Below, in pieces: positions 1-64,000 of a DNA stretch of 64,000 nt. The notes under the pieces were generated by a model that saw only the letters and a list, made by a program, of their open reading frames with translations, did not search any database and was not told the DNA's origin. How positions within the stretch are numbered: position 1 is the first letter of the stretch; each line of letters begins with the position of its first letter. The stretch is from Rhodococcus sp. H36-A4. GTDB taxonomy: Bacteria > Actinomycetota > Actinomycetes > Mycobacteriales > Mycobacteriaceae. Location: assembly GCF_027158005.1 (NCBI RefSeq), contig NZ_JAPVLQ010000005.1, positions 310,001 to 374,000 of the forward strand, written 5' to 3'. A program made the position numbers and the translations under genes.

Positions 1-1091
1 CGGCCCCCGAGTTCGAAACGTTGAAACCGTATCCGTAGTAGCCGGCGCGCGTGTCCGGGGTACCGGACGGGGACGAGACGATCTCGGCCGTCACTGCGGG
101 CAGCAGGGCATCGGGTCCGACGACCTGTTTGCCGTCGAACGTGCCGTCGGCAGCGAGCATCGTCATCCACTTCGCCATGTCGTTCGCCGAGGAACTAACC
201 CCACCTGCAGGCGACTGTGCGTCCGGTTCTCGCTGAAACTTTGCCTCGTACTCGCCGTCGAGCAGTACGTGTGGGACTGCGCGGTCGGTGCGGGCCAGGT
301 AGTCCGCGAATCGCGAACTGGTCGACGCCATACCGAGTGGGCCATAAATTGCGTCCTGGCTTAGGGTCTCCCAATCCTTGCCCGACGCCTGCGCTACCGC
401 TTCGGCACCAGCGGTGACGCCGAAGTTGGTGTAGTTGTACGTCGAGCGGAATGGATCCAGGGGAATGTCCTTCAGTCGCGCGAGTACTTGGCGGCGGTCG
501 TAGCCGATTTCTTCGAGGTTGTCGCCTGCGTGATCGGGTAGCCCGCTGCGGTGGGCGTAGAAATCGCCGACCGTGACGTTCTGGGTCACGTACGGATCCG
601 CGAGCGCGAACCACGGTAGCTCCGAGACCACGGGAGTTGTCCAATCGACGACTCCGCTACCGACCTGCGAAGCGACCACCGTCGAGCCGACGGACTTGGA
701 CAGCGATGCCAGCTGGAACACCGTGTCGCCGTCGACTGCATCGTCCTTACCGACCTCGCGCACACCGAATCCCTTGGAGTACAAGACTTCTCCCTTTTCG
801 GCGACGGCGATAGCCATTCCAGGGATTTTCGAGGTCTCCATCAGTTCGGCGGCGATGCCGTCGAGTTTGCCGACCGCATCGTCGATCTGCCCGTCGGGAA
901 CGTCGACGCCGGGCACCTGGCCTGGCGAGAGTCCGGAGTCCTCCTCCGCTGATGCTTCTGCTGTGGCGGTGGCTGTCGTGGTCACCGTTTCGGTGTCATT
1001 GGAGGAATTGGAGGATTCGGAGGAGCACCCGATGAGGGCCGTCATCGACGTGGCGAGAGCAAGGGCCAGATACATCTTCTTCGAGCGCATC
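1..1091 (-). CDS. Lipoprotein serine hydrolase, beta-lactamase/PBP-like (C-terminus beyond window edge)
   Basis: Predicted cell-envelope hydrolase of the class C beta-lactamase / DD-peptidase / esterase superfamily; the substrate cannot be told from sequence. The visible 363 residues begin with a short signal segment ending in a lipobox (LIGC), so Cys22 is probably lipidated and the enzyme anchored outside the membrane. A Ser/Thr/Ala-rich linker runs to about residue 55. The SxxK active-site motif is SLSK (Ser129, Lys132) and a YxN motif (YTN) starts at Tyr220. The third (HxG/KTG) motif is not seen because the gene runs off base 1. It is divergent from the desaturase-like gene, with 128 bp between. 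Family assignment is firm; a resistance role is not implied. Confidence 0.88.
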
Positions 1092-1219
1092 ACAGGAGTC
1101 CTCTCCAGGAGCGAATGGATTAGGAAGAGCGTAAACCCTGCTCGCGTGGGATTTGGGAGAATTCACAGAGGTCAGGGGCGCGAGGCTTGACGTTCGGTGG
1201 GAGGCGCTACGGTATTCGG

Positions 1220-2077
1220 ATGCCTACGAACTTGACTGACGGTGACCTGTTGCTCCGATTGGAGCCCGCCGTGGAAGAGAATCTGCGCCGACACATCGAA
1301 GAAGCAGAGGATTGGCACCCCCACGATTTCGCACCGTGGGACGACGGCAAGAACTTCGCGTTCCTCGGTGGCGAGGACTGGTCGGCGGAACAATCCCATC
1401 TCAGCGAGGTCGAGATCCTCTCCGCGACGGTCAGCGTCCTCGTTGCCGACAATCTGCCCGCCTACCATCGTGAACTGGCCCGTGCACTGACCGGCCAGGG
1501 CGCATGGTGGAAGTGGACCGGCCGGTGGACGTCGGAAGAGAATCGTCAGTCGATAGCGCTTCGCGACTTCCTGGTCTTGACACGCGCTGTCGACCCCGTC
1601 GCTCTCGAACGTGTTCGGATGGAAGAGATGACGAAGGGCTACGACGCGCCCAGCCTGCACGTTCTCGACATCCTCGCGCATTTTGCCGTGGACGAGTCCG
1701 CGGCCGTGCTGCGAAACAACAATACGATCGCACTCGGTGGCGACCCTGTTCTGGCCCAGATCTTGTCGAAGATCGCCCAGGACGATGCACTGCAGTCGAA
1801 GTTCTACGCGAACATGGTCTCCGAAGCACTCGGTGTCGCCCCCGACCAGACCGTGCGCGCTATCGCCGACCGCATCAACGGGTACTCGATCCCCGTGGTC
1901 GATCTGCCGGGTAAGGGCAACAGCACCGAATTGCTTGCCGACGCCGGTATCTACACGGTCGAGCAGCAGAGCGAGAAGGTGTTCAAGCCATTGTTGGCGG
2001 AGTGGAACATTTTCGGCCGCAACGACCTCGGCGACGAGGGCAACAAGGCGCGCGACGAGCTGAGCGCGTTCGCCTGA
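1220..2077 (+). CDS. Acyl-ACP desaturase-family (DesA2-like) protein with degraded diiron site
   Basis: 285 residues, close in length to M. tuberculosis DesA2 (about 275) and sharing its landmarks: FAFLGG near residue 47, an HRE segment ending at Glu85, EENR at 106-109 and MTKGY near 137. The family are ferritin-like diiron enzymes acting on acyl-ACP, with EExxH and DExxH ligand motifs. Here EENRH reads EENRQ (Gln110), DEVRH reads DDALQ (Asp189, Gln192), and the Glu expected about residue 157 is Val or shifted. Normal diiron chemistry is therefore doubtful. ATG at 1220 is preferred to an upstream GTG because TACGGT at 1208-1213 lies six bases before it, as in a leaderless mRNA. In M. tuberculosis, desA2 also lies just before fum and glpX. 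Confidence 0.85.
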   Translation: MPTNLTDGDLLLRLEPAVEENLRRHIEEAEDWHPHDFAPWDDGKNFAFLGGEDWSAEQSHLSEVEILSATVSVLVADNLPAYHRELARALTGQGAWWKWTGRWTSEENRQSIALRDFLVLTRAVDPVALERVRMEEMTKGYDAPSLHVLDILAHFAVDESAAVLRNNNTIALGGDPVLAQILSKIAQDDALQSKFYANMVSEALGVAPDQTVRAIADRINGYSIPVVDLPGKGNSTELLADAGIYTVEQQSEKVFKPLLAEWNIFGRNDLGDEGNKARDELSAFA

Positions 2078-2100
2078 GCTGAGCCTACTAACCCCTGAAC

Positions 2101-2151
2101 GCATGAGTGGTTCATTCATACGAAGCAATCGTATGAATGAACCACTCATGC
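2101..2151. terminator. Perfect 22-bp hairpin between convergent genes
   Basis: The arms 2101-2122 and 2130-2151 are perfectly complementary over 22 bases around a 7-base loop (AAGCAAT). It lies between the convergent desaturase-like gene and fumC and could end transcription from both sides. The stem is only moderately GC-rich and no T-run follows, so it is not a textbook intrinsic terminator. A mobile palindromic repeat is the alternative. Confidence 0.55.
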
Positions 2152-2223
2152 TAAGGCGAGGCGGCTACAACCGCCTACCAACGCCGCTTGTCTACCAGCG
2201 GCGCTTGTCTAACTGGGGTGACG

Positions 2224-3627
2224 TCAGTCCTTGACCTTCGCCATGGCCAAGACGTCGAGCCGCTTGTCGAGTTCTTCCTCGCTGAGCTTGTCGCCGATCA
2301 GCCCACGGTCGATGACCGTCTGACGAATCGTCTTCTTCTCCTTGAGTGCCTGCTTGGCGACGGCTGCGGCCTCCTCGTATCCGATGGCGGAGTTCAGCGG
2401 CGTCACGATGGACGGCGAGGACTCGGCAAGGGTCTTGAGGTGCTCGACGTTGGCGGTCAGCCCGCTGATGCACTTGTCGGCGAACAGTACCGAGACATTG
2501 GCGAGCAAGGTGAAGGACTCGAGCACGTTACGTGCCATCACAGGGATGTAGACGTTGAGCTCGAATGCACCAGAGGCGCCACCGAACGCGACGGCCGCAT
2601 CGTTGCCGACGACCTGCACGGCGACCTGTGTAACCGCTTCGGGCAGAACAGGATTGACCTTGCCGGGCATGATCGAGCTACCTGGCTGCAGGTCGGGAAG
2701 TGCCAGCTCACCGAGTCCGGTGAGTGGCCCCGAACCCATCCAGCGAATGTCGTTGGCAATCTTGGTCAGCGACACCGCGATGGTGCGCAGTGCGCCGGAT
2801 GCCTCGACGAGCCCGTCCCGGGCTGCCTGCGCCTCGAAAGCGTCCTTGGCAGGGGTCAGAGCATCGATTCCGGTGGACTTGACGAGTGCCGCAACAACTT
2901 TCGGACCGAAGCCGTCGGGAGCATTGAGGCCGGTGCCTACCGCGGTGCCGCCGATAGGGAGTTCACCCAAACGGGGCAGGGTTGCCTCGACGCGCTCGAT
3001 ACCGGCTTCGATCTGGCGGGCGTACCCGCCGAACTCCTGGCCGAGAGTGACCGGAACAGCATCCATCAGGTGCGTGCGTCCGGACTTGACCACTGTCTTC
3101 CACTCGACGGCCTTCGCGGCCAGCGCGGAATGCAGGTGCTTCAGTGCAGGCACCAGCGAAGTGACCGCTGCCTCGGTCGCGGCGACGTGGGTAGCCGTCG
3201 GGAAAGTATCGTTCGAAGACTGCGACATGTTGACGTGGTCGTTGGGGTGCACCTCCACTCCCTTCGCCTTGGCGATCGACGCGATGACCTCGTTGGCATT
3301 CATGTTGGAGCTGGTTCCCGAACCGGTCTGGAAGACGTCGATGGGGAACTGGTCGTCGTGCAGACCTTCGGCGATTTCGTTCGCGGCCGCGATGATCGCG
3401 TCGGCAAGCGTGCCGTCGAGCAGTCCGAGGTCCCTGTTTACCTGCGCGCACGCTGCTTTGAGGAGGCCCATCGCGCGGATCTGAGTGCGCTCGAGCGGAC
3501 GGCCGGAGATGGGGAAGTTCTCGACCGCTCGCTGCGTCTGAGCACGCCAGAGTGCATCGATCGGTACGCGAACCTCTCCCATGGTGTCGTGCTCGATCCG
3601 GAATTGCTGTTCGTCTGTCTGCGTCAT
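2224..3627 (-). CDS. fumC: Fumarate hydratase, class II
   Basis: Interconverts fumarate and L-malate in the TCA cycle (cytoplasmic homotetramer in the family). At 467 residues it has full family length. The superfamily signature [11 protein letters not shown] spans about residues 316-326 and carries the mobile-loop catalytic serine (Ser318). The GRTHLMDA segment holds His186, and GSGTSSNMN lies at 102-110. It is the second gene on this strand after glpX, 64 bp downstream, the fum-glpX pairing of mycobacteria. The family is oxygen-stable and iron-free. Nothing is missing. Confidence 0.98.
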
Positions 3628-3691
3628 GAGCCTTACTTTGCCAGTTAGGTACGGGTAATTGTCGTGCTGGGTCAGCGCACTGGTCGGACCG

Positions 3692-4732
3692 TCAGAAAGA
3701 AGGAGCCTGACCGCTCGTGTCGCCGTCGAAATCGACCGAGGAGTACTCGCGCAGCTTCTCGAGGCGGTGGTACGCGTCGATCATTCGAACGGTGCCGGAC
3801 TTGGAGCGCATCACGATGGACTGAGTGTGCGCACCGCCGCCCGCGTAGCGCACACCGCGCAGCAGGTCGCCGTCGGTGACGCCGGTAGCGGTGAAGAATA
3901 CGTTTTCACCCGAGACCAAGTCGATGGTGTTGAGAACGCGATCGAGGTCGTGGCCTGCGTCGATCGCTTTCTGCTTCTCTTCGTCATCCATCGGGGCGAG
4001 GCGGCCCTGTAGGGCGCCGTCCATGCAACGCATCGCAGCGGCAGCGATAATGCCCTCAGGGGTGCCGCCGATGCCGATCAGCAGATCCGTGCCGGAATCG
4101 GGACGTGCGGCCGCGATCGCGCCTGCGACGTCACCGTCGGAGATGAGCCGGATGCGTGATCCGGCGTCACGAACGGCCTGAATCAGTTCTGCGTGACGGG
4201 GGCGGTCCAGGATGCACACGGTGACGTCGGATGCGGATCCCTTCTTGACCTTGGCGATCCGAGCGATGTTCTCGGCTACCGGAGCTGTGATGTCGATGAC
4301 ATCGGCGTAGTCGGGTCCGACGGCAATCTTCTCCATGTAGAACACCGCCGAGGGGTCGAACATGGCTCCGCGCTCGGCGACGGCCAGCACGGAGATCGCG
4401 TTCGGCATGCCCTTGGCCATGAGCGTGGTTCCGTCGACCGGGTCGACAGCGAAGTCGACCTCCGGTCCGTTGCCGTTGCCGACCTGCTCGCCGTTGTACA
4501 GCATCGGCGCTTCGTCCTTCTCGCCTTCGCCGATCACGACGACACCGCGCATGGAGACCGAGCTGACCAGCTGACGCATAGCGTCCACCGCTGCTCCGTC
4601 GCCGCCTTCCTTGTCGCCACGTCCCACCCAGCGGCCCGAGGCGAGTGCGCCGGCCTCTGTGACTCGTACGAGTTCTAGGGCGAGGTTGCGATCTGGCGCC
4701 ATGGCGCGGGTGGACTCGGTGCTGGTCGTCAT
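3692..4732 (-). CDS. glpX: Fructose-1,6-bisphosphatase, class II (GlpX)
   Basis: Removes the 1-phosphate of fructose 1,6-bisphosphate, the committed step of gluconeogenesis; GlpX is the usual FBPase in mycobacteria and relatives. The 346 residues show the metal-binding segment DPVDGTT at about 97-103, the [11 protein letters not shown] stretch near 68-78 and GIGGTPEG further on, all typical of the lithium-sensitive phosphatase fold. The ATG start gives the normal family length. It is upstream of fumC on the same strand, probably co-transcribed, and divergent from the DUF4245 gene across 122 bp. Confidence 0.97.
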
Positions 4733-4854
4733 CGGTTTGTAGCCTCCTGGTAGGTGGGGGTCTTACCCAGCGCGATTATCTCATTCAGCGCCGTTGTCCG
4801 CCGCGGAGGGCATGCGCCGACCCGGCATCGACGTCCAGCGGGGATACTGGAGGC

Positions 4855-5424
4855 GTGGCGAACAGTAAACCCCGGATCCTGAACAACAACCGTGACATGG
4901 TCTGGTCACTCATTCCGCTCGTGATCGCCTGTCTGCTGATTGCCGGAATCGCCAGTCAGTGCTCGTTGAGCCCGGGCGGACCGACGCAGGGACCGATCCC
5001 GAACTTCGATGTGGACGCGGCCATGCAGTACGACGCGTCCGAGCTCGACTTCCCGATCCGCAACCCCAAGGTCCCCGACGACTGGACGCCGAACTCGGGA
5101 AGTCGCGGATCGATCGCAGGCGATCAGGGTGGAGACACCAGCACGGTCGGTTACATCTCCGATGCCGGGCGTTACAACCGGCTCACACAGTCGAACGCAA
5201 GTGAAGACGTGCTCGTGCCGTTCGCTGTCGGTGAGCCGCGATTCGCCTCGGGAACTCAGTCGATCGACGGCAAGGAGTGGGTCGTCTACACGCAGCAGAG
5301 CGAAGAGCCGGTGTGGGTGACCGATCTGGGCGACGTGCGCCTGCTCATCACCGGTAGCGGATCGTCCGAAGAATTCACCACGCTCGCCGCTGCGACCACC
5401 GAAGCGACACCCCTGACCCCCTGA
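4855..5424 (+). CDS. DUF4245 membrane-anchored protein
   Basis: 189 residues with one hydrophobic segment at about 17-37 after a basic N-terminus and an extracytoplasmic C-terminal domain, matching the actinobacterial DUF4245 family, whose function is unknown. The position, divergent from glpX and convergent with xseB, is that of M. tuberculosis Rv1100. Start is GTG: GATACT at 4843-4848 stands six bases before it, consistent with a leaderless transcript, and the GGAGG overlapping this stretch is too close to act as a ribosome site. No catalytic motif is visible. Confidence 0.85.
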   Translation: MANSKPRILNNNRDMVWSLIPLVIACLLIAGIASQCSLSPGGPTQGPIPNFDVDAAMQYDASELDFPIRNPKVPDDWTPNSGSRGSIAGDQGGDTSTVGYISDAGRYNRLTQSNASEDVLVPFAVGEPRFASGTQSIDGKEWVVYTQQSEEPVWVTDLGDVRLLITGSGSSEEFTTLAAATTEATPLTP

Positions 5425-5443
5425 GTCGACGCCTTGTCGAGGG

Positions 5444-5659
5444 TCAGTCCTGGTCCTTCACGTGAGCGAGGGCATTCTCGACGCGCTTGCGTGCACCGGC
5501 GAGGTGCTCCTCGCAGCGGGTCGCGAGTGATTCGCCTCTTTCCCACAAGGCGAGCGATGCGTCGAGGTCGAGGCCACCCTGTTCGAGAACCTTCACCACG
5601 TCGACCAGTTCGTCCCGGGCAGCCTCGTAGCCCATTTCTTCGATCGGTGTTTCAGTCAA
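5444..5659 (-). CDS. xseB: Exodeoxyribonuclease VII small subunit
   Basis: 71-residue XseB, which binds in several copies to XseA to form exonuclease VII, a single-strand-specific DNase acting from both ends. The core [14 protein letters not shown] and the [13 protein letters not shown] segment are the family hallmarks, predicted to form two helices. It follows xseA by 10 bp on the same strand. Its 3' end faces the DUF4245 gene with a 19-bp gap. Confidence 0.95.
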
Positions 5660-5669
5660 GAGTTTTCTC

Positions 5670-6923
5670 CTATCGAACTTTGCCCATGACCGCGGCAGTC
5701 ACTGCGCCGTCGGCCACTCGTACACGGATCTGTGTTCCTGGCGGTGCGTCGTCGACCGAACGCAACACTTCGGGATCGCCGCCGGTGACCATGCGTTGCA
5801 CGACGGCGTAGCCACGCGCCAGTGTCGCTGCCGGCCCTAGGGCCTGCGATCGATTTCGTAAGTGCTCTACCAGGGTTTGCTGTTTCACTAGTTCGCGCAG
5901 AACGTCACGCCGGGTTGCCTCACGCAGCCGTGTGACTTCCTCGCCGCGTCGCTCGATACCTGCGATCGGATCGGAAAGGACCGGACGATGCCGGATCATC
6001 TCGAGCCCGCGCGCTTCTCTGGCCACCCAGTTTCGTAGCGCAGCAGCAGTTCTGGACCTCAGGTCGGTGACGAGATTCTGCTCGGCGACAGCGTCGGGCA
6101 CCACCAACTTGGCAGCGTCGGTCGGAGTCGCGGCACGTAGGTCGGCGACGTGATCGCTGAGCGGGCTGTCCGGTTCGTGTCCGATGGCGCTGACGATCGG
6201 TGTGGTCGCGGCCGAGATCGCGCGGCACAGCGCCTCGTCGGAGAACGGCAGCAGATCTTCGACGCTACCGCCCCCGCGGGCAAGGATGATGACGTCGACG
6301 GCACTGTCGTCGTTGAGTTCCTTCAAAGCGCCGAGGATCGCCGGCACTGCCTGCGGGCCCTGTACCGGAGTGTGTCTGACTTCGAATCGCACTGCCGGCC
6401 AACGCCTTTGTGCAACGGTCAGAACGTCCTTCTCGGCGGCACTTGCGCGTGCGGTGATCAGTCCGATCGTGCCGGGGAGAAATGGAAGTGGCCGTTTGAG
6501 GCGCGGATCGAACAGGCCTTCGGCAGCCAGGAGGCTGCGTAGGCGTTCGACGCGGGCGAGTAGTTCGCCGACGCCGACGGCTCGAATATCGGTGGCACGC
6601 AACGAGACTGTGCCTCGGCCGGTGTAGAAAGACAGTTTGCCGTACAGGATGACCTGCGCGCCCTCGGTCAGTGGGACCGGTGACCGCTCCAGCAGTTGCG
6701 GCGAGCAAGTGACCGACAGTGACATGTCGGCCGACGGGTCACGCAGGACTAGAAATGCGGTCCGTGTACCGGGCCTGGCATTGATCTGGGTCAGCTGGCC
6801 TTCGACCCAGATGCTGCCTAGACGGTCGATCCACCCTGCGACCTTCATCGCTACCGTGCGGACCGGCCACGGCTCTTCGGCGCTACTCGGACCGGGGCCC
6901 GACGTCTGATTGGTTGCGCTCAC
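5670..6923 (-). CDS. xseA: Exodeoxyribonuclease VII large subunit
   Basis: Catalytic subunit of exonuclease VII (417 residues). The order is N-terminal OB fold (roughly 20-120, with the WVEGQLTQ stretch), the nuclease domain with [13 protein letters not shown], the [11 protein letters not shown] motif and [12 protein letters not shown], then a helical C-terminal part. The extended GGG and IGHE motifs are those expected of active XseA. The start overlaps the stop of the upstream lipid-droplet gene by 4 bp (ATGA), indicating translational coupling. The order xseB-xseA-Rv1109c-like-ispH matches M. tuberculosis. Confidence 0.97.
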
Positions 6924-7498
6924 TTGGCTTTCGCTGTGGTGATTCGGTTCTCCAGCATTGTCAGAAACGGAGGGCGTGCGCGCGAATCGGCCTCGTAGTC
7001 GAGGAGCGTCTCCAAGTCATCGAGCGACAGGGTACGTAGACGAGCACGCAACTGTGCGAGCGCCAGAGCGTCGTAATCGACGAGGTCGACGATCTCCGGT
7101 CGCGCGGTGGACGTCTCGGCCTGCACTTCTTCCTCGACATCGGCCGGCGGAGTCGAGTACAGCGCAAAACGACCGGTCGCAGCGACAGGCTCGTGGTCCG
7201 GGACGTCGAGCTCTTCGTCGTCGTTCAGCGATGGCGGGGTGGCATGGTCATCGTCGAACACAGCCCAGGAAGGCTGCTCCTGAGCGGGGGTTGCGACGAG
7301 AGGTAGCGACGAGATGGCCTCGTCACCCTTGATTGCGAGAGCGGTGACTTGCTGTTGAAGGCGCATCGAGCCGGCCAATATTTCGCTGACGACCGTCATC
7401 GGAAAGGTGACCGCGGTACCGGGGAGCTTGCGCGCCTCTTCGACGACGGTTACCACCACGCCCGCGGCCACACGTGCAGCAAAAGGGACACGAGTCAT
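6920..7498 (-). CDS. Lipid droplet-associated protein (Rv1109c-like)
   Basis: 192-residue protein recognised mainly by position (between xseA and divergent ispH) and by its N-terminus, an amphipathic/hydrophobic stretch over about the first 35 residues ([16 protein letters not shown]...) that could lie on a lipid surface. The middle is acidic and low in complexity (about 80-135). A helical C-terminal segment with repeated Leu-Asp-Asp-Leu patterns is conserved in actinobacterial homologues. Mycolic-acid bacteria that store triacylglycerol keep such proteins on lipid bodies; that role here is inferred. The frame stays open beyond 7498 but would run antisense to ispH, so ATG 7498 is used. Confidence 0.75.
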
Positions 7499-7594
7499 GT
7501 TCACAGCCTGCCTGATGTCCAGGCATTTGGGTAGCCGACAGGCGGGTCGCCCACTAGTCGGAATCGCGGCGCCCTGCTCACGTATCCTGTAGTC

Positions 7595-8605
7595 ATGTCT
7601 TCGGCTGTTCCACTGAACCTGGGTATCGCACGTCCATCGGGCGCTGATTCCGCCCCTTACACCGGAGGAAAACGAGTACTCCTGGCAGAGCCTCGCGGCT
7701 ACTGCGCCGGCGTCGATCGCGCGGTCGAGACCGTGGAGAAGGCGCTGGAGCAGCATGGTGCGCCGGTGTACGTCCGTAAGGAGATCGTGCACAACCGGCA
7801 TGTCGTCGAGACGCTGGCCGATCGCGGCGCCGTCTTCGTCGACGAGACCGACGAGGTGCCTGAAGGCTCCCTGCTGGTGTTCTCCGCGCACGGCGTTTCG
7901 CCCGCAGTACACGCTTCGGCCGCGGATCGTCAGCTCCGCACCATCGACGCCACCTGCCCTCTCGTCACCAAGGTTCATCAGGAAGCCAAGCGATTCGCCC
8001 GCGACGACTACGACATCCTGCTGATCGGCCACGAAGGTCATGAGGAAGTCGAAGGCACTGCCGGTGAGGCACCTGAGCATGTGCAGCTCGTAGACGGACC
8101 GGACTCTGTCGACGACGTCACCGTGCGTGATCCGAACAAGGTCATCTGGCTGTCGCAGACCACACTCAGCGTCGACGAGACGATGCTCACGGTCGCGCGT
8201 CTACGTGAGCGCTTCCCGACATTGCAGGATCCACCGAGCGACGACATTTGCTACGCGACACAGAACCGTCAGGTCGCGGTGAAGGTGATGGCACCCGAGT
8301 GCGATCTGGTGATCGTCGTCGGGTCGACGAACTCCTCCAACTCGGTCCGGCTCGTAGAAGTGGCACTCTCCGCTGGTGCGCGTGCCAGCTACCTCGTCGA
8401 TTACGCCAAAGAGATCGATCTGGCCTGGCTGGACGGAGTGCAGACTGTCGGCATCACTTCGGGTGCGTCGGTACCGGAGATTCTTGTACAGGGAGTCATC
8501 GATCTGCTGTCCGAGCACGGCTATGCCGATGTGCAGCCCGTGACCACTGCCAACGAAACCCTCGTCTTCTCACTGCCGCGCGAGCTTCGGCCGACCAAGG
8601 CCTGA
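7595..8605 (+). CDS. ispH: 4-Hydroxy-3-methylbut-2-enyl diphosphate reductase
   Basis: Last enzyme of the MEP isoprenoid pathway, reducing HMBPP to IPP and DMAPP with an Fe-S cluster. The 336 residues carry the three cluster cysteines in [12 protein letters not shown] (Cys37), [11 protein letters not shown] and [11 protein letters not shown], plus the HGVSP and [11 protein letters not shown] substrate-binding segments. The N-terminal 25 residues are extra to the catalytic core, as is common in actinobacteria. TATCCT at 7583-7588 six bases before the ATG suggests a leaderless start. It is divergent from the lipid-droplet gene. Confidence 0.97.
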
Positions 8606-8633
8606 TCGACTTTCGGCCTTCGGTCGAGCCGAG

Positions 8634-9614
8634 TCAGGGTTCGGTGCGGTCCCGGTAGCGAACCTGCGGGACCGGATGCGGCGGGACATGTGCGCTTGCC
8701 GGGGCAGCACGGGGCGCTGCATACGGATCGATGTCAGGTTGGCGGGGCGTCCGTGGCTGCGTCGGTCGGGGTGCTGCCCGCCTCGGCGGGAGCGGCGCCC
8801 GATCTGCGTCGACCGGTTCGGGGCGATACGGGTCGGCGCGATTCAGGTCGGCGCGATTCCGGTCAGCGGCAGGGCGGTCGTACGAGGGCTCGACGCGTTC
8901 GCGGCGCGCACGACGGCCTTCCGTGCTCGGACGCCTCTCGGTGCTCGGACGGTCTTCGGTGCTCGGACGGCTCCCGCGGCCCTCGGTGCCGGGACGGCGT
9001 GCGTCGGTACTTCGGCGCCGACCGTCGGTCGGTTGGCTGTCGTACGCGGCTCCCCGTCCGGAGATTCGGTCCTCTGGAGTGCGCGCTGAAGCCGGCGCGC
9101 TCTTCGTCTTCGGCTTGGAATCTCTCGTACGGTCACGTTGCTTGGCCCTGTCACGAACCGCACGAGTGGGGGCGTGAGTGGACTGCCGTTTGAGGTAGAT
9201 GCGTGCACCGCCGATCCCGATCGCCAGGACGGTGCCGAGCAGCATCAACGGAAAACGATTGACGAGGGGAATAGCGACATTCAGCAGAATGTCTTTCACG
9301 CCAGTTCCTGGATTCTCGGTGAAGTACTGATACGCCAGAGGTACCGCCGCGAACAGGATCAGCGGAGCCTGGACCAGTGCAGTGAAGAGGCCCCGGTATC
9401 GAACCAGGACAACTGCGGCAACTACACCGATGATGTAGAAACAGGCGAAGGCAGAGGTCAGCTCGGTGCCGCGGGCAGCGTCGATGACGAATCCGAGAAA
9501 ACTGGCGCCACCTGCGATAGCCACCGCCCCCCACGCTGGGACGCCGGGCACTGATGCGAGGGCTGAACGTTGATCCAGCGGAACCCCGGAACGGGCACGT
9601 TGGGATGTAGACAC
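8634..9614 (-). CDS. DUF6542 membrane protein with long Arg-rich disordered tail
   Basis: 326 residues with two parts. Residues about 25-140 contain four hydrophobic segments, the pattern of the actinobacterial DUF6542 domain. From about 155 to the end the protein is low-complexity, rich in Arg, Pro, Ser, Thr and Asp, with short internal repeats (RPSTE three to four times, then NRAD-type units), and is probably an intrinsically disordered cytoplasmic tail. Start is GTG. Its position next to ispH fits Rv1111c. Function unknown; it ends 28 bp from convergent ispH. Confidence 0.8.
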   Translation of the reverse strand: MSTSQRARSGVPLDQRSALASVPGVPAWGAVAIAGGASFLGFVIDAARGTELTSAFACFYIIGVVAAVVLVRYRGLFTALVQAPLILFAAVPLAYQYFTENPGTGVKDILLNVAIPLVNRFPLMLLGTVLAIGIGGARIYLKRQSTHAPTRAVRDRAKQRDRTRDSKPKTKSAPASARTPEDRISGRGAAYDSQPTDGRRRSTDARRPGTEGRGSRPSTEDRPSTERRPSTEGRRARRERVEPSYDRPAADRNRADLNRADPYRPEPVDADRAPLPPRRAAPRPTQPRTPRQPDIDPYAAPRAAPASAHVPPHPVPQVRYRDRTEP

Positions 9615-9634
9615 CCACCGAGATTAGCGGCTGA

Positions 9635-10801
9635 TCACCCGACTGCGTCGCTGACGTGACCGAACTGGTGCAACGGATGCGACGAATCGGACACTTTCGG
9701 TCGGCTGTCGACCCGGCGGACCTTGACGACTTCGGTATCGAACAGCTCGAGCTCGGATAGTTTGCGTGCTGTCACGGTGACCCTGGAATCGACTGAAGAC
9801 ACGGTGGAGTTGAACGAGTCCACTGCCTTGCCGAGATGCCCGCCGAGCTTGTCCAGGTGCGTGGCAACGACCCCGAGTCTGGAATACAGCTCTCGCCCGA
9901 GCTTCTGAATTCGAGCGGCATCCTCGGCGAGCGACTCCTGCTTCCACGTGTACGCAACCGTGCGTAGAAGAGCGACCAAAGTAGTGGGGGTGGCAAGTAT
10001 CACATTTCTCGTGAATGCATATTCCAGCAGTGACGAATCGGACGTGAGCGCGGCGTCGAGAAACGGATCACCGGGAACGAAGAGAATCACGAACTCGGGC
10101 GTCGGTTCGAAAGAGCGCCAATATTCCTTGGCCGACAATTGATCGACATGTGTTCGCAGATGCCGAGCATGTCGAGTCAACTGCTTGCTTCGAGCGTCGG
10201 CGTCTTCCTCTTGCGCGGCGTCGAGATAGGCCGCGAACGGGACTTTGGCATCCACCACAATCTGCCGACCACCCGCCAACCGGACGATCATGTCCGGGCG
10301 AACCCCTCCCCGGGTGACCTGGGTATCGAAATCGCAGTGCTTGACCATGCCGGCGAGCTCGACGACCCGTTCGAGTTGCAACTCACCCCAACGTCCACGA
10401 ATCTGCGGGGCACGCAATGCGGTGACCAGTTGGGACGTCTGCGTGGACAAATGAACCGATGCGCGTTGCATCCCGGTTACCTGCTCGGTCAGACCGGCGT
10501 ACGCACGGATTCGGCTGTGTTCCACCTGCCTTACCTGCTCGGTGAGCGCGTCCACGGCGTCATGCAGCGGTTCCACCAGATGTGACACCTGTTGGCCGAT
10601 TGCTCCTGAATGCCTGCGAGCCGAATCCTCGTTGACGGCATCGAGAGACCGTCGCAGGAGCGCCTCGTTGTCGCGAAGTGCCGCCAACTGTGCCTCGGCG
10701 CGCACCGCACGATCTCCGAACCTGCTCGAGTGCAACAACCATCCGATGGCTGCCCCGAGAGCAAAGGCGAATGCCATTCCGACAGCGGTAAGTGCGTTCA
10801 T
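9635..10801 (-). CDS. rmuC: DNA recombination protein RmuC family
   Basis: 388 residues: an N-terminal membrane segment (about 5-25), a coiled-coil stretch to about 115, then the RmuC core with RGRWGELQLERVVE, a PD-(D/E)xK-like RPDMIVRLAGG ... DAKVPF motif and a helical C-terminus. RmuC proteins are presumed nucleases that limit DNA inversions and rearrangements at repeats; this rests on E. coli genetics. It ends 20 bp before the DUF6542 gene on the same strand and is divergent from sbcD, giving a small DNA-structure maintenance locus. Confidence 0.93.
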   Translation of the reverse strand: MNALTAVGMAFAFALGAAIGWLLHSSRFGDRAVRAEAQLAALRDNEALLRRSLDAVNEDSARRHSGAIGQQVSHLVEPLHDAVDALTEQVRQVEHSRIRAYAGLTEQVTGMQRASVHLSTQTSQLVTALRAPQIRGRWGELQLERVVELAGMVKHCDFDTQVTRGGVRPDMIVRLAGGRQIVVDAKVPFAAYLDAAQEEDADARSKQLTRHARHLRTHVDQLSAKEYWRSFEPTPEFVILFVPGDPFLDAALTSDSSLLEYAFTRNVILATPTTLVALLRTVAYTWKQESLAEDAARIQKLGRELYSRLGVVATHLDKLGGHLGKAVDSFNSTVSSVDSRVTVTARKLSELELFDTEVVKVRRVDSRPKVSDSSHPLHQFGHVSDAVG

Positions 10802-10932
10802 GACGCAGATGATGCCCGACGGTACTGACAGACTTCTCGGACCAGCCCGAGTGTCTCTCTCGCTGGGCGCAGGGGCCGACTGGCCGTAGCGGTTGAGCGA
10901 GTTTGTCGGTGGCCTCCATTAGCGTCGTATTC

Positions 10933-12132
10933 ATGAAGATCCTGCACACCTCGGACTGGCACATCGGCCGCACGTTCCACGGCGTCGACCTGCTTACGGA
11001 CCAGGCTGCTGTGCTGGCGTCCATCGCGGATCTGGTTGCGGCACAGAGAATCGACGTGGTGGTCGTGCCGGGTGACATCTATGATCGCGCCGTGCCGAGC
11101 GCAGATGCGGTCCTCGTGTGCAACAGGGGACTGGAAGCCATCCGCGCGGCAGGTGCTGTCATCGTGGCGACGTCGGGCAATCATGATTCGCCTGCGCGGC
11201 TCGGTGCGGGCGCAGCCTTCGCCTCGGCAGGCGGTTTGCATCTGATGACCCGCGTGGGTGAGGTAGGCACTCCAGTGGTGATCGACGACGAGTTCGGCCC
11301 GGTCGCCTTTTACGGAATTCCTTATCTGGAGCCGGAAACCACGCGGCTCGAACTCGACGTTCCCAGTGCGCGGTCGCACGCGGACGTCTTGGATGCGGCG
11401 ATGGAGCGCATCACCGCAGATCTCGACGGCCGACGGAGCGGTGCGGGTCACGTGCGATCGGTAGTCCTGGCTCATGCGTTCGTCGTCGGTGGTGAGGCGA
11501 CGGGTTCCGAGCGTTCCATCTCGGTAGGTGGGGTCGAGACCGTTTCGGCATCTGCATTCGACGGTGTCGACTATGTTGCGCTGGGCCACTTGCACTCTCC
11601 GCAGACGCTGACCGACCGTGTTCGCTATTCGGGCTCGCCGTTGCCGTATTCGTTCGGTGAACGGTCTCACCGGAAAGCCGTGTGGATACTCCAGCTCGAT
11701 GCGGACGGTCTGGGCACGGTCGAGAAAGTAGATCTTCCGGTCGTTCGAGGTTTGAGCAGGATCGAAGGCACCGTCGAAGAGCTGACCACGGCAAGCGAAT
11801 TCGCTGTTGCCGAAGAGCACTACGTGTCGGCCGTCCTGACCGATGCGGTTCGTCCGGTCGATGCCATGCGCGCGCTGCGTACCCGCTTCCCGCACGCTGT
11901 TCACCTCGAATGGTCGCGTCCTGCAGGCACTTCCGAGCTGCGGTACCGCGATCGCGTGCGCGGTCGCACCGATATCGACATCGCCACCTCGTTCGTCACC
12001 GACATGCGAAGTACTCCCGAAGCGCGAGAGGTTTCGTTGCTCGAACGGGCGTTGGCCGCGGTGCAGCGCGAGGACGTGTCCCGTGACGACGAGCGGGTCG
12101 AGCAGTACGAGTTGTCCGGGCGCAGCGCATGA
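10933..12132 (+). CDS. sbcD: Exonuclease SbcCD, subunit D
   Basis: Mre11-type phosphoesterase, 399 residues, acting with SbcC to cut hairpins and process double-strand ends. The metallophosphatase motifs are in order: TSDWHIGR at 6-13, PGDIYDRA near 52, SGNHDSPARLG near 84, and the late LAHAFV and GHLHSPQ histidines. ATG at 10933 is chosen over GTG at 10903 because the family motif MKILHTSDWH begins here and TAGCGT at 10920-10925 is seven bases before it. The sbcC start lies 10 bp after the stop. Confidence 0.97.
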   Translation: MKILHTSDWHIGRTFHGVDLLTDQAAVLASIADLVAAQRIDVVVVPGDIYDRAVPSADAVLVCNRGLEAIRAAGAVIVATSGNHDSPARLGAGAAFASAGGLHLMTRVGEVGTPVVIDDEFGPVAFYGIPYLEPETTRLELDVPSARSHADVLDAAMERITADLDGRRSGAGHVRSVVLAHAFVVGGEATGSERSISVGGVETVSASAFDGVDYVALGHLHSPQTLTDRVRYSGSPLPYSFGERSHRKAVWILQLDADGLGTVEKVDLPVVRGLSRIEGTVEELTTASEFAVAEEHYVSAVLTDAVRPVDAMRALRTRFPHAVHLEWSRPAGTSELRYRDRVRGRTDIDIATSFVTDMRSTPEAREVSLLERALAAVQREDVSRDDERVEQYELSGRSA

Positions 12133-12142
12133 GCCGACCGGT

Positions 12143-15133
12143 ATGAGACTGCATCGACTCGAGATCACTGCATTCGGTCCTTTCGCTCGAACCGAATCCG
12201 TCGACTTCGACGCCCTCGGTGCCGACGGACTGTTTCTGCTCCACGGTCAGACCGGTGCGGGCAAGACCACTGTTCTCGACGCCGTCGCCTTCGCCCTGTA
12301 CGGGACGGTTCCGGGTGCGCGCAGAGAAGGCAAGCGTCTGCTGTCCGACCATGCGGCGCCCGGTGCGGTGCCCAGGGTGGTGCTCGAAGCCACCCTCGGT
12401 GGTAGACGCGTCCGGATCGTTCGCTCTCCCGAGTACATGCGGCCCAAGAAGGGCGGGAGGACCGGCATCACCAAGGAAAACGCCAAGGCCAGCCTGACGT
12501 GGCTCGACGGTGACGGGCAGAACTTGACCCGACTCGACGAGATCGGTGAGGCAGTAGGCGCCGCACTCGGGATGAGCGCAGACCAGTTCTTTCAGGTCGT
12601 CCTCTTGCCTCAGGGTGAGTTCGCTAGGTTCCTGCGTGCGGACAGTGAAGAGCGCGGCAATCTACTCGAGAGGTTGTTCGACACCAGCAGGTTCGGCGAT
12701 GTGGAACAGTGGTTTGCAAACGAAAGACGTTCCAGTGCTGCGTTGCTGGAGTCGTCACGCATTGCAATCGACAAGTTGCTCGGTCGGATCGCCACGGCCT
12801 CGGGTGAGGACGAAGAACTCGACCGCGAACCGATGGAGTGGGCCACCGATGTTCTGGGGCGTGCTCGCGGTGCGCATGCGGCCGCGTCGACAGCACTCGC
12901 AACTGCACGAGGCAAGGCCGACACCGCTGCCGCGGCACTCGATCGCCACAAAACTCTCCTCGTGTTGCGGCAACGCCGAGACTCCGCGCGGAAACAGTTG
13001 GCCGAGTTCCACCGGGCGGCCCCCGAACGTGATCTGATTTGCCGAGAAGTCGAACGGTCCTCCGCTGCCGGCCCCATCGCGACACTCGCCGCCGAGTATG
13101 CGAAGACAACACGGACCTACGACCTCGCTGTGCGTGACGCAAAGTCGGCGCGTGGCTTGTTGGCGATGGTCGATGGATCCGAGATGGTCCTTGCCTCGTC
13201 GTCCTCGGATACGGACGACGGTCGTACGGTCGTCGCCAACGCTGTGCGCGAGTGGACGACGGCGGTGGTCGGCCTCCAGGAGATGCGGAAGTTGGCTATT
13301 CGCGCCGATGCGGAGGAGGCCGTTGCTCGCGAGCTGACCTCCGAGTGCCTTGCCGTCGAGAAGGCTGTCGAAGCAGCACTCGTCCTCAGAGAACAGTTGC
13401 CTGCGGCGATCGCCGCAGCAGAACTCGCGGTGACCAACGCTGTGCACACTGCTGCGAATGTGCCTGCGCTCGAGTCCGAATCTGCCGCTGTCTCCGATGC
13501 AGTCAAGGCGGCAATCGAACTCACGAAGACACGAACCGCGCTCGCTGCGGCCGAGTCGGCTCGCGAAGCGGCACGTACGGTGCACAACGATGCTCGGGAA
13601 CATCTACTCGATCTGAGAGAACGACGTCTCACCGGAATGGCCGCGGAGTTGGCAACCGAGCTTGTCGACGGCGGCCCGTGCGGAGTCTGCGGATCACGGT
13701 CTCACCCGGAGCCTGCGTCGGCCGCCGACTCGACGGTCACGAAGGCAGACGAAGCCGAGGCGAGCAGTGCCGAGCGTAGAGCGGCCGCTGCCGAGGATCT
13801 TCGGACTGCGGAAGCGGCCGAGCTGGTCCGGGTGCTCGATGCACTCATTGCTCGTTCCGGTGGCCGCGGTATCGATGAACTGGTGGTGGCCCTCGACGAG
13901 GTCACTACTCGGTTGACGGAGGCAAAGACAGCTGCGGCTTCACTCGACAACCTTCGGGCGGAGTTGGCTCGCCTCCGGTCGGAGGATCACCGGCTTGCGT
14001 CCGTCATTGCCGAGCATCGATCCACTTCAGCGGGTCTCGCAGCACGGGCGGCCCAGGTTCGGAGTTCCGTCGAGGGGATGCGCGCACGTGTCGCCGCCAC
14101 CGTCGACGGTGAGGAGACACTCGATCAGCGTGTGGCGCGCCTCGAGAAGCTGATCGCACTCGCCACCGATCTTCAACACAAGAGGGTCGCTGCCGCTCGC
14201 GCGGCCGACATCAGTGGGGCGATCGCCGAGCGACTGGCAGCGCAGGTGTCGGAATCCGGCTTCGAGTCCGCCGAGGATGCAGCGGCCGTGGTGATCCCCG
14301 CCGAGCGAGTCCGGAGCATCGAGAAGCAACTCGCTGCAGCACATGACATTCGCGCTCATGCCGAGCAGGTTCTTGCCGAACCTGCGATCGCAGCCATCGA
14401 AGACACCGACACCGAACAGGTGGAGACGGCACCCTGGCAGGAGGCTGCCGACACTGCTGCCGTCGAACTCGATGGTGCCGTAGCGCGCCAGGCCGAATGC
14501 AAGCGACGATTCGAACAAGTGGAAGAACTGACCGCACAGTTGTGGGCCGCAGTCGACCACTCGGCACCGATGCAGGCCAAACACGACCAGTTGGCTGCAC
14601 TGACCGACGTCGTTGCAGGTCGAGGACAGAATGCTCGAAAGATGTCACTCCGATCGTATGTATTAGCCTCGCGCCTCGAGGACGTCGCCGAGTCGGCGTC
14701 GGCGAGGTTGCAGCGTATGTCAGCGGGACGATACGAGTTCGTTCATTCCGACGAGGCTGAATCTCGCGGGAGGCGTGGCGGATTGGGCCTCGACATCCGC
14801 GACGACTACACCGGAGTCGTCCGTTCGGCGAAGACGCTGTCGGGAGGAGAGTCGTTCCTGGCGTCGTTGGCGCTTGCTCTCGGGCTGGCGGACGTCGTGG
14901 CCGCAGAATCCGGCGGAGTCGTCCTCGACACGATGTTCATCGACGAAGGCTTCGGCACGCTGGACGCCGACACCTTGGAATCGGTCATGGGGGTTTTGGA
15001 CGAACTCAGGGCCGGCGGGCGTGTGGTGGGAATCGTCTCCCACGTCGATGAGATGCGTCAACGAATACCGAGCCGGCTCCACGTCATTCGTGAACGGGAC
15101 GGGTCGAGGCTTCAGCTCTTTTCGGCGTCCTGA
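12143..15133 (+). CDS. sbcC: Exonuclease SbcCD, subunit C (Rad50-like ATPase)
   Basis: 996-residue SMC-type ATPase partner of SbcD. Walker A GQTGAGKTT is at 35-43, followed by two long Ala/Glu/Arg-rich coiled coils separated by a zinc hook (CGVC, Cys513 and Cys516). The C-terminal head carries the signature LSGGES near 899 and Walker B FIDEGFGTLD near 933. The frame is open for 100 more codons upstream, but those would lie inside sbcD, and MRLHRLEITAFGPF is the true family N-terminus. The 3' end overlaps the convergent permease gene by 22 bp. Confidence 0.97.
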   Translation: MRLHRLEITAFGPFARTESVDFDALGADGLFLLHGQTGAGKTTVLDAVAFALYGTVPGARREGKRLLSDHAAPGAVPRVVLEATLGGRRVRIVRSPEYMRPKKGGRTGITKENAKASLTWLDGDGQNLTRLDEIGEAVGAALGMSADQFFQVVLLPQGEFARFLRADSEERGNLLERLFDTSRFGDVEQWFANERRSSAALLESSRIAIDKLLGRIATASGEDEELDREPMEWATDVLGRARGAHAAASTALATARGKADTAAAALDRHKTLLVLRQRRDSARKQLAEFHRAAPERDLICREVERSSAAGPIATLAAEYAKTTRTYDLAVRDAKSARGLLAMVDGSEMVLASSSSDTDDGRTVVANAVREWTTAVVGLQEMRKLAIRADAEEAVARELTSECLAVEKAVEAALVLREQLPAAIAAAELAVTNAVHTAANVPALESESAAVSDAVKAAIELTKTRTALAAAESAREAARTVHNDAREHLLDLRERRLTGMAAELATELVDGGPCGVCGSRSHPEPASAADSTVTKADEAEASSAERRAAAAEDLRTAEAAELVRVLDALIARSGGRGIDELVVALDEVTTRLTEAKTAAASLDNLRAELARLRSEDHRLASVIAEHRSTSAGLAARAAQVRSSVEGMRARVAATVDGEETLDQRVARLEKLIALATDLQHKRVAAARAADISGAIAERLAAQVSESGFESAEDAAAVVIPAERVRSIEKQLAAAHDIRAHAEQVLAEPAIAAIEDTDTEQVETAPWQEAADTAAVELDGAVARQAECKRRFEQVEELTAQLWAAVDHSAPMQAKHDQLAALTDVVAGRGQNARKMSLRSYVLASRLEDVAESASARLQRMSAGRYEFVHSDEAESRGRRGGLGLDIRDDYTGVVRSAKTLSGGESFLASLALALGLADVVAAESGGVVLDTMFIDEGFGTLDADTLESVMGVLDELRAGGRVVGIVSHVDEMRQRIPSRLHVIRERDGSRLQLFSAS

Positions 15134-16320
15134 GCTGACTTTTCGTCCTCGTCTTCGTCTTTCTCGTCGGTCAGTAGTTCGTCCGGATCCGGCGCCGACT
15201 CTTCGAGTTCTGCCTGGCTGGCCTCGTTGGAGCGTGCGTCGGCTTGTTCGGAGACGTAGCGAATCAGCACTGCGGCTACGGCAGCGGCAGGCACAGCGAG
15301 GAAGGCGCCGACAATTCCGAACACCGATCCACCGCCGGTGACGGCCAACAGCACGATCGCGGGATGCAGATTCATGCTCCGGCTTTGCAGAACTGGCTGC
15401 AGCACGTTTCCTTCGAGCTGCTGAACAGCGAGGATGATGCCCAACACGATCAGCGCGGTCGTCGGTCCGTTGGCGACGAGTGCAACCAATACGGCCAAGG
15501 CGCCCGCAACGAACGCGCCGACGATAGGGATGAATCCGCCGAGAAAAGTGATCGTGGCCAGGACGAGTGCCAGCGGCACATTGAGAATGATCAATCCGAG
15601 TCCGATGAAAAATGCATCGATGAAGCTGACGACGGCCTGGGTTCGGATGAACCCGCCGAGCGTCGCCCACATTCGTGCCAGGATCTCGGCGAGGTGTCTT
15701 CCTGCACGACCACCGGCGAAGCCGTGCAGCCACGGAGTGAATTTGGGCCCGTCCTTGACGAAGAAGAACGTCAGTACGAGGACAAGCGCCAAGGTGATGA
15801 GAATCGAGCTCGCGGCCGTGACGCCACTGAAAACGCCCGAGGCAATTGCGGTTCCGCTTTCCTGCAGACGGGAGGTGATGGCCGAGACGGCATTGTCGAT
15901 CTGCTCGTCCTGCAGATTGATCGGCGGGCCCTTGAGCCAATTCTGGACCTGGGACACGCCCTGGGTCGCTTTGTCCACGAGTTCGGGAGCCGAGTCGACA
16001 ACGGACGGAACGATCAATGTGATGACGCCGCCGATGACGAGGAAGAACACGATGAGCGAAGTCGCGGCCGAGAGGGCCGGCGGTATTCCGACGCGCATGA
16101 GCCACTTGGTCGGCGGCCACAGGACTGTCGCCACGATGATCGCTAGCAGCGAAGGCAGGATGACTACCCATAGCGCCGAGATGATCCAGCCGAGTACCCA
16201 GGCCCCGGCGGCTACCGATACGAGGATCAGCGACCACTTTGCCAGCCACATTCCGCCGACGCCGATGAGGTCGCCACGATCGCGCCCAGGCTTACCGTTG
16301 GGCACTGTCTGTTCCGTCAC
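15112..16320 (-). CDS. AI-2E family transporter (TerC/PerM-like permease)
   Basis: 402-residue membrane protein with about eight hydrophobic segments between residues 30 and 370, then an acidic tail rich in Glu, Asp and Lys. The pattern and the GGFIPIVGAFVAG and QQLEGNVLQP motifs are typical of the AI-2E exporter family (PF01594). Members export autoinducer-2 in E. coli or act as ion antiporters elsewhere, so the substrate is open. GTG at 16320 is taken as start because the first membrane span follows within 35 residues; the longer open frame upstream would run across ogt. It lies downstream of ogt on the same strand with a 95-bp gap. Confidence 0.85.
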   Translation of the reverse strand: MTEQTVPNGKPGRDRGDLIGVGGMWLAKWSLILVSVAAGAWVLGWIISALWVVILPSLLAIIVATVLWPPTKWLMRVGIPPALSAATSLIVFFLVIGGVITLIVPSVVDSAPELVDKATQGVSQVQNWLKGPPINLQDEQIDNAVSAITSRLQESGTAIASGVFSGVTAASSILITLALVLVLTFFFVKDGPKFTPWLHGFAGGRAGRHLAEILARMWATLGGFIRTQAVVSFIDAFFIGLGLIILNVPLALVLATITFLGGFIPIVGAFVAGALAVLVALVANGPTTALIVLGIILAVQQLEGNVLQPVLQSRSMNLHPAIVLLAVTGGGSVFGIVGAFLAVPAAAVAAVLIRYVSEQADARSNEASQAELEESAPDPDELLTDEKDEDEDEKSAQDAEKS

Positions 16321-16415
16321 GTCGGTTGTCCTTTTCGGTGGCTTCGGACTCGGGTACCCGAGTGACTCTAACGTCTCGATTGCCTGTACTACCCAACTGT
16401 CGACGCGCTCAATCC

Positions 16416-16913
16416 TCAGGCTGCCTCGTGCGCCAGTAGCCAGGTCTTCGCAGGCAATCCCCATCTGAAACCGCCGAGTGCGCCACCGATGCGAAAGACT
16501 CGGTGACACGGAACGAACAATGCCGCTGCGTTGCGCGCGCAGGCCGATGCCGCGCCGCGGATGGCGGCCGGACGGCCGGCCATGTCCGCGAACTCCGAGT
16601 ACGTCACCGGCGATCCGGCGGGAACGGTCCGAAGTACTTTCCACGCATGCATCAGAAACTCGCCGGATTGTTGTGCGACGGGTATGTCGTCGATGGCCGT
16701 GAGCTCGCCGCGGTGGTAGTCCTGGATTGCCACGGTAATGCTGCCGAGGTTCGATACCATCCGGATGTCGTTGGGCCGCAACGACTTATGAATCAGCGGT
16801 TGGAGGTCTTCGGTAGTTGCAGTCCATCCCGACGCCAGCACGCAGCCTTCGGTGTCGACTATGGCGGTGAACGGTCCGATCGGGGTGTCGGTCGTGGCGG
16901 CAGTTGCAGTCAT
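16416..16913 (-). CDS. ogt: Methylated-DNA-[protein]-cysteine S-methyltransferase
   Basis: Suicide repair enzyme moving the methyl group from O6-methylguanine to its own cysteine. The 165 residues contain the acceptor motif VPCHRVF (Cys136) and downstream GGFRWG, with the helix-turn-helix DNA-binding part (PVTYSEFADMAGRPAAIRGA) before it. The start overlaps the stop of the Ada-AlkA gene by 4 bp (ATGA), so the two are translationally coupled and form an alkylation-repair operon. Confidence 0.95.
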   Translation of the reverse strand: MTATAATTDTPIGPFTAIVDTEGCVLASGWTATTEDLQPLIHKSLRPNDIRMVSNLGSITVAIQDYHRGELTAIDDIPVAQQSGEFLMHAWKVLRTVPAGSPVTYSEFADMAGRPAAIRGAASACARNAAALFVPCHRVFRIGGALGGFRWGLPAKTWLLAHEAA

Positions 16914-18355
16914 AGTCCTCTTCTTTCGAGCGCGATGTTCCACAGGTGCATCGAGACGTACGAGCGCCACGGCGCCCATCGGTTCGTATCGGTGAGGGGG
17001 ATGCCGAGCGCTTCGGCGCCCTGACGGACGACGAGGTCGGTGTCGAGCAGCACGTCTGGGTCGGCCAGCAATCGCATCACCACATATCGGGCGGTCCACG
17101 GGCCGATACCTTTGAGTGCCAGCAGGTCTCGTTCGAGGTCTTCGGCCGATCGCGCGACGTGCAGTTCGATCTTGCCCGACGCGATCGCGTCGGCCACCCC
17201 GATGATCGCGCCGACTCGCGCCTTGGGGCCGGTGAGTACCTCGTGTCCGTGCTCGGCGACGGCGGACGCGTCGGGGAACAGTCGGGTGATGGTGCCGCCT
17301 GTGGGGTCCTCGATCCGGTTGCCGAGCGCCTCGACCAGGCGTGCGGTGTGCGTGGCAGCTGCACCGAGGGAAATCTGTTGGCCGATCATGGTCCGTAACA
17401 GCAACTCTGTGCCGTCGACATTTCCGAGGACGCGTATGCCCGGGTGCGCCGCAACATTGGGTGCCAGAGCCGGATCCGCGGATAGTGCAGCGTCCACGGC
17501 CTCCGGGTCCGCATCCAGATCGAGCAGGCGTCGGACACGGGCCACGGCGGGGGCCAAGTCGCGCATATCGTGCAGGCTCAACGTCGTGTCGACGTAACCG
17601 TCCTCGATTCGAAGCCCGACGACGCCATGTCCGTGTGGGAGGCGAAGGGATCGACGGTAGGTTCGATCGTCGAAGGACTCCACACCTGGCACGGCGTGGC
17701 CCCGAAGGAACCATTCGAGCCAGGTCCGGTCCAAGGGTTGGCGGTAGGGGAGTCGAAGTGTGACGGTCCCGTTGCTGGACAGGGTTTTCGTTCGGGTGGC
17801 TTCGGCGCGCAACGTGGTGGGGTTCACCGCGAACACGTCACGGACCGTGTCGTTGAACTGGCGAACGCTGGAGAACCCGGCCGCGTAGGCGATGTCTGTC
17901 ATCGACATGGTAGTGGTCTGAATCAACGTCCGAGCCGTGTGCGCTCGATGCGCGCGCGCCAATGCCAACGGTCCGGCTCCGATCTCGGCGCTGAGAACCC
18001 GCGTCAGCTGACGGGTGGAGTACCCGAGTGAATCAGCCAATGAGTCCACGCCGCCACGCTCTACCACGCCGTCGGAAATGAGGCGCATCGCGCGGGAGGT
18101 CAAGTCCGAGTTGGTATTCCACTGTGGTGAACCAGGGGTGGCATCGGGTTGGCAGCGTCGGCAGGCTCGGAACCCGGCCTGTTGCGCTGCCGCGGCCGTC
18201 GGAACGAACTGGACATTCTTCGCCTTGGGCGTGACTGCCGGGCACGACGGGCGGCAGTAGATGCCCGTCGTGCGGACTGCCGTGAAGAACTGCCCGTCGA
18301 AGCGGGTATCACGTGCAGATACGGCCCGATAGCACCGCTCGAAGTCCAACTCCAT
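16910..18355 (-). CDS. Ada-type regulator fused to AlkA 3-methyladenine DNA glycosylase
   Basis: 481-residue fusion. The N-terminal Ada methyl-phosphotriester domain has the four zinc cysteines (Cys34, Cys38, Cys65, Cys68; Cys34 the likely methyl acceptor). Next comes an AraC-type helix-turn-helix domain (about 80-180), then an AlkA-like HhH-GPD glycosylase domain with LKGIGPWTARYV and a DTDLVVRQG segment holding the catalytic aspartate. Methylation of the N-terminal domain is expected to switch on this operon, including ogt. ATG 18355 is preferred to GTG 18364 because MELDFERCYRAV is the usual N-terminus. This arrangement is common in actinobacteria. Confidence 0.93.
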   Translation of the reverse strand: MELDFERCYRAVSARDTRFDGQFFTAVRTTGIYCRPSCPAVTPKAKNVQFVPTAAAAQQAGFRACRRCQPDATPGSPQWNTNSDLTSRAMRLISDGVVERGGVDSLADSLGYSTRQLTRVLSAEIGAGPLALARAHRAHTARTLIQTTTMSMTDIAYAAGFSSVRQFNDTVRDVFAVNPTTLRAEATRTKTLSSNGTVTLRLPYRQPLDRTWLEWFLRGHAVPGVESFDDRTYRRSLRLPHGHGVVGLRIEDGYVDTTLSLHDMRDLAPAVARVRRLLDLDADPEAVDAALSADPALAPNVAAHPGIRVLGNVDGTELLLRTMIGQQISLGAAATHTARLVEALGNRIEDPTGGTITRLFPDASAVAEHGHEVLTGPKARVGAIIGVADAIASGKIELHVARSAEDLERDLLALKGIGPWTARYVVMRLLADPDVLLDTDLVVRQGAEALGIPLTDTNRWAPWRSYVSMHLWNIALERRGL

Positions 18356-18420
18356 GCGATCCACTGTGTCACCGGTGGACGCGCGGCGCTAGCGGAAATC
18401 AGCCATCGGTGTGCGGAGCG

Positions 18421-18591
18421 TCAACAGCAGCGGGCCCCGGGGTGTGCATCGGCCTCGGCGTAACGCTCCCGCCAGTACTGGCCCTCGGACAGGACCGGCT
18501 CGTTCGGGTGCACTCGGTTCATGTGGGCGAGGTAGCGCTCGTAGTCCTTGTCTCCCATCACCGAGGTGATCCACCACAGCAGGCCGCGCAT
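18421..18591 (-). CDS. YbdD/YjiX family small protein (CstA partner)
   Basis: 56-residue protein directly downstream of cstA on the same strand, with one base between them. The sequence begins MRGLLWWITSVMGDKDYERY and contains NEPVLSEGQYWRERYAE, the hallmark of the YbdD/YjiX (DUF466) family, ending in two cysteines. Members are always short and encoded with CstA/YjiY-type pyruvate or peptide transporters, whose activity they appear to support. The complete frame, start and stop are present. Confidence 0.93.
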   Translation of the reverse strand: MRGLLWWITSVMGDKDYERYLAHMNRVHPNEPVLSEGQYWRERYAEADAHPGARCC

Positions 18592-18592
18592 A

Positions 18593-20878
18593 TCAGTGGT
18601 GTCCGGCGTGTGCGGCGCCGGGCGCTCGGACGGTGCCCTCGGCGATCAGTGTGTCCCAATCCTTTTGGATCGCCTTCTCCGAGGCTGTGGGGATGAAACC
18701 AGCGGGCGCAAATATTCTCGACGGGACCTCGGGGTCCTCGTTGTTCGGGAGCCCGCCTGCCCGAACGGCTTTGATACACACCATGAGGCCGGCCACGGCA
18801 ACGATGAGGACCAACACCGCAAAGATGATCGACAGGGTGCCCTGGATGAAGGTGTTGCGGATGACGGCGTCGATCGCCTCGGTCGTCTTCGCGCTCTGGA
18901 ACTCGGTCAGCCCCTGAGCCTTCGCGTCTACGAAGATGCTGTGTTGCTTCCAGTAGCCGATGGCCGGGATGTCGGAGAAGATCTTTTGGTACGACGCGGT
19001 CATCGTGACGATGAGATCCCAGATCAACGGAACGCCCGGAATCCACGCCCATTTGTAGTATCCGCGCTTGACGACGATGGTCATCACGACGGTGAGTGCG
19101 ATCGCGGCAAGGAGCTGGTTGGCGATACCGAACAATGGGAACAGCGTATTGATGCCGCCGAGTGGATCGGTGACACCCATGAGCAGGATTGCACCCCACG
19201 CCGCAACAACGACGAACGAGCACAGCCACGCGCCGGGACGCCACGACGGGTCCTTGAACTTCTTCGCCGACGCGCCGGGAAGGTTGCCGATGCTGTCGGA
19301 GAGCATGAATCGTGCCACGCGGGTTCCGGCATCGACGGTGGTGAGGATGAAAAGTGCCTCGAACATGATGGCGAAGTGGTACCAGAACGATTTGAGGCTT
19401 TCGCCACCGAAGACTTGGTGCAGGACCTCGGACATTCCAAACGCGAGGGTGGGTGCGCCACCGGTGCGCGAGATGATCGATTCCTCGCCGACGGCTGTTG
19501 CGGCCTGGGTGAATTGATCGGGTGTGATGTCGGCACCACCGAGCCCGAGACCGTTCACATAGGTGGCCGCACTTTCCGCTGTTCCGCCGGTGAGTGCTTC
19601 TGGCGCATTGAGGGCGAAGTACAAATGCTGGTCGAGGATGCACGCGGTGACGAGGGCCATGATCGCGACGAACGATTCGGTGAGCATGCCGCCGTAACCG
19701 ATCATCCGCATCTGCTTTTCTTTCTCCAGCAGCTTCGGAGTCGTGCCAGAACAGATCAGTGCGTGGAAGCCGGAGAGAGCACCGCACGCAATGGTGATGA
19801 ACAGGAACGGGAAGAGTGAGCCCGAGAACGCCGGGCCGTTGCCTTCGGTCGCGAACGACGTCATGGCCGGCATCTGAATCTCCGGGCGGGCGATGAGGAT
19901 ACCGATCGCCAGTAGGGCGATGGTGCCCACTTTCATGAAGGTCGACAGGTAGTCACGTGGGGCGAGGAGCAACCACACCGGCAGGATCGATGCGGCGAGA
20001 CCGTAGCCGATGAGAAGCCAGGCGACAGTGACCTTGGAGAGTGTGAACCAGTCGGTGCCCCAGCCGGTTTCGGCGACCCAGCCGCCTGAGATGATCGCGA
20101 GCAGTAGGAGTACGACGCCGATGAGCGAGACCTCGGACACCTTGCCCGGCCGGAGAAATCGCAGGTAGACGCCCATGAAGAGCGCGATAGGAATGGTCAG
20201 CGCGATGGAGAACACGCCCCACGGGCTCTCGGCCAACGCGTTGACAACGACGAGCGCAAGTACCGCAATGATGATGATCATGATGACGAAAACGCCGATC
20301 AGAGCGGCGATTCCGCCGACGACACCGAGCTCGTCGCGAGCCATCTGGCCGAGGCTTCGTCCGCGACGACGCGTCGAGATCCACAGGACGAGGAAGTCCT
20401 GGACGGCTCCAGCGAACACGACTCCGATGATGATCCACATCGTGCCGGGTAGATAACCCATCTGGGCAGCGAGAACTGGGCCGACGAGGGGTCCCGCACC
20501 TGCAATCGCAGCGAAGTGGTGACCGAACAACACCCGACGGTCCGTCGGCATGTAGTCCTTACCGTTTTCGAGAATCTCCGCAGGGGTTGCCCGATCGTCT
20601 CGCGGATGGATGATCTTGTTCTCGATCAAGCGTGCGTAGAAACGAAAAGCGATGACGTAGGTGCACACGGCGGCAATCACGAACCACACGGCGTTGATGT
20701 TCTCGCCGCGAATAATTGCGACGACGACCCACGCGAGGCCGCCGAGCAGGCCGATCACGACGAACATCAGTCGCTTCGTCGTCGTCATCGGACTAGTGTC
20801 CACAACGCCCACCGGGGGGAGATCTGGATCCGTTTTCAACAACTCGACGTGTGGATTACCGGGCGGCTTCAGTGTCAT
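18593..20878 (-). CDS. cstA: Carbon starvation protein CstA family transporter
   Basis: 761-residue polytopic membrane protein with 16 or more hydrophobic segments. Motifs such as HFAAIAGAGPLVGPVLAAQMGY and ALSGFHALICSGTTPK are typical of the CstA/BtsT family, which import pyruvate or peptides when carbon is short. The first 30 residues are cytoplasmic and Pro-rich. The start is 24 bases from a CRP/GlxR-like palindrome (20902-20917), in keeping with cAMP-linked control of cstA in other bacteria. The YbdD partner gene follows immediately. Confidence 0.96.
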   Translation of the reverse strand: MTLKPPGNPHVELLKTDPDLPPVGVVDTSPMTTTKRLMFVVIGLLGGLAWVVVAIIRGENINAVWFVIAAVCTYVIAFRFYARLIENKIIHPRDDRATPAEILENGKDYMPTDRRVLFGHHFAAIAGAGPLVGPVLAAQMGYLPGTMWIIIGVVFAGAVQDFLVLWISTRRRGRSLGQMARDELGVVGGIAALIGVFVIMIIIIAVLALVVVNALAESPWGVFSIALTIPIALFMGVYLRFLRPGKVSEVSLIGVVLLLLAIISGGWVAETGWGTDWFTLSKVTVAWLLIGYGLAASILPVWLLLAPRDYLSTFMKVGTIALLAIGILIARPEIQMPAMTSFATEGNGPAFSGSLFPFLFITIACGALSGFHALICSGTTPKLLEKEKQMRMIGYGGMLTESFVAIMALVTACILDQHLYFALNAPEALTGGTAESAATYVNGLGLGGADITPDQFTQAATAVGEESIISRTGGAPTLAFGMSEVLHQVFGGESLKSFWYHFAIMFEALFILTTVDAGTRVARFMLSDSIGNLPGASAKKFKDPSWRPGAWLCSFVVVAAWGAILLMGVTDPLGGINTLFPLFGIANQLLAAIALTVVMTIVVKRGYYKWAWIPGVPLIWDLIVTMTASYQKIFSDIPAIGYWKQHSIFVDAKAQGLTEFQSAKTTEAIDAVIRNTFIQGTLSIIFAVLVLIVAVAGLMVCIKAVRAGGLPNNEDPEVPSRIFAPAGFIPTASEKAIQKDWDTLIAEGTVRAPGAAHAGHH

Positions 20879-20901
20879 GTGACGACTCCATGCATCGCGG
20901 A

Positions 20902-20917
20902 TGTGACTGTGATCACC
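20902..20917. promoter_or_regulatory. CRP/GlxR-type operator upstream of cstA
   Basis: TGTGACTGTGATCACC matches the CRP-family consensus TGTGA-N6-TCACA at nine of the ten defined positions. It lies 24-39 bases before the cstA start codon, on the side from which cstA is transcribed. The CRP-family regulator GlxR or Cmr/Crp of actinobacteria binds such sites. Whether it activates or represses cannot be told because the promoter is not certain. Confidence 0.6.
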
Positions 20918-21052
20918 CTATGTGCGCGGATGGCACGCGTCGGGGATTTCTGTGATTGCCATGGGCCCGAAGGTCGTCAATGTGCGCCGAGCGGTACCGG
21001 CACCGACTTCGTCGTATTGTTTGTCCTTCATCGATCATCGGGGGATTTCACA

Positions 21053-21379
21053 ATGTCAGGTCCGTACGAGCAGCCCCAGTACCAACAGCAGCCATATCCG
21101 ACCGCGCAGCCCTATTCACAGCCCTACGCGCAGCCACCACTGATGCCGCCGTCCAATGCGGGTTGGGCAGTGGTTGCTGTCATCTTCTTCTGGCCGCTGG
21201 CGATCTCGGCGTTCAACCATGCATTGAAGGTTCATCCCCTGTGGTTGATCGGGGACATTCAGGGCGCGGAGTACTCCTCGAAGCGCGCCGGTTTCTTCGG
21301 CAAGCTGTCACTCGGGCTCTTTTTCGGCTTCTTCCTGCTGTACATCCTGTTCATCGCGCTGATCGTCGCCAACAGCTAG
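21053..21379 (+). CDS. CD225/dispanin family small membrane protein
   Basis: 108 residues. The first 38 are rich in Gln, Pro and Tyr (PYEQPQYQQQPY and similar) and the rest holds two hydrophobic segments (about 40-60 and 85-107) joined by a basic loop, the layout of bacterial CD225/dispanin proteins. The role in bacteria is unknown; neighbours give no clue. ATG 21053 gives the Pro/Gln-rich N-terminus usual for the group. A longer open frame upstream lacks family sequence and would overlap the cstA control region. Confidence 0.75.
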   Translation: MSGPYEQPQYQQQPYPTAQPYSQPYAQPPLMPPSNAGWAVVAVIFFWPLAISAFNHALKVHPLWLIGDIQGAEYSSKRAGFFGKLSLGLFFGFFLLYILFIALIVANS

Positions 21380-21436
21380 CGGTTGTCAGGGGTCTGACGG
21401 CTCTTGTTGGGCGCGAAGCGTTTTAGTATCGCTCGC

Positions 21437-22234
21437 ATGGACACACTCGGACTCGGCAGGATCGGTTTCTCCATCGGGGTCTCTCCCTCGTATCTCGAAG
21501 GTGCTCGTGAGTTGGAGTCGCTCGGTTACAGCGCCCTGTGGTTGCCCGGTGGCCAAATCGACCGGCTCGACCGTCTCGCCGATCTCGTGCACGCGACCGA
21601 GTCGGTGAAAGTCGTGCCCGGCATCGTCCCGGTCGACCGCTTCAGCGCGTCGGCTACGGCTCAGCTGTACAACGAACTCGAGGACTCGGGGCGATTCGTT
21701 CTCGGGCTGGGTGGTCCACAGGCAGCCCGTCCTCTTGCAGGATTGAGTGCATACCTCGACGAACTCGACGTCCCCTCAGATCGAGTAATTCTCGCAGCGC
21801 TCGGTCCCAAGAAGCTGGAGATGGCTCGACGTCGAGCGGCCGGTGCGGTGGCCTTGTTGGTGACCTCGGAGTACACAGAGACAGCGCGGGCACTCCTCGG
21901 GCCGGATCGAACGTTGGTGGTCGACCAATTCGTCGTGCTGGAGAAGGATCCCGGGCGTGCCCGCACGATCGCCCGGGAGCCGTTGTCTTTTCTGGCGACC
22001 GTGGATGGCTACCGCCAGAACTTTCTTCGTATGGGCTTCACCAGCGACGATGTCGATCAGCTCAGCGACAAGCTGGTCGATGCCGTGGTCGCGTGGGGGA
22101 CCGTCGAGGACATCGCTGAACGCGTCGATGCACACCTGCGGGCGGGGGCCGACCATGTCGTCTTGGCCCCGTTGGGCTCTCCGGCCGTCGCTGCTGGCCG
22201 GGCACTGTCGGGGCTGGTGATGCATCCAAAGTAG
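21437..22234 (+). CDS. LLM-class F420-dependent oxidoreductase
   Basis: 265-residue TIM-barrel protein of the luciferase-like monooxygenase superfamily, closest in feel to the TIGR03620-type F420-dependent subgroup. Visible features are ELESLGYSALWLPGG near the N-terminus, VVPGIVPVDRFSA, FVLGLGGPQAARPL and the C-terminal ADHVVLAPLG. F420 use is inferred from the subgroup and from fbiC in the same window; the substrate is unknown. TAGTAT at 21424-21429 is seven bases before the ATG, a leaderless-type start. ychF follows 12 bp after the stop. Confidence 0.82.
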   Translation: MDTLGLGRIGFSIGVSPSYLEGARELESLGYSALWLPGGQIDRLDRLADLVHATESVKVVPGIVPVDRFSASATAQLYNELEDSGRFVLGLGGPQAARPLAGLSAYLDELDVPSDRVILAALGPKKLEMARRRAAGAVALLVTSEYTETARALLGPDRTLVVDQFVVLEKDPGRARTIAREPLSFLATVDGYRQNFLRMGFTSDDVDQLSDKLVDAVVAWGTVEDIAERVDAHLRAGADHVVLAPLGSPAVAAGRALSGLVMHPK

Positions 22235-22246
22235 ACTCCATAGACC

Positions 22247-23326
22247 GTGAGCCTCACCCTCGGAATCGTCGGACTGCCCAACGTCGGCAAGTCCACCCTG
22301 TTCAATGCGCTGACCAACAACGATGTGCTGGCCGCGAACTACCCGTTCGCGACCATCGAGCCCAATGTCGGCGTCGTTGCGCTGCCTGACCCGCGGCTGG
22401 GCAAGCTCGCCGAGGTCTTCGGTTCGGAGAAGCTGGTGCCCGCGCTGGTGTCGTTCGTCGACATCGCAGGGATCGTCAAGGGTGCCTCCGAGGGTGCCGG
22501 ACTCGGTAACAAATTCCTCGCGAACATCCGCGAAGCCGACGCCATCTGCCAGGTCGTCCGCGTCTTCGCTGACGACGACGTGGTGCACGTCGACGGCCGT
22601 GTCGATCCGTCCGCCGACATCGAGGTCATCGAAACCGAACTGGCCATCGCCGACCTGCAGACCTTGGAGAAGGCAATCCCGCGCGTGGAGAAGGAAGCGC
22701 GGATCAAGAAGGATCGCAAGCCTGCGCTCGATGCCGCCATTGCCGCCCAGGCAGTGCTCAACGAGGGCAAGACATTGTTCTCGCAGAAGGACAAGCTGGA
22801 CTTCGAGCTGCTCAAGGAATTCCAGCTCCTCACCACCAAGCCGTTCCTCTACGTCTTCAACGCCGACGAGAGTGTGCTCACCGACGACGCGAAGGTCGGC
22901 GAACTCGCCCGCCTCGTCGCACCCGCAGACGCCGTGTTCCTCGACGCGAAAATCGAGTCCGAACTGCTCGAACTCGACGCCGAATCTGCCGCGGAACTGC
23001 TCGAATCCGTCGGCCAGACAGAACCGGGTCTCGACGCCCTGGCTCGCGCCGGCTTCCACACCCTCGGGTTGCAGACCTACCTGACCGCAGGGCCGAAAGA
23101 GGCCCGCGCGTGGACGATCAACAAGGGTGCCACCGCGCCTCAGGCTGCAGGAGTCATCCACACCGACTTCGAGCGCGGGTTCATCAAGGCCGAGGTCGTC
23201 AGCTTCGACGACCTCATCGAGGCCGGATCCATGGCCGCAGCCAAAGCTGCAGGCAAAGTCCGGATCGAAGGCAAGGAATACGTCATGGTCGACGGGGATG
23301 TAGTGGAGTTCCGCTTCAACGTGTAG
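22247..23326 (+). CDS. ychF: Redox-regulated ATPase YchF
   Basis: 359-residue Obg-family P-loop protein that, unlike most of its relatives, binds ATP; it associates with ribosomes and the oxidative-stress response in E. coli. Motifs are GLPNVGKSTLFNAL (G1), FATIEPNVG (G2 region), DIAGIVKGASEG (G3), NADE in place of the GTP-specifying NKxD, and a C-terminal TGS domain (AWTINKGATAPQAAG ... FERGFIKAEV). GTG start. The order corresponds to Rv1112 after the ispH block. Confidence 0.96.
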   Translation: MSLTLGIVGLPNVGKSTLFNALTNNDVLAANYPFATIEPNVGVVALPDPRLGKLAEVFGSEKLVPALVSFVDIAGIVKGASEGAGLGNKFLANIREADAICQVVRVFADDDVVHVDGRVDPSADIEVIETELAIADLQTLEKAIPRVEKEARIKKDRKPALDAAIAAQAVLNEGKTLFSQKDKLDFELLKEFQLLTTKPFLYVFNADESVLTDDAKVGELARLVAPADAVFLDAKIESELLELDAESAAELLESVGQTEPGLDALARAGFHTLGLQTYLTAGPKEARAWTINKGATAPQAAGVIHTDFERGFIKAEVVSFDDLIEAGSMAAAKAAGKVRIEGKEYVMVDGDVVEFRFNV

Positions 23327-23469
23327 GCATCAGCGCGCGCGGTGACACTGGCGTCGTTGGGGCCTGGACTGAAATAGCCTCTGGTGGTACTCGCAAAGCT
23401 AGAGGTATGCCAGGGCCGCGGCGACGACTGCCGGAGTCCGGCGCAGCCAGCGATCGAGCATCGAATACT

Positions 23470-23525
23470 GAGGTAGTACCTCGTTCGTCAGATGTAGTAC
23501 TGCAGATGGATGTGCAGTGGAGTAC
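23470..23525. promoter_or_regulatory. Cluster of GTAGTAC-type repeats upstream of membrane protein gene
   Basis: GTAGTAC occurs at 23473-23479, within the 13-base palindrome GAGGTAGTACCTC (23470-23482), and again at 23494-23500, 21 bases on; GGAGTAC follows at 23519-23525. The set lies 36-90 bases before the ATG of the gene at 23561 in an otherwise empty 234-base gap. The near-helical spacing fits an operator, but no regulator is known. Confidence 0.3.
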
Positions 23526-23560
23526 CTGCTGATTGGCTCTCTCCCGGAAGGGAGTCGTCA

Positions 23561-24355
23561 ATGAGTAGGTCCATCAACCGAAGCCGCTGGTCGATCTTTG
23601 CGTTGTCATGCGCCGGAGCGGCATTGGTGCCCGCGTTCGTTCTGGGCCCGTCCGCGTTGTTACGCGGACGCTATCCGCAGTTCCAGGATCAATCCGTCAT
23701 GAGTGAACTGCTCGGCCGCGGCTTGGTCGACTACTGGGGTAGCGGAGTCCGCACCTATCCTCCCGGCTTGGCGGAGATGGTGGACTACTGGTTCGAGTGG
23801 CACGCGATCAAGATCGTCATCTCGGTGCTGCTGACCGCAGTTCTGGGTCTGCTCGCGGCGACTCTGTGGCGGCGATCTCTGACGGCCGGCAAAGGTTGCG
23901 TGGTCGCGGCGGCCACTACGACTGTGCTGTCATTGTTTTCGGTGTTTCTGGCTGTGCTCAACATCCAGTCGACGGTCGCACCCGTAGTCGCGCTGCTTCC
24001 GATGCTCTCCGCTGACAACGCGGACGGGCAGACAGCGCAGTCTCTGATCGAGAACGGTGTGCAGAGCGGAAACTCCAGGCTGCCACTGCTCGAGCTGCTC
24101 ACACAGGTCGAGCACTACTACTGGGCGGTGATTGTCGCTACCGCCGTGGTGATCGCTGTAGTCGCTACCGGAACCGTCATCGCCTTCCGACGCTACAGAT
24201 CGTCGGACACGACAAACGGTGCCCACCGTCGGATGTTCGTGGCCCTCGGATCGCTCGGTGCTGTGATGACCATTGCGATGGCGCTGCTGTTCGTCGCGGC
24301 CGTCGTTGCGGTCGTCGATCCAGGAGAAGCCCTGCTCGGCGCGGTCGGCCTGTGA
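23561..24355 (+). CDS. Hypothetical four-helix membrane protein
   Basis: 264 residues, family not recognised. Four hydrophobic segments are seen at about 10-32, 85-107, 118-142 and 185-210, with a fifth near the C-terminus (230-255); the loop between the first two contains LLGRGLVDYWGSG. The layout resembles small actinobacterial integral membrane proteins with no enzyme motif. ATG 23561 has a purine-rich ribosome site (GGAAGGGAG) just before it. It stands alone between ychF and the opposite-strand winged-helix gene. Confidence 0.65.
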   Translation: MSRSINRSRWSIFALSCAGAALVPAFVLGPSALLRGRYPQFQDQSVMSELLGRGLVDYWGSGVRTYPPGLAEMVDYWFEWHAIKIVISVLLTAVLGLLAATLWRRSLTAGKGCVVAAATTTVLSLFSVFLAVLNIQSTVAPVVALLPMLSADNADGQTAQSLIENGVQSGNSRLPLLELLTQVEHYYWAVIVATAVVIAVVATGTVIAFRRYRSSDTTNGAHRRMFVALGSLGAVMTIAMALLFVAAVVAVVDPGEALLGAVGL

Positions 24356-24528
24356 CTCTATTGCCGGCTGCGATCGCGGGCACGTGCACGAGACTGGCCG
24401 ATCGCAAGGACGGTCAACGCGACCCCAAGAGTGCACTCAGAACGCCAGAAGACGACTGCAATCAGAGGTGAGACTCCAGGAAATCGGACGTAACTGTGGT
24501 GCTGCCGTCACAACTTCAGAGCTGACCG

Positions 24529-25695
24529 CTACTTCTTACCCCGAAGCCGCTTCTCCAGCGGGGTCGGGAAACTCGGGACAACCGCGCTCTCGTCGAGCAG
24601 GTCGGTGATCCTTCCTGCCTCCGCGGCAATTGCCTCGACTCCCGAACCGACCTCCTCGAACAGTTCGGTCACGACCTCACCGGCGGGCGTGACGGCCCAG
24701 CCACCGACGATGCGGCCATCCGACCAGATCGTCGGACCGATGTTGCCGTACGAGTCGAACAGTGGAGCTTTGTGTTCGCCGAGGTACCAGTTGCGGTGCT
24801 TCCACCCCATCGGTGTGGGATCGAGCGCGGGAAGCAGCATCACACCGGTCCCGCCCTTCTGCATGACGGTGTCGGCCAGCATGATCCCGTCGCCGGCGTC
24901 GAGTTCTACTTCGACGGTGTCGAGGCCGGCAACTGCGGCTCGCGTCTGAGTTTTGTTCCACCCGGTCCACCACTGAACATCGTCGAGCGTTGCTGGTGCG
25001 AACACGTCGAGCCAGCGTCGTGCAAGCTCGCGGCGGCTCTCGGCCTCGTCGAGGTGGGGAATTCCTTCGGGCCACCACTGATCGATCGGTGCCCACGAGT
25101 GCCTGCGTGATGTCCATGCGCCGCGGGGTTCGACGCGCACCATGCGTCCTTCGGCGGCCATCATCGACAACACCTGCGAAGTCACATAACGCTTGACGTC
25201 GTACGCCTTGTCGGTCGTGGGAAGTAGAGCGGTTCTCAGTAGCGGCGCCGCAGCCGACAACTCCGCACCCGTCGCCGAGCCGGCGGCCCTCAACGCGTCC
25301 TCTGCCTGTTTCTCGACGGCATCGAGCCAACCCGGCACATCCTCGATGACGGGCTCGGTCGGAAGCGTCGATACCTCTTTGATCAGTCTCGCGCGCATCG
25401 TTCGGGCCACCCCGACGCTTGCTGCCGCATGGATGATCGGGACGTCGTCGTGTGCGACTACGAACAGGCTGCGGCGCATTGCCATGAGCCGCACAAGGTT
25501 TCGGCGGTCGTACATGGCGGTGCGGACATCTTCGATGGACAGCGATCGGGCGCGGGCGAGCACCGACAGATACACCGTCGCAGGGTCGGTAGCGTGCAAG
25601 GCCAGCAGTGAGGAGACGACGTCCTCGGCGGTGGGGGAGTCCGCGAAGTGGCGAGCGGCCAGGTGGGCACGGCGCTGGGCGTCGGTGATCTTCAC
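24529..25695 (-). CDS. Winged helix DNA-binding domain-containing protein
   Basis: 388 residues matching the actinobacterial winged-helix family (PF06224, HTH_42; related to the AlkZ/YcaQ glycosylases). The N-terminus RRAHLAARHF, the LLALHATDPATVYLSV stretch near 30-50 and WWTGWNKTQTRAAV in the C-terminal half are typical. AlkZ-type enzymes unhook crosslinks or remove bulky alkyl bases, but most members are uncharacterised, so a repair role is only possible. Start is GTG 25695; the longer open frame upstream covers the divergent amylosucrase-like gene. C-terminus ends in a basic RGKK. Confidence 0.82.
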   Translation of the reverse strand: MKITDAQRRAHLAARHFADSPTAEDVVSSLLALHATDPATVYLSVLARARSLSIEDVRTAMYDRRNLVRLMAMRRSLFVVAHDDVPIIHAAASVGVARTMRARLIKEVSTLPTEPVIEDVPGWLDAVEKQAEDALRAAGSATGAELSAAAPLLRTALLPTTDKAYDVKRYVTSQVLSMMAAEGRMVRVEPRGAWTSRRHSWAPIDQWWPEGIPHLDEAESRRELARRWLDVFAPATLDDVQWWTGWNKTQTRAAVAGLDTVEVELDAGDGIMLADTVMQKGGTGVMLLPALDPTPMGWKHRNWYLGEHKAPLFDSYGNIGPTIWSDGRIVGGWAVTPAGEVVTELFEEVGSGVEAIAAEAGRITDLLDESAVVPSFPTPLEKRLRGKK

Positions 25696-25773
25696 TCCGA
25701 CAGTGTGCCTCTCCGATCTCGAGGGCATCGGATCTGGAGGGCATCGACAGTGCCGTCGTGCCATGATGCATGC

Positions 25774-27675
25774 ATGGTTGTCCCGCCGGCCCACTCCGCA
25801 GCTACGCGCCAGATCCTGGCGGGACTCCCGGCTCATCGACGAGAAACTTTCCAGCTCAGGTACGAACTGTGGTGGCCCGATCTGCACGACGCCGTCACCG
25901 CGATCTATCCGGACCCCGACGCCGTAGTGTCGCGCCTGGTGGAAGCTGCTGCTGCCGGCTTTGCGCAGCGCCCTGCGGAGTTGCACCGGTTGGACGAGCG
26001 CAGGCTTCTACGGCCCGACTGGTTTCAACGGCCGAATATGTTCGGCTACGCCTGTTATGTCGATCGGTACGGCGACACCTTGGCGGGTCTCGGGCAGCGA
26101 CTCGATCATCTCACCGACCTGGGAGTGACGTATCTGCACCTGATGCCGCTACTGGCTACGCGGCCGGGCGACAACGACGGTGGCTATGCGGTCACCGACT
26201 ACCGATTGGTCCGCCCCGACCTGGGAACCAACGAGGACCTGAGCGCACTCGCGAGAACGCTACGTGAGCGCGACATCAGCCTCGTCGTCGATCTCGTCGT
26301 CAATCATGTTGCCCGCGAGCATGAATGGGCTGAGAAGGCGCGTTCTGGCGACCAGAGATTCCGTGACTACTTCTTGATCTACCCGGATCGAAGTACACCG
26401 GATTCGTTCGAACGGACGCTGCCCGAGGTGTTTCCCGACTTCGCGCCGGGCAGCTTCACCTTCGACGACCGCATGGGGGAGTGGGTGTGGACCACTTTCA
26501 ACGAATGGCAATGGGACTTGAACTGGGCCAATCCGAATGTGTTGCTCGAGTTTGCAGACATCGTCATGCACCTTGCGAACCTCGGTGTGGAAGTTCTTCG
26601 GTTGGACGCGATCGCGTTCCTGTGGAAGCGACTCGGAACCAATTGTCAGAATCAGCCCGAGGTCCACGCCATCACCCAGGCCCTGCGGGCAACGGCACGG
26701 CTCGCTGCGCCGTCCGTGCTGTTCAAGGCCGAAGCGATCGTCGGGCCCCGAGATCTGATGCCCTACCTGGGTCTGGGCCCGCACACCGGTCGGGTCTCCG
26801 ACATCGCGTACCACAACAGTCTGATGGTGCAGGTGTGGTCGATGCTGGCGACCGGCAGTACAGCCCTGGCTCGGCACGCCCTCGCCTCGCTGCCCCCGAC
26901 ACCGCCGAGCGGCACCTGGGTGACGTACGTCCGATGCCACGACGACATCGGCTGGGCGATCGACGACGGCGACGCCACCGCGCTGGGGTTGACGGGCGCA
27001 GGGCACCGTCACTTTCTCGCCGAGTGGTACAGCGGTGAATTCGATGGCTCCTGGGCCGAAGGACTCGTATTTCAGCACAACGAAGAGACCGATGACCGCC
27101 GAATCAGCGGCACCGCAGCAGCATTGAGTGGACTCGGCCCGTCGCGGCTGGATCCGGACGGAGCGTTCGCCCGCATCTTTCTCGCGTACGCCGTCATCTC
27201 GGTGTGGGGTGGCATCCCCGTCGTGTGGAGCGGAGATGAGCTGGGATCCCCCGGTGACGCGGAGTGGGCCGCCGAACCCGGGCACGGCGACGACAATCGC
27301 TGGGTCCACCGTCCCCGCATCACCGACGAAGACCGTGCACGACGCCTGATAGCCGGCACCGACGAGCAGCGAGTGTTCGACGGGATCGCACGTATCGCCA
27401 GAATCCGCGCAGGTCTGCCGATGTTGCACGCAGAGGCGCCGGTGGACCTGCCGACCGACTTCGACGACGGCCTCTTGGTGGTCCGTCGACGCCACCCCAG
27501 TGGCACCCTTCTCGCACTGTTCAACATGACCGCCGAGCATCGGCCGTTTCCGTATTCGCATGTGCTCGATCTCGGTGTCGAACACCCTCGGGAAGTCCTC
27601 GCGCAGCACGATGTGGTGGCCGACGAGTTCGGTTCGGTATGGATGCCGCCCTACGCCGCATGGTGGATCATCTGA
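25774..27675 (+). CDS. Amylosucrase-like glycoside hydrolase family 13 enzyme
   Basis: 633 residues with the amylosucrase (GH13_4) layout: helical N-terminal domain (to about 85), then the (beta/alpha)8 barrel. Catalytic residues are in place: nucleophile Asp278 in RLDAIAF, acid/base Glu320 in FKAEAI, and Asp390 in RCHDDIGW, close in number to the Neisseria enzyme. Family members use sucrose to build alpha-1,4-glucan or transfer glucose; hydrolysis or trehalose-type chemistry is possible. ATG 25774 removes a doubtful 42-residue extension that overlaps the divergent gene. No sugar transporter lies beside it. Confidence 0.85.
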   Translation: MVVPPAHSAATRQILAGLPAHRRETFQLRYELWWPDLHDAVTAIYPDPDAVVSRLVEAAAAGFAQRPAELHRLDERRLLRPDWFQRPNMFGYACYVDRYGDTLAGLGQRLDHLTDLGVTYLHLMPLLATRPGDNDGGYAVTDYRLVRPDLGTNEDLSALARTLRERDISLVVDLVVNHVAREHEWAEKARSGDQRFRDYFLIYPDRSTPDSFERTLPEVFPDFAPGSFTFDDRMGEWVWTTFNEWQWDLNWANPNVLLEFADIVMHLANLGVEVLRLDAIAFLWKRLGTNCQNQPEVHAITQALRATARLAAPSVLFKAEAIVGPRDLMPYLGLGPHTGRVSDIAYHNSLMVQVWSMLATGSTALARHALASLPPTPPSGTWVTYVRCHDDIGWAIDDGDATALGLTGAGHRHFLAEWYSGEFDGSWAEGLVFQHNEETDDRRISGTAAALSGLGPSRLDPDGAFARIFLAYAVISVWGGIPVVWSGDELGSPGDAEWAAEPGHGDDNRWVHRPRITDEDRARRLIAGTDEQRVFDGIARIARIRAGLPMLHAEAPVDLPTDFDDGLLVVRRRHPSGTLLALFNMTAEHRPFPYSHVLDLGVEHPREVLAQHDVVADEFGSVWMPPYAAWWII

Positions 27676-27742
27676 CTGCGGGTATCACCGGAACCGCAGC
27701 CCTTCGGCCACTGGAAACATTCTTTTCATTACGCTGTCACCT

Positions 27743-28105
27743 ATGACACGACCTGCGATCGACTTGGACTACATCGTCCTCGACTGCCCCGACACCGCAG
27801 CCCTGGCCGCGTTCTACGGCGAGATGCTCGGGTGGGACATCGTCCGGTCGGAGAAGGATTGGACAATTCTCCAAGGCCCGGGCAATCTCCGATTGGCGTT
27901 TCAACAGGCCGAAGACTTCGTTCCGCTGAAATGGCCGTCGGAGGGGATCAAGAGTCACTTGGATCTGGTCGTCGACGACATGGCCGCCTCCGAGGAGTAC
28001 GTAGTGGGGCTCGGCGCCACGAAAGTGACCGGGCCACTCGATCAGCCGAGTTTCACCGTGTTCCGGGACCCCGTCGGTCATCTCTTCTGTCTGTGCCTGC
28101 GTTGA
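27743..28105 (+). CDS. VOC (glyoxalase/bleomycin-resistance fold) protein
   Basis: 120-residue single-domain protein of the vicinal oxygen chelate superfamily. It has the DYIVLDCPDTAALAAFYGEMLGW opening in pieces, the RLAFQQ middle strand, HLDLVVDDM, and the final FTVFRDPVGHLFCLC strand pair. Substrate unknown; many actinobacterial paralogues exist. TACGCT at 27730-27735 is seven bases before the ATG, suggesting a leaderless mRNA. It converges with the hydrolase gene, 8 bp apart. Confidence 0.88.
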   Translation: MTRPAIDLDYIVLDCPDTAALAAFYGEMLGWDIVRSEKDWTILQGPGNLRLAFQQAEDFVPLKWPSEGIKSHLDLVVDDMAASEEYVVGLGATKVTGPLDQPSFTVFRDPVGHLFCLCLR

Positions 28106-28113
28106 CCTGAAAG

Positions 28114-28968
28114 TCACGCTGCTCGCGACACCGTGCCCATCGTTGCCTGCACTTGCAGCCACTGCGCCAGGATTTGGCAACCGGTCAGACCGCTCGCATC
28201 GAGGGGCTCACTCGCGTAGGCGATGTGGCGATCTCCGGACGGATTGGATATGCGCCACCTCCGCCACACCAATGTCCTGGGCAGATATCCGCTGAGTTCG
28301 GTGGCGGCGACGCGCAGGCGTCGTATGTCTTTCCGCCACTGCTTCGGCGACAGGTGTGTCTTGGCAGCATTTTGAAAGCCATTGCTACGCAGCAGTATCC
28401 ACAGTTGCTGTAGCCACACTTTCGGAGTGCGAAACGACATCGATCGGGTGAGGTCGGCGATGTCGCGAATGTAGCTGTCGTCGCTTGCATTGCAGATCAT
28501 GTCCGCGGGTTGTCCGATCCAGATCACCGCGACCGAGTCCGGAAGCGTCGGTCCGTCCCCGGCAACCCCACGTCCCGAGCATTCGGGCACGGCGCCCGCA
28601 GGTTGTTGGGGATCGGAGATCAACCCGGCGGCGGCGACGCCAGGAAGGTGCACCTCGCCCCGTGCAAGAAGGCCCAATACTTCACGGATGACCGAACAGC
28701 CCTGGGAATAGCCGATGAGTGCAATCGGTCCCGTGGTGACCTGGATCGCCGAGATCAGACGTCGGACACCGAGCTCGGTGCTGTGCGAGAAGCTGAGGCC
28801 ACCGACTGCCACCGGCCCATACGACGCGGGGTAGCCGACCCACCGTCTGTCGAATCTTTCATCCAATTCTCTGGTGACGCTGCTCAGCAGCCCGGAGACC
28901 TCGGTGCGGTCGTCGTCCGGGTGAGACTCACCGGTGCCACCGACCGCGAGCACCGTCATCTGCGTCAT
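28114..28968 (-). CDS. LysB/cutinase-like alpha/beta hydrolase
   Basis: 284 residues. A serine-hydrolase triad can be read: GYSQG with Ser88, Asp156 in QPADMICNASDD and His248 in DRHIAYA, with an oxyanion-type GGTGE at 10-14. The GYSQG nucleophile elbow and the Asp/Cys spacing recall cutinases, PE-PPE-domain esterases and mycobacteriophage LysB, which cuts the mycolate-arabinogalactan ester. No signal peptide is evident, so a cytoplasmic lipid or wax ester is as likely a substrate as the cell envelope. The start is uncertain (ATG 28980 or GTG 29010 also possible). It is 60 bp or less downstream of an acyltransferase-like gene on the same strand. Confidence 0.75.
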   Translation of the reverse strand: MTQMTVLAVGGTGESHPDDDRTEVSGLLSSVTRELDERFDRRWVGYPASYGPVAVGGLSFSHSTELGVRRLISAIQVTTGPIALIGYSQGCSVIREVLGLLARGEVHLPGVAAAGLISDPQQPAGAVPECSGRGVAGDGPTLPDSVAVIWIGQPADMICNASDDSYIRDIADLTRSMSFRTPKVWLQQLWILLRSNGFQNAAKTHLSPKQWRKDIRRLRVAATELSGYLPRTLVWRRWRISNPSGDRHIAYASEPLDASGLTGCQILAQWLQVQATMGTVSRAA

Positions 28969-29028
28969 ATTCACCAGCATGCGTGAGGAGTCTGAGGCCA
29001 GCCCCCGCACAATGCTGAGAAGAGTCTG

Positions 29029-30324
29029 TCAAAGAGGTCGGCCGAGGTGATCGGCCATCTCGTCGACCGCGTCGTGAACGAGTCCTGCGTAGACATCCGG
29101 GTCGTTCACCGCCGAGGCGCTCGAGGTGACGCTGATGGTCACCACGTCGCCGATGCCATGAACGCCGTGGGTGAGGCTCATGACTGGGGACAGTGCCGGA
29201 AAGCCTGCGGTGAATCGGACGCGCCCGCCGCCCAAGGTGAGATCGGCGGATCCGCGATTCACACTCGACACGACGGTATTGCCGGTGACCGTATCGGGTA
29301 TGACGGTGGGGTCGAACTGACGGATTCCCCATCTCAGTAGTACTGCAGGCACCATCTCGGACGCGAGAGCCTGTGCGGCCATGGCCGGATGATCGGCACG
29401 CGCACGACGATCGCGGAGGGCTGCCGAAATGTGCTTCGCTCGCTCGAGCGGGTCGGCGATACCCGGATAGAGATCGATACCTGCATTACGAAAGTGATTG
29501 CGGGCTCGTCGCGGCCCGCTCTTTCCCAGCGTGACCTCTGCGCCGAGCAACTCCGGAACAGGGTCGCCGCAGCGTCTCAGATAGTTCGACAGCGCGATGG
29601 ACACTGCCGTGATGGCGCCGACTGTGACGGTAATCCCAGGACCGCACAGCTCGGCACGGTCCCGGACGACGGTTCGGATGCTTGTCTCACCCGCGGGCGC
29701 AACGTTGACGCGGATCTTCTCCCTGCCGGGCGACTGCGGGGGTATCGACCCCGCAGTGGTGTCGGCTGCGAGTGCCCTTTCGAGCTCTCGAGCGCGGCGC
29801 GATTGCGTGATGAACTGGACGGGACGGAAGCGTCCGCGGGGGTTGTGCAGCGGGGCGGACGAATCAGATTCGCCGAACAGCCGTCGTGCGAGTGCGGAGG
29901 CGACACGCCCGTCACCGAGGGCATGTGAAACCTGTAGCACTGCAACGAGTGCGGGCCCTGTGCACCGTGGTGCCGCGGAGACAGAGTCGAAAAGATGTAG
30001 TAGCCAAGGAGTTTCGAGTGAATCGACGGGACGGGTGAACAACGCGGCGACGGCTCGCAGGCATCCTGTCCATGTTCCCTCGGGCAGAGTATGCGTGATG
30101 ACCTGCTGCGGTCCGACGGTCATCGGCACGGTCCGCGGATAACCGAAGGCATCGGAGAAGCGGATACCGAGTTCGGGGACGCGCCGGGCATTCGACACGA
30201 GTTGATCCACGACGTCGACGGCAGCGGTACTCGCGTCGAAGCAATAGAGCAGAAATTGGTCGTTCGGAATTTTCGAAGACATCCAATAGGCCTGCGCGTC
30301 GGTCGGGTGTAAACGTCCGGACAT
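29029..30324 (-). CDS. Divergent WS/DGAT-family (wax ester synthase-like) acyltransferase
   Basis: 431 residues. The N-terminus (LHPTDAQAYWMSSKIPNDQF) and the C-terminal VSSVNRGSADL and MSLTHGVHGIGD segments mark it as a wax ester synthase/diacylglycerol acyltransferase or condensation-type protein. The catalytic HHxxxDG reads SHALGDG: the second (catalytic) His and the Asp-Gly are kept, the first His is Ser. Acyl-CoA transfer to an alcohol or diacylglycerol is therefore possible but unproven. ATG 30324 fits TATTCT six bases upstream. The hydrolase gene follows on the same strand; a canonical WS/DGAT lies divergent 58 bp away. Confidence 0.8.
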   Translation of the reverse strand: MSGRLHPTDAQAYWMSSKIPNDQFLLYCFDASTAAVDVVDQLVSNARRVPELGIRFSDAFGYPRTVPMTVGPQQVITHTLPEGTWTGCLRAVAALFTRPVDSLETPWLLHLFDSVSAAPRCTGPALVAVLQVSHALGDGRVASALARRLFGESDSSAPLHNPRGRFRPVQFITQSRRARELERALAADTTAGSIPPQSPGREKIRVNVAPAGETSIRTVVRDRAELCGPGITVTVGAITAVSIALSNYLRRCGDPVPELLGAEVTLGKSGPRRARNHFRNAGIDLYPGIADPLERAKHISAALRDRRARADHPAMAAQALASEMVPAVLLRWGIRQFDPTVIPDTVTGNTVVSSVNRGSADLTLGGGRVRFTAGFPALSPVMSLTHGVHGIGDVVTISVTSSASAVNDPDVYAGLVHDAVDEMADHLGRPL

Positions 30325-30330
30325 CTGCAC

Positions 30331-30375
30331 AGAATAGTCGAAATCTCAGCGAGAAACTGAAACACGTTCTAATGT
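30331..30375. promoter_or_regulatory. Back-to-back leaderless promoters between two acyltransferase genes
   Basis: On the minus strand TATTCT (30336-30331) lies six bases before ATG 30324. On the plus strand TAATGT (30370-30375) lies seven bases before ATG 30383. Both fit the actinobacterial -10 consensus placed so that transcription would begin at the start codon. The two -10 boxes are 33 bases apart, so the two genes could share control. Confidence 0.5.
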
Positions 30376-30382
30376 CAATCGA

Positions 30383-31777
30383 ATGGAACGGTTGAGCGGA
30401 CTGGACGCGAGCTTTCTATACCTCGAAACTCCTGAGCAGCCACTGAATGTGTGCGGTCTCATCGAACTCGAAGCGGTGGGTGATGACGTCGACTACGACG
30501 CCGATGCCCTGAAGGTCGAGCTATTGCGTCGGCTGGAGGGCATTCCAACGCTCCGTAAGAAGCTCCACGACAGCGTCTTCAATCTCGACCACCCTGTCTG
30601 GGTCGAAGACGAGAACTTCGACATCGACAAGCATTTCCACCGCATGACTCTCCCTGCGCCCGCAGGAAAAGAAGAAGTCGCGGAGGCATGTGCGCATTTC
30701 TCCGTGCAACCCCTGGAGCGTTCGCGGCCGCTGTGGGAGATGTGGGTGCTCGAAGGGGCGAAGAACGGCAAGACTCCCATTTTTCTGAAGATGCATCACT
30801 CGACGGTCGACGGAATCTCGGCAGCGAACATCATTTCGCTACTGTGCAGCATAGATCGGGATGCGGAGCCGCTCCCACCGTCTCCGGGAGTCGGATCGGT
30901 CAACAACTTCGACCTTGCGGTGGGAAGCGCAGTCTCGTTCGCAAGCAGGCCCCTGCAGGCACTCACGATTCTGCCTGCCACGGTACGAACCCTCACCGGA
31001 TGGATCGGGCGGGCCCGGAGCGGACGCGCTATGCCTGCGCCGTTCGCAGCACCGCGAACGCAATTCAACGGCACGCTCAGTCGGCACCGCAGCGTTGCCT
31101 TCGAGCAACTGAAACTCTCCGACGTCAAGGAAATAAAGAACGCATTCGACGCCAAAGTGAACGACGTCGTACTGGCCATGTGTGCGGGTGCAATCCGTAT
31201 CTATCTCGAAAAGTCCGATGGTCTACCGGAAGAATCGCTCATCGCCGTCGTCCCGGTGTCGGTACACGAGAAAAGCAGCAGACCCGGGACCAATCAGGTA
31301 TCGGCAATGTTCGCATCTCTGGCCACCGACATAGACGACCCGGTAGAACGATTGCTCGCGATCTCCGCGAGCCATGAGGTCGGCAAGGATCACAACAGGG
31401 AAATCGGTGCGACCCTGCTACAGGACTGGGCCCAATTTGCCTCTCCAGCAACATTTGCAGCGGCGATGAGGGCCTACGCGGCTCTCGATCTCGCCCAGCA
31501 TCACCCCGTCGTGCACAACCTGGTGATGTCGAATGTCCCCGGTCCACCGATGCCGCTGTATTTCCTCGGGGCCAAGGTGACCGGAATGTTTCCTCTAGGG
31601 CCGATATTGCACGGAGCCGGTCTCAACATCACCGTCATGTCCGGTGACGGGCGCCTCGACATCGGTCTGATCGCAGACCGTGAACAAACACCGGACTTGG
31701 ATCGGCTCGCCGACGCGATGGGCGAGTCTCTCGCAGAGCTTCTGACGGCAGCACAAACACGAACAAAGGAGAGCTGA
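30383..31777 (+). CDS. Wax ester synthase / diacylglycerol acyltransferase (WS/DGAT)
   Basis: 464 residues of the TIGR02946-type family, which esterifies diacylglycerol or fatty alcohols with acyl-CoA to make storage triacylglycerol and wax. The sequence has LSGLDASFLYLETP at the N-terminus, the active-site HHSTVDG (about 138-144), NDVVLAMCAGAIR and the C-terminal NVPGPPMPLYFLG motif. It is membrane- or droplet-associated in relatives. The stop shares its last base with the ATG of the next gene (TGATG), so the two are translationally coupled. Which substrate is preferred cannot be told. Confidence 0.95.
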   Translation: MERLSGLDASFLYLETPEQPLNVCGLIELEAVGDDVDYDADALKVELLRRLEGIPTLRKKLHDSVFNLDHPVWVEDENFDIDKHFHRMTLPAPAGKEEVAEACAHFSVQPLERSRPLWEMWVLEGAKNGKTPIFLKMHHSTVDGISAANIISLLCSIDRDAEPLPPSPGVGSVNNFDLAVGSAVSFASRPLQALTILPATVRTLTGWIGRARSGRAMPAPFAAPRTQFNGTLSRHRSVAFEQLKLSDVKEIKNAFDAKVNDVVLAMCAGAIRIYLEKSDGLPEESLIAVVPVSVHEKSSRPGTNQVSAMFASLATDIDDPVERLLAISASHEVGKDHNREIGATLLQDWAQFASPATFAAAMRAYAALDLAQHHPVVHNLVMSNVPGPPMPLYFLGAKVTGMFPLGPILHGAGLNITVMSGDGRLDIGLIADREQTPDLDRLADAMGESLAELLTAAQTRTKES

Positions 31778-32781
31778 TGCGGGTGCTCGTCACCGGCGGT
31801 ACCGGTTTCGTTGGGGCATGGACCGCGAAGGCGGCCGTCGACGCCGGCCACGAAGTTCGTTTCCTGGTCAGAAATCCCGATAGATTGCAGACCAGCGCAG
31901 CCCAAATAGGCCTGGACGTCAGCGACTTCCGCCTCGGGGATATCACCGACGGTGATTCGATCTCGCGGGCCATGGATGGCTGCGACAGTGTCGTTCATGC
32001 CGCAGCAGTCGTCGCTACCGATCCATCTCGTGCCGAAGAGATGATCGCCACGAACATGCTGGGTGCGGAGAACGTGCTCGGAACTGCCGCCGCGCTGGGC
32101 TTGGATCCGATCGTGCACGTGTCGAGCTTCACGGCCCTCTTTCGTCCGGAGTTGGAGATGCTTCGCGCCGATCTTCCGGTCGTCGGCGGAACCGATGCAT
32201 ACGGACGCACCAAGTCCCAGGTCGACCTCTATGCACGCGGCATGCAGGACGGCGGTGCGCCAGTCGTCATCACTTACCCCGGCATGGTGCTCGGGCCTCC
32301 TGCGGGGGACCAGTTCGGTGAAGCCGCAGACGGCGTCGAATCCGCTCTGAAAATGCGCATGCTGCCCGGACGCAGCGCAGCCTGGACTGTCGTCGACGTC
32401 CGTGATCTGGCGGCGGTGCATGCGGCTTTGCTCGAACCCGGGCGTGGGCCGCGTCGCTACATGGTGGGTGGGAAGCGGATACCGATCGCATCGATTGCCG
32501 AGATGCTCCGCAAGATCACGGGTACGACAGTGCTCCCGGTTCCCGTTCCCGACGTCGCGTTGCGACTGCTGGGACGAGCATCGGACATCGTCGACTCGGT
32601 GTCGCCGATCGAGACTCCCGTTTCTCGTTCACCGATTTCCGAGGCGGCCATGCAGTACTACACACAGATGCCGCCTTCAGACGATTCACCGAGCGAAAAG
32701 GATCTGGGCGTGCACTACAGAGGTTCTCTCGACACGCTCGATGCCACGGTTGCAGGCCTGCGCAGCGTCGGACGGTTGTAA
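31777..32781 (+). CDS. NAD(P)-dependent epimerase/dehydratase (extended SDR)
   Basis: 334 residues of the extended short-chain dehydrogenase family. The Rossmann motif GGTGFVGAWT is at about 6-15 with RNPD after the second strand, and the catalytic YxxxK is YGRTK near 145. The distribution (dihydroflavonol reductase-like) fits an alcohol or sterol dehydrogenase. Translational coupling with the WS/DGAT suggests it supplies or removes an alcohol or ketone for esterification, but that is inference. A strong hairpin terminator follows 57 bp after the stop. Confidence 0.9.
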   Translation: MRVLVTGGTGFVGAWTAKAAVDAGHEVRFLVRNPDRLQTSAAQIGLDVSDFRLGDITDGDSISRAMDGCDSVVHAAAVVATDPSRAEEMIATNMLGAENVLGTAAALGLDPIVHVSSFTALFRPELEMLRADLPVVGGTDAYGRTKSQVDLYARGMQDGGAPVVITYPGMVLGPPAGDQFGEAADGVESALKMRMLPGRSAAWTVVDVRDLAAVHAALLEPGRGPRRYMVGGKRIPIASIAEMLRKITGTTVLPVPVPDVALRLLGRASDIVDSVSPIETPVSRSPISEAAMQYYTQMPPSDDSPSEKDLGVHYRGSLDTLDATVAGLRSVGRL

Positions 32782-32838
32782 CCGATCGCCACGTGACTTC
32801 GGCTCAACCCCAAGGGTATTCGTAGAAGCTCTTATCGA

Positions 32839-32878
32839 GACCAAATGCGGCGCCGCAAGAGCGGCGCCGCATTTGGTC
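32839..32878. terminator. 18-bp GC-rich hairpin terminator, bidirectional
   Basis: Arms 32839-32856 and 32861-32878 pair perfectly over 18 bases around an AAGA loop; the inner 10 bases are all GC (GCGGCGCCGC). It lies between the convergent dehydrogenase and secreted-protein genes. The outer part of each arm (ATTTGGT/ACCAAAT) gives a short T-rich tail on either strand. Confidence 0.8.
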
Positions 32879-32907
32879 GGTTCACGATCCGATCGGTGGA
32901 AAAAGCG

Positions 32908-33705
32908 TCAGCCGACGTTTACCAAGCCCACGGTCGGGAAGTAGAAGCAGTTGTTGACGCCGTCGGCAGTCTTGTGTTCGACGTTGCCGAACACAGCTGC
33001 GAGAACGGTTCCCGAGCCGGTTTCCACCGGCGCGAGGCGCGCCCCGGCGGCAGGCAACTTGGCGATCGCCGTGGTCAACGCGCCCCGTACCAACTCGGTA
33101 GTAATGGGGTCGAGCTTGGCGTTGTCGAGTATCGAATCGACGAATGTCGTAGTGGCTCCGCCCATGTCGGCGAATCCACCCTTCAAGGTGTTGACGTTGA
33201 ACCACGCCACCTGCATGCCGGCCTTGTTCGCCGAGTCATCGACGATGCCCGCCGGGAGGAAGGCAAACATCGTCTCGCCCTTCTCGACAGCGTTGAGTGG
33301 GGGAAGCAATGGTGCCTTCGCGTTCGGCCAAGGCCCTCCCGCTGCTCCCGCTACGGCCGGAGAGATGCCGAAGGGTACGCCGGGAACCTCAGCACAATTG
33401 ATGGCCGCTGTCGGATAGAAGAACGGCGTGATACCGAGGTCGGTAAGGATCCTGTTGGCGGTGTCGAGAGCCGCGAGAGGGTTGGCGTCGACGTCGTCGG
33501 CGACCGCAGTGCGTGCTCCCGAGATAGCGGTCGCTGCGGCAAGCGCAGGATCGGTAGCCGAGGTGCCCTGCTGCGCAAGCGCAGTCACTGCCTGCGACAG
33601 TGGATCCATTGGTGCGGGGTCCGCCGTCGCAGTGGCGGGCAGCGCAAGCAGAGCTGCGCAGGAGAGTGCGACTGTTCCAGCTATTCGACCGAACCGAGAC
33701 GACAT
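32908..33705 (-). CDS. Secreted protein of unknown function (family shared with 36677-37489)
   Basis: 265 residues with a clear Sec signal peptide (basic start, hydrophobic core to about 25, ATADP cleavage site). The mature part has two cysteines, one after FFYPTAAINC and one in NNCFYFPTVG near the C-terminus, which could form a disulfide, plus an AWFNVNT strand. The same order of motifs occurs in the gene at 36677-37489, so they appear to be paralogues. No enzyme motif is seen. It could be an envelope or biofilm component; this is not shown. Confidence 0.75.
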   Translation of the reverse strand: MSSRFGRIAGTVALSCAALLALPATATADPAPMDPLSQAVTALAQQGTSATDPALAAATAISGARTAVADDVDANPLAALDTANRILTDLGITPFFYPTAAINCAEVPGVPFGISPAVAGAAGGPWPNAKAPLLPPLNAVEKGETMFAFLPAGIVDDSANKAGMQVAWFNVNTLKGGFADMGGATTTFVDSILDNAKLDPITTELVRGALTTAIAKLPAAGARLAPVETGSGTVLAAVFGNVEHKTADGVNNCFYFPTVGLVNVG

Positions 33706-33841
33706 GTGTTGCTCCTGTGACTGGTGAAACCAATGTTACGAATGTGGTGATCCGACCACACTCGCGCATGAATTCTCAAGCCCAGAGGTCCTCGGTTATT
33801 CAATCGATACCCGCAGCAGACAGATGATTTCCAAGAATCAG

Positions 33842-34420
33842 CTAACCGACATTGATTCCGTAGTCGCGAACAATGCCCGTCAAACCGGACGCATAACCCT
33901 GTCCGATTGCCCGGAATTTCCATTCCTGACCTCGTCGGTACAACTCTCCGAACACCATGGCGGTTTCGGTCGACGCATCCTCGCTGAGATCGAAGCGAGC
34001 CAACTCGCGATTGTCGGCGCGATCGACCACCCGGATGAATGCGTTGACGACCTGGCCGAAATTCTGGCCCAGAGAATCGGCGTCGTGAATCGAGACCGGG
34101 AACACGATCGATTCGACTTTCGGTGAGAGTGCCACGAGATCGATGTCGATGCTCTCGTCATCACCCTCGCCCTCGCCCGTCCGGTTGTCGCCGGTGTGCT
34201 CGATGGCACCGTCCGGCGAACGGAGATTGTTGTAGAACACGAAGAACAGATCGTCGACAGACTTCTTGTTCGAGTCCAGACCGATTGCGCTTGCGTCCAG
34301 GTCGAAGTCGCCGCCCGTGGTGTCGCGGACGTCCCACCCCAGACCGACCGATACTGCCGTGAGGTTGGGGGCCTCCTTGGTCAGCGACACATTTCCGCCC
34401 TTGGAAAGCGTTACGCCCAT
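33842..34420 (-). CDS. TerD family calcium-binding protein
   Basis: 192 residues of the TerD (tellurium resistance/stress) family: [14 protein letters not shown] opening, WDVR, and the Asp-rich [14 protein letters not shown] calcium site near 37-50, then [20 protein letters not shown] and FPVSIHD. TerD proteins bind Ca and take part in general stress responses, chemical resistance and sometimes differentiation. No other ter gene (terB, terC, terZ) lies beside it, so this is a single-copy member, as often seen in Rhodococcus and Streptomyces. ATG start, 136 bp from the secreted protein. Confidence 0.95.
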
Positions 34421-34660
34421 GAAAATCTCTCCTTCGATCGTCCTGAACCGATAACTCCACAGTAGGTCGTGCCCGCGTGGGACGGCGAAGGTAAGTGCTC
34501 GCGCGTCTGTGCAGAGAGAGACAAATGATGCTGTGGAGCATGGAGTGACTAGCGGTACTGAAGTGAGTGTGGTGCAATACGCAAACCGAAAAAGGTAGCA
34601 GCGCCGACATGTATCAGCGGTGCGACACGCCGAATCGGTCTAACGAAGTGGGGGCTTGAA

Positions 34661-35383
34661 GTGCACGTTTCACGACGCGAGTTGTTCAAATACGCGGCGG
34701 TGGGCTCGGCCACTGCCGTCGGATTGGCGACATTGGGCGCCCGTACAGCAGCGCACGCCGACGGCTTGGGCACGCTTGTCGACTATTCGGGCGGGGTCCC
34801 CTCGCCGGAGGCGATCAAAGCGGCAGGCCACCTCGGCGCCGTTCGCTATGTTTCCGATCGCAGACCAGGTGCCGAATGGATGCTCGGCAAGCCGATGAAG
34901 CGTGACGAGGCCGATGCGCTGACCGAAGCAGGGTTGGAAGTTGTGTCCAACTATCAGTTCGGCAAGGGTGCAACGTCCGACTGGAGAGGCGGATACGCGG
35001 CGGGGGTAAAGCATGCGAACCGGGGCGTGGAACTGCATCGAGCCGCCGGTGGACCCCAGAACCGTCCTATCTACGCCTCTATCGACGACAATCCCACCGC
35101 GGTCGAGTTCGCCACGATGATTGCGCCGTACATCCTCGGTTGGCAATCTGTCGTCGGAGGCGAGAACACCGGGATCTACGCCAATTCGCCGACTATCGAA
35201 TTGGCGTCGATAGCTGGGCTCTGCCAATGGTATTGGCAGCACAATTGGGGTACTCCGAAAGGTTTCCGGCACCCCGCCGCGCATCTACATCAAGTGCAGA
35301 TCGACAAAGGAAAGGTCGATGGCATCGCCGTGGACATCAATGTAATTCTCAAACCGGACTACGGCCAATGGTCCCTAGCCTGA
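34661..35383 (+). CDS. Tat-exported DUF1906 (Rv2525c-like glycoside hydrolase-like) protein
   Basis: 240 residues. The N-terminus has a twin-arginine motif (SRRELFK, residues 4-10), a hydrophobic core and an AHA-type cleavage site near 33, so export by Tat is expected. The rest matches DUF1906 (GH25-like TIM barrel): DYSGGVPSPEAIKAAG, YVSDRRPG, IYASIDDNPT and a final QVQIDKG. M. tuberculosis Rv2525c is the known relative, a cell-wall-linked Tat substrate without a proven substrate. GTG start with a GGGGG-type ribosome site. Confidence 0.88.
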   Translation: MHVSRRELFKYAAVGSATAVGLATLGARTAAHADGLGTLVDYSGGVPSPEAIKAAGHLGAVRYVSDRRPGAEWMLGKPMKRDEADALTEAGLEVVSNYQFGKGATSDWRGGYAAGVKHANRGVELHRAAGGPQNRPIYASIDDNPTAVEFATMIAPYILGWQSVVGGENTGIYANSPTIELASIAGLCQWYWQHNWGTPKGFRHPAAHLHQVQIDKGKVDGIAVDINVILKPDYGQWSLA

Positions 35384-35402
35384 ATTCCGAAAGAAAGACG
35401 AT

Positions 35403-35477
35403 ATGAATCTCATCGATGTAATTTATACGATCGCCGGTTATATCTATCAGTACTTGTCGGATTCCTTCGCTTCGTGA
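35403..35477 (+). CDS. Possible 24-residue peptide
   Basis: A complete frame MNLIDVIYTIAGYIYQYLSD plus four residues follows the DUF1906 stop by 19 bases, with AAAGAAAG before its ATG. It is hydrophobic and aromatic, possibly membrane-bound. It overlaps the end of the convergent MFS gene by 31 bases. Reported as a candidate only. Confidence 0.3.
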   Translation: MNLIDVIYTIAGYIYQYLSDSFAS

Positions 35478-36652
35478 TTCGAGTCTCGTCCACTGGATTC
35501 GAGTACCAATAGCAGAAAAGCGATGGCTGCGAGCGCGGCGACTGCGCAGGAGAACACCACCCCAGCTGTGACGAGGCCCCAGGTATTCGCGGCTGCGCCT
35601 GCTCCGATCACGGGCACCGAGATGGCGATGTACAGGACTACGAAGAATGTCGACGTCACTTCGGCGCGTCGATCCGCCGGTAGTTCTGCGGTCACCGTCG
35701 ACATTCCCTTGCTGAACGTCACTCCCTGCCCGACTCCACTCACCACGGCGCTCAAAATCAGCAGGGGCAACGACGCTGTCAGCAAGGAAATTGCGAGGGC
35801 TACGACTCCGGCGAACAGTACGACGCACCCTGCCCGCAGCGCGAACGACGTATCCAGGGCGCTGAGCCCGATCTGAGCGGCCGCGGACGAGGCAAACAAC
35901 ACGAAGACGACAGTGCCTGTCACAGCGTGGTCCTCGATGCCGAGGACGCTGGTCATGAAGCCCGGAGAGACGCCGGTGAACAGACCCAGAACGGCGAATC
36001 CGGCGAAGCCGGCAATGGAAGCACGCAAAAACGTGCCGCGGAGCGGCGCCGGAATCGACAGTCTCTGCAGGTGCGGTCTGGCTCCGCGTGCAACTTTCAC
36101 CGTCTCGGGGGAGAGGTACACCGCGACCGCCGCCAGCACCAGCAAACCGATATCGACGATGTATGTCAGCTGCATCGGGTGCGGTAGATACTGAACCAGC
36201 ACACCGGCAAGAAGTGGCCCGAGACCGAGTCCACCGATATTCGCTGCCGTCGCAATCGCCGGTGCGTGTGCGCGCCACTTGTCCGGCACCAATTCCACCA
36301 ATGTCACGGTGGCGGTTCCGACGAATATGCCCGCCGACAAGCCCGAGAGCACCCGTCCGATCAGCAGAGCGGTGAGCGATCCGGCGAAAATGAACACCAA
36401 CGCGCTGACGATGCCGAATGCGATCCCGGCAAGCAGCATCGGGCGACGACCCAGGGAGTCCGACCAACGACCGAACGCCAGGAGTGCAGTAAGCACTCCC
36501 AGCGCGTAGGCGGCAAAGATTATCGTGACGACGAAAACGGAGAATCCGAACTCGACCTGGTACAGCGAGTAGACCGGTGTCGGCATCGTGGTGCCGATCA
36601 TTGCTACCGCAAATGCATAGGTAATCGCAACGAATGCGAGGGGTCTGCTCAC
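35447..36652 (-). CDS. MFS transporter
   Basis: 401 residues with 12 predicted membrane segments. Motif A between helices 2 and 3 is GRWSDSLGRRPM, and GTTMPTPVYSLYQ in helix 1 is typical of drug-efflux (DHA-type) members. Substrate unknown. It lies 24 bp downstream of the secreted protein gene on the same strand and may be co-transcribed. The C-terminal tail (ESSGRDSNHEAKESDKY) is hydrophilic. Confidence 0.88.
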   Translation of the reverse strand: MSRPLAFVAITYAFAVAMIGTTMPTPVYSLYQVEFGFSVFVVTIIFAAYALGVLTALLAFGRWSDSLGRRPMLLAGIAFGIVSALVFIFAGSLTALLIGRVLSGLSAGIFVGTATVTLVELVPDKWRAHAPAIATAANIGGLGLGPLLAGVLVQYLPHPMQLTYIVDIGLLVLAAVAVYLSPETVKVARGARPHLQRLSIPAPLRGTFLRASIAGFAGFAVLGLFTGVSPGFMTSVLGIEDHAVTGTVVFVLFASSAAAQIGLSALDTSFALRAGCVVLFAGVVALAISLLTASLPLLILSAVVSGVGQGVTFSKGMSTVTAELPADRRAEVTSTFFVVLYIAISVPVIGAGAAANTWGLVTAGVVFSCAVAALAAIAFLLLVLESSGRDSNHEAKESDKY

Positions 36653-36676
36653 GAGCAGACCCTACTCACATGATGA

Positions 36677-37489
36677 TCAGGCTACGTAGAAGGTCCCGAT
36701 CGTAGGAAGGAATCCGCAGCTCCGCGCCGGTGCAGCGGCATCTTCGACCGACTGAGTGGTAATGGAACCGGACGCGACGGCAAGGACGCGTCCCGGTCCG
36801 GTATCAGCAATACCGGAGACCGTGGCAGGCCCGCCCGGGTTGATGGCCGATGCTCCGGTCAACTCCTGGGTGCCGGTACGACGATTGTCGAGATTGAGCC
36901 ACGTCACGGTGAACGGTGACTCCTGCTGAGCAGCAAGGGGTGCTGTGCCGAGGGCGGTGAAAACGAAGCCGGCGTGGCCTGCTGCAGGTCCGGGAGGCGG
37001 AAGCGTTGCGGGGCCGGGTACGGCCAGCGCGGTGCCGATGGAATCTGCCGTGTCCGAGATGCAGCCTTTACCGATGGTCGGGTAGAGGAACTGCGCGATG
37101 ACCGGCCCGTCGGAAGGAGGCAGTTCTGGTCCGCCGCCACCGGATCCGTCGAGGAACGTGATGACCCTTGTAAGAGTGGCTTTCACCGTCTCGGGAATGG
37201 CGGGATTGTCCAGCAGCTGACGTGCCTGGGCGAGGAGATCGCCCTGCGGGCCCGCTGCGACGTCGGTCGGACCTGCGGCGGCACCCATGATGGCGGGGGC
37301 GAACGATGCAAGTGCTTCGATCTGCGCGTAGTCCGGCAGAGGCTGGTCCGGAGCGGGGAGGAACATGGGAGGCAGCTCGGCTGCAGGCGGTGCTGGCTCT
37401 GCAGAAGCAAAGGTCGGCAGCGCGAGCACAGCGGCGCATGCCACCGCCGCAACAGTGACGACTTTGCGTGTTACCCCGGTACGAAGCAC
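36677..37489 (-). CDS. Secreted protein of unknown function (family shared with 32908-33705)
   Basis: 270 residues; signal peptide with hydrophobic core 10-25 and a FASAEP cleavage site. A Pro-rich region follows. Motifs FLYPTIGKGC (first Cys), TVTWLNLDN, GPGRVLAVASG and SCGFLPTIGTFYVA repeat in the order seen in the gene at 32908-33705. The FxPTxG box occurs twice in each protein, suggesting two related strands or domains. No function is known to me. Confidence 0.75.
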   Translation of the reverse strand: MLRTGVTRKVVTVAAVACAAVLALPTFASAEPAPPAAELPPMFLPAPDQPLPDYAQIEALASFAPAIMGAAAGPTDVAAGPQGDLLAQARQLLDNPAIPETVKATLTRVITFLDGSGGGGPELPPSDGPVIAQFLYPTIGKGCISDTADSIGTALAVPGPATLPPPGPAAGHAGFVFTALGTAPLAAQQESPFTVTWLNLDNRRTGTQELTGASAINPGGPATVSGIADTGPGRVLAVASGSITTQSVEDAAAPARSCGFLPTIGTFYVA

Positions 37490-37851
37490 TTGATTTTCCC
37501 CATCCTGATCGTAAAACGGGCCATGAAGCGGTTGTTGGCTCGAGGGGTCACTCTATGTATCCGACCCTTGCTTGTACAGCCGGTACTTTCGGGCGTTGTC
37601 CGACTCTGTGCGGGCGCGACTCGGCATTGACCGTCCACGGACATTAGCGTGTTACAGAAGTGAATAGTGTGATTGGTGATGCAAATGTTATTTGTGAACA
37701 TCCATGACGATCGTCCACATTTTCTGTGAACCGCGTGGGCGAAGCCCGATCGGGTTCCCTATAAAAACCTTGATCGGGCTTCTTATAAGCTCGGCTGTCG
37801 ATCTCGAACCGAGACGACCGAACAGCACCGAGCGGGAGCGAGAGACAACAG
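37490..37851. promoter_or_regulatory. 362-base intergenic region upstream of pimE
   Basis: No gene is seen. The first half carries the presumed promoter of the secreted protein on the minus strand. Near pimE, GATCGGG followed by a TTC and TATAA element occurs twice, at 37748 and 37772 (24 bases apart). GAAGCCCGATC (37741-37751) pairs with GATCGGGCTTC (37772-37782), an 11-base inverted repeat. Together these suggest a promoter/operator for pimE. Confidence 0.4.
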
Positions 37852-39078
37852 GTGAACCGACTGGTTCGATACGCCCCCTTACTGCTTGCGCTGTCAGTCC
37901 TGGCCCGACTCGCCTGGGCCTTCGCAACGCCCAACGGGATGAACCTCGTCGACCTGCACGTCTACGTGGACGGTTCGGCAGCATTGCTGAAAGACGATCT
38001 CTACAACTTCACCTACTCGGTGAAGACTCCCGACTTTCCGCTTCCGTTCACCTATCCGCCGTTCGCAGCGTTGGTCTTCTTGCCATTGCACTATCTGCCG
38101 TTCACCGTCGTCGGGATCGCCTGGCAGTTGGCGACGATGGCAGCGATGTTCCTTCTCATCAAGCTCAGCCTCGGACTGATGCTCGGGGACGACGTGGCAG
38201 GCACCTTTCGGTGGACCCGCATCGCCATGGCATGGACAGCGCTGGCCCTGTGGACCGAACCCGTGCGCACTACTCTCGACTACGGGCAGGTCAACGTCTT
38301 CCTTGCACTGGGTGCCATCGTGGCGATCAGAAGTACGCGTTGGTGGGTGGCAGGTGGACTCATCGGTTTCGTCGCCGGAATCAAGCTCACGCCGGCGATA
38401 ACCGGGCTCTATTTCCTGGCCACGAAGCGCTGGAAGGCGGCGATCTTTTCTGCCGTCGCCTTCGCTGCCACGGTCGCGCTCAGTTACCTGGTTCTCGGCC
38501 ATCAAGCAGGGACCTACTTCACCACCCTCCTCGGTGACGCCGATCGAATCGGGCCGGTCGGCTCGGTGTGGAACCAGTCGCTGCGCGGAGCAATGAGCCG
38601 GATCGCCGGACACGACATCGGATCCGGGCCGCTGTGGATCGGCGGCGTCGTCATCGTCTCCGCTCTCGCAATCGCCGCATGGCGCTCGCTACGACGCGAC
38701 GATCGACTCGGCATCCTCCTTGTCGTTCAACTGTTGGGGCTGCTCATCTCACCGATCTCGTGGTCACACCACTGGGTATGGGTGATGCCGCTGCTCGTGT
38801 GGCTCGTACACGGGCCGGATCGCGATGCTCTTCTCACGCGGATCGTGGCCGGGTATTGGCTGGTGACCAGCGTCATCGGCATCCCCTGGATCCTCAGCTT
38901 CTTCCAGGAGTCGATCTGGCTCGTATCCCGTCCAGGAATACTCGCCTGGCTCGGAACCGTCGACGTACTCGGTGCACTCCTCGTCTACATCCTGGCGATC
39001 TACCTGGGAAGGCGACGGGTCAATCTCGAATCAGCAGCTTCTCGATCTCGCGAGCCAGATCCACGTCCTTCGACGTGA
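37852..39078 (+). CDS. pimE: Polyprenol-phosphate-mannose-dependent alpha-(1,2)-mannosyltransferase
   Basis: 408 residues, GT87 (GT-C fold), with about ten membrane segments; the first luminal loop has LVDLHVYVDGS with the acidic residues expected for catalysis. In M. tuberculosis, PimE adds the fifth mannose to phosphatidylinositol mannosides using polyprenyl-phosphomannose. The neighbours, a pterin dehydratase gene then mutT2, are the Rv1159-Rv1159A-Rv1160 order and support this name over other GT87 proteins. GTG start. The 3' end overlaps the opposite-strand dehydratase gene by 59 bases, which encodes the polar tail. Confidence 0.88.
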   Translation: MNRLVRYAPLLLALSVLARLAWAFATPNGMNLVDLHVYVDGSAALLKDDLYNFTYSVKTPDFPLPFTYPPFAALVFLPLHYLPFTVVGIAWQLATMAAMFLLIKLSLGLMLGDDVAGTFRWTRIAMAWTALALWTEPVRTTLDYGQVNVFLALGAIVAIRSTRWWVAGGLIGFVAGIKLTPAITGLYFLATKRWKAAIFSAVAFAATVALSYLVLGHQAGTYFTTLLGDADRIGPVGSVWNQSLRGAMSRIAGHDIGSGPLWIGGVVIVSALAIAAWRSLRRDDRLGILLVVQLLGLLISPISWSHHWVWVMPLLVWLVHGPDRDALLTRIVAGYWLVTSVIGIPWILSFFQESIWLVSRPGILAWLGTVDVLGALLVYILAIYLGRRRVNLESAASRSREPDPRPST

Positions 39079-39310
39079 GCCCGCCCTCGGAGTGCGTGGA
39101 CAGCGTGAAGGTCAACTTTCGCCATCGGATATCGATGTCGGGATGGTGCCCCGCAGCCTCGGCAGCGGTCGCCACCCTCGACACGAACTGGATCGCCGCC
39201 GGAAACGTCGGCAACTCGACCGTTCGGGTGATCGAGGAGTCATCGAGACTCCACTCCGGCAGACTGCTCAGTGCGTCGTCGATCTCGGCGTTGGACAGTA
39301 GTTCACTCAT
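39020..39310 (-). CDS. 4a-hydroxytetrahydrobiopterin dehydratase (PCD/DCoH)
   Basis: 96 residues. The family recycles 4a-hydroxy-tetrahydropterin to quinonoid dihydropterin; it also acts in molybdopterin or pterin repair. Typical motifs are LPEWSLDDSSITRT, AEAAGHHPDIDIRW with paired His, and the final LTSKDVDLAREIE. It matches Rv1159A in place and size. Divergent from mutT2 (16 bp). Confidence 0.93.
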   Translation of the reverse strand: MSELLSNAEIDDALSSLPEWSLDDSSITRTVELPTFPAAIQFVSRVATAAEAAGHHPDIDIRWRKLTFTLSTHSEGGLTSKDVDLAREIEKLLIRD

Positions 39311-39325
39311 GGGAACGATCCTGAC

Positions 39326-39754
39326 ATGACCGAAGCCGAAAAATCAGCTGGTTCCGCTCCCGACATCACCGCTCCCGCCGTCGTGGTGGCCGGTGCCATC
39401 GTCGCCGACGGGCTACTCCTACTCGCTCAGCGAGCCCGTCCACCGGAGCTCGCGGGTCTGTGGGAGCTTCCAGGAGGAAAGGTCGAACCCGGCGAAAGCG
39501 ACGCTCGGGCGTTGATGCGTGAGCTACACGAGGAGCTCGGCGTCGACACTTCTGTAGGAGTGCAGTTGGCCGGCGATGTCCCCCTCGGAGCCGGGCGAAT
39601 TCTGCGGGCCTATCGCGTGGAACTGGTCGCGGGATCGCCTGCCCCGCTGGATCATTCAGATCTACGGTGGGTCGACGCCGCAGGCCTGCGAGAGATGGAT
39701 CTGGTCGATGCGGACCGCGAATGGGTAACCGAACTTGCGCTGATGCTCAGGTAG
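39326..39754 (+). CDS. mutT2: Nudix (deoxy)nucleoside triphosphate pyrophosphohydrolase, MutT2-like
   Basis: 142 residues. The Nudix box runs from Gly51 to Val73 (GKVEPGE, then RELHEELGV), meeting GX5EX7REUXEEXGU. Relatives remove oxidised or unusual nucleotides such as 8-oxo-dGTP or 5-methyl-dCTP (M. tuberculosis MutT2). The substrate here is inferred from position. The final bases overlap the small basic protein gene on the other strand by 8 bp. Confidence 0.92.
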   Translation: MTEAEKSAGSAPDITAPAVVVAGAIVADGLLLLAQRARPPELAGLWELPGGKVEPGESDARALMRELHEELGVDTSVGVQLAGDVPLGAGRILRAYRVELVAGSPAPLDHSDLRWVDAAGLREMDLVDADREWVTELALMLR

Positions 39755-39923
39755 AGCGGGCCTTCTTCAGACCCTTCTTCAGGTCCTTGCCGGAGACGCC
39801 CTGATCTTCGAGCTTCTTCATCCTCATGATCACCACGGGACACTTGATGCAGCGTGTCTTCTTCCGGCAACATTTTTTCTTGGGCTTGAGGCCCGACACC
39901 TTCTTGGCCTTGATCTTGCCCAT
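39747..39923 (-). CDS. Small Lys/Cys-rich basic protein
   Basis: 58 residues, about one third lysine or arginine, with four cysteines in the pattern KKCCRKKTRCIKCP. This could bind zinc and nucleic acid, as small ribosome- or DNA-linked proteins do, but no family is recognised. ATG 39923 has no strong ribosome site; the frame extends upstream to 39986. It is divergent from typA. Codon use looks coding (AAG-rich lysines). Confidence 0.6.
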   Translation of the reverse strand: MGKIKAKKVSGLKPKKKCCRKKTRCIKCPVVIMRMKKLEDQGVSGKDLKKGLKKARST

Positions 39924-40111
39924 GTGAACGTCTCCGAAAATCTCGCATTTCAAGGTGAACTTGTGGAAAAGGGTACTGCGTGTCACAGGTCACCCTGGGG
40001 TAGCGGGTAAACTTGTTCAGTCGCGAGATTCTCGCGGTGCAGCGCGCTTCTCTAGCGTCATAAGCCCGCTAGCGAACAAGAGCCCGCATTCAACCCAGGA
40101 GAACCTTTCGC

Positions 40112-42049
40112 GTGAGCGCCCCAAGCAGTGCAGATAACATCGACAGCACCACCACCTTTCGCAACGTAGCCATCGTTGCACACGTCGACCATGGCAAGAC
40201 CACGCTGGTCGACGCCATGCTCCGGCAGTCGGGAGCGTTCGAGGAACGCGCCGAAGCGATCGATCGCGTGATGGACTCGGGTGACCTCGAGAGGGAAAAG
40301 GGCATCACGATTCTGGCCAAGAACACGGCCGTTCACCGACGTAACCCCGACGGCACCATGACCGTCATCAACGTCATCGACACCCCCGGGCACGCCGACT
40401 TCGGTGGCGAGGTCGAACGCGGCCTGTCCATGGTCGACGGCGTCGTCCTTCTCGTCGATGCATCAGAGGGTCCGCTACCGCAGACCCGCTTCGTGCTGCG
40501 CAAGGCGCTCGCTGCGTCGCTGCCCGTCATCTTGGTCGTGAACAAGACCGATCGACCCGACGCACGAATCGAAGAGGTCGTCTCCGAGAGTCACGACCTG
40601 CTTCTCGATCTCGCTTCCGACCTCGACGACGAAGCCTCCGAGGCTGCCGAGCTCGCCCTCGACCTTCCTGTTCTCTACGCCTCCGGCCGTGAGGGCAAGG
40701 CATCGAAGGTTCAGCCCGAGAATGGCAACGCTCCCGATGCGGAGAACCTCGACGAACTGTTCGAGGTCCTGCTGAGCTACGTTCCTGCTCCCAAGGGAAG
40801 CGTCGACGCACCTCTGCAGGCACACGTCACCAACCTCGATGCTTCCGCATTCTTGGGTCGCCTCGCTCTGGTTCGCATCCACAACGGCCAGCTCAGCAAG
40901 GGCCAGACCGTGAGCTGGATGCGTGAGATCGACGGCGAGCCCGTCGTCCAGAAGACGAAGATCACCGAGCTGCTCAACACCATCGGTGTCGAGCGCGTAC
41001 CGGGTGAGAAGGGTGTTGCAGGTGACATCGTCGCCGTTGCAGGCTTCCCTGACATCATGATCGGTGACACCCTCGCCGACCTCGAGAACCCTGTCGCATT
41101 GCCGCGGATCACCGTCGACCAGCCGGCGATCTCGGTCACCATCGGCACCAACACGAGCCCGCTCGTCGGCCGCGTCAGTGGTCACAAGCTGACCTCGCGC
41201 ATGGTCAAGAGCCGTCTCGATCAGGAACTCGTCGGCAACGTCTCGCTGAAGGTTCTCGACATCGGCCGTCCCGATGCCTGGGAGGTCCAGGGTCGTGGTG
41301 AGTTGGCCCTCGCCATCCTCGTCGAGCAGATGCGTCGTGAAGGCTTCGAGCTGACCGTCGGCAAGCCTCAGGTGGTCACCCGTCAGGTCGACGGCAAGCT
41401 GCATGAGCCGTTCGAAGAACTGACCGTCGACTCCCCGGAGGAATACCTCGGCGGTGTCACTCAGTTGCTCGCCGCACGCAAGGGCAAGATGGTGCAGATG
41501 ACGAACCACGGCGCAGGTTGGGTTCGTATGGAGTTCATCGTTCCCTCGCGTGGCCTCATCGGTTTCCGCACCGACTTCCTCACCGACACGCGTGGCACCG
41601 GTATCGCCAACGCTGTCTTCCATGGTTACGGACCGTGGGCAGGGGAGATTCGCGCACGCCACACCGGTTCGCTCGTCTCCGACCGCGCAGGCAGCGTCAC
41701 CCCGTTCGCGATGATCCAGCTGGCGGACCGCGGCACATTCTTCGTCGAGCCGGGCGTCGACACGTACGAGGGCATGGTCGTGGGCATCAACCCGCGTCAG
41801 GAAGACCTCGACATCAACGTCACACGCGAGAAGAAGCTGACGAACATGCGTCAGTCTTCGGCAGACGTGATGGAGACTCTCGCCAAGCCGAAGAAGATGG
41901 ACCTGGAAATGGCCATGGAATTCTGTGCAGTCGACGAGTGCGTCGAAGTGACCCCCGAGGTCGTTCGCGTCCGTAAGGTGCACCTCGATTCCAACGAGCG
42001 CGCTCGTGAGCGTTCGCGCAGCAAGTCGCGTGACAAGGCTGCTCTCTAA
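40112..42049 (+). CDS. typA: Translational GTPase TypA/BipA
   Basis: 645-residue ribosome-binding GTPase related to EF-G, important in stress and low-temperature ribosome assembly. G1 is AHVDHGKTT (about 23-31), G2 KGITI with DLEREKG, G3 [12 protein letters not shown]4 NKTDRPDAR. The C-terminal TypA-specific domain includes [23 protein letters not shown] and [12 protein letters not shown]. The last 15 residues are basic. GTG start follows AGGAGA. The order typA-lpqW-mshB matches mycobacteria. Confidence 0.98.
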
Positions 42050-42080
42050 AGAGCGGTAGCTTTCGTATATTGCGCTGGAC

Positions 42081-42129
42081 GCGCGTGTATGCGCAGTCGG
42101 TCTCGACAGAAGACTGCGCATACACGCGC
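42081..42129. terminator. 18-bp hairpin between typA and lpqW
   Basis: Arms 42081-42098 and 42112-42129 pair perfectly over 18 bases (outer GCGCGTGTATGCGCAG), with a 13-base loop. It starts 31 bases after the typA stop and ends 13 bases before the lpqW ATG. It may end typA transcripts and, if read through, sit in the lpqW leader beside its ribosome site. Confidence 0.6.
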
Positions 42130-42142
42130 TACGACGAAGGAG

Positions 42143-43876
42143 ATGCATTTGCGGCGAGCGCGCCCCCTGGGCATCGGCACCATCGCCTTGGTTCTGCCCA
42201 CTCTGGTTCTCGCAGCATGCACCGCCAACCCGCCGCCTCCGGTCGAGAGCGAACCGACACCCGTCATCACGACGACGGAAGTTCCCGTCGAAACCGGAGA
42301 TCCCGTCGTCGTCGCAATCGACGATGTCGGCATCGGATTCAATCCGCACCTCTTGTCGGACCAGTCGCCTGCCAACTCCGCGGTGAGCGCGCTCGTCCTA
42401 CCGAGTCCGTTTCGGCCGGCCACCGATCCGTCCAACCCCGCGGTCACCGTGTGGGTCCAGGACCCTTCGCTGTTGTTGTCGGCGGAGGTGACGTCGCAGA
42501 ATCCGTTCACGGTCACCTATCAGCTCCGCAACGAAGCTCAGTGGTCCGACAGTTCGCCGATAGCCGCCGAGGATTTTCGGTATCTCTGGCAACAGATGAT
42601 CTCGCAACCCGGAGTCGTCGACCCGGCAGGATACGGCCTCATCGACAACGTTGCCTCGTCCGGTGGGGGCAAGAGCGTTGCCGTGACATTCGCTGAGCCA
42701 TATCAGAATTGGCAACGGCTCTTCTCCGATTTGCTCCCGAGTCATCTCCTCAAAGATTCCCCCGGTGGCTTCGAAACCGGTCTCGTGGACAACGTGCCGG
42801 TCTCCGGCGGTCAGTTCAGTATCAAGTCGATCGACGAAGGACGAGACGAAATCCTTCTCGAACGCAACGATCGGTTCTGGGACGAACCGGCGAAGCCTGA
42901 CCGAATTCTGCTTCGTCGAGGTGGGACCTCTGCCCAGCTTGCGGACTCGCTTCGGTCGAAAGACGCTCAAGTAGCCCAGGTTCGGGCAAGTACCGCTACG
43001 AGGGCGCAGCTCGCGGCAATACCAGGGGTTCGTACCGACGTCAGATTTCAGCCACGCGTTCTCGATCTGACCCTCAACGGCCGAACCGCGATGCTTTCGG
43101 ATCCAAATGTGCGAGCGGGGATCCTCGGCCTTCTCGATCCGGCACTGTTGTCGACGGTTGCAGCCGGGACAGGGTCGGCCGATCACCCAGCGCGCGCTCA
43201 ACTGTCGAGTCCGTCGGACCCTGGTTATGCCCCAACTGCTCCTGCTCCGATCGATCGCCAGAGCGCGCTGGCACTACTCGCCGGAGCCGGATTCGTGCCA
43301 GGTCCAGACGGGGCGCTCGAAAAAGACGGATTGCCAGTCGAATTCGTCATCGGAGCAGTAGAGGACGATTCCACCTCGCTCGCCGTCGCGAACACAGTTG
43401 CCGACCAACTTGCAGGCGTGGGCATCAATGCATCGGTGACCCCGTTGCCACCCGAAGAGTTGTACAGCACGGCACTCGTAGACGGCGGGGTCGACGCAGT
43501 GGTCGGATGGACAAGTGTAGGACACGATCCGGCGACCGTGATGGCGTCGAGATTCGGATGCCCACCGGCGCCGGCCCCGACTCAGTCGGGTGTCACCGAC
43601 GATGCCAAGGCGCGTCCGCCGAGCAATCTCTCCGGTTTATGTGTGCCGGAGTTGCAGAATTCGGTGAATCTGGCTCTACGCGGCGAACTTCCGGCGGACC
43701 GGCTGGTTGCCGAAGCGGAGCCGAAGTTGTGGGCGTTGTCCGCAGTTCTTCCGATCATGCAGGATTCGTCCGTCGTTGCCGTGAGCAGCGGTGTCGAAGG
43801 TGTGTCGTTGGCAGGACCGATCGAGGTAGGCATCTTCGGTGATGCTGCGCAGTGGATGAGGACCAAGACCAAGTGA
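42143..43876 (+). CDS. lpqW: LpqW-like substrate-binding lipoprotein (lipomannan/PIM regulation)
   Basis: 577 residues. Signal peptide with lipobox LAAC near residue 28, then a periplasmic oligopeptide-binding-type (SBP_bac_5) fold: VWVQDPSLLLSAEVTSQNPF, NEAQWSDSSPIAAEDF, NDRFWDEPAKPDRI. In mycobacteria LpqW modulates PimE output, steering lipids to PIMs or LAM; pimE lies 3 kb upstream here. ATG 42143 after GAAGGAG is chosen; the upstream ATG at 42089 lies inside the hairpin. The end overlaps mshB. Confidence 0.88.
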   Translation: MHLRRARPLGIGTIALVLPTLVLAACTANPPPPVESEPTPVITTTEVPVETGDPVVVAIDDVGIGFNPHLLSDQSPANSAVSALVLPSPFRPATDPSNPAVTVWVQDPSLLLSAEVTSQNPFTVTYQLRNEAQWSDSSPIAAEDFRYLWQQMISQPGVVDPAGYGLIDNVASSGGGKSVAVTFAEPYQNWQRLFSDLLPSHLLKDSPGGFETGLVDNVPVSGGQFSIKSIDEGRDEILLERNDRFWDEPAKPDRILLRRGGTSAQLADSLRSKDAQVAQVRASTATRAQLAAIPGVRTDVRFQPRVLDLTLNGRTAMLSDPNVRAGILGLLDPALLSTVAAGTGSADHPARAQLSSPSDPGYAPTAPAPIDRQSALALLAGAGFVPGPDGALEKDGLPVEFVIGAVEDDSTSLAVANTVADQLAGVGINASVTPLPPEELYSTALVDGGVDAVVGWTSVGHDPATVMASRFGCPPAPAPTQSGVTDDAKARPPSNLSGLCVPELQNSVNLALRGELPADRLVAEAEPKLWALSAVLPIMQDSSVVAVSSGVEGVSLAGPIEVGIFGDAAQWMRTKTK

Positions 43877-44757
43877 GACTGTTGCTCGTTCATGCGCATC
43901 CGGACGACGAAACCATCACCACCGGTGGAACTATCGCGCACTACGCGCGAGCCGGAGTCGAGGTTACGGTCCTCACGTGCTCGCTCGGCGAGGAAGGCGA
44001 AGTCATCGGTGACCGATGGGCAGGCCTTGTCGCAGACCGGGCCGATCAGCTCGGTGGATACCGAATTCTCGAATTGCACACGGCGCTTACGGTTCTCGGT
44101 GCCCAAAGACCGACATTCTTGGGTGGCGCCGGACGGTGGCGCGACTCCGGGATGGCGGGTACCCCGGCGGCGCTGAATCCGCGTGCGTTCGTCAACGCCG
44201 ACCGTGACGAGGCTCTGTCGGCAATGCTTTCGGTCGTCCGCACGGTCCGGCCCCACGTCGTCATCGCCTACGACCCGGAGGGTGGGTACGGACATCCCGA
44301 CCATCAGCAAGTGCATTCGCTGGTGACGGAGGCCGTCGATATCGCAGACAGTGACCGCTACCAGGATGTCGGCGCACCGTGGGCACCGCAGAAGCTCTAC
44401 TGGACCGTCACCGGCGAAAAACAGCTTGTGCGTGGATTGGATTCGATCACGGACATTCCCGACGGCTGGCGAATGCCCGAGCCCAGTGAACTGCCCAGTG
44501 TGCCCGAGGCGACCATCACCACCTCGCTCGACGTGAGCAGCGTTCTCGACAGCAAACGCGCTGCTCTCGAAGCGCACGCCACCCAGGTGACTGTCGCGCC
44601 TTCGGGCACCGAGTACGCCTTGTCGAACAACATCGCGCAGCCGATCCTGGCTGAAGAACAGTTCGTTCTCGTTCGAGGCGATCGCGGAGAAGTCGATGCG
44701 TCGGGTAGGGAAAGTGACCTGTTTTCCGGCGTCGTAGAATATGATCTTTATCACTAG
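43873..44757 (+). CDS. mshB: N-acetyl-GlcN-inositol deacetylase (mycothiol biosynthesis)
   Basis: 294 residues. Zinc-dependent LmbE-fold deacetylase forming GlcN-Ins for mycothiol. Ligands are in VHAHPDDE (His and Asp early) and GHPDHQQVH (second His); CSLGEEGEVIGDRW is near-identical to the known MshB. GTG at 43873 overlaps the lpqW stop (GTGA), a usual coupling; GTG 43852 would add seven residues. Its place after lpqW matches Rv1170. Confidence 0.95.
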   Translation: MRLLLVHAHPDDETITTGGTIAHYARAGVEVTVLTCSLGEEGEVIGDRWAGLVADRADQLGGYRILELHTALTVLGAQRPTFLGGAGRWRDSGMAGTPAALNPRAFVNADRDEALSAMLSVVRTVRPHVVIAYDPEGGYGHPDHQQVHSLVTEAVDIADSDRYQDVGAPWAPQKLYWTVTGEKQLVRGLDSITDIPDGWRMPEPSELPSVPEATITTSLDVSSVLDSKRAALEAHATQVTVAPSGTEYALSNNIAQPILAEEQFVLVRGDRGEVDASGRESDLFSGVVEYDLYH

Positions 44758-44798
44758 ATCTTCTTCAGTGCGGTCGGCCGAGCAGGGGAACACACAAG

Positions 44799-44957
44799 AT
44801 GTACAACTGGGTCGTGCAAGACGCCATCGTTGCGTTCGTCAATTCGTTGATACCGGATTTCCCCCGTCAGGAGATGCTGTATCAGTCCGGCCTCACCGAT
44901 CTCGCGTCCGCGCTGAGCAACCTGCTGACCGCTTTGGGATACCCGCCGGTCTCCTGA
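44799..44957 (+). CDS. Small protein, 52 residues, unknown
   Basis: Complete frame beginning MYNWVVQDAIVAFVNSLIPD and ending LLTALGYPPVS, with AGGGGA placed 8-13 bases before ATG. Composition is hydrophobic/amphipathic without a clear membrane span. It lies between mshB and the Rv1171-like membrane gene and could be part of their operon. No family recognised. Confidence 0.5.
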   Translation: MYNWVVQDAIVAFVNSLIPDFPRQEMLYQSGLTDLASALSNLLTALGYPPVS

Positions 44958-44985
44958 CCGCGGGGAGTACGCCAGTATTGGCTAC

Positions 44986-45438
44986 ATGATCTCGAAGGCC
45001 GCATCCAATGCTGTCGTCCTCGTGTCGAGGGCAACGCTCGCAGTACTTATTTTCGACGGCTTTCTCTGCGGCGTGCTGTCCGTATTCTTCCTCCCGGCCT
45101 ACCTCGGGCCGGTGCCCTTTCCAGTCAGCGCACTGCTGGCGGGAATCGCCAACGTGATGCTTCTCTACGCCGCGCGCAAAGTAGCAGAACGACCCCTCGC
45201 CATCGCGTCGCCGCTGATTGCTTGGGGTGTCGCAGTGCTGGTCTGCATGTTCGGTGGCCCCGGCGGCGATGTGCTGTTGCTTTCCGATTGGCGGACGGCA
45301 TTGTTGCTGATAGCAGGTATCGCCCCGGCTGGAGTTCTGTTGTTCACCTGGAGGCTGACAGCGCTCACATCAGCCCCGCATGGAAGCCGGCCGCCCGCAG
45401 CGCATCCTCGATCATCGCCGGAGTCAACCGCCCGGTGA
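44986..45438 (+). CDS. Small membrane protein (Rv1171-like)
   Basis: 150 residues with four hydrophobic segments (about 10-35, 42-62, 70-90, 100-122), then a polar Pro/Ser-rich tail of about 25 residues encoded in the 74 bases that overlap the UDG gene on the other strand. Position after mshB corresponds to Rv1171, a conserved protein of unknown function. CAGTAT (44973-44978) is seven bases before the ATG. Confidence 0.75.
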   Translation: MISKAASNAVVLVSRATLAVLIFDGFLCGVLSVFFLPAYLGPVPFPVSALLAGIANVMLLYAARKVAERPLAIASPLIAWGVAVLVCMFGGPGGDVLLLSDWRTALLLIAGIAPAGVLLFTWRLTALTSAPHGSRPPAAHPRSSPESTAR

Positions 45439-46204
45439 ACGTGTTCTGCTGACTGACGTGATAGCTACCGAACAATCGGATCGACCCCAGATCGACCTCG
45501 GCGCCATGGCCGAACTTGGGGCGTGGACGCGGAATCTCCCAGCCGTTGGCTGCCAGCACCGGTAGCAGGGCCTGCCAACCGAATCCGCCGAGTACGACCA
45601 CGGATTTCAGTGTCGGCTTCAGCAAGCTCAATTCGATGTCGAGCCACGTGCGGCAACGATCACGCTCGGTGACGGTCGGCTTGTTGTCCGGTGGAGCGCA
45701 ATGAACCGGCGCAGTGATTCTGACCCCGCGCAGCGTCAAACCGTCGCCGATGTGAGTGGCTGTCGGTTGATTGGCAAGCCCGACCGCATGCAGCGCCGCA
45801 TAGAGAAAGTCACCGCTGCGGTCCCCGGTGAACATGCGTCCGGTGCGGTTTCCCCCGTGTGCGGCGGGTGCGAGGCCGACGATCAGAACTGACGCATCCG
45901 CGGGGCCGAACCCCGGAACCGCTCTGCCCCAGTAGGTTTCGTCCCGAAATGCGGCTCGTTTCTCGGTCGCGACCTTTTCCCTCCAGGCGACAAGCCTGGG
46001 GCAAGCTCGGCAGGCACTGACAGCCAGGTCGAGTTCGGCGATGGTGGCAGGAGTGGAGCCCGCGGAATGACTATGGGGGTCAGGAGTGGAGCCTGCGGAA
46101 TGACTATGGGGGTCAGGAGTGGAGCCTGCGGAATGACTATGGGGGTCAGGAGTGGAGCCTGCGGAATGACCAGGTTCGGGGTCAGGTGTGTTCAGTGAGC
46201 CCAT
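45365..46204 (-). CDS. Uracil-DNA glycosylase, UdgB (family 5) type, with repeat N-terminus
   Basis: 279 residues. The catalytic part (from about residue 53) holds ACRACPRL, motif A GLAPAAHGGNRTGRMFTGD and motif B HVSQQNTFTGRLT, with four cysteines for the Fe-S cluster seen in families 4 and 5. It removes uracil and other deaminated bases. The first 50 residues are four 11-12-residue repeats (TPDPHSHSAGS type) encoded by tandem array A. No start codon is present between the array and the domain, so the repeats must be translated. Start ATG 46204 overlaps the end of the PH-domain gene by 13 bp. Confidence 0.9.
   Translation of the reverse strand: MGSLNTPDPEPGHSAGSTPDPHSHSAGSTPDPHSHSAGSTPDPHSHSAGSTPATIAELDLAVSACRACPRLVAWREKVATEKRAAFRDETYWGRAVPGFGPADASVLIVGLAPAAHGGNRTGRMFTGDRSGDFLYAALHAVGLANQPTATHIGDGLTLRGVRITAPVHCAPPDNKPTVTERDRCRTWLDIELSLLKPTLKSVVVLGGFGWQALLPVLAANGWEIPRPRPKFGHGAEVDLGSIRLFGSYHVSQQNTFTGRLTPAMIEDALRAAGFHAGLM
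46048..46179. repeat. Tandem array A: four 33-base units within the UDG gene
   Basis: Copies at 46048-46080, 46081-46113, 46114-46146 and 46147-46179 (last one diverges after its first 23 bases). Each contains GAGTGGAGCC(C/T)GCGGAATGA. The period is 33 bases (11 codons). The core is shared with arrays B and C. Confidence 0.95.
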
Positions 46205-47688
46205 GTGTCACCGGCTCCTGGGGTAACGGCGTCGATGAGGGCCCATGCTTGGTCTGCGGGAATGTCGAGAACTTCGTAGTGTCCGACGCCGGCCGGTGTG
46301 GCAGCGACGATTGTCGCCACACCGGCTCGCCGTTGGAAGAATGTCTGTCTGACCGTCCATCCGATGATCCCCGCGGCCTCCAGTGAGTGCCGGGTGCGGT
46401 CGAGGGATCCGTGGCGGGTGATCAACCAGCCTGGCAATACTGCGTGGCCGAGGCCCCGGTATCGATCCCTTGCGACGAATAGAGCTCCGAGCAGCACCAT
46501 CACCACGGCAATCCACACGGTTGTCGGGATCGGAGCGCCGAATGCTTCGGCGATACCGAGCGCGGCGGCCACAACGAGTACGGGGACCACTGCACGGGTG
46601 TATCTGCGACGTTTGGCGGCCGGTCCGTGCGGCGTCAGCGGTTTCTGCGCGTTCTCGTGCAGCCCTGCGTCACCGAGCACGACCGTCATCATGCGGAGCG
46701 CTTCGCGTGCGGGTGCTTGCGGTAACAGCAGTGACGATTCCTTCTTCTCCGCGCTGACACCCGTCATGATCGCATCGAGCTTGGCGCCCTTGGCGATTCG
46801 CAGCAGCAGAGGTTCGGACAGCGAGGTGCCACGAAGGCGTTTCCGGTCGAGCGTCGTCGAGCGAGTCTTGAGGAGTCCATGGTTGACGTGGAGGCGGGCG
46901 CCGTCGTCGGTGACGGTCAGATTGCCGTACGCGATCAGGTAACGCGCGCATGCGAAGAGGCTGGCGACGATCAGCAGAATCAGCAGTCCGACGACGATCA
47001 CCAGGGCGATACCGAAACGCTCCGCGGAGTCGATACTGCTGGAGACGAGGGAAGAATTTGCCACGCGCTCACCGAACCCGTATTGAAAGAGCACCCCGAC
47101 CGCCGCCGCGATGGCCACGACGCCGGTGAACGAGAACGGTGCATATCGGACCCACTCGGTCCTCCAATGCGCAATCTCGGTTGCCGCGGGCGGCGCTTTC
47201 CTGAGTGCAGCCGCCCCTCGCTCGGCTCGCTGCAGCAGCTGCTCGCGCAACGCGGGGACCACCTTCGAGTCGAGCGCGTTCAATTCGAACTTTTCACCCT
47301 TGCCCGCCTGCTGTCCGGTGCCGATCCGCAAAATCGACAGACCCAGAAGCCGATGCATGACGCCCGCTTCGACATCTACCGACCGGATTCGGCTGCGCGG
47401 CACCGACAGCAGCTTCTTTTGGAAGACCCCGGTGCGCAGTTGAACGTGTACCGGACCGATGCGATAGCTGGTGGTGAACCAGCGCAGCAATGCGAACAGC
47501 ACCACCAGGGTCACAATGACCAAACCCCATAGATGATTACCGCTCCGACTGCCGATCACGAAAGACACGAACAGCACCGGTAGGACCTTCACCGCCTCGT
47601 TGACCGGATGAACCAACAGCATCCGCTTGTCCAGACGCAGCCACGGTTGCTGCTCCTCGGCGACCAGCAGTTCGGTATCGGTACTCAC
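46192..47688 (-). CDS. PH domain (YdbT-like, bPH2) membrane protein
   Basis: 498 residues of the bacterial PH domain family PF03703. Hydrophobic pairs lie near 35-75, 175-200 and 225-255 and in the C-terminal half, with domains between (RIRSVDVEAGVMHRLLG, RKRLRGTSLSEPLLL, SLDRTRHSLEAAGIIGW). Such proteins come in pairs; this one starts inside the stop of its smaller partner (4-bp overlap). Function is envelope-related but not known; export of a bacteriocin-type peptide is known only for some relatives. Confidence 0.85.
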   Translation of the reverse strand: MSTDTELLVAEEQQPWLRLDKRMLLVHPVNEAVKVLPVLFVSFVIGSRSGNHLWGLVIVTLVVLFALLRWFTTSYRIGPVHVQLRTGVFQKKLLSVPRSRIRSVDVEAGVMHRLLGLSILRIGTGQQAGKGEKFELNALDSKVVPALREQLLQRAERGAAALRKAPPAATEIAHWRTEWVRYAPFSFTGVVAIAAAVGVLFQYGFGERVANSSLVSSSIDSAERFGIALVIVVGLLILLIVASLFACARYLIAYGNLTVTDDGARLHVNHGLLKTRSTTLDRKRLRGTSLSEPLLLRIAKGAKLDAIMTGVSAEKKESSLLLPQAPAREALRMMTVVLGDAGLHENAQKPLTPHGPAAKRRRYTRAVVPVLVVAAALGIAEAFGAPIPTTVWIAVVMVLLGALFVARDRYRGLGHAVLPGWLITRHGSLDRTRHSLEAAGIIGWTVRQTFFQRRAGVATIVAATPAGVGHYEVLDIPADQAWALIDAVTPGAGDTWAH

Positions 47689-48173
47689 GTCGCATCGCCC
47701 AACGTCTTACCGGCGATCTCGGTGAGCTGAGCGACAGTGCGATCGGCCACTTCTTTGTCCAAAGCCGTGATCTTGACCGCGCCCGCCGAGGACGCAGTGG
47801 TGACGGTGACCGTGGACAAACCCAGCATCCGGTCGATCGGCCCACGCTCGGTATCGACCGTCTGCACCCGCGAAATCGGTGCGATACGTCGCTCCTGGTC
47901 GAACCAGCCGGTCAGCGTGTACACCGCCGTGTCACTGATCTCCCAACGATGCACGCGATACCGCCACACAGGGACGACGACGATATGAACGGCTGCGAAC
48001 AAGATCGACGCAGCGAACACCGTCGTATGGGGCCACGTCGTCCACTTGCCGTCGATCACGGCCCACACGACCTGGGCGATGAACAGCGGAACCCACATCA
48101 GCGAGGCATTGATGGCCCACAACTGCCGTGCACGCGGACTCGGACGCCACGCTGGATCGGTCATTGTGATCAT
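47685..48173 (-). CDS. PH domain (YdbS-like) membrane protein
   Basis: 162 residues: two membrane spans (about 20-45 and 52-72), then a bPH2 domain (RRIAPISRVQTVDTERGPIDRMLGL). It is first of the two-gene PH operon. ATG 48173 fits TAGATT (48184-48179) five bases away; M4 at 48164 is an alternative. The frame stays open through tandem array B up to 48425, so an 84-residue repeat extension cannot be fully ruled out, but no ribosome site supports it. Confidence 0.82.
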   Translation of the reverse strand: MITMTDPAWRPSPRARQLWAINASLMWVPLFIAQVVWAVIDGKWTTWPHTTVFAASILFAAVHIVVVPVWRYRVHRWEISDTAVYTLTGWFDQERRIAPISRVQTVDTERGPIDRMLGLSTVTVTTASSAGAVKITALDKEVADRTVAQLTEIAGKTLGDAT

Positions 48174-48187
48174 GCCCCAATCTAATC

Positions 48188-48380
48188 TGGTCGTTCCGCG
48201 AGCTCCACTCCTGCCTCTCTTGGTCGTTCCGCAGGCTCCACTCCTGGCTGTCTTGGTCGTTCCGCAGGCTCCACTCCTGCCTGTCTTGGTCGTTCCGCGG
48301 GCTCCACTCCTGCCTGTCTTGGTCGTTCCGCAGGCTCCACTCCTGCCTGTCTTGGTCGTTCCGCACGCTCCACTCCTGCC
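48188..48380. repeat. Tandem array B: almost six 33-base units between PH operon and fbiC
   Basis: Units begin at 48188, 48221, 48254, 48287, 48320 and 48353 (last partial). The plus-strand core is TTCCGCAGGCTCCACTC, the complement of GAGTGGAGCCTGCGGAA. It begins four bases beyond the -10 box of the PH operon and ends 55 bases before fbiC. Confidence 0.95.
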
Positions 48381-48434
48381 CACTCCGACCACCTCCGGTG
48401 GCACGCCGACCCGTCGGTGGCGCATGATCGACGG

Positions 48435-51005
48435 GTGACCATGCTGCCTGATCCTGTAACCGCCGCTGCTCCCGAACCAGAAAAGGTCCCCGCCCCCTCC
48501 GCAATGCGTCGTGTTCTACGACGCGCCCGCGACGGGGTATCGCTCAACGTCGACGAAGCAACGGTGCTGCTGCACGCACGCGGTGACGACCTGGTGGACC
48601 TCTGCACTTCGGCGTCGCGGGTGCGGGATGCGGGTCTCGAGTCGGCGGGCCGCCCCAAAACGGTCTCGTACTCGCGCAAGGTGTTCATTCCGATCACTCG
48701 CCTGTGCCGGGACAAATGCCATTACTGCACGTTCGTGACGGTGCCAGGAAAACTGCGCGCCGAAGGCCACGGACTGTTCATGGATCCCGACGAAATCATC
48801 GAGGTTGCGCGCAAAGGCGCGGAACTAGGATGCAAAGAAGCACTGTTCACCCTCGGGGACCGGCCGGAAGATCGCTGGCCCGAGGCCAAGGAATGGCTCG
48901 ATTCCAGGGGTTACGACTCCACGCTGGACTACGTCCGGGCCATGTCGATCCGAGTTCTCGAAGAAACCGGATTGCTTCCCCATCTCAATCCTGGCGTCAT
49001 GAGCTGGCAAGAACTCTCTCGCCTCAAGCCCGTCGCGCCGTCGATGGGAATGATGCTCGAGACGACCTCCCGCCGACTGTTCGAGGAAAAAGGTCAGGCT
49101 CACTACGGCAGCCCGGACAAGGATCCCGAGGTTCGGCTACGAACTCTGACCGACGCCGGACGCCTCAACATCCCGTTCACCACCGGTATCCTCGTCGGAA
49201 TTGGGGAGACCATCCGCGATCGAGCCGAGTCGATTATGGCTATTCGTAAGGTGCACAAGGCCTTCGGTCATGTGCAAGAGATCATCGTGCAAAACTTTCT
49301 CGCCAAGAACGACACCGTGATGCGAGATACGCCCGATGCGGGCATGGAGGAATTCCTCGCAACCATCGCGGTCACGCGGGTGGTGCTCGGGCCGTCGATG
49401 CGTATTCAAGCACCACCGAACCTCGTTGCCGTCGAAGAGACCGCTGCGTTGCTCGGCGCCGGCGTCGACGACTGGGGTGGCGTCTCTCCGCTGACTCCCG
49501 ATCACGTGAACCCGGAACGGCCGTGGCCGAATCTCGACACCTTGGCCGAGCTGTCCGAAGCCGCCGGATACACGCTGACCGAGCGCACAGCAGCGCAACC
49601 GCAATACGTTCTCGCGGGCGCGCCGTGGATCGATCCGCGTATCTCCGCGCACGTGAATGCACTGGCAGATCCTAAGACCGGAATGGCGCGTGACGGCGTC
49701 CTCCCGACGGGGCTTCCGTGGCAAGAACCGGACGAGGAGTGGGTGTCCTCGGGCCGAGTGGATCTCAACACCGAGATCGACACCGAGGGGCGTAACACCG
49801 AAACACGTAGCGACCTCGACAACGCATTCGGGGATTGGGAGTCCATCCGGGAGCAGGTACGCGATCTGGCCGGCCTCGAACGCGTCGACAGGGACCTGGT
49901 GGCCGCGCTCCGAGCGGCCGAAAAGGATCCCGCCGGTCTGTCCGACGAGCAGTACCTGGCGCTCGCGACGGCCGAGGGGACCGGCATGGACGCCGTCGCG
50001 GCCCTCGCGGACGACCTACGCAGGCAGGTCAACGGCGAGACCGTCACCTACGTCGTCAACCGGAACATCAACTTCACCAACATCTGCTACACCGGCTGCC
50101 GGTTCTGTGCTTTCGCGCAGCGCAAGGGCGACGCGGATGCGTTCACGCTGTCCACGGCCGAGGTGGCGGACCGCGCCTGGGAGGCGCACGCTCTCGGTGC
50201 AACCGAGGTCTGCATGCAGGGCGGTATCGACCCGGAACTGCCGGTCACCGGTTATGCGGACCTTGTTCGCGCAGTGAAAGCACGGGTGCCGTCGATGCAC
50301 GTCCATGCGTTCTCGCCGATGGAGATCGTCAACGGGGCTTCACGAGGTGGACAGTCGATTCGTGATTGGCTTGTCGAACTTCGTGCCGCGGGGCTGGACA
50401 CCATTCCCGGTACTGCAGCGGAGATCCTCGACGACGAGGTCCGCTGGGTGTTGACGAAGGGCAAGTTGCCTGCTGCAGAGTGGATCGAAGTTGTCACCAC
50501 CGCACACGAAGTAGGCCTGCGATCGAGCTCGACGATGATGTACGGCCATGTCGACAATCCGTCGCACTGGGTTGGTCATATGAACGTGCTCAAGGGAATT
50601 CAGGACAAGACAGGCGGATTCACCGAGTTCGTACCGCTTCCGTTCGTGCACCAGTCCTCGCCGCTGTATCTAGCCGGAGCGTCGCGTCCCGGCCCGACCA
50701 ACCGTGACAACCGCGCAGTGCATGCATTGGCGCGGATCATGCTGCACGGACGTATCGACAGCATTCAGACTTCGTGGGTCAAGCTCGGCATCACCGGCAC
50801 TCAGGCGATGCTCAACGGGGGCGCGAACGATCTCGGTGGCACGTTGATGGAAGAGACCATTTCGCGGATGGCGGGAAGCCAGAACGGATCGGAGAAGACC
50901 GTCGCCGAGCTCCACGAGATTGCGAACGGGATCGGTCGTCCTGCTCGTGAACGCACGACGACCTACGGTCTCGTCGACAGGTTCCCCGCGGTTGGACTCG
51001 TCTGA
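48435..51005 (+). CDS. fbiC: Bifunctional FO synthase CofG/CofH
   Basis: 856 residues with two radical-SAM halves that make FO, the chromophore of coenzyme F420, from a ribityl-pyrimidine and tyrosine. The CofG half has CRDKCHYC near residues 90-97 and the CofH half has CYTGCRFC near 547-554; both have the CxxxCxxC cluster triad. It aligns along its length with M. tuberculosis FbiC. GTG 48435 is used, with CATGAT six bases before; ATG 48441 or GTG 48417 are possible. F420 would serve the LLM enzyme at 21.4 kb. Confidence 0.97.
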
Positions 51006-51007
51006 GC

Positions 51008-51781
51008 ATGGACAATCGCACAGTAGTCACAGCCCTCGACCGGGCCGTGGCCATCATCGACCCTGTTCTCGACGTTCTCGCCGAACGTGATCCGGTAGGG
51101 CTGAAGGCGAGAACGTTTCGAAGACCGACCGTCGAAGACACCGCCATCGACACCGTGCTCGACACGTTGGCGAAGACCCTGAACGCCACCGACTTCCCAG
51201 GGACCGCAGCATGGCTCGAGCTCGATGCGCAGGCCCGCTCGTGGTGGTGGGTCGCGCGGATCGGTGCCGTCAACACCGTGGCCGTTGCATTCCCCAGCGT
51301 CTTCGGTGTACTGGTCAACCGGCTGCCGTTGCAGGATCTGCTCGGCTTCGCGAACCAGGCGATGGTTCTCGTTGCCGTCGCCAGAGAGAACGGAGTGACG
51401 GACCGTTCGGCTCACGTGAGCATGCTCGCGTCCGTACTGTGCGGCCGTGAGGTCGTTCGCGAAGGCGCCGAGCCCGATACCTCATCGACACCGACACCGA
51501 AGCGCGAGTGCGGACCCTTCGCGCTACTGCATGCGATGTGGGACGTCGCGGCCGTGCTGAGGGACGTATCGAGCGAGCTGGCCAAGCGTCCGCACAGCCG
51601 TGGCATCTACCGTGTTCTTTCCGCGATTCCTCTGGTCGGCGGCGTGGCAAGCTACATCGGGGAACGTGGTGCGCTCTCCCGGGCTGCCAAACAGGGGATC
51701 GGTTGGGTTCACGCGAACGCCGAAAGTCCGAGCCACGTAGGCTCGGAAGGGGCTTCTCGGATGATCCGAGTGTCACAGTGA
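51008..51781 (+). CDS. Conserved hypothetical protein downstream of fbiC
   Basis: 257 residues, family not recognised. It starts two bases after the fbiC stop, so it is co-transcribed and probably coupled. Sequence is mostly helical and moderately hydrophobic (ARIGAVNTVAVAFPSVFGVLV near 83-103; GIYRVLSAIPLVGGVASYIGE near 199-219), with a variable linker rich in Thr and Pro. No motif for catalysis or metal is evident. A link with F420 is suggested only by position. Confidence 0.65.
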   Translation: MDNRTVVTALDRAVAIIDPVLDVLAERDPVGLKARTFRRPTVEDTAIDTVLDTLAKTLNATDFPGTAAWLELDAQARSWWWVARIGAVNTVAVAFPSVFGVLVNRLPLQDLLGFANQAMVLVAVARENGVTDRSAHVSMLASVLCGREVVREGAEPDTSSTPTPKRECGPFALLHAMWDVAAVLRDVSSELAKRPHSRGIYRVLSAIPLVGGVASYIGERGALSRAAKQGIGWVHANAESPSHVGSEGASRMIRVSQ

Positions 51782-51896
51782 GGACACCCTGCGCGGATTG
51801 TCGTAAATCTACGACGCGATACTAGGATTCTCAGGGCACTGCAAGCAGTGAACAACGCTTTCGGTGCCGATTACTGGAAAGGGAGGGAGACCAGCA

Positions 51897-52220
51897 GTGA
51901 CGTACACGATTGCGGAACCGTGCGTGGATGTACTCGACAAGGCATGCATCGAAGAATGCCCGGTGGACTGCATTTACGAAGGTGGCCGCATGCTGTACAT
52001 CCACCCCGACGAATGCGTCGACTGTGGTGCATGCGAACCGGTTTGCCCCGTCGAGGCCATCTTCTACGAGGACGACGTACCGGAGCAGTGGAGTGGCTAC
52101 GTGAGCGCGAACGTCGATTTCTTCGACGATCTGGGTTCACCCGGTGGGGCCGCGAAGCTCGGCAAGACCGATTTCGACCCACCGTTCATCAAGGCGTTGC
52201 CTCCCATGGGTGAGAGCTGA
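51897..52220 (+). CDS. fdxC: Ferredoxin FdxC-type (7Fe)
   Basis: 107 residues. Cysteines 9, 17, 21, 25 and 40, 43, 46, 50 give the 3Fe-4S plus 4Fe-4S pattern; CVDCGACEPVCPVEA is the second motif. GTG 51897 follows GGGAGGGA, a strong ribosome site. The C-terminal LGSPGGAA segment is conserved in mycobacterial FdxC (Rv1177). dapC follows after two bases, as in M. tuberculosis. Confidence 0.95.
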   Translation: MTYTIAEPCVDVLDKACIEECPVDCIYEGGRMLYIHPDECVDCGACEPVCPVEAIFYEDDVPEQWSGYVSANVDFFDDLGSPGGAAKLGKTDFDPPFIKALPPMGES

Positions 52221-52222
52221 CA

Positions 52223-53326
52223 TTGGCGCGTATTTCCGTCGCGTCCGGCCTTCCCGACTTTCCCTGGGACTCACTGACTGCCGCGAAAGACAAGGCACAG
52301 TCGCACCCGGACGGAATAGTGGATCTGTCGGTAGGCACTCCTGTCGACCCGGTTGCACCGATCATTCGTGCTGCGCTGGCATCGGTATCCGACATCCCCG
52401 GTTACCCGACGACCGTCGGCACGCTCGAGTTGCGTGAAGCAGCAGTTGCTGCTCTGGGGCGGCGGTACGGCATAACGGGGATCGGCGTCGATGCCGTTCT
52501 GCCTGCCATCGGCACCAAGGAAATGATCGCCTGGTTACCGAGCCTTCTCGGTCTCGGTAGCGGCGACCTGGTGGTCATCCCCGAACTGGCTTACCCGACT
52601 TACGAAGTCGGAGCCCTCCTTGCAGGTACGCGCATCATTCGTGCCGACGGCTTGAATCGACTCGGGCCCGAGCGCGCATCGCTCGTATTCGTGAACTCTC
52701 CTGCGAACCCGAGCGGCAAGGTACTGGGCCTGGAGCACCTCCGCAAAGTGGTCGGGTGGGCCCGTGAGCGCGACGCCGTGGTCGTGTCCGACGAGTGCTA
52801 CCTCGGCCTGACCTGGGAAGGTGAGGCGCTGTCGATCCTCGACCCCCGTGTCAGCGATGGCGACCATACGAATCTTCTTGCCGTGCACTCACTTTCCAAG
52901 ACGTCCAATCTCGCCAGCTATCGTGCAGGCTTCGTCGTCGGCGACCAGAAATTGGTAACCGAACTGCTCGAAGTCCGCAAACACGCAGGAATGATGATGC
53001 CGTTGCCGATTCAAGCTGCGATGACCGCGGCACTGACCGACGACGAGCACGAGAACATCCAGCGTGAGCGCTACCGTGCCCGTCGCACCACACTGCTCTC
53101 CGCCGTCAGAGCAGCCGGGTTCGAAGTAGATCACTCCGAAGCCGGGCTGTATCTCTGGGCCACCCGCGGCGAACCCTGCCGTGACACCATCGACTGGCTC
53201 GCCGAACGCGGCATCCTTGCCGCACCGGGTGAGTTCTATGGTCCGCGCGGATCCCAGCACGTCCGTATCGCGCTGACTGCCACCGACGAGCGTATCCAGA
53301 CTGCGGCGGAGCGGTTGACGGCCTAG
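52223..53326 (+). CDS. dapC: Succinyldiaminopimelate transaminase
   Basis: 367-residue fold-type I PLP enzyme converting N-succinyl-2-amino-6-ketopimelate to N-succinyl-LL-DAP. PLP lysine is in HSLSKTSNLASYRAGF; NPSGKV and SDECYLGL precede it. TTG start directly after fdxC. The nearby dapD and dapE on this window make the lysine/DAP assignment stronger than for a generic class I aminotransferase. Confidence 0.93.
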   Translation: MARISVASGLPDFPWDSLTAAKDKAQSHPDGIVDLSVGTPVDPVAPIIRAALASVSDIPGYPTTVGTLELREAAVAALGRRYGITGIGVDAVLPAIGTKEMIAWLPSLLGLGSGDLVVIPELAYPTYEVGALLAGTRIIRADGLNRLGPERASLVFVNSPANPSGKVLGLEHLRKVVGWARERDAVVVSDECYLGLTWEGEALSILDPRVSDGDHTNLLAVHSLSKTSNLASYRAGFVVGDQKLVTELLEVRKHAGMMMPLPIQAAMTAALTDDEHENIQRERYRARRTTLLSAVRAAGFEVDHSEAGLYLWATRGEPCRDTIDWLAERGILAAPGEFYGPRGSQHVRIALTATDERIQTAAERLTA

Positions 53327-53379
53327 GCTCGCGAGTATCCAGTTGCGCGTTGTCTGGCCTGGGTGTTTCCATTCAGTCC

Positions 53380-53997
53380 ATGACCGTCAGTGTGCTGCTC
53401 AGCTTTGCAGGTGTGTGCTTCCTGCTGGCGATTCTTCCTGGGCCGGATTCGTTCCTCGTGCTTCGATACAGCATCGGAGGGCAGCGACCCGGAATTGCAG
53501 CGGCCATGGGAGTCGCACTCGGCGGTTTGTTCTGGGCAGTGCTGGTTGCCGTCGGACTCGCGGCCATCGTCGAGCAGTCTGCGACCGTGTACCGAATTAT
53601 CAAGATCCTCGGTGGGCTGTACCTGCTGTACCTCGGGGTACGTGCGTTTTTGGCGCGCAGGAAGACTAACGTCGACGGTGAGCCGATGGTGCCGGTCGTG
53701 GCCTCGGCTCGGTCCGCCTTCGGTGCCGGTGTCCTTTCGTGCGCACTCAATCCCAAAGTCGGGCTGTTCTATCTCGCTGTCGTTCCTCAGTTCCTGACCG
53801 TGGTCACGTTCGCCGGAGCCATGACACTCGGTGTCGTGGAAGTGGTGGTCGCCGCACTGGTCATGGGCGTCTTCTCGGTCGTCGCCTCGCGTGCCGTCGT
53901 CCTGCTGCGGCGACCGAAGGTGACCGACTGGCTCGATCGCATCAGTGCGGGAATCCTCGCGGCCCTCGGGATCGGCACAGTCGCGTCCTCGGTGTAG
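53380..53997 (+). CDS. LysE/RhtB family amino-acid exporter
   Basis: 205 residues, six hydrophobic segments; PGPDSFLVLRYSIGGQRPG in the first loop is the LysE family signature and NPKVGLFYLAVVPQF follows. Its neighbours make lysine precursors, but RhtB-type substrates include many amino acids, so lysine export is a guess. ATG 53380 fits the first membrane segment. Confidence 0.88.
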   Translation: MTVSVLLSFAGVCFLLAILPGPDSFLVLRYSIGGQRPGIAAAMGVALGGLFWAVLVAVGLAAIVEQSATVYRIIKILGGLYLLYLGVRAFLARRKTNVDGEPMVPVVASARSAFGAGVLSCALNPKVGLFYLAVVPQFLTVVTFAGAMTLGVVEVVVAALVMGVFSVVASRAVVLLRRPKVTDWLDRISAGILAALGIGTVASSV

Positions 53998-54031
53998 GGC
54001 ACAGGTGCCGTGATCGAACCCGATTCGAGGG

Positions 54032-54427
54032 TCAGGCGATGTCCCAACCACCCCGCCTGATGCGGAGGATGTAGACCAGTTCATTGCTGCCGAAAGCCTC
54101 GACCGTGGTGAACCGCTTGGGTGCAGCATTGACCGCCGGATTGCGTGCATTCGCTTCCTCGTAGATCTGGGCGGCCCGCAAGTCTGCGAGTTCCACGCGT
54201 GTCCAGAAATCGTCGGACTGCACCGAATAGACCAGCCGAGGAGCACCGTCGCTGATGTGCGCGACCTCGATATCGTCTTCGTTGTCCAGGTCGTCGCCCA
54301 GATCTTCCTCGTCAGCGATTTCCTGGTCGGCATCGGTTCCGATCAAATAGACCCCGGGCTGCAGGTCTCCGGCGGGCACCGTCATGTACTCGGCGTAGTC
54401 GCCGGTGTCGATTCCGTCGGCATCCAT
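54032..54427 (-). CDS. Acidic hypothetical protein
   Basis: 131 residues, very acidic over 25-65 (EDLGDDLDNEDDIE). The second half could be a small alpha/beta domain. Not recognised. ATG 54427 is chosen because TACCGT (54439-54434) is six bases before it on the minus strand; ATG 54469 would put its start inside fadD36. Confidence 0.6.
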   Translation of the reverse strand: MDADGIDTGDYAEYMTVPAGDLQPGVYLIGTDADQEIADEEDLGDDLDNEDDIEVAHISDGAPRLVYSVQSDDFWTRVELADLRAAQIYEEANARNPAVNAAPKRFTTVEAFGSNELVYILRIRRGGWDIA

Positions 54428-54444
54428 GTATGTACGGTAACCAT
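54428..54444. promoter_or_regulatory. Overlapping divergent leaderless promoters
   Basis: The 17 bases between opposite start codons contain GTACGGTAAC. On plus, TACGGT (54433-54438) is six bases from GTG 54445; on minus, TACCGT (54439-54434) is six bases from ATG 54427. The two -10 boxes share five bases, so only one polymerase could use them at a time. Confidence 0.55.
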
Positions 54445-55845
54445 GTGCTGCTTCGATCATTGAATCCACTCGCCGTCGCTCGCGGAGACGATATTGCCGA
54501 CGCTGTGACGATCGGCGGTGTCTCCTTGTCCCGCGGTGACATTCTCGGCGCCGCGACGTCGGTCGCCGAGCGGATCTCGCGGGCAGAACGCCTGGCAGTT
54601 CTCGCGACTCCCAGCGTCAAGACTGTGCTTGCCGTTGTCGGTGCGCTGATTGCAGGTGTGACGGTGGTGCCGATTCCGCCCGATGCTGGGCATGCCGAAC
54701 GCGAACACATGCTGCGAGACTCCGGTGCGCAGGCCTGGCTCGGCGAGGCGCCCGAGGACACGGCGGGCCTCGAGGTCCTGCCGGTTCGTCAGCACGCCAG
54801 GTCCTGGCACAGCTACCCGGATCCACACCCGTCGTCCATCGCTTTCATTCTCTACACCTCCGGCACGACCGGCCCGCCGAAGGGCGTCCTGTTGTCGCGC
54901 GAAGCGATCGCGGCCGGCATCGACGCGGTAGCGCAGGCGTGGAACTGGACATCCCGGGACACTGTGGTGCACGGCCTTCCGCTGTTCCATGTCCACGGCC
55001 TGCTCCTCGGAGTACTGGGTCCGCTGCGCGTCGGCAGTCCGCTCGTGCACACCGGTAAACCGACTCCCGAGCTGTATGCCGCCGCCAAAGGGACACTGTA
55101 TTTCGGTGTCCCGACGGTATGGTCCCGCATCGCCGCCGACGAGACGTCCGCGACAGCCCTCGCGCATGCCCGGCTACTCGTCTCCGGCAGTGCGCCTCTA
55201 CCGGTGCCGGTGTTCGAGAAACTGAAGGAACTGACCGGCCAGGCGCCCATCGAGCGCTACGGCATGAGCGAAACACTGATCACCATCAGCACCCGCGCCG
55301 ACGGAGAACGTAGGCCCGGCTCCGTGGGAGTGCCGGTCGATGGCGTCGAGACACGAATCGTGAGCGAGGCGGGTGAGACGCTCCCACACGACGGGGAGTC
55401 GATCGGAGCGCTGCAGGTACGCGGTCCGATGATGTTCGCCGGCTACCTGAACAACCCGGAGGCGACGGCGAAGGTCTTCACCGAGGACGGTTGGTTCGAC
55501 ACCGGCGACGTGGCGGTCATCGGCCCGGACGGATTCCATCGCATCGTCGGACGCGCATCCACCGACCTGATCAAGACCGGTGGCTATCGCGTCGGTGCCG
55601 GTGAGATCGAGACCGTTCTGCTGGGGGACCCGAGCGTCGACGAGGTCGCCGTCGTGGGCCTTCCGGACGATGACCTCGGTCAGCGCATCGTCGCATTCGT
55701 CGTCGGCACCGGCGTCGAACCGTCGGCTCTCATCGATCTCGTCGCGAGGGAACTGTCGATTCACAAGCGGCCGAGGGAAATTCGCATCGTGGATTCATTG
55801 CCACGCAACGCGATGGGCAAGGTTCAGAAGAAGCATCTCGGCTGA
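54445..55845 (+). CDS. fadD36: Acyl-CoA synthetase (FadD36-like)
   Basis: 466 residues of the AMP-binding superfamily, activating a carboxylic acid to its acyl-CoA through an acyl-adenylate. P-loop YTSGTTGPPKG near 131-141, ERYGMSETL, GWFDTGD, GRASTDLIKTGGYRV and the C-terminal GKVQKK lysine. The short length and N-terminus (LLRSLNPLAV) fit M. tuberculosis FadD36 (Rv1193), in similar order to dapC/D/E. GTG 54445 is preferred. Confidence 0.88.
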   Translation: MLLRSLNPLAVARGDDIADAVTIGGVSLSRGDILGAATSVAERISRAERLAVLATPSVKTVLAVVGALIAGVTVVPIPPDAGHAEREHMLRDSGAQAWLGEAPEDTAGLEVLPVRQHARSWHSYPDPHPSSIAFILYTSGTTGPPKGVLLSREAIAAGIDAVAQAWNWTSRDTVVHGLPLFHVHGLLLGVLGPLRVGSPLVHTGKPTPELYAAAKGTLYFGVPTVWSRIAADETSATALAHARLLVSGSAPLPVPVFEKLKELTGQAPIERYGMSETLITISTRADGERRPGSVGVPVDGVETRIVSEAGETLPHDGESIGALQVRGPMMFAGYLNNPEATAKVFTEDGWFDTGDVAVIGPDGFHRIVGRASTDLIKTGGYRVGAGEIETVLLGDPSVDEVAVVGLPDDDLGQRIVAFVVGTGVEPSALIDLVARELSIHKRPREIRIVDSLPRNAMGKVQKKHLG

Positions 55846-55849
55846 GCGG

Positions 55850-56488
55850 TTATTCGACGAGGCGACCGAAGCCTACGACGGCCGAATCATTGGATACGTC
55901 GACGGTATGTACGCGGATTTTTCCGAGTTCGTTGCCACCTACCGTGGTGGCTGTGTTTCCGTCGATCGCTACGACGATGTTGGTGTGCTGACCGATCCAA
56001 CTGCTGTTGTCGTAGAGCACGACGTCCCCGACCGCCGGGATGTATCCCTTCGGTTCGAATCTGTCCTCGCCTTGGTAGTACTCGGTCAGCGTGTACACAC
56101 CGGGGATCCGCCAGCTCCCGGAATTCGGGTTGCTCAGTGGCTGTCCTGCCTCACGCATGATCCAGCTGACGAAGTTTGCGCACCACGCTTCTTCGACACC
56201 ATCGGAGTAGAACGTTCCCGGGTTCTGTCGGCTGTGTTCGGTGCGGAGAAGTTCGACGACCTCGGCCTGCTCCGAAGACAGACCCGAAGCGTCGACATCG
56301 GGAAAAGCAGTTGTATCCCACGGCAAGTATCTACTCGGCGCCAACCACAACACGCCCGCTGCCAACAACACGGTGGCAGCAAGAACTCCGGCTACCCACG
56401 CCAACTTTCGACGGTGCGTGCGCGGGGCCGGTGAGGTACTCCCCGATTGCGCGCGCACAGATGCGGTGTCGACCCCGTCGTTACCCAT
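55850..56488 (-). CDS. Membrane-anchored CHAP domain protein (amidase/peptidase)
   Basis: 212 residues: a basic stretch, one membrane span (about 30-50), then a CHAP domain with catalytic Cys in EAWCANFVSWI and His in GQHTNIVVAIDG. CHAP proteins cleave peptidoglycan peptides or amides; here it would act outside the membrane. It ends four bases after the fadD36 stop on the other strand. Confidence 0.88.
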   Translation of the reverse strand: MGNDGVDTASVRAQSGSTSPAPRTHRRKLAWVAGVLAATVLLAAGVLWLAPSRYLPWDTTAFPDVDASGLSSEQAEVVELLRTEHSRQNPGTFYSDGVEEAWCANFVSWIMREAGQPLSNPNSGSWRIPGVYTLTEYYQGEDRFEPKGYIPAVGDVVLYDNSSWIGQHTNIVVAIDGNTATTVGGNELGKIRVHTVDVSNDSAVVGFGRLVE

Positions 56489-56594
56489 CTGCGGAGTGTA
56501 TCGGCCTCCGAGCCGGATGAGTGCGCAGGCCGAGCTGCTATTGTCGGCCCCGCGACGAAGCTGTTTCGACCAAAAATTCTTCGGAAGGCTCCAG

Positions 56595-57014
56595 ATGGAC
56601 TACGACCTACAGCGATTCGTCGACGCGCAGGATCCGGTGTGGGACACCGTCCGCGCCGAGCTGAAAGCCGGCCGCAAAAGCACCCACTGGATGTGGTTCG
56701 TTTTCCCACAACTCGCTGGACTCGGACGGAGCGCGACGGCTCAACACTTCGGTATCGCAGACCGCGTGGAAGCGCAGATGTACCTCTCCCACGAAGTGCT
56801 GGGGCCTAGATTGCGGAAGGCCGCCGCGATGGTGGCAAAGATCCCCGACGGGACCGCCGCAGACGTTTTCGGCTATCCGGACGATCTGAAGCTGCAGTCG
56901 TCGATGACCTTGTTCGCCGAAGTCGACCCGGGTATTCCGATTTTCGGCGAGGTTTTACGGAAGTACTACGACGGTAAGCCGGACGAGCGAACTATCGATC
57001 TGCTCGACGACTAA
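56595..57014 (+). CDS. DUF1810 family protein
   Basis: 139 residues matching the DUF1810 (YdiH-like calpastatin-named) family: LQRFVDAQDPVWDTV, GRKSTHWMWFVFPQL, LGPRLRKAA and FGYPDDLKLQSSMTLF. Distribution is wide and the function unknown, though some are linked with nucleotide-type NADAR/DarT systems. ribH follows after 11 bp. Confidence 0.9.
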   Translation: MDYDLQRFVDAQDPVWDTVRAELKAGRKSTHWMWFVFPQLAGLGRSATAQHFGIADRVEAQMYLSHEVLGPRLRKAAAMVAKIPDGTAADVFGYPDDLKLQSSMTLFAEVDPGIPIFGEVLRKYYDGKPDERTIDLLDD

Positions 57015-57025
57015 CATCATCTTTC

Positions 57026-57478
57026 ATGACGAACGAGCAACTGGGATCCATCGCCTTCATTCAAGCGACGTGGCACAGCGAGATAGTCGACCGTGCGCGC
57101 CAGGGATTCGTTTCCGAGTTGGTGGCACAGGGCTATACCGAAGCTTCGGTCGTTCAATTCGCGGTACCAGGCGCCTTCGAGATTCCCCTGCACGCCCAGC
57201 GTCTGGCACGCACGGGTAAATATTCGGCAATCGTGGCCGCGGCACTCGTCGTGGACGGCGGAATCTATCGGCACGAATTCGTCGAATCAGCGGTCATCGA
57301 CGGCCTGATGCGAGTCCAGCTGGACACCGACGTACCAGTGTTCTCCGTGGTGCTGACGCCCCATCACTTCCACGAGCACGCCGATCACTCGGCATTCTTC
57401 ACCGCGCATCTGGAGCGCAAGGGAGTCGAGGCGGCACGCGCAGTGGTCACGACTCTCGACTCCCTTCGCACCATCTAA
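57026..57478 (+). CDS. ribH: 6,7-Dimethyl-8-ribityllumazine synthase, type II (RibH2-like)
   Basis: 150 residues. Joins the ribityl-pyrimidine and butanone phosphate to give lumazine, the riboflavin precursor. The sequence [32 protein letters not shown] and [13 protein letters not shown] fits RibH2 of Brucella and rhizobia, a decamer, rather than the usual 60-meric RibH1. No rib gene lies beside it, so it is likely a second copy. It overlaps the end of dapD by 4 bp. Confidence 0.92.
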
Positions 57479-58428
57479 TCGTTGGCGTGTAGTGCGGCGT
57501 TCAGTTCGACGCCGGTGCCCTTCCACGGCACGACCTCAACGGCACCGGATACCGAATTTCGACGGAACAACAGATTGCTGTTTCCGTTGAGCGTCGCAGC
57601 CTTCACGACGGTGCCGTCCGGGCCAGTGACTTTGGTTCCCGCGGTGATGTAGAGGCCCGCCTCGACGACACAGTCGTCGCCGAGGGAAATACCGAGTCCG
57701 GAGTTGGCGCCGAGCAGGCAACGCTCGCCGACGGAGATGACGTTCTTGCCGCCGCCGGACAGTGTGCCCATGATCGATGCGCCACCGCCGACGTCGGAGC
57801 CGTCACCGACGACGACTCCGGCCGAGATACGGCCCTCGACCATCGAGTTACCGAGCGTGCCCGCGTTGAAGTTGACGAATCCCTCGTGCATGACCGTCGT
57901 TCCGCTCGCCAGATACGCGCCCAGACGGACGCGATCGGCGTCGGCGATCCGGACGCCCGACGGCGCGACGTAGTCGACGAGACGGGGAAACTTGTCGATG
58001 CTGAGGACGGTGACGTGGCCGCGTGCACGAAGGCGAGTGCGGACTGTCTCGAAACCGTCGACCGCTGCCGGTCCGAAGTTGGTCCATACGACGTTGGCAA
58101 GAAAGCCGAACTGGCCGTCCAGGCTGAGCCCGTGCGGCTGAACGAGGCGATGCGAGAGCAGATGCAGACGCAGGTAGACGTCATGCGCGTCGATCGGTGC
58201 GTCGTCCAGCGAGGCTATGGTCGTTCGGACGGCGACGACGTCGACTCCGCGAGCTTCGTCCGGTCCGACGAGGGCGGCGAACTCGGCGGGGATGTCCGAC
58301 CCCTCGAGTCGCGTGGTGCCGACTGGCCCGTTTCCGCCCAGCTCGGGGCTGGGGTACCAGGTGTCGAGGACGACTCCACTGGTGGTGATGTTGGCAATGC
58401 CTATTGCTGATGCTCCCTGTGCGCTCAC
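57475..58428 (-). CDS. dapD: Tetrahydrodipicolinate N-succinyltransferase
   Basis: 317 residues, the same length as M. tuberculosis DapD (Rv1201c), with the actinobacterial N-terminal domain and a left-handed beta-helix of hexapeptide repeats ([20 protein letters not shown] and on to [16 protein letters not shown]). It succinylates tetrahydrodipicolinate, the first step of the DAP succinylase branch. GTG 58428 gives the exact family length; the open frame continues upstream to 60135 without family sequence. Confidence 0.97.
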
Positions 58429-58503
58429 AGGTACCGAGGATACGGCGTGCGTCGTCGAAGGCAGAAGCGCGACTGCTACGGGCGTGCGTGCTAAACATGA
58501 TTC

Positions 58504-59445
58504 ATGACTTTGGGGGCGCAATTCCGACGGTGGGGCACGGGTGCTGTAACGGCCGTATTGATCGCAGGAGGAACAACGGTCTTGCAGGCGCCGACGGCGT
58601 CCGCGGCACCTGAGTGTGCGGCGGTGAGTGCACCGCCGGTGAAGGTCGCCCAGATCGACGGCTCGGCGCTCGAAGGCCTGGCGGTCGACGGGCAGGGCAG
58701 GCTCTACACGACCGACATCGTCACTGGCCGGGTCTACCGGATCGATGCGCCGGGCCAAGCCGCATATCCCATCGCGACGGTACCCAGTGGCGGCGGAGGC
58801 GCCCTTACCTGGATGCCGGACGGCACCTTGCTCGTCGGGTACGGCGCCGATCCCCGCGTCTTCGTCGGTGATCTCATCAAGGCTGCAGGCATCGTTCGGC
58901 TGAACGTCGATACGCTCGAGCTCAGCCCGTTCGCGACGGGTTTGAGTGCCGCAAACGGGCTCGCTGTCGCCGGGGATGGGACCGTGTACGCGACGAACGA
59001 TTTCGGTGGTCTCATCGGGCAAGTTCGCCCCGACGGATCGGTGAATTCCGAGTGGGCCAGGTTCCCCAGCGCCAACGGCGCCGTGCTCGATCTTGCAGGC
59101 GAATACCTGTACGTGTCTCGGACGTTCGTGAACCCGGGGGTGAGCCGAATCCCGGTCGCCGATCCATCGAGGCCGGAGAGCATTCTCGACTTGTCCGGTC
59201 TCGACGCGTTGAGCGCACCAGACGGTCTGACACTCGATTCCGCAGGCCGCCCCGTCGTTCCGCTCAACGCCCGTGGGCAAGTAGTTCGCATCGATGCACC
59301 CGGGCAGTACTGCGTCCTCGGCAGTGGCATTCCGTTGTCGAGTGTTCTGATCTATGGCCGTGGTGAACAGGGGTTTTCCGCTGGAAAGTTGTTCCGGGCA
59401 GGATTCGATGGCGCGGTGTACGAGATTCCCGGTGGCGCAGTCTAG
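58504..59445 (+). CDS. Exported SMP-30/gluconolactonase-like beta-propeller protein
   Basis: 313 residues. Signal peptide with cleavage after TASA near 36. The rest is a six-bladed propeller with repeated [38 protein letters not shown] units, as in SMP-30 and strictosidine-synthase-like lactonases. Calcium-dependent lactonase activity is possible but not shown. Array C lies just after. Confidence 0.85.
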
Positions 59446-59457
59446 AGGCGGGACAGG

Positions 59458-59556
59458 CGCGAGTGGAGCCTGCGGAATGAGCCGAAGTGGCGCGAGTGGA
59501 GCCTGCGGAATGAGCCGAAGTAGCGCGAGTGGAGCCTGCGGAATGGCTGGAAGTAG
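59458..59556. repeat. Tandem array C: three 33-base units before dapE
   Basis: Units 59458-59490, 59491-59523, 59524-59556, each with CGCGAGTGGAGCCTGCGGAA. The last unit ends in TAG, which forms the first half of TAGTCT (59554-59559), the likely -10 box for dapE. The TAG is also an in-frame stop, so dapE cannot extend into the array. Confidence 0.95.
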
Positions 59557-59565
59557 TCTCGTACG

Positions 59566-60663
59566 GTGAGTTCGCACCCGGCTTTGAATCTGCATTCCGA
59601 CCCCATCGATCTGACAGCGGCGCTGGTGGACATACCCAGTGTTTCGCGGGAGGAGTCGGTGATCGCCGATGCGGTGGAGGCCGCGCTGCGTGAGCAGACG
59701 GTCGGATTCGAGATCATCCGGAGCGGTAATGCGGTTCTTGCGCGCACCGATCGTGGGCTTCCCAGTCGCGTGATGCTCGCCGGTCACCTCGATACCGTCC
59801 CGATTGCCGACAATGTGCCGAGTAGACGGGAACGCGACAGTGTCGAGGGCGATGTCTTGCATGGTTGTGGCACGGTCGACATGAAGTCGGGTGATGCGGT
59901 GTTTCTTCATCTCGCCGCCACGATCGAAGAGCCTGCGCACGACATCACGCTGGTGTTCTACGACTGTGAAGAGATCGACGCTGCGCTCAATGGATTGGGG
60001 CGGATCGAACGTGAGTTGCCGGAGTGGCTCGCGGCCGACGTGGCGATTCTGGGTGAGCCGTCCGGTGGATTCATCGAGGCGGGTTGCCAGGGCACGCTGC
60101 GAGTGCGGCTTTCGGTGGGTGGTACGAGAGCGCACAGTGCGCGATCATGGCTGGGGGACAACGCAATTCACAAGTTCGGTGCTGTTCTCGACAGGTTGGC
60201 TGCATACAGTGCGCGAGAGGTGGATATCGATGGCTGCTTGTACCGCGAAGGTCTGCAGGCTGTCCGTATTTCCGGTGGCGTCGCAGGCAATGTCGTCCCC
60301 GACGCAGCCGAGCTGGATGTGAACTTCCGCTTCGCCCCCGATCGGAGTGTCGAGCAGGCTATCGAGCATGTTCGTGACGTCGTCGACGGTCTCGATCTCG
60401 GGTTCGAGGTCACCGATTCTTCACCTGGTGCGTTACCTGGACTCGCCGCGCCTGCTGCTGCTGCGCTGATCGAGGCGGCGGGTGGCGGGTTTCGCGCCAA
60501 GTACGGCTGGACTGACGTGTCGCGGTTCTCAGCGCTCGGTATCCCGGCGGTCAACTACGGTCCTGGAGACCCGAACTTGGCGCACAAGCGCGACGAGCGG
60601 GTGCCTACCGATCAGATCACGAATGTCACGGCTGTTCTACGGGGATACCTGACCACTGGATAA
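59566..60663 (+). CDS. dapE: Succinyl-diaminopimelate desuccinylase
   Basis: 365-residue M20 metallopeptidase giving LL-DAP and succinate. Zinc-binding AGHLDTVP near 68, [13 protein letters not shown] near 102, DCEEIDA near 133 and GEPSGG. GTG start six bases after TAGTCT. It is followed by the LOG pair; in M. tuberculosis dapE (Rv1202) sits in the same stretch. Confidence 0.96.
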
Positions 60664-60705
60664 CCTGTGGTCCCGATGGTAGATGGGCCGGATAGCCTGT
60701 AAAAC

Positions 60706-61443
60706 ATGGAGACGCCAGCGAAACACATGGGGTCGGTGACGTTGCGTCGCGGACGCAACACCGAATCATCGACCTCCGATCAACGATTGCTCGATCAGCG
60801 TGGAACAGGAAACTGGACTCACACCGACCCGTGGCGGGTGCTGCGAATTCAGAGTGAGTTCGTGGAGGGTTTCGGTGCTCTCGCCGAGGTGCCGAGGGCG
60901 GTCACGGTGTTCGGTTCGGCCCGAACTCCGCGTGATCACGAGGAATACAAGTCTGCCCGCGAGCTCGGAAGTGCGTTGGCGGTAGCGGGATTTGCGGTCA
61001 TCACCGGCGGTGGCCCTGGAATCATGGAAGCTGCAAACCGCGGCGCGAGTACCGCCGACGGCTACTCGATCGGGCTCGGCATCGAGCTGCCTTTCGAGCA
61101 GGGCCTCAACGATTGGGTCGATCTGGGTATCGACTTTCGGTACTTTTTCGTCCGGAAGACGATGTTCGTGAAATACTCCCAGGCATTCATCTGTCTCCCA
61201 GGCGGTTTCGGCACTCTCGATGAGTTGTTCGAGGCTCTCACGCTGGTGCAGACGGGCAAGGTGACTCGATTTCCGATCGTCCTGATCGGCACAGAATTCT
61301 GGTCCGGTCTTATCAGCTGGATCAAGGACACATTGGTCGCGCAAGGCAAGGTTTCCCCGGCCGACCTGGACTTGATTCGTTGCACCGACAGCGTCGAGGA
61401 AGCAGTGCAGATCGTGAACAGTGTTTGCGGAGAGCCGGAGTGA
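60706..61443 (+). CDS. LOG family protein (cytokinin riboside phosphoribohydrolase-like), long form
   Basis: 245 residues, TIGR00730-type. A 50-residue N-terminal part precedes the fold; GGGPGIMEAANRGA and PGGFGTLDELFEALTLVQTGK are the LOG signature. The family releases free cytokinin bases from AMP-linked forms or cuts nucleotides at the N-glycosidic bond. TAGCCT (60693-60698) seven bases before ATG. Overlaps the second LOG gene by 4 bp (GTGA). Confidence 0.92.
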   Translation: METPAKHMGSVTLRRGRNTESSTSDQRLLDQRGTGNWTHTDPWRVLRIQSEFVEGFGALAEVPRAVTVFGSARTPRDHEEYKSARELGSALAVAGFAVITGGGPGIMEAANRGASTADGYSIGLGIELPFEQGLNDWVDLGIDFRYFFVRKTMFVKYSQAFICLPGGFGTLDELFEALTLVQTGKVTRFPIVLIGTEFWSGLISWIKDTLVAQGKVSPADLDLIRCTDSVEEAVQIVNSVCGEPE

Positions 61444-61994
61444 GCGAAGCTGTCGCAATCAACAGGGTGTGCGTCTACTGTGCGTCGGGGCCGGTGGATT
61501 CGTCGTTTCTCGAGCTGGCGCGGGAACTCGGTACCGCGATCGGCCAACGGGGATGGCAGTTGGTCTCTGGTGGCGGAAACGTCTCGATGATGGGGGCGGT
61601 AGCCGAATCGGCCCGCGCTGCAGGCGCTTTCACGGTCGGTGTGATCCCGAAAGCTCTCGTTCATCGAGAGGTCGCCGACGTCGACGCCGATGAATTGATC
61701 GTCACCGACACCATGCGTGAGCGTAAGAAAATCATGGAAGACCGGGCCGACGCGTTCATCACGCTACCCGGTGGCATCGGAACGCTGGAGGAACTGTTCG
61801 AAACCTGGACGGCCGGGTATTTGGGCATGCACGACAAGCCAGTCGTGCTACTGGATCCAACGGACCACTACGCGGGTCTGTTGCAGTGGCTCGACGGGCT
61901 GTCCTCGACGGGCTTCGTCCAACAACGGGCACTGGACAAGCTGATCAGGACAGCGACCGTGGCCGATGCGCTAGCCGCCTGTTCTCCTCGATGA
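61440..61994 (+). CDS. LOG family protein (Rv1205-like), short form
   Basis: 184 residues: CVYCASG at the N-terminus, SGGGNVSMMGAVA, and PGGIGTLEELFETWT. M. tuberculosis Rv1205 makes cytokinins from AMP derivatives and is controlled by the proteasome; it is also next to fadD6. GTG 61440 coupled to the upstream LOG gene. Two LOG genes in series differ by about 60 residues at the N-terminus. Confidence 0.94.
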   Translation: MSEAVAINRVCVYCASGPVDSSFLELARELGTAIGQRGWQLVSGGGNVSMMGAVAESARAAGAFTVGVIPKALVHREVADVDADELIVTDTMRERKKIMEDRADAFITLPGGIGTLEELFETWTAGYLGMHDKPVVLLDPTDHYAGLLQWLDGLSSTGFVQQRALDKLIRTATVADALAACSPR

Positions 61995-62051
61995 AACCAA
62001 AGGTTACTCTGGAGTAAGGTAATGGGGATCACATCGCTCGAAGGGGAGTAC

Positions 62052-63827
62052 ATGGCTGTCGACGCCCGTCAGAAGATTGGACTGACCGACCTCGCGGTCG
62101 CGTTGCCGAAAATGGTGACGGAGGTGCCGAGCCTGCTGCGCGGTGTCCTGGGATTCACTCGCAAACCTCATCACAAGGCCTCGATCGGCCTGGTGTTTCA
62201 GGATGCTGCTGCCAAGCGCGGAGACCGCCCCTTCGTGCGATTCGAAGGTGAATCGGTGTCGTACGCCGACGCCAATTCGATGGTCAATCGGTATGCCCAC
62301 GTGTTCACCGACCTGGGCGTCAAGCGCGGCGACGTGGTCGGTGTACTCAGCAAGAACAGGCCGGAGGCGCTTTTCGCGGCGCTCGCTGCCGTCAAGCTCG
62401 GCGCTACCGCAGGAATGCTCAACTACAACCAGCGGGGCGACGTCCTCGAGCACAGTCTCGGTATCCTGTCGGCGACCGTTCTGGTCCTCGACGAGAACGC
62501 TCAGGAAGCGCTCGAATCGTTGGACGACGCTCCCGAGGCGGGCGTGGTGCTGCCGATGGGCGAGCTTGCCGAACTCGCGGCCGGGGCCGGTGCGGACAAT
62601 CCTTCGGTGACTGCGGAGATCCAGGCCAAGGAAAACGCCTTCTACATCTTCACCTCTGGCACCACCGGCCTCCCGAAGGCAAGTTTGATGAGCCATTTCC
62701 GCTGGCTCAAGTCGATGTCCGGGCTGGGCAACATGGGTGTGCGGCTGCGCGAAGACGACGTCATCTACTGCTGCCTGCCGCTTTATCACAACAATGCACT
62801 GACGGTGACGCTGTCATCGGTGCTCGCCGGCGGTGCGGCGATGGCTATCGGTAAACAGTTCTCGGTCAGCAATTTCTGGGAAGACGTCAAGGTCAACAAG
62901 GCAACCGCCTTCACTTACATCGGTGAATTGTGCCGCTACCTGCTGACTCAGGAGAAGCGGCCGGACGACCGAGACAACACGATCGAGCTCGTCGTAGGCA
63001 ACGGCTTACGCCCCGAGATCTGGGAAGAGTTCACCGAGCGTTTCGGAATCTCGCGCGTGGCGGAGTTCTACGGCGCGAGCGAATGCAATATCGCGTTCAT
63101 CAACGCTTTGAACATGAAGAAGACCGCCGGCATTTGCCCTCTGCCGTATGCCGTCGTCGAGTACGACGAGGAGTCGGGCGAGGCAAAGCGCGGAAGTAAC
63201 GGCCGGCTTCGCAAGGTCGGTAGCGGCGAGGTAGGTCTTTTGCTGTCCAAGGTCACCGACCGCGCGCCGTTCGACGGATACTCGGACGAGCAGGCGACGG
63301 AGAAGAAACTCGTCCGAGACGGGTTCAAAGATGGAGACTGCTGGTTCGACACCGGAGACCTGGTCCGGAATCAGGGTTGGATGCACGTCGCGTTCGTCGA
63401 CCGACTCGGTGACACTTTTCGGTGGAAGGGCGAGAACGTCGCGACGACGCAGGTCGAGGGCGCGCTCGGCGGCCACCCGTCGGTGGACGGTGTGGTCGTC
63501 TACGGCGTCGACATCGAAGGAACCGACGGCAAGGCCGGTATGGCTGCGGTGACGTTGCGTGACGGTGAGAGCTTCGATGGAAAATCGGTCGCGAACCATC
63601 TCTACGACAAGCTGCCCTCGTACGCGGTGCCGCTTTTCGTCCGCGTCGTGGACAGTCTCGAGCAGACCTCGACGTTCAAGAGCCAGAAGGTCGAGCTTCG
63701 GAAACTCGGTTACGGCGATGACCCCGAGGCGGAGCTGTACGTTCTCCGCGGCAAGTCCGGTGGGTACGACAAAGCGTACGACGGATATGTCGACGAGGTA
63801 GCGGCAGGCAAGGCCCCCAAAGGGTAG
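62052..63827 (+). CDS. fadD6: Long-chain acyl-CoA synthetase FadD6-like
   Basis: 591 residues of the FATP/very-long-chain synthetase group. P-loop IFTSGTTGLPKASLMSH near 200, EFYGASECN, and DRLGDTFRWKGENVAT, then C-terminal SLEQTSTFKSQK. It activates long-chain fatty acids for uptake and lipid building. ATG 62052 after GAAGGGGAG is better than ATG 62022. Position next to folP2 matches Rv1206. Confidence 0.93.
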   Translation: MAVDARQKIGLTDLAVALPKMVTEVPSLLRGVLGFTRKPHHKASIGLVFQDAAAKRGDRPFVRFEGESVSYADANSMVNRYAHVFTDLGVKRGDVVGVLSKNRPEALFAALAAVKLGATAGMLNYNQRGDVLEHSLGILSATVLVLDENAQEALESLDDAPEAGVVLPMGELAELAAGAGADNPSVTAEIQAKENAFYIFTSGTTGLPKASLMSHFRWLKSMSGLGNMGVRLREDDVIYCCLPLYHNNALTVTLSSVLAGGAAMAIGKQFSVSNFWEDVKVNKATAFTYIGELCRYLLTQEKRPDDRDNTIELVVGNGLRPEIWEEFTERFGISRVAEFYGASECNIAFINALNMKKTAGICPLPYAVVEYDEESGEAKRGSNGRLRKVGSGEVGLLLSKVTDRAPFDGYSDEQATEKKLVRDGFKDGDCWFDTGDLVRNQGWMHVAFVDRLGDTFRWKGENVATTQVEGALGGHPSVDGVVVYGVDIEGTDGKAGMAAVTLRDGESFDGKSVANHLYDKLPSYAVPLFVRVVDSLEQTSTFKSQKVELRKLGYGDDPEAELYVLRGKSGGYDKAYDGYVDEVAAGKAPKG

Positions 63828-63840
63828 GGAAGAAGCGATG

Positions 63841-63869
63841 CGGCCAGTGTGACGTCCGGCCACTGGCCG
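63841..63869. terminator. Hairpin after fadD6
   Basis: CGGCCAGTG (63841-63849) pairs with CACTGGCCG (63861-63869), 9 bp, loop 11. No T-run. It starts 14 bases after the fadD6 stop and is 70 bases before folP2. Confidence 0.45.
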
Positions 63870-63938
63870 AATAGGTCTTCTCGCCCAGCCCAGCGGCCGC
63901 ACAGCATTCGGTGTGCGAAGGGATGCCACTATTGATTC

Positions 63939-64000
63939 ATGAGCACCCTTTGCGGCAAACCGGTCGCCACCGACCGTGCACTCGTCATGGCGATTGTGAA
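63939..64000 (+). CDS. folP2: Dihydropteroate synthase homologue FolP2 (N-terminus only)
   Basis: The visible 20 codons read MSTLCGKPVATDRALVMAIV and one more residue, matching the core start of M. tuberculosis FolP2 (Rv1207), including the last segment before NRTPDSF. FolP2 is a dihydropteroate synthase-like protein lacking clear DHPS activity in M. tuberculosis. The rest lies beyond the window. Confidence 0.8.
   Translation, partial: MSTLCGKPVATDRALVMAIV

Follow-up and report, generated by a model that had tools for sequence, protein, structure and literature searches.

A dispersed 25-bp repeat family that forms tandem arrays between and within genes of Rhodococcus and its relatives

The mycobacterial interspersed repetitive units and VNTRs are actinobacterial dispersed repeats with a variable tandem copy number, the interspersed units being larger and intergenic, and CRISPR arrays carry unique spacers of ~30 bp between their repeats. 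Palindromic elements of Rickettsia are reportedly the subject of Ogata 2000 and 2002. As related in the part of the source available to us, the first Rickettsia palindromic elements were ~150 bp long and were called selfish, and MITEs are short, non-autonomous dispersed elements for which in-gene fusions are known (PMC10969869). The sections at hand of a second source describe REPs as sequences of 20–40 bp with many dispersed copies, single or clustered and mostly intergenic, some of whose coding copies add residues; they also report CGTC REPs without a dedicated transposase, count RPE-4 and RPE-6 as short CGTC REPs and document REPs with coding copies in other phyla, and a word search of the paper itself returned none of Rhodococcus, Nocardia, Actinobacteria, Mycobacterium or Corynebacter (PMC3733652). 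Our literature search found no description of the element reported here, a 25-mer family that is dispersed through the genomes of Rhodococcus and relatives.

Our starting point was a stretch of 64,000 nucleotides of Rhodococcus sp. H36-A4, hereafter the window, in which TRF resolved three tandem arrays, all with a period of 33 bp and with 4, 6 and 3 units (46041–46170, 4.0 copies; 48188–48380, 5.8 copies; 59456–59545, 2.7 copies). The 17-base core named in a preliminary description of this DNA matched the window 14 times at up to 3 mismatches, against 0.20 matches expected from 100 dinucleotide shuffles, every one of which stayed below 14. Thirteen of these matches fell inside the arrays (4, 6 and 3), on the + strand in arrays 1 and 3 and on the - strand in array 2, confirming the three 33-base arrays with a common core that had been claimed. 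Read on the - strand, array 1 is an in-frame 11-residue repeat (GHSAGSTPDPHSHSAGSTP...) at the N-terminus of the UDG-family protein (Table 1), and the UDG orthologues examined outside a clade of five close species have the same start and a short N-terminus. The second bPH_2 gene starts by sequence reading at ATG 48173 or 48164, 15–24 bp from array 2. A search of array 2 against plasmid and phage collections gave no match, a weak test because BLAST masks repeats. A known RNA family was rejected for the interval 44000–61000, where no Rfam match reached the gathering score and none of four sub-threshold matches overlapped an array.

Table 1. Repeat arrays and neighbouring genes, in window coordinates
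Feature	Position	Strand	Basis
UDG-family gene (PF03167, E 2e-24), ATG at 46204, array 1 in frame	45365..46204	-	Pfam
Array 1: four 25-bp elements, 33-bp period	46048..46171	+	TRF, core matches, sequence reading
Bacterial PH-domain protein (bPH_2); end overlaps UDG start	46192..47688	-	Pfam
Second bPH_2 protein	47685..48173	-	Pfam, run on 47685-48170
Array 2: six elements, 33-bp period, flanked by two divergent genes	48189..48378	-	TRF, core matches
Radical SAM + CofH_C protein (FbiC-like), right of array 2	48441..51005	+	Pfam
SMP-30/gluconolactonase-like (SGL) protein; end 12 bp before array 3	58504..59445	+	Pfam
Array 3: three elements, 33-bp period, intergenic	59458..59548	+	TRF, core matches
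M20 family peptidase; start 17 bp past array 3	59566..60663	+	Pfam

The sharing of a core held up in further comparison, and its length did not: conservation covers a 25-mer with sharp borders, C[A/G]GGAG[T/C]GGAGCCTGCGGA[A/G][C/T]GACC, which begins CRGG and ends YGACC and is followed in arrays by ~8 variable bases per unit. Named loci were taken from a scan with exact 22-mers, so the sample favours intact copies; their cluster counts are among the matches listed, and orthologues in different species are counted separately. Of the 157 clusters among the matches listed in this sample, which over-represents intact copies, 86 are solitary; these 86 copies have sharp 25-bp borders, and most of 79 isolated copies among the matches listed have no second copy nearby. 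Steps between units measure 33 bp in 70 of 143 cases and 32–34 bp in 117, within a range of 27–40 (among the matches listed); the 33-base period is right for the three arrays of the window and only the modal value in the family.

A search of the H36-A4 genome found the core elsewhere, with 71 matches of the 25-mer against 7 for a reversed control. Thirty-one of 37 genomes of the genus hold 20–223 matches each (control 0–5) and the other six only 1–7; of the 301 genomes searched across the taxonomic family, 119 carry the element, and these fall into 18 of 31 genera (control 0–2 per genome). Confinement to one 14-kb stretch therefore describes the arrays of the window, the family itself being genome-wide. 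In the complete genome G015, the exact matches listed span 466 kb to 4.89 Mb of 5.34 Mb; since these are listed matches only and no dnaA was recognisable in the first 6 kb, we make no claim on the replication origin. Solitary and tandem 25-mers at unrelated sites support the earlier suggestion of a dispersed element from which tandem arrays grow in place.

Such growth is also visible at common sites, where copy number varies between species. The core is present at the sites of arrays 1 and 2 in five close genomes, the H36-A4 genome included, with 4/3/2/5/1 and 6/2/4/5/1 copies, respectively; at the site of array 3 it is intact in two of the five (again including H36-A4), and three of the four near relatives have a degenerate single copy. 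Together with the copies elsewhere in the genome, these sites run counter to the refutation set out in the preliminary description, by which the core would occur nowhere else and be missing from orthologous sites of close relatives. Tandem copy number at one site thus differs between related genomes, here between species, as in a VNTR. We compared H36-A4 with its relative G029 at 15 sites, and at 11 of these both genomes have spacers (site L035 was dropped by the core filter, and 7 of the 20 H36-A4 clusters had no counterpart): differences amounted to 6.3% in flanks, 5.2% in the core and 31% in spacers, so that the core diverges no more than its flanks and the spacers about five times more. 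Occupancy of a site in both genomes is a biased count, because most G029 stretches were chosen for having a match; free of this bias are the window's own three sites and another three found by synteny, of which G029 has an intact core at five and a degenerate one at the array-3 site. Another site is filled in G029 and empty in H36-A4, with a net difference of 36 bp. Outside genes, a 33-bp inserted unit is not established, because net sizes of filled against empty sites scatter from 9 to 52 bp and the flanks have diverged in most pairs. Filled/empty pairs could partly reflect losses, movement being judged by comparison of sequences.

Copies also reside in frame within genes whose orthologues are empty at the same site. 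Genes were called with our own codon-usage script, trained on the window and on H36-A4 loci; the caller misses some genes, and with that caveat 45 of 162 clusters among the matches listed lie inside predicted genes and 117 outside. The 45 count three UDG and two M18 aminopeptidase genes of close species separately (H36-A4 included for the latter), and array 1 is not among them because the caller missed the true UDG start. In-gene copies mostly encode G(R/H)SAGS(T/A)P, and Pfam domains are present in each of the 15 proteins tested, 14 from the 45 in-gene clusters plus the UDG protein of the window. Filled and empty pyrB orthologues differ by a net 33 bp in each of the four different genomes examined (in five rows, L195 and L288 being the same genome), and those of the aminopeptidase always by a multiple of 3 (rows L020 and L258 being one genome). 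Occupied pyrB and aminopeptidase loops occur in separate subclades, and in some the copy has decayed, so that loss could account for part of the filled/empty contrast. The UDG gene is occupied at two places, N-terminally by array 1 here and, in G006, G007 and G010, by a single copy in a different, internal loop. The proposal that a period of 11 codons leaves reading frames uninterrupted agrees with array 1, found in a coding frame in the five close species, and fails as a general rule because intergenic arrays use 32, 34, 35, 36 and 37 bp.

In-frame insertion into unrelated genes with addition of a peptide, along with copies outside genes, recalls the Rickettsia palindromic elements as the accessible part of their source presents them, whereas the conserved 25 bp and the net ~33 bp in pyrB contrast with a ~150-bp palindrome (PMC10969869). 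The 25-mer further differs from those elements in not being a Watson-Crick palindrome, in being read in four frames and in forming tandem arrays. With MITEs the 25-mer has in common that it is a short dispersed element with copies in genes. As to an origin as a MITE or IS derivative, we saw neither terminal inverted repeats at the readable 25-mer junctions nor, in the few pairs above 90% identity, a target-site duplication, these boundaries being ambiguous by a few bases.

We consider it probable that the arrays belong to a family of tiny dispersed elements that expand in place as minisatellites and lead a REP-like life without a RAYT. New copies would rarely arise at unrelated places, on either strand, be they intergenic, in gene loops or at gene termini. 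A seated copy would then be multiplied and pruned as a unit of ~33 bp through tandem duplication and deletion (by slippage or end joining), giving local minisatellites whose tails turn over fast and whose core may be retained as the recognised part. Insertions in genes would survive if their length is a multiple of three, because no more than one of the six reading frames of the 25-mer contains a stop codon. The core would probably act as a folded single strand, in which G.A mismatches flank the pairs G2-Y17 and Y3-R16, or else as a symmetric protein site recognised by a host enzyme.

Positions 3 and 16 are strictly coupled, with T-A in 136 and C-G in 61 of 206 clusters among the matches listed (seven clusters with units of both types were filed by majority), and symmetric positions of the 25-mer form 5 standard pairs, with G.A and G.G mismatches interrupting them. 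No palindromic stem of 5–13 Watson-Crick pairs with a loop was found in the 25-mer; RNA and DNA folding gave no unusual stability and no fold clearly better than shuffles, and the mismatch-rich hairpin proposed is not the predicted minimum. In a count over 52 hand-picked sequences of 121 distinct 25-mers, covariation and paired cells exceeded all 500 shuffles, whereas 76 of the 500 equalled the count of pairs changed on both sides and 112 that of further pair types; essentially one pair accounts for the signal.

The same symmetric coupling would suit a selected binding site, for protein or RNA as the preliminary description also suggested, with a host function such as neighbour-gene control or chromosome organisation and with the arrays as clustered sites. 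We regard this alternative as unlikely. A core that diverges no more than its flanks, beside spacers that differ about five times more, is consistent with it, as is the spacing peak at 33 bp among the matches listed; a copy also lies at the same place upstream of ctaD, on the strand of the gene, in 12 of 30 loci from seven genera, which points to a host function for one copy at least. Orientation to genes is nevertheless random (37 sense and 35 antisense between co-directional genes, among the matches listed), copies sit mid-way in unrelated coding genes, some decay (array 3 in three relatives, pyrB in several species), and six genomes of the genus are nearly devoid of matches.

Membership of a REP/BIME family moved by a RAYT (Y1) transposase has, in our estimation, a slim chance. 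The 25-mer shares with REPs, as far as the available sections describe them, its small size, many dispersed copies, occurrence as singles and clusters, presence inside some genes and an imperfect symmetry (PMC3733652). It differs in having neither a GTAG nor a CGTC tetranucleotide at its ends, no proper stem of 5–13 Watson-Crick pairs, and head-to-tail arrays of ~33-bp period with hypervariable tails. Y1_Tnp (PF01797) was moreover detected in 1 of 37 genomes of the genus and not in H36-A4, with 5 of 14 control genomes positive; RAYT mobilisation was rejected on this search, by which the explanation is mostly refuted for present-day copies. Reverse transcriptase occurs in 34 of the 37 genomes, and dependence on it was rejected since the high-copy genomes G021 and G030 lack it. 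Ku is found in all 37 and therefore does not discriminate as a candidate factor.

Selection at the protein level, with arrays kept for a useful encoded peptide and non-coding copies as by-products, is very improbable: one frame does hold 26 of the 45 in-gene copies, but the full distribution over the six frames (26/7/7/5/0/0, among the matches listed) has four different frames in use, the 117 of 162 clusters among the matches listed lie outside predicted genes as far as the caller recognises them, and intergenic periods of 32, 34, 35 and 37 bp break the frame. Ordinary minisatellites, grown by independent slippage at each site with units alike by chance, would explain local copy-number change and the large degree of homogeneity among spacers of an array; this reading, scarcely credible, is already refuted by the recurrence of one 25-mer, dozens to hundreds of times per genome and in many genera, and by solitary copies with sharp borders. 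By their general description, the mycobacterial interspersed repetitive units resemble the 25-mer in dispersal and variable tandem copies, and the 25-mer stands apart in being smaller and in occurring in genes as well. A CRISPR-like array, suggested by a constant repeat and a variable spacer of nearly constant length, is the least credible reading of all and already refuted by spacer length and repetition, since most spacers measure 8 bp and those of one array differ little, arrays occur in coding loops and copies without a second unit are common.

A bolder form of the small-element reading, which we put forward as doubtful, would make the 25-mer a minimal mobile class in Nocardiaceae: a 25-nt element with no RAYT or target duplication, spreading as a folded single strand (DNA or RNA) marked by the coupled positions 3 and 16, inserting ~33 nt with an untemplated 8-nt tail, rewriting loops of core enzymes and leaving an ancient domesticated copy in the ctaD leader.

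If the small-element reading is true, free-living actinobacteria own a small gene-invading repeat that lacks both a palindrome and the RAYT by which GTAG REPs would be accounted for, which poses the question of what copies so short a DNA in the absence of a RAYT. Annotators should be aware that repeats of the encoded peptide in Rhodococcus proteins are element sequence, and the hypervariable arrays may serve as strain markers. For pyrB, M18 aminopeptidase and UDG (occupied at two places), nature provides enzymes that carry the insert alongside counterparts that lack it, as material for the study of protein-loop lengthening.

Tandem-repeat detection with TRF across the window returned a period of 33 in all three arrays, and the 17-base core was matched 14 times there at up to three mismatches, compared with 0.20 matches expected. 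The three 33-base-period arrays with a common core reported in the preliminary description are therefore real and far beyond chance. The search it proposed, for the core across the whole genome, also recovered copies beyond these arrays: at up to two mismatches, the 4.65-Mb genome contains 71 matches, against seven for the reversed core used as a control. The majority of these matches are clustered at steps of 32-37 bp, and the core occurs in two forms, GAGTGGAGCCTGCGGAA and GAGCGGAGCCTGCGGAG. One contig of this assembly, 866,871 bp long, stops 160 bp past a core, where an array may have broken the assembly.

Coordinates of the arrays and related features (positions in the window unless a locus is named; units in the order G000/G029/G030/G020/G021, G000 being the genome of the window and the others its relatives)
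Feature	Location	Strand of core or gene	Units
Array 1	46048..46171	+	4/3/2/5/1
Array 2	48189..48378	-	6/2/4/5/1
Array 3	59458..59548	+	G000, 3; G020, one good copy; G029, G030 and G021, degenerate single copy
Start of UDG-family gene	46204		
Two more short tandem repeats inside a predicted gene, with periods of 15 and 18	8814-8971	-	
Core near contig end	L033 (G000:C22:866695)		
Palindrome	L161, about 4251		
Palindrome	L191, about 5995		
Palindrome	L212, about 6898		
Palindrome	L213, about 1393		
25-mer between palindrome arms	L106, 762-786	-	
25-mer between palindrome arms	L166, about 4478		
Element beside non-aligning SGL, the gene left of array 3	L227 (G020), about 11297		

At one mismatch, every one of the 37 genus genomes yielded at least one core match, with 20 to 223 in 31 genomes and 1 to 7 in six; the lowest of these counts are at control level, because the reversed core itself gives 0 to 5 matches per genome. 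A family-wide sample searched with a 22-base form (up to two mismatches) gave matches in 119 of 301 genomes and 18 of 31 genera, of which those with only one or two matches are doubtful, since the corresponding control gives 0 to 2 per genome. Genera among the matches listed in the named scan include Rhodococcoides, Rhodococcus, Aldersonia, Nocardia, Smaragdicoccus, and Antrihabitans. On contig 1 of G015, a complete genome of 5.34 Mb, the exact matches listed are spread between 0.466 and 4.89 Mb, and the roughly 0.9 Mb outside that span has none of them.

To define the element, we used 157 clusters from the genome itself and from named loci among the matches listed, 86 of them solitary. Information content climbs steeply at position -3 and drops past position 21, delimiting a conserved 25-mer, C[A/G]G-GAG[T/C]GGAGCCTGCGGA[A/G]-[C/T]GACC. 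Each of 79 isolated copies was scanned for a second match: downstream, three have a best score of 20-21 of 25 positions and the rest none above 17; upstream, no score exceeds 16, and control windows give up to 17. Within arrays, the step from unit to unit is 33 bp in 70 of 143 cases and 32-34 bp in 117. Long palindromes of the form GTGAGCGGAAACTCGTAG..CTACGAGTTTCCGCTCAC lie close to gene ends as a second dispersed feature.

Filled and empty orthologous sites were compared. PyrB, compared in 30 of the 37 genus genomes, carries an 11-codon insert in five (core intact in two, with one mismatch in two, and decayed in one), a partial insert in one, and a diverged insert located in that loop in five, and is empty in 19; in G011, G023, and G027, three genomes outside these 30, matches split at the insert place, as larger inserts would produce. 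Aligned to a solved aspartate carbamoyltransferase, the insert falls in a gap directly before the conserved NAGDG motif. The M18 aminopeptidase carries one to three units of the element peptide in 16 of 30 genomes and none in 14. Measured as a solitary copy against its nearest empty orthologue, the net size is 33 in five pyrB rows (four genomes) and 33, 30, 36, 27, 21, 18, or 66 in 14 aminopeptidase rows (13 genomes), every value being divisible by 3. Net sizes in the other pairs range widely, from 9 up to 52 bp, and in many of these pairs the flanks are less than 90% identical. In G029, a copy lying directly before a start codon and missing from G000 has a net size of 36 bp, with no duplication visible.

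The UDG gene was invaded at two places: by array 1 at the N-terminus in a five-species clade, and in an internal loop elsewhere, where G006, G007, and G010 have a single GRSAGSTP or GHSAGSTP copy. The predicted reading of this gene runs from 46204 through array 1; relatives outside the clade have short MGALTTIEQLD-type starts from the equivalent start codon. PMC3733652 cautions that N-terminal repeat copies may go untranslated where translation begins downstream. Using our own gene calls, 45 of 162 clusters lie in genes; co-directional genes flank 72 (37 sense, 35 antisense), convergent genes 22, and divergent genes 23. In-gene copies occupy four of the six frames, encoding G(R/H)SAGS(T/A)P (26 copies), G(V/A)EPAERP (seven), QE(W/R)SLR(N/S)D (seven), and V(V/T/A/I)PQAPL or similar (five); none of the 45 uses the frames yielding RSGACGTT and SFRRLHS. 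All 15 host proteins tested (14 of the 45, plus the UDG protein of the window) have Pfam domains, namely UDG, PyrB, M18 peptidase, proton antiporter (twice), ABC transporter, PknG, Rv3818-like, epimerase, Tex, aminotransferase, TipAS regulator, AIR carboxylase, NRPS, and desaturase/oxidoreductase.

Copy number varies among close genomes: of 15 sites where G000 and G029 each have one copy or more, three have equal numbers. Between these two genomes, flanks differ by 6.3% on average; the core differs by 5.2% when the closest units are compared and by 6.2% when all pairs are, with 31% at the degenerate array-3 site taken by itself. Spacers at 11 sites differ by 31% (closest) or 37% (all pairs), and by 55% between different sites; most spacers, 48 of 80, are 8 bp long. 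The tails thus change fast and are homogenised inside each array, and the core diverges at no higher a rate than its flanks. Around the neighbouring PH gene, 20 of the other 25 genus loci have no core within 1.5 kb (up to two mismatches), G022 and G027 carry theirs in the intergenic region of array 2 but on the opposite strand, and in G006, G007, and G010 a copy lies about 590 bp downstream, within the UDG gene. In G020, SGL fails to align at the array-3 site and the element adjoins a different sequence.

Positions 3 and 16, which mirror each other around the element centre, are coupled: typed by the majority of their units, 206 distinct clusters show T-A in 136, C-G in 61, T-G in five, C-A in three, and T-C in one, with both types present in seven clusters. 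Their mutual information is 0.678 bits (330 units), the next-best pair reaching 0.052. Two mere subfamilies would not account for this coupling, because the variable positions -2 and 17 have no comparable linkage. When 52 of 121 distinct 25-mers are scored for a hairpin with pairs -1:20, 2:17, 3:16, 7:12, and 8:11, 95.0% of cells are paired, and every slide does worse; the covariation is carried mostly by one pair, and two of five measures are indistinct from shuffles. Energy models gave no stable hairpin for the element. The element may act as a folded strand containing G.A mismatches, or it may be a symmetric site for a protein.

Of 30 ctaD loci, 12, which come from seven genera (L319-L331), carry a copy on the gene's strand directly before the ribosome binding site; eleven of these copies agree with the element at 20-25 of 25 positions, and the twelfth contains a one-base indel. 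Scores in the remaining 18 loci, including the three genus members examined, are 14-17, the background level. The ctaD copy has been conserved over a long time and may be functional.

Among the 37 genus genomes, a search covering Y1/RAYT transposases, reverse transcriptases, and Ku found no mobilising enzyme: reverse transcriptase is present in 34, with two high-copy genomes devoid of it, and Ku in all 37. A REP-RAYT route, in which a Y1 transposase moves short dispersed repeats, is unsupported, as the sole such enzyme found is in G031 (L318). No paper in the open-licence literature was found for the core letters, and the two papers that contain a peptide string of the element concern other subjects by title. 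REPs of 20-40 bp with coding copies occur in other phyla (PMC3733652), so residence in genes alone is not new. We infer the mobility of the element and its mechanism. It is a dispersed, gene-invading, array-forming element whose general kind, the small dispersed repeats, is known; what is new, in actinobacteria, is that it has no palindrome, tag, or RAYT and forms head-to-tail arrays with hypervariable tails.
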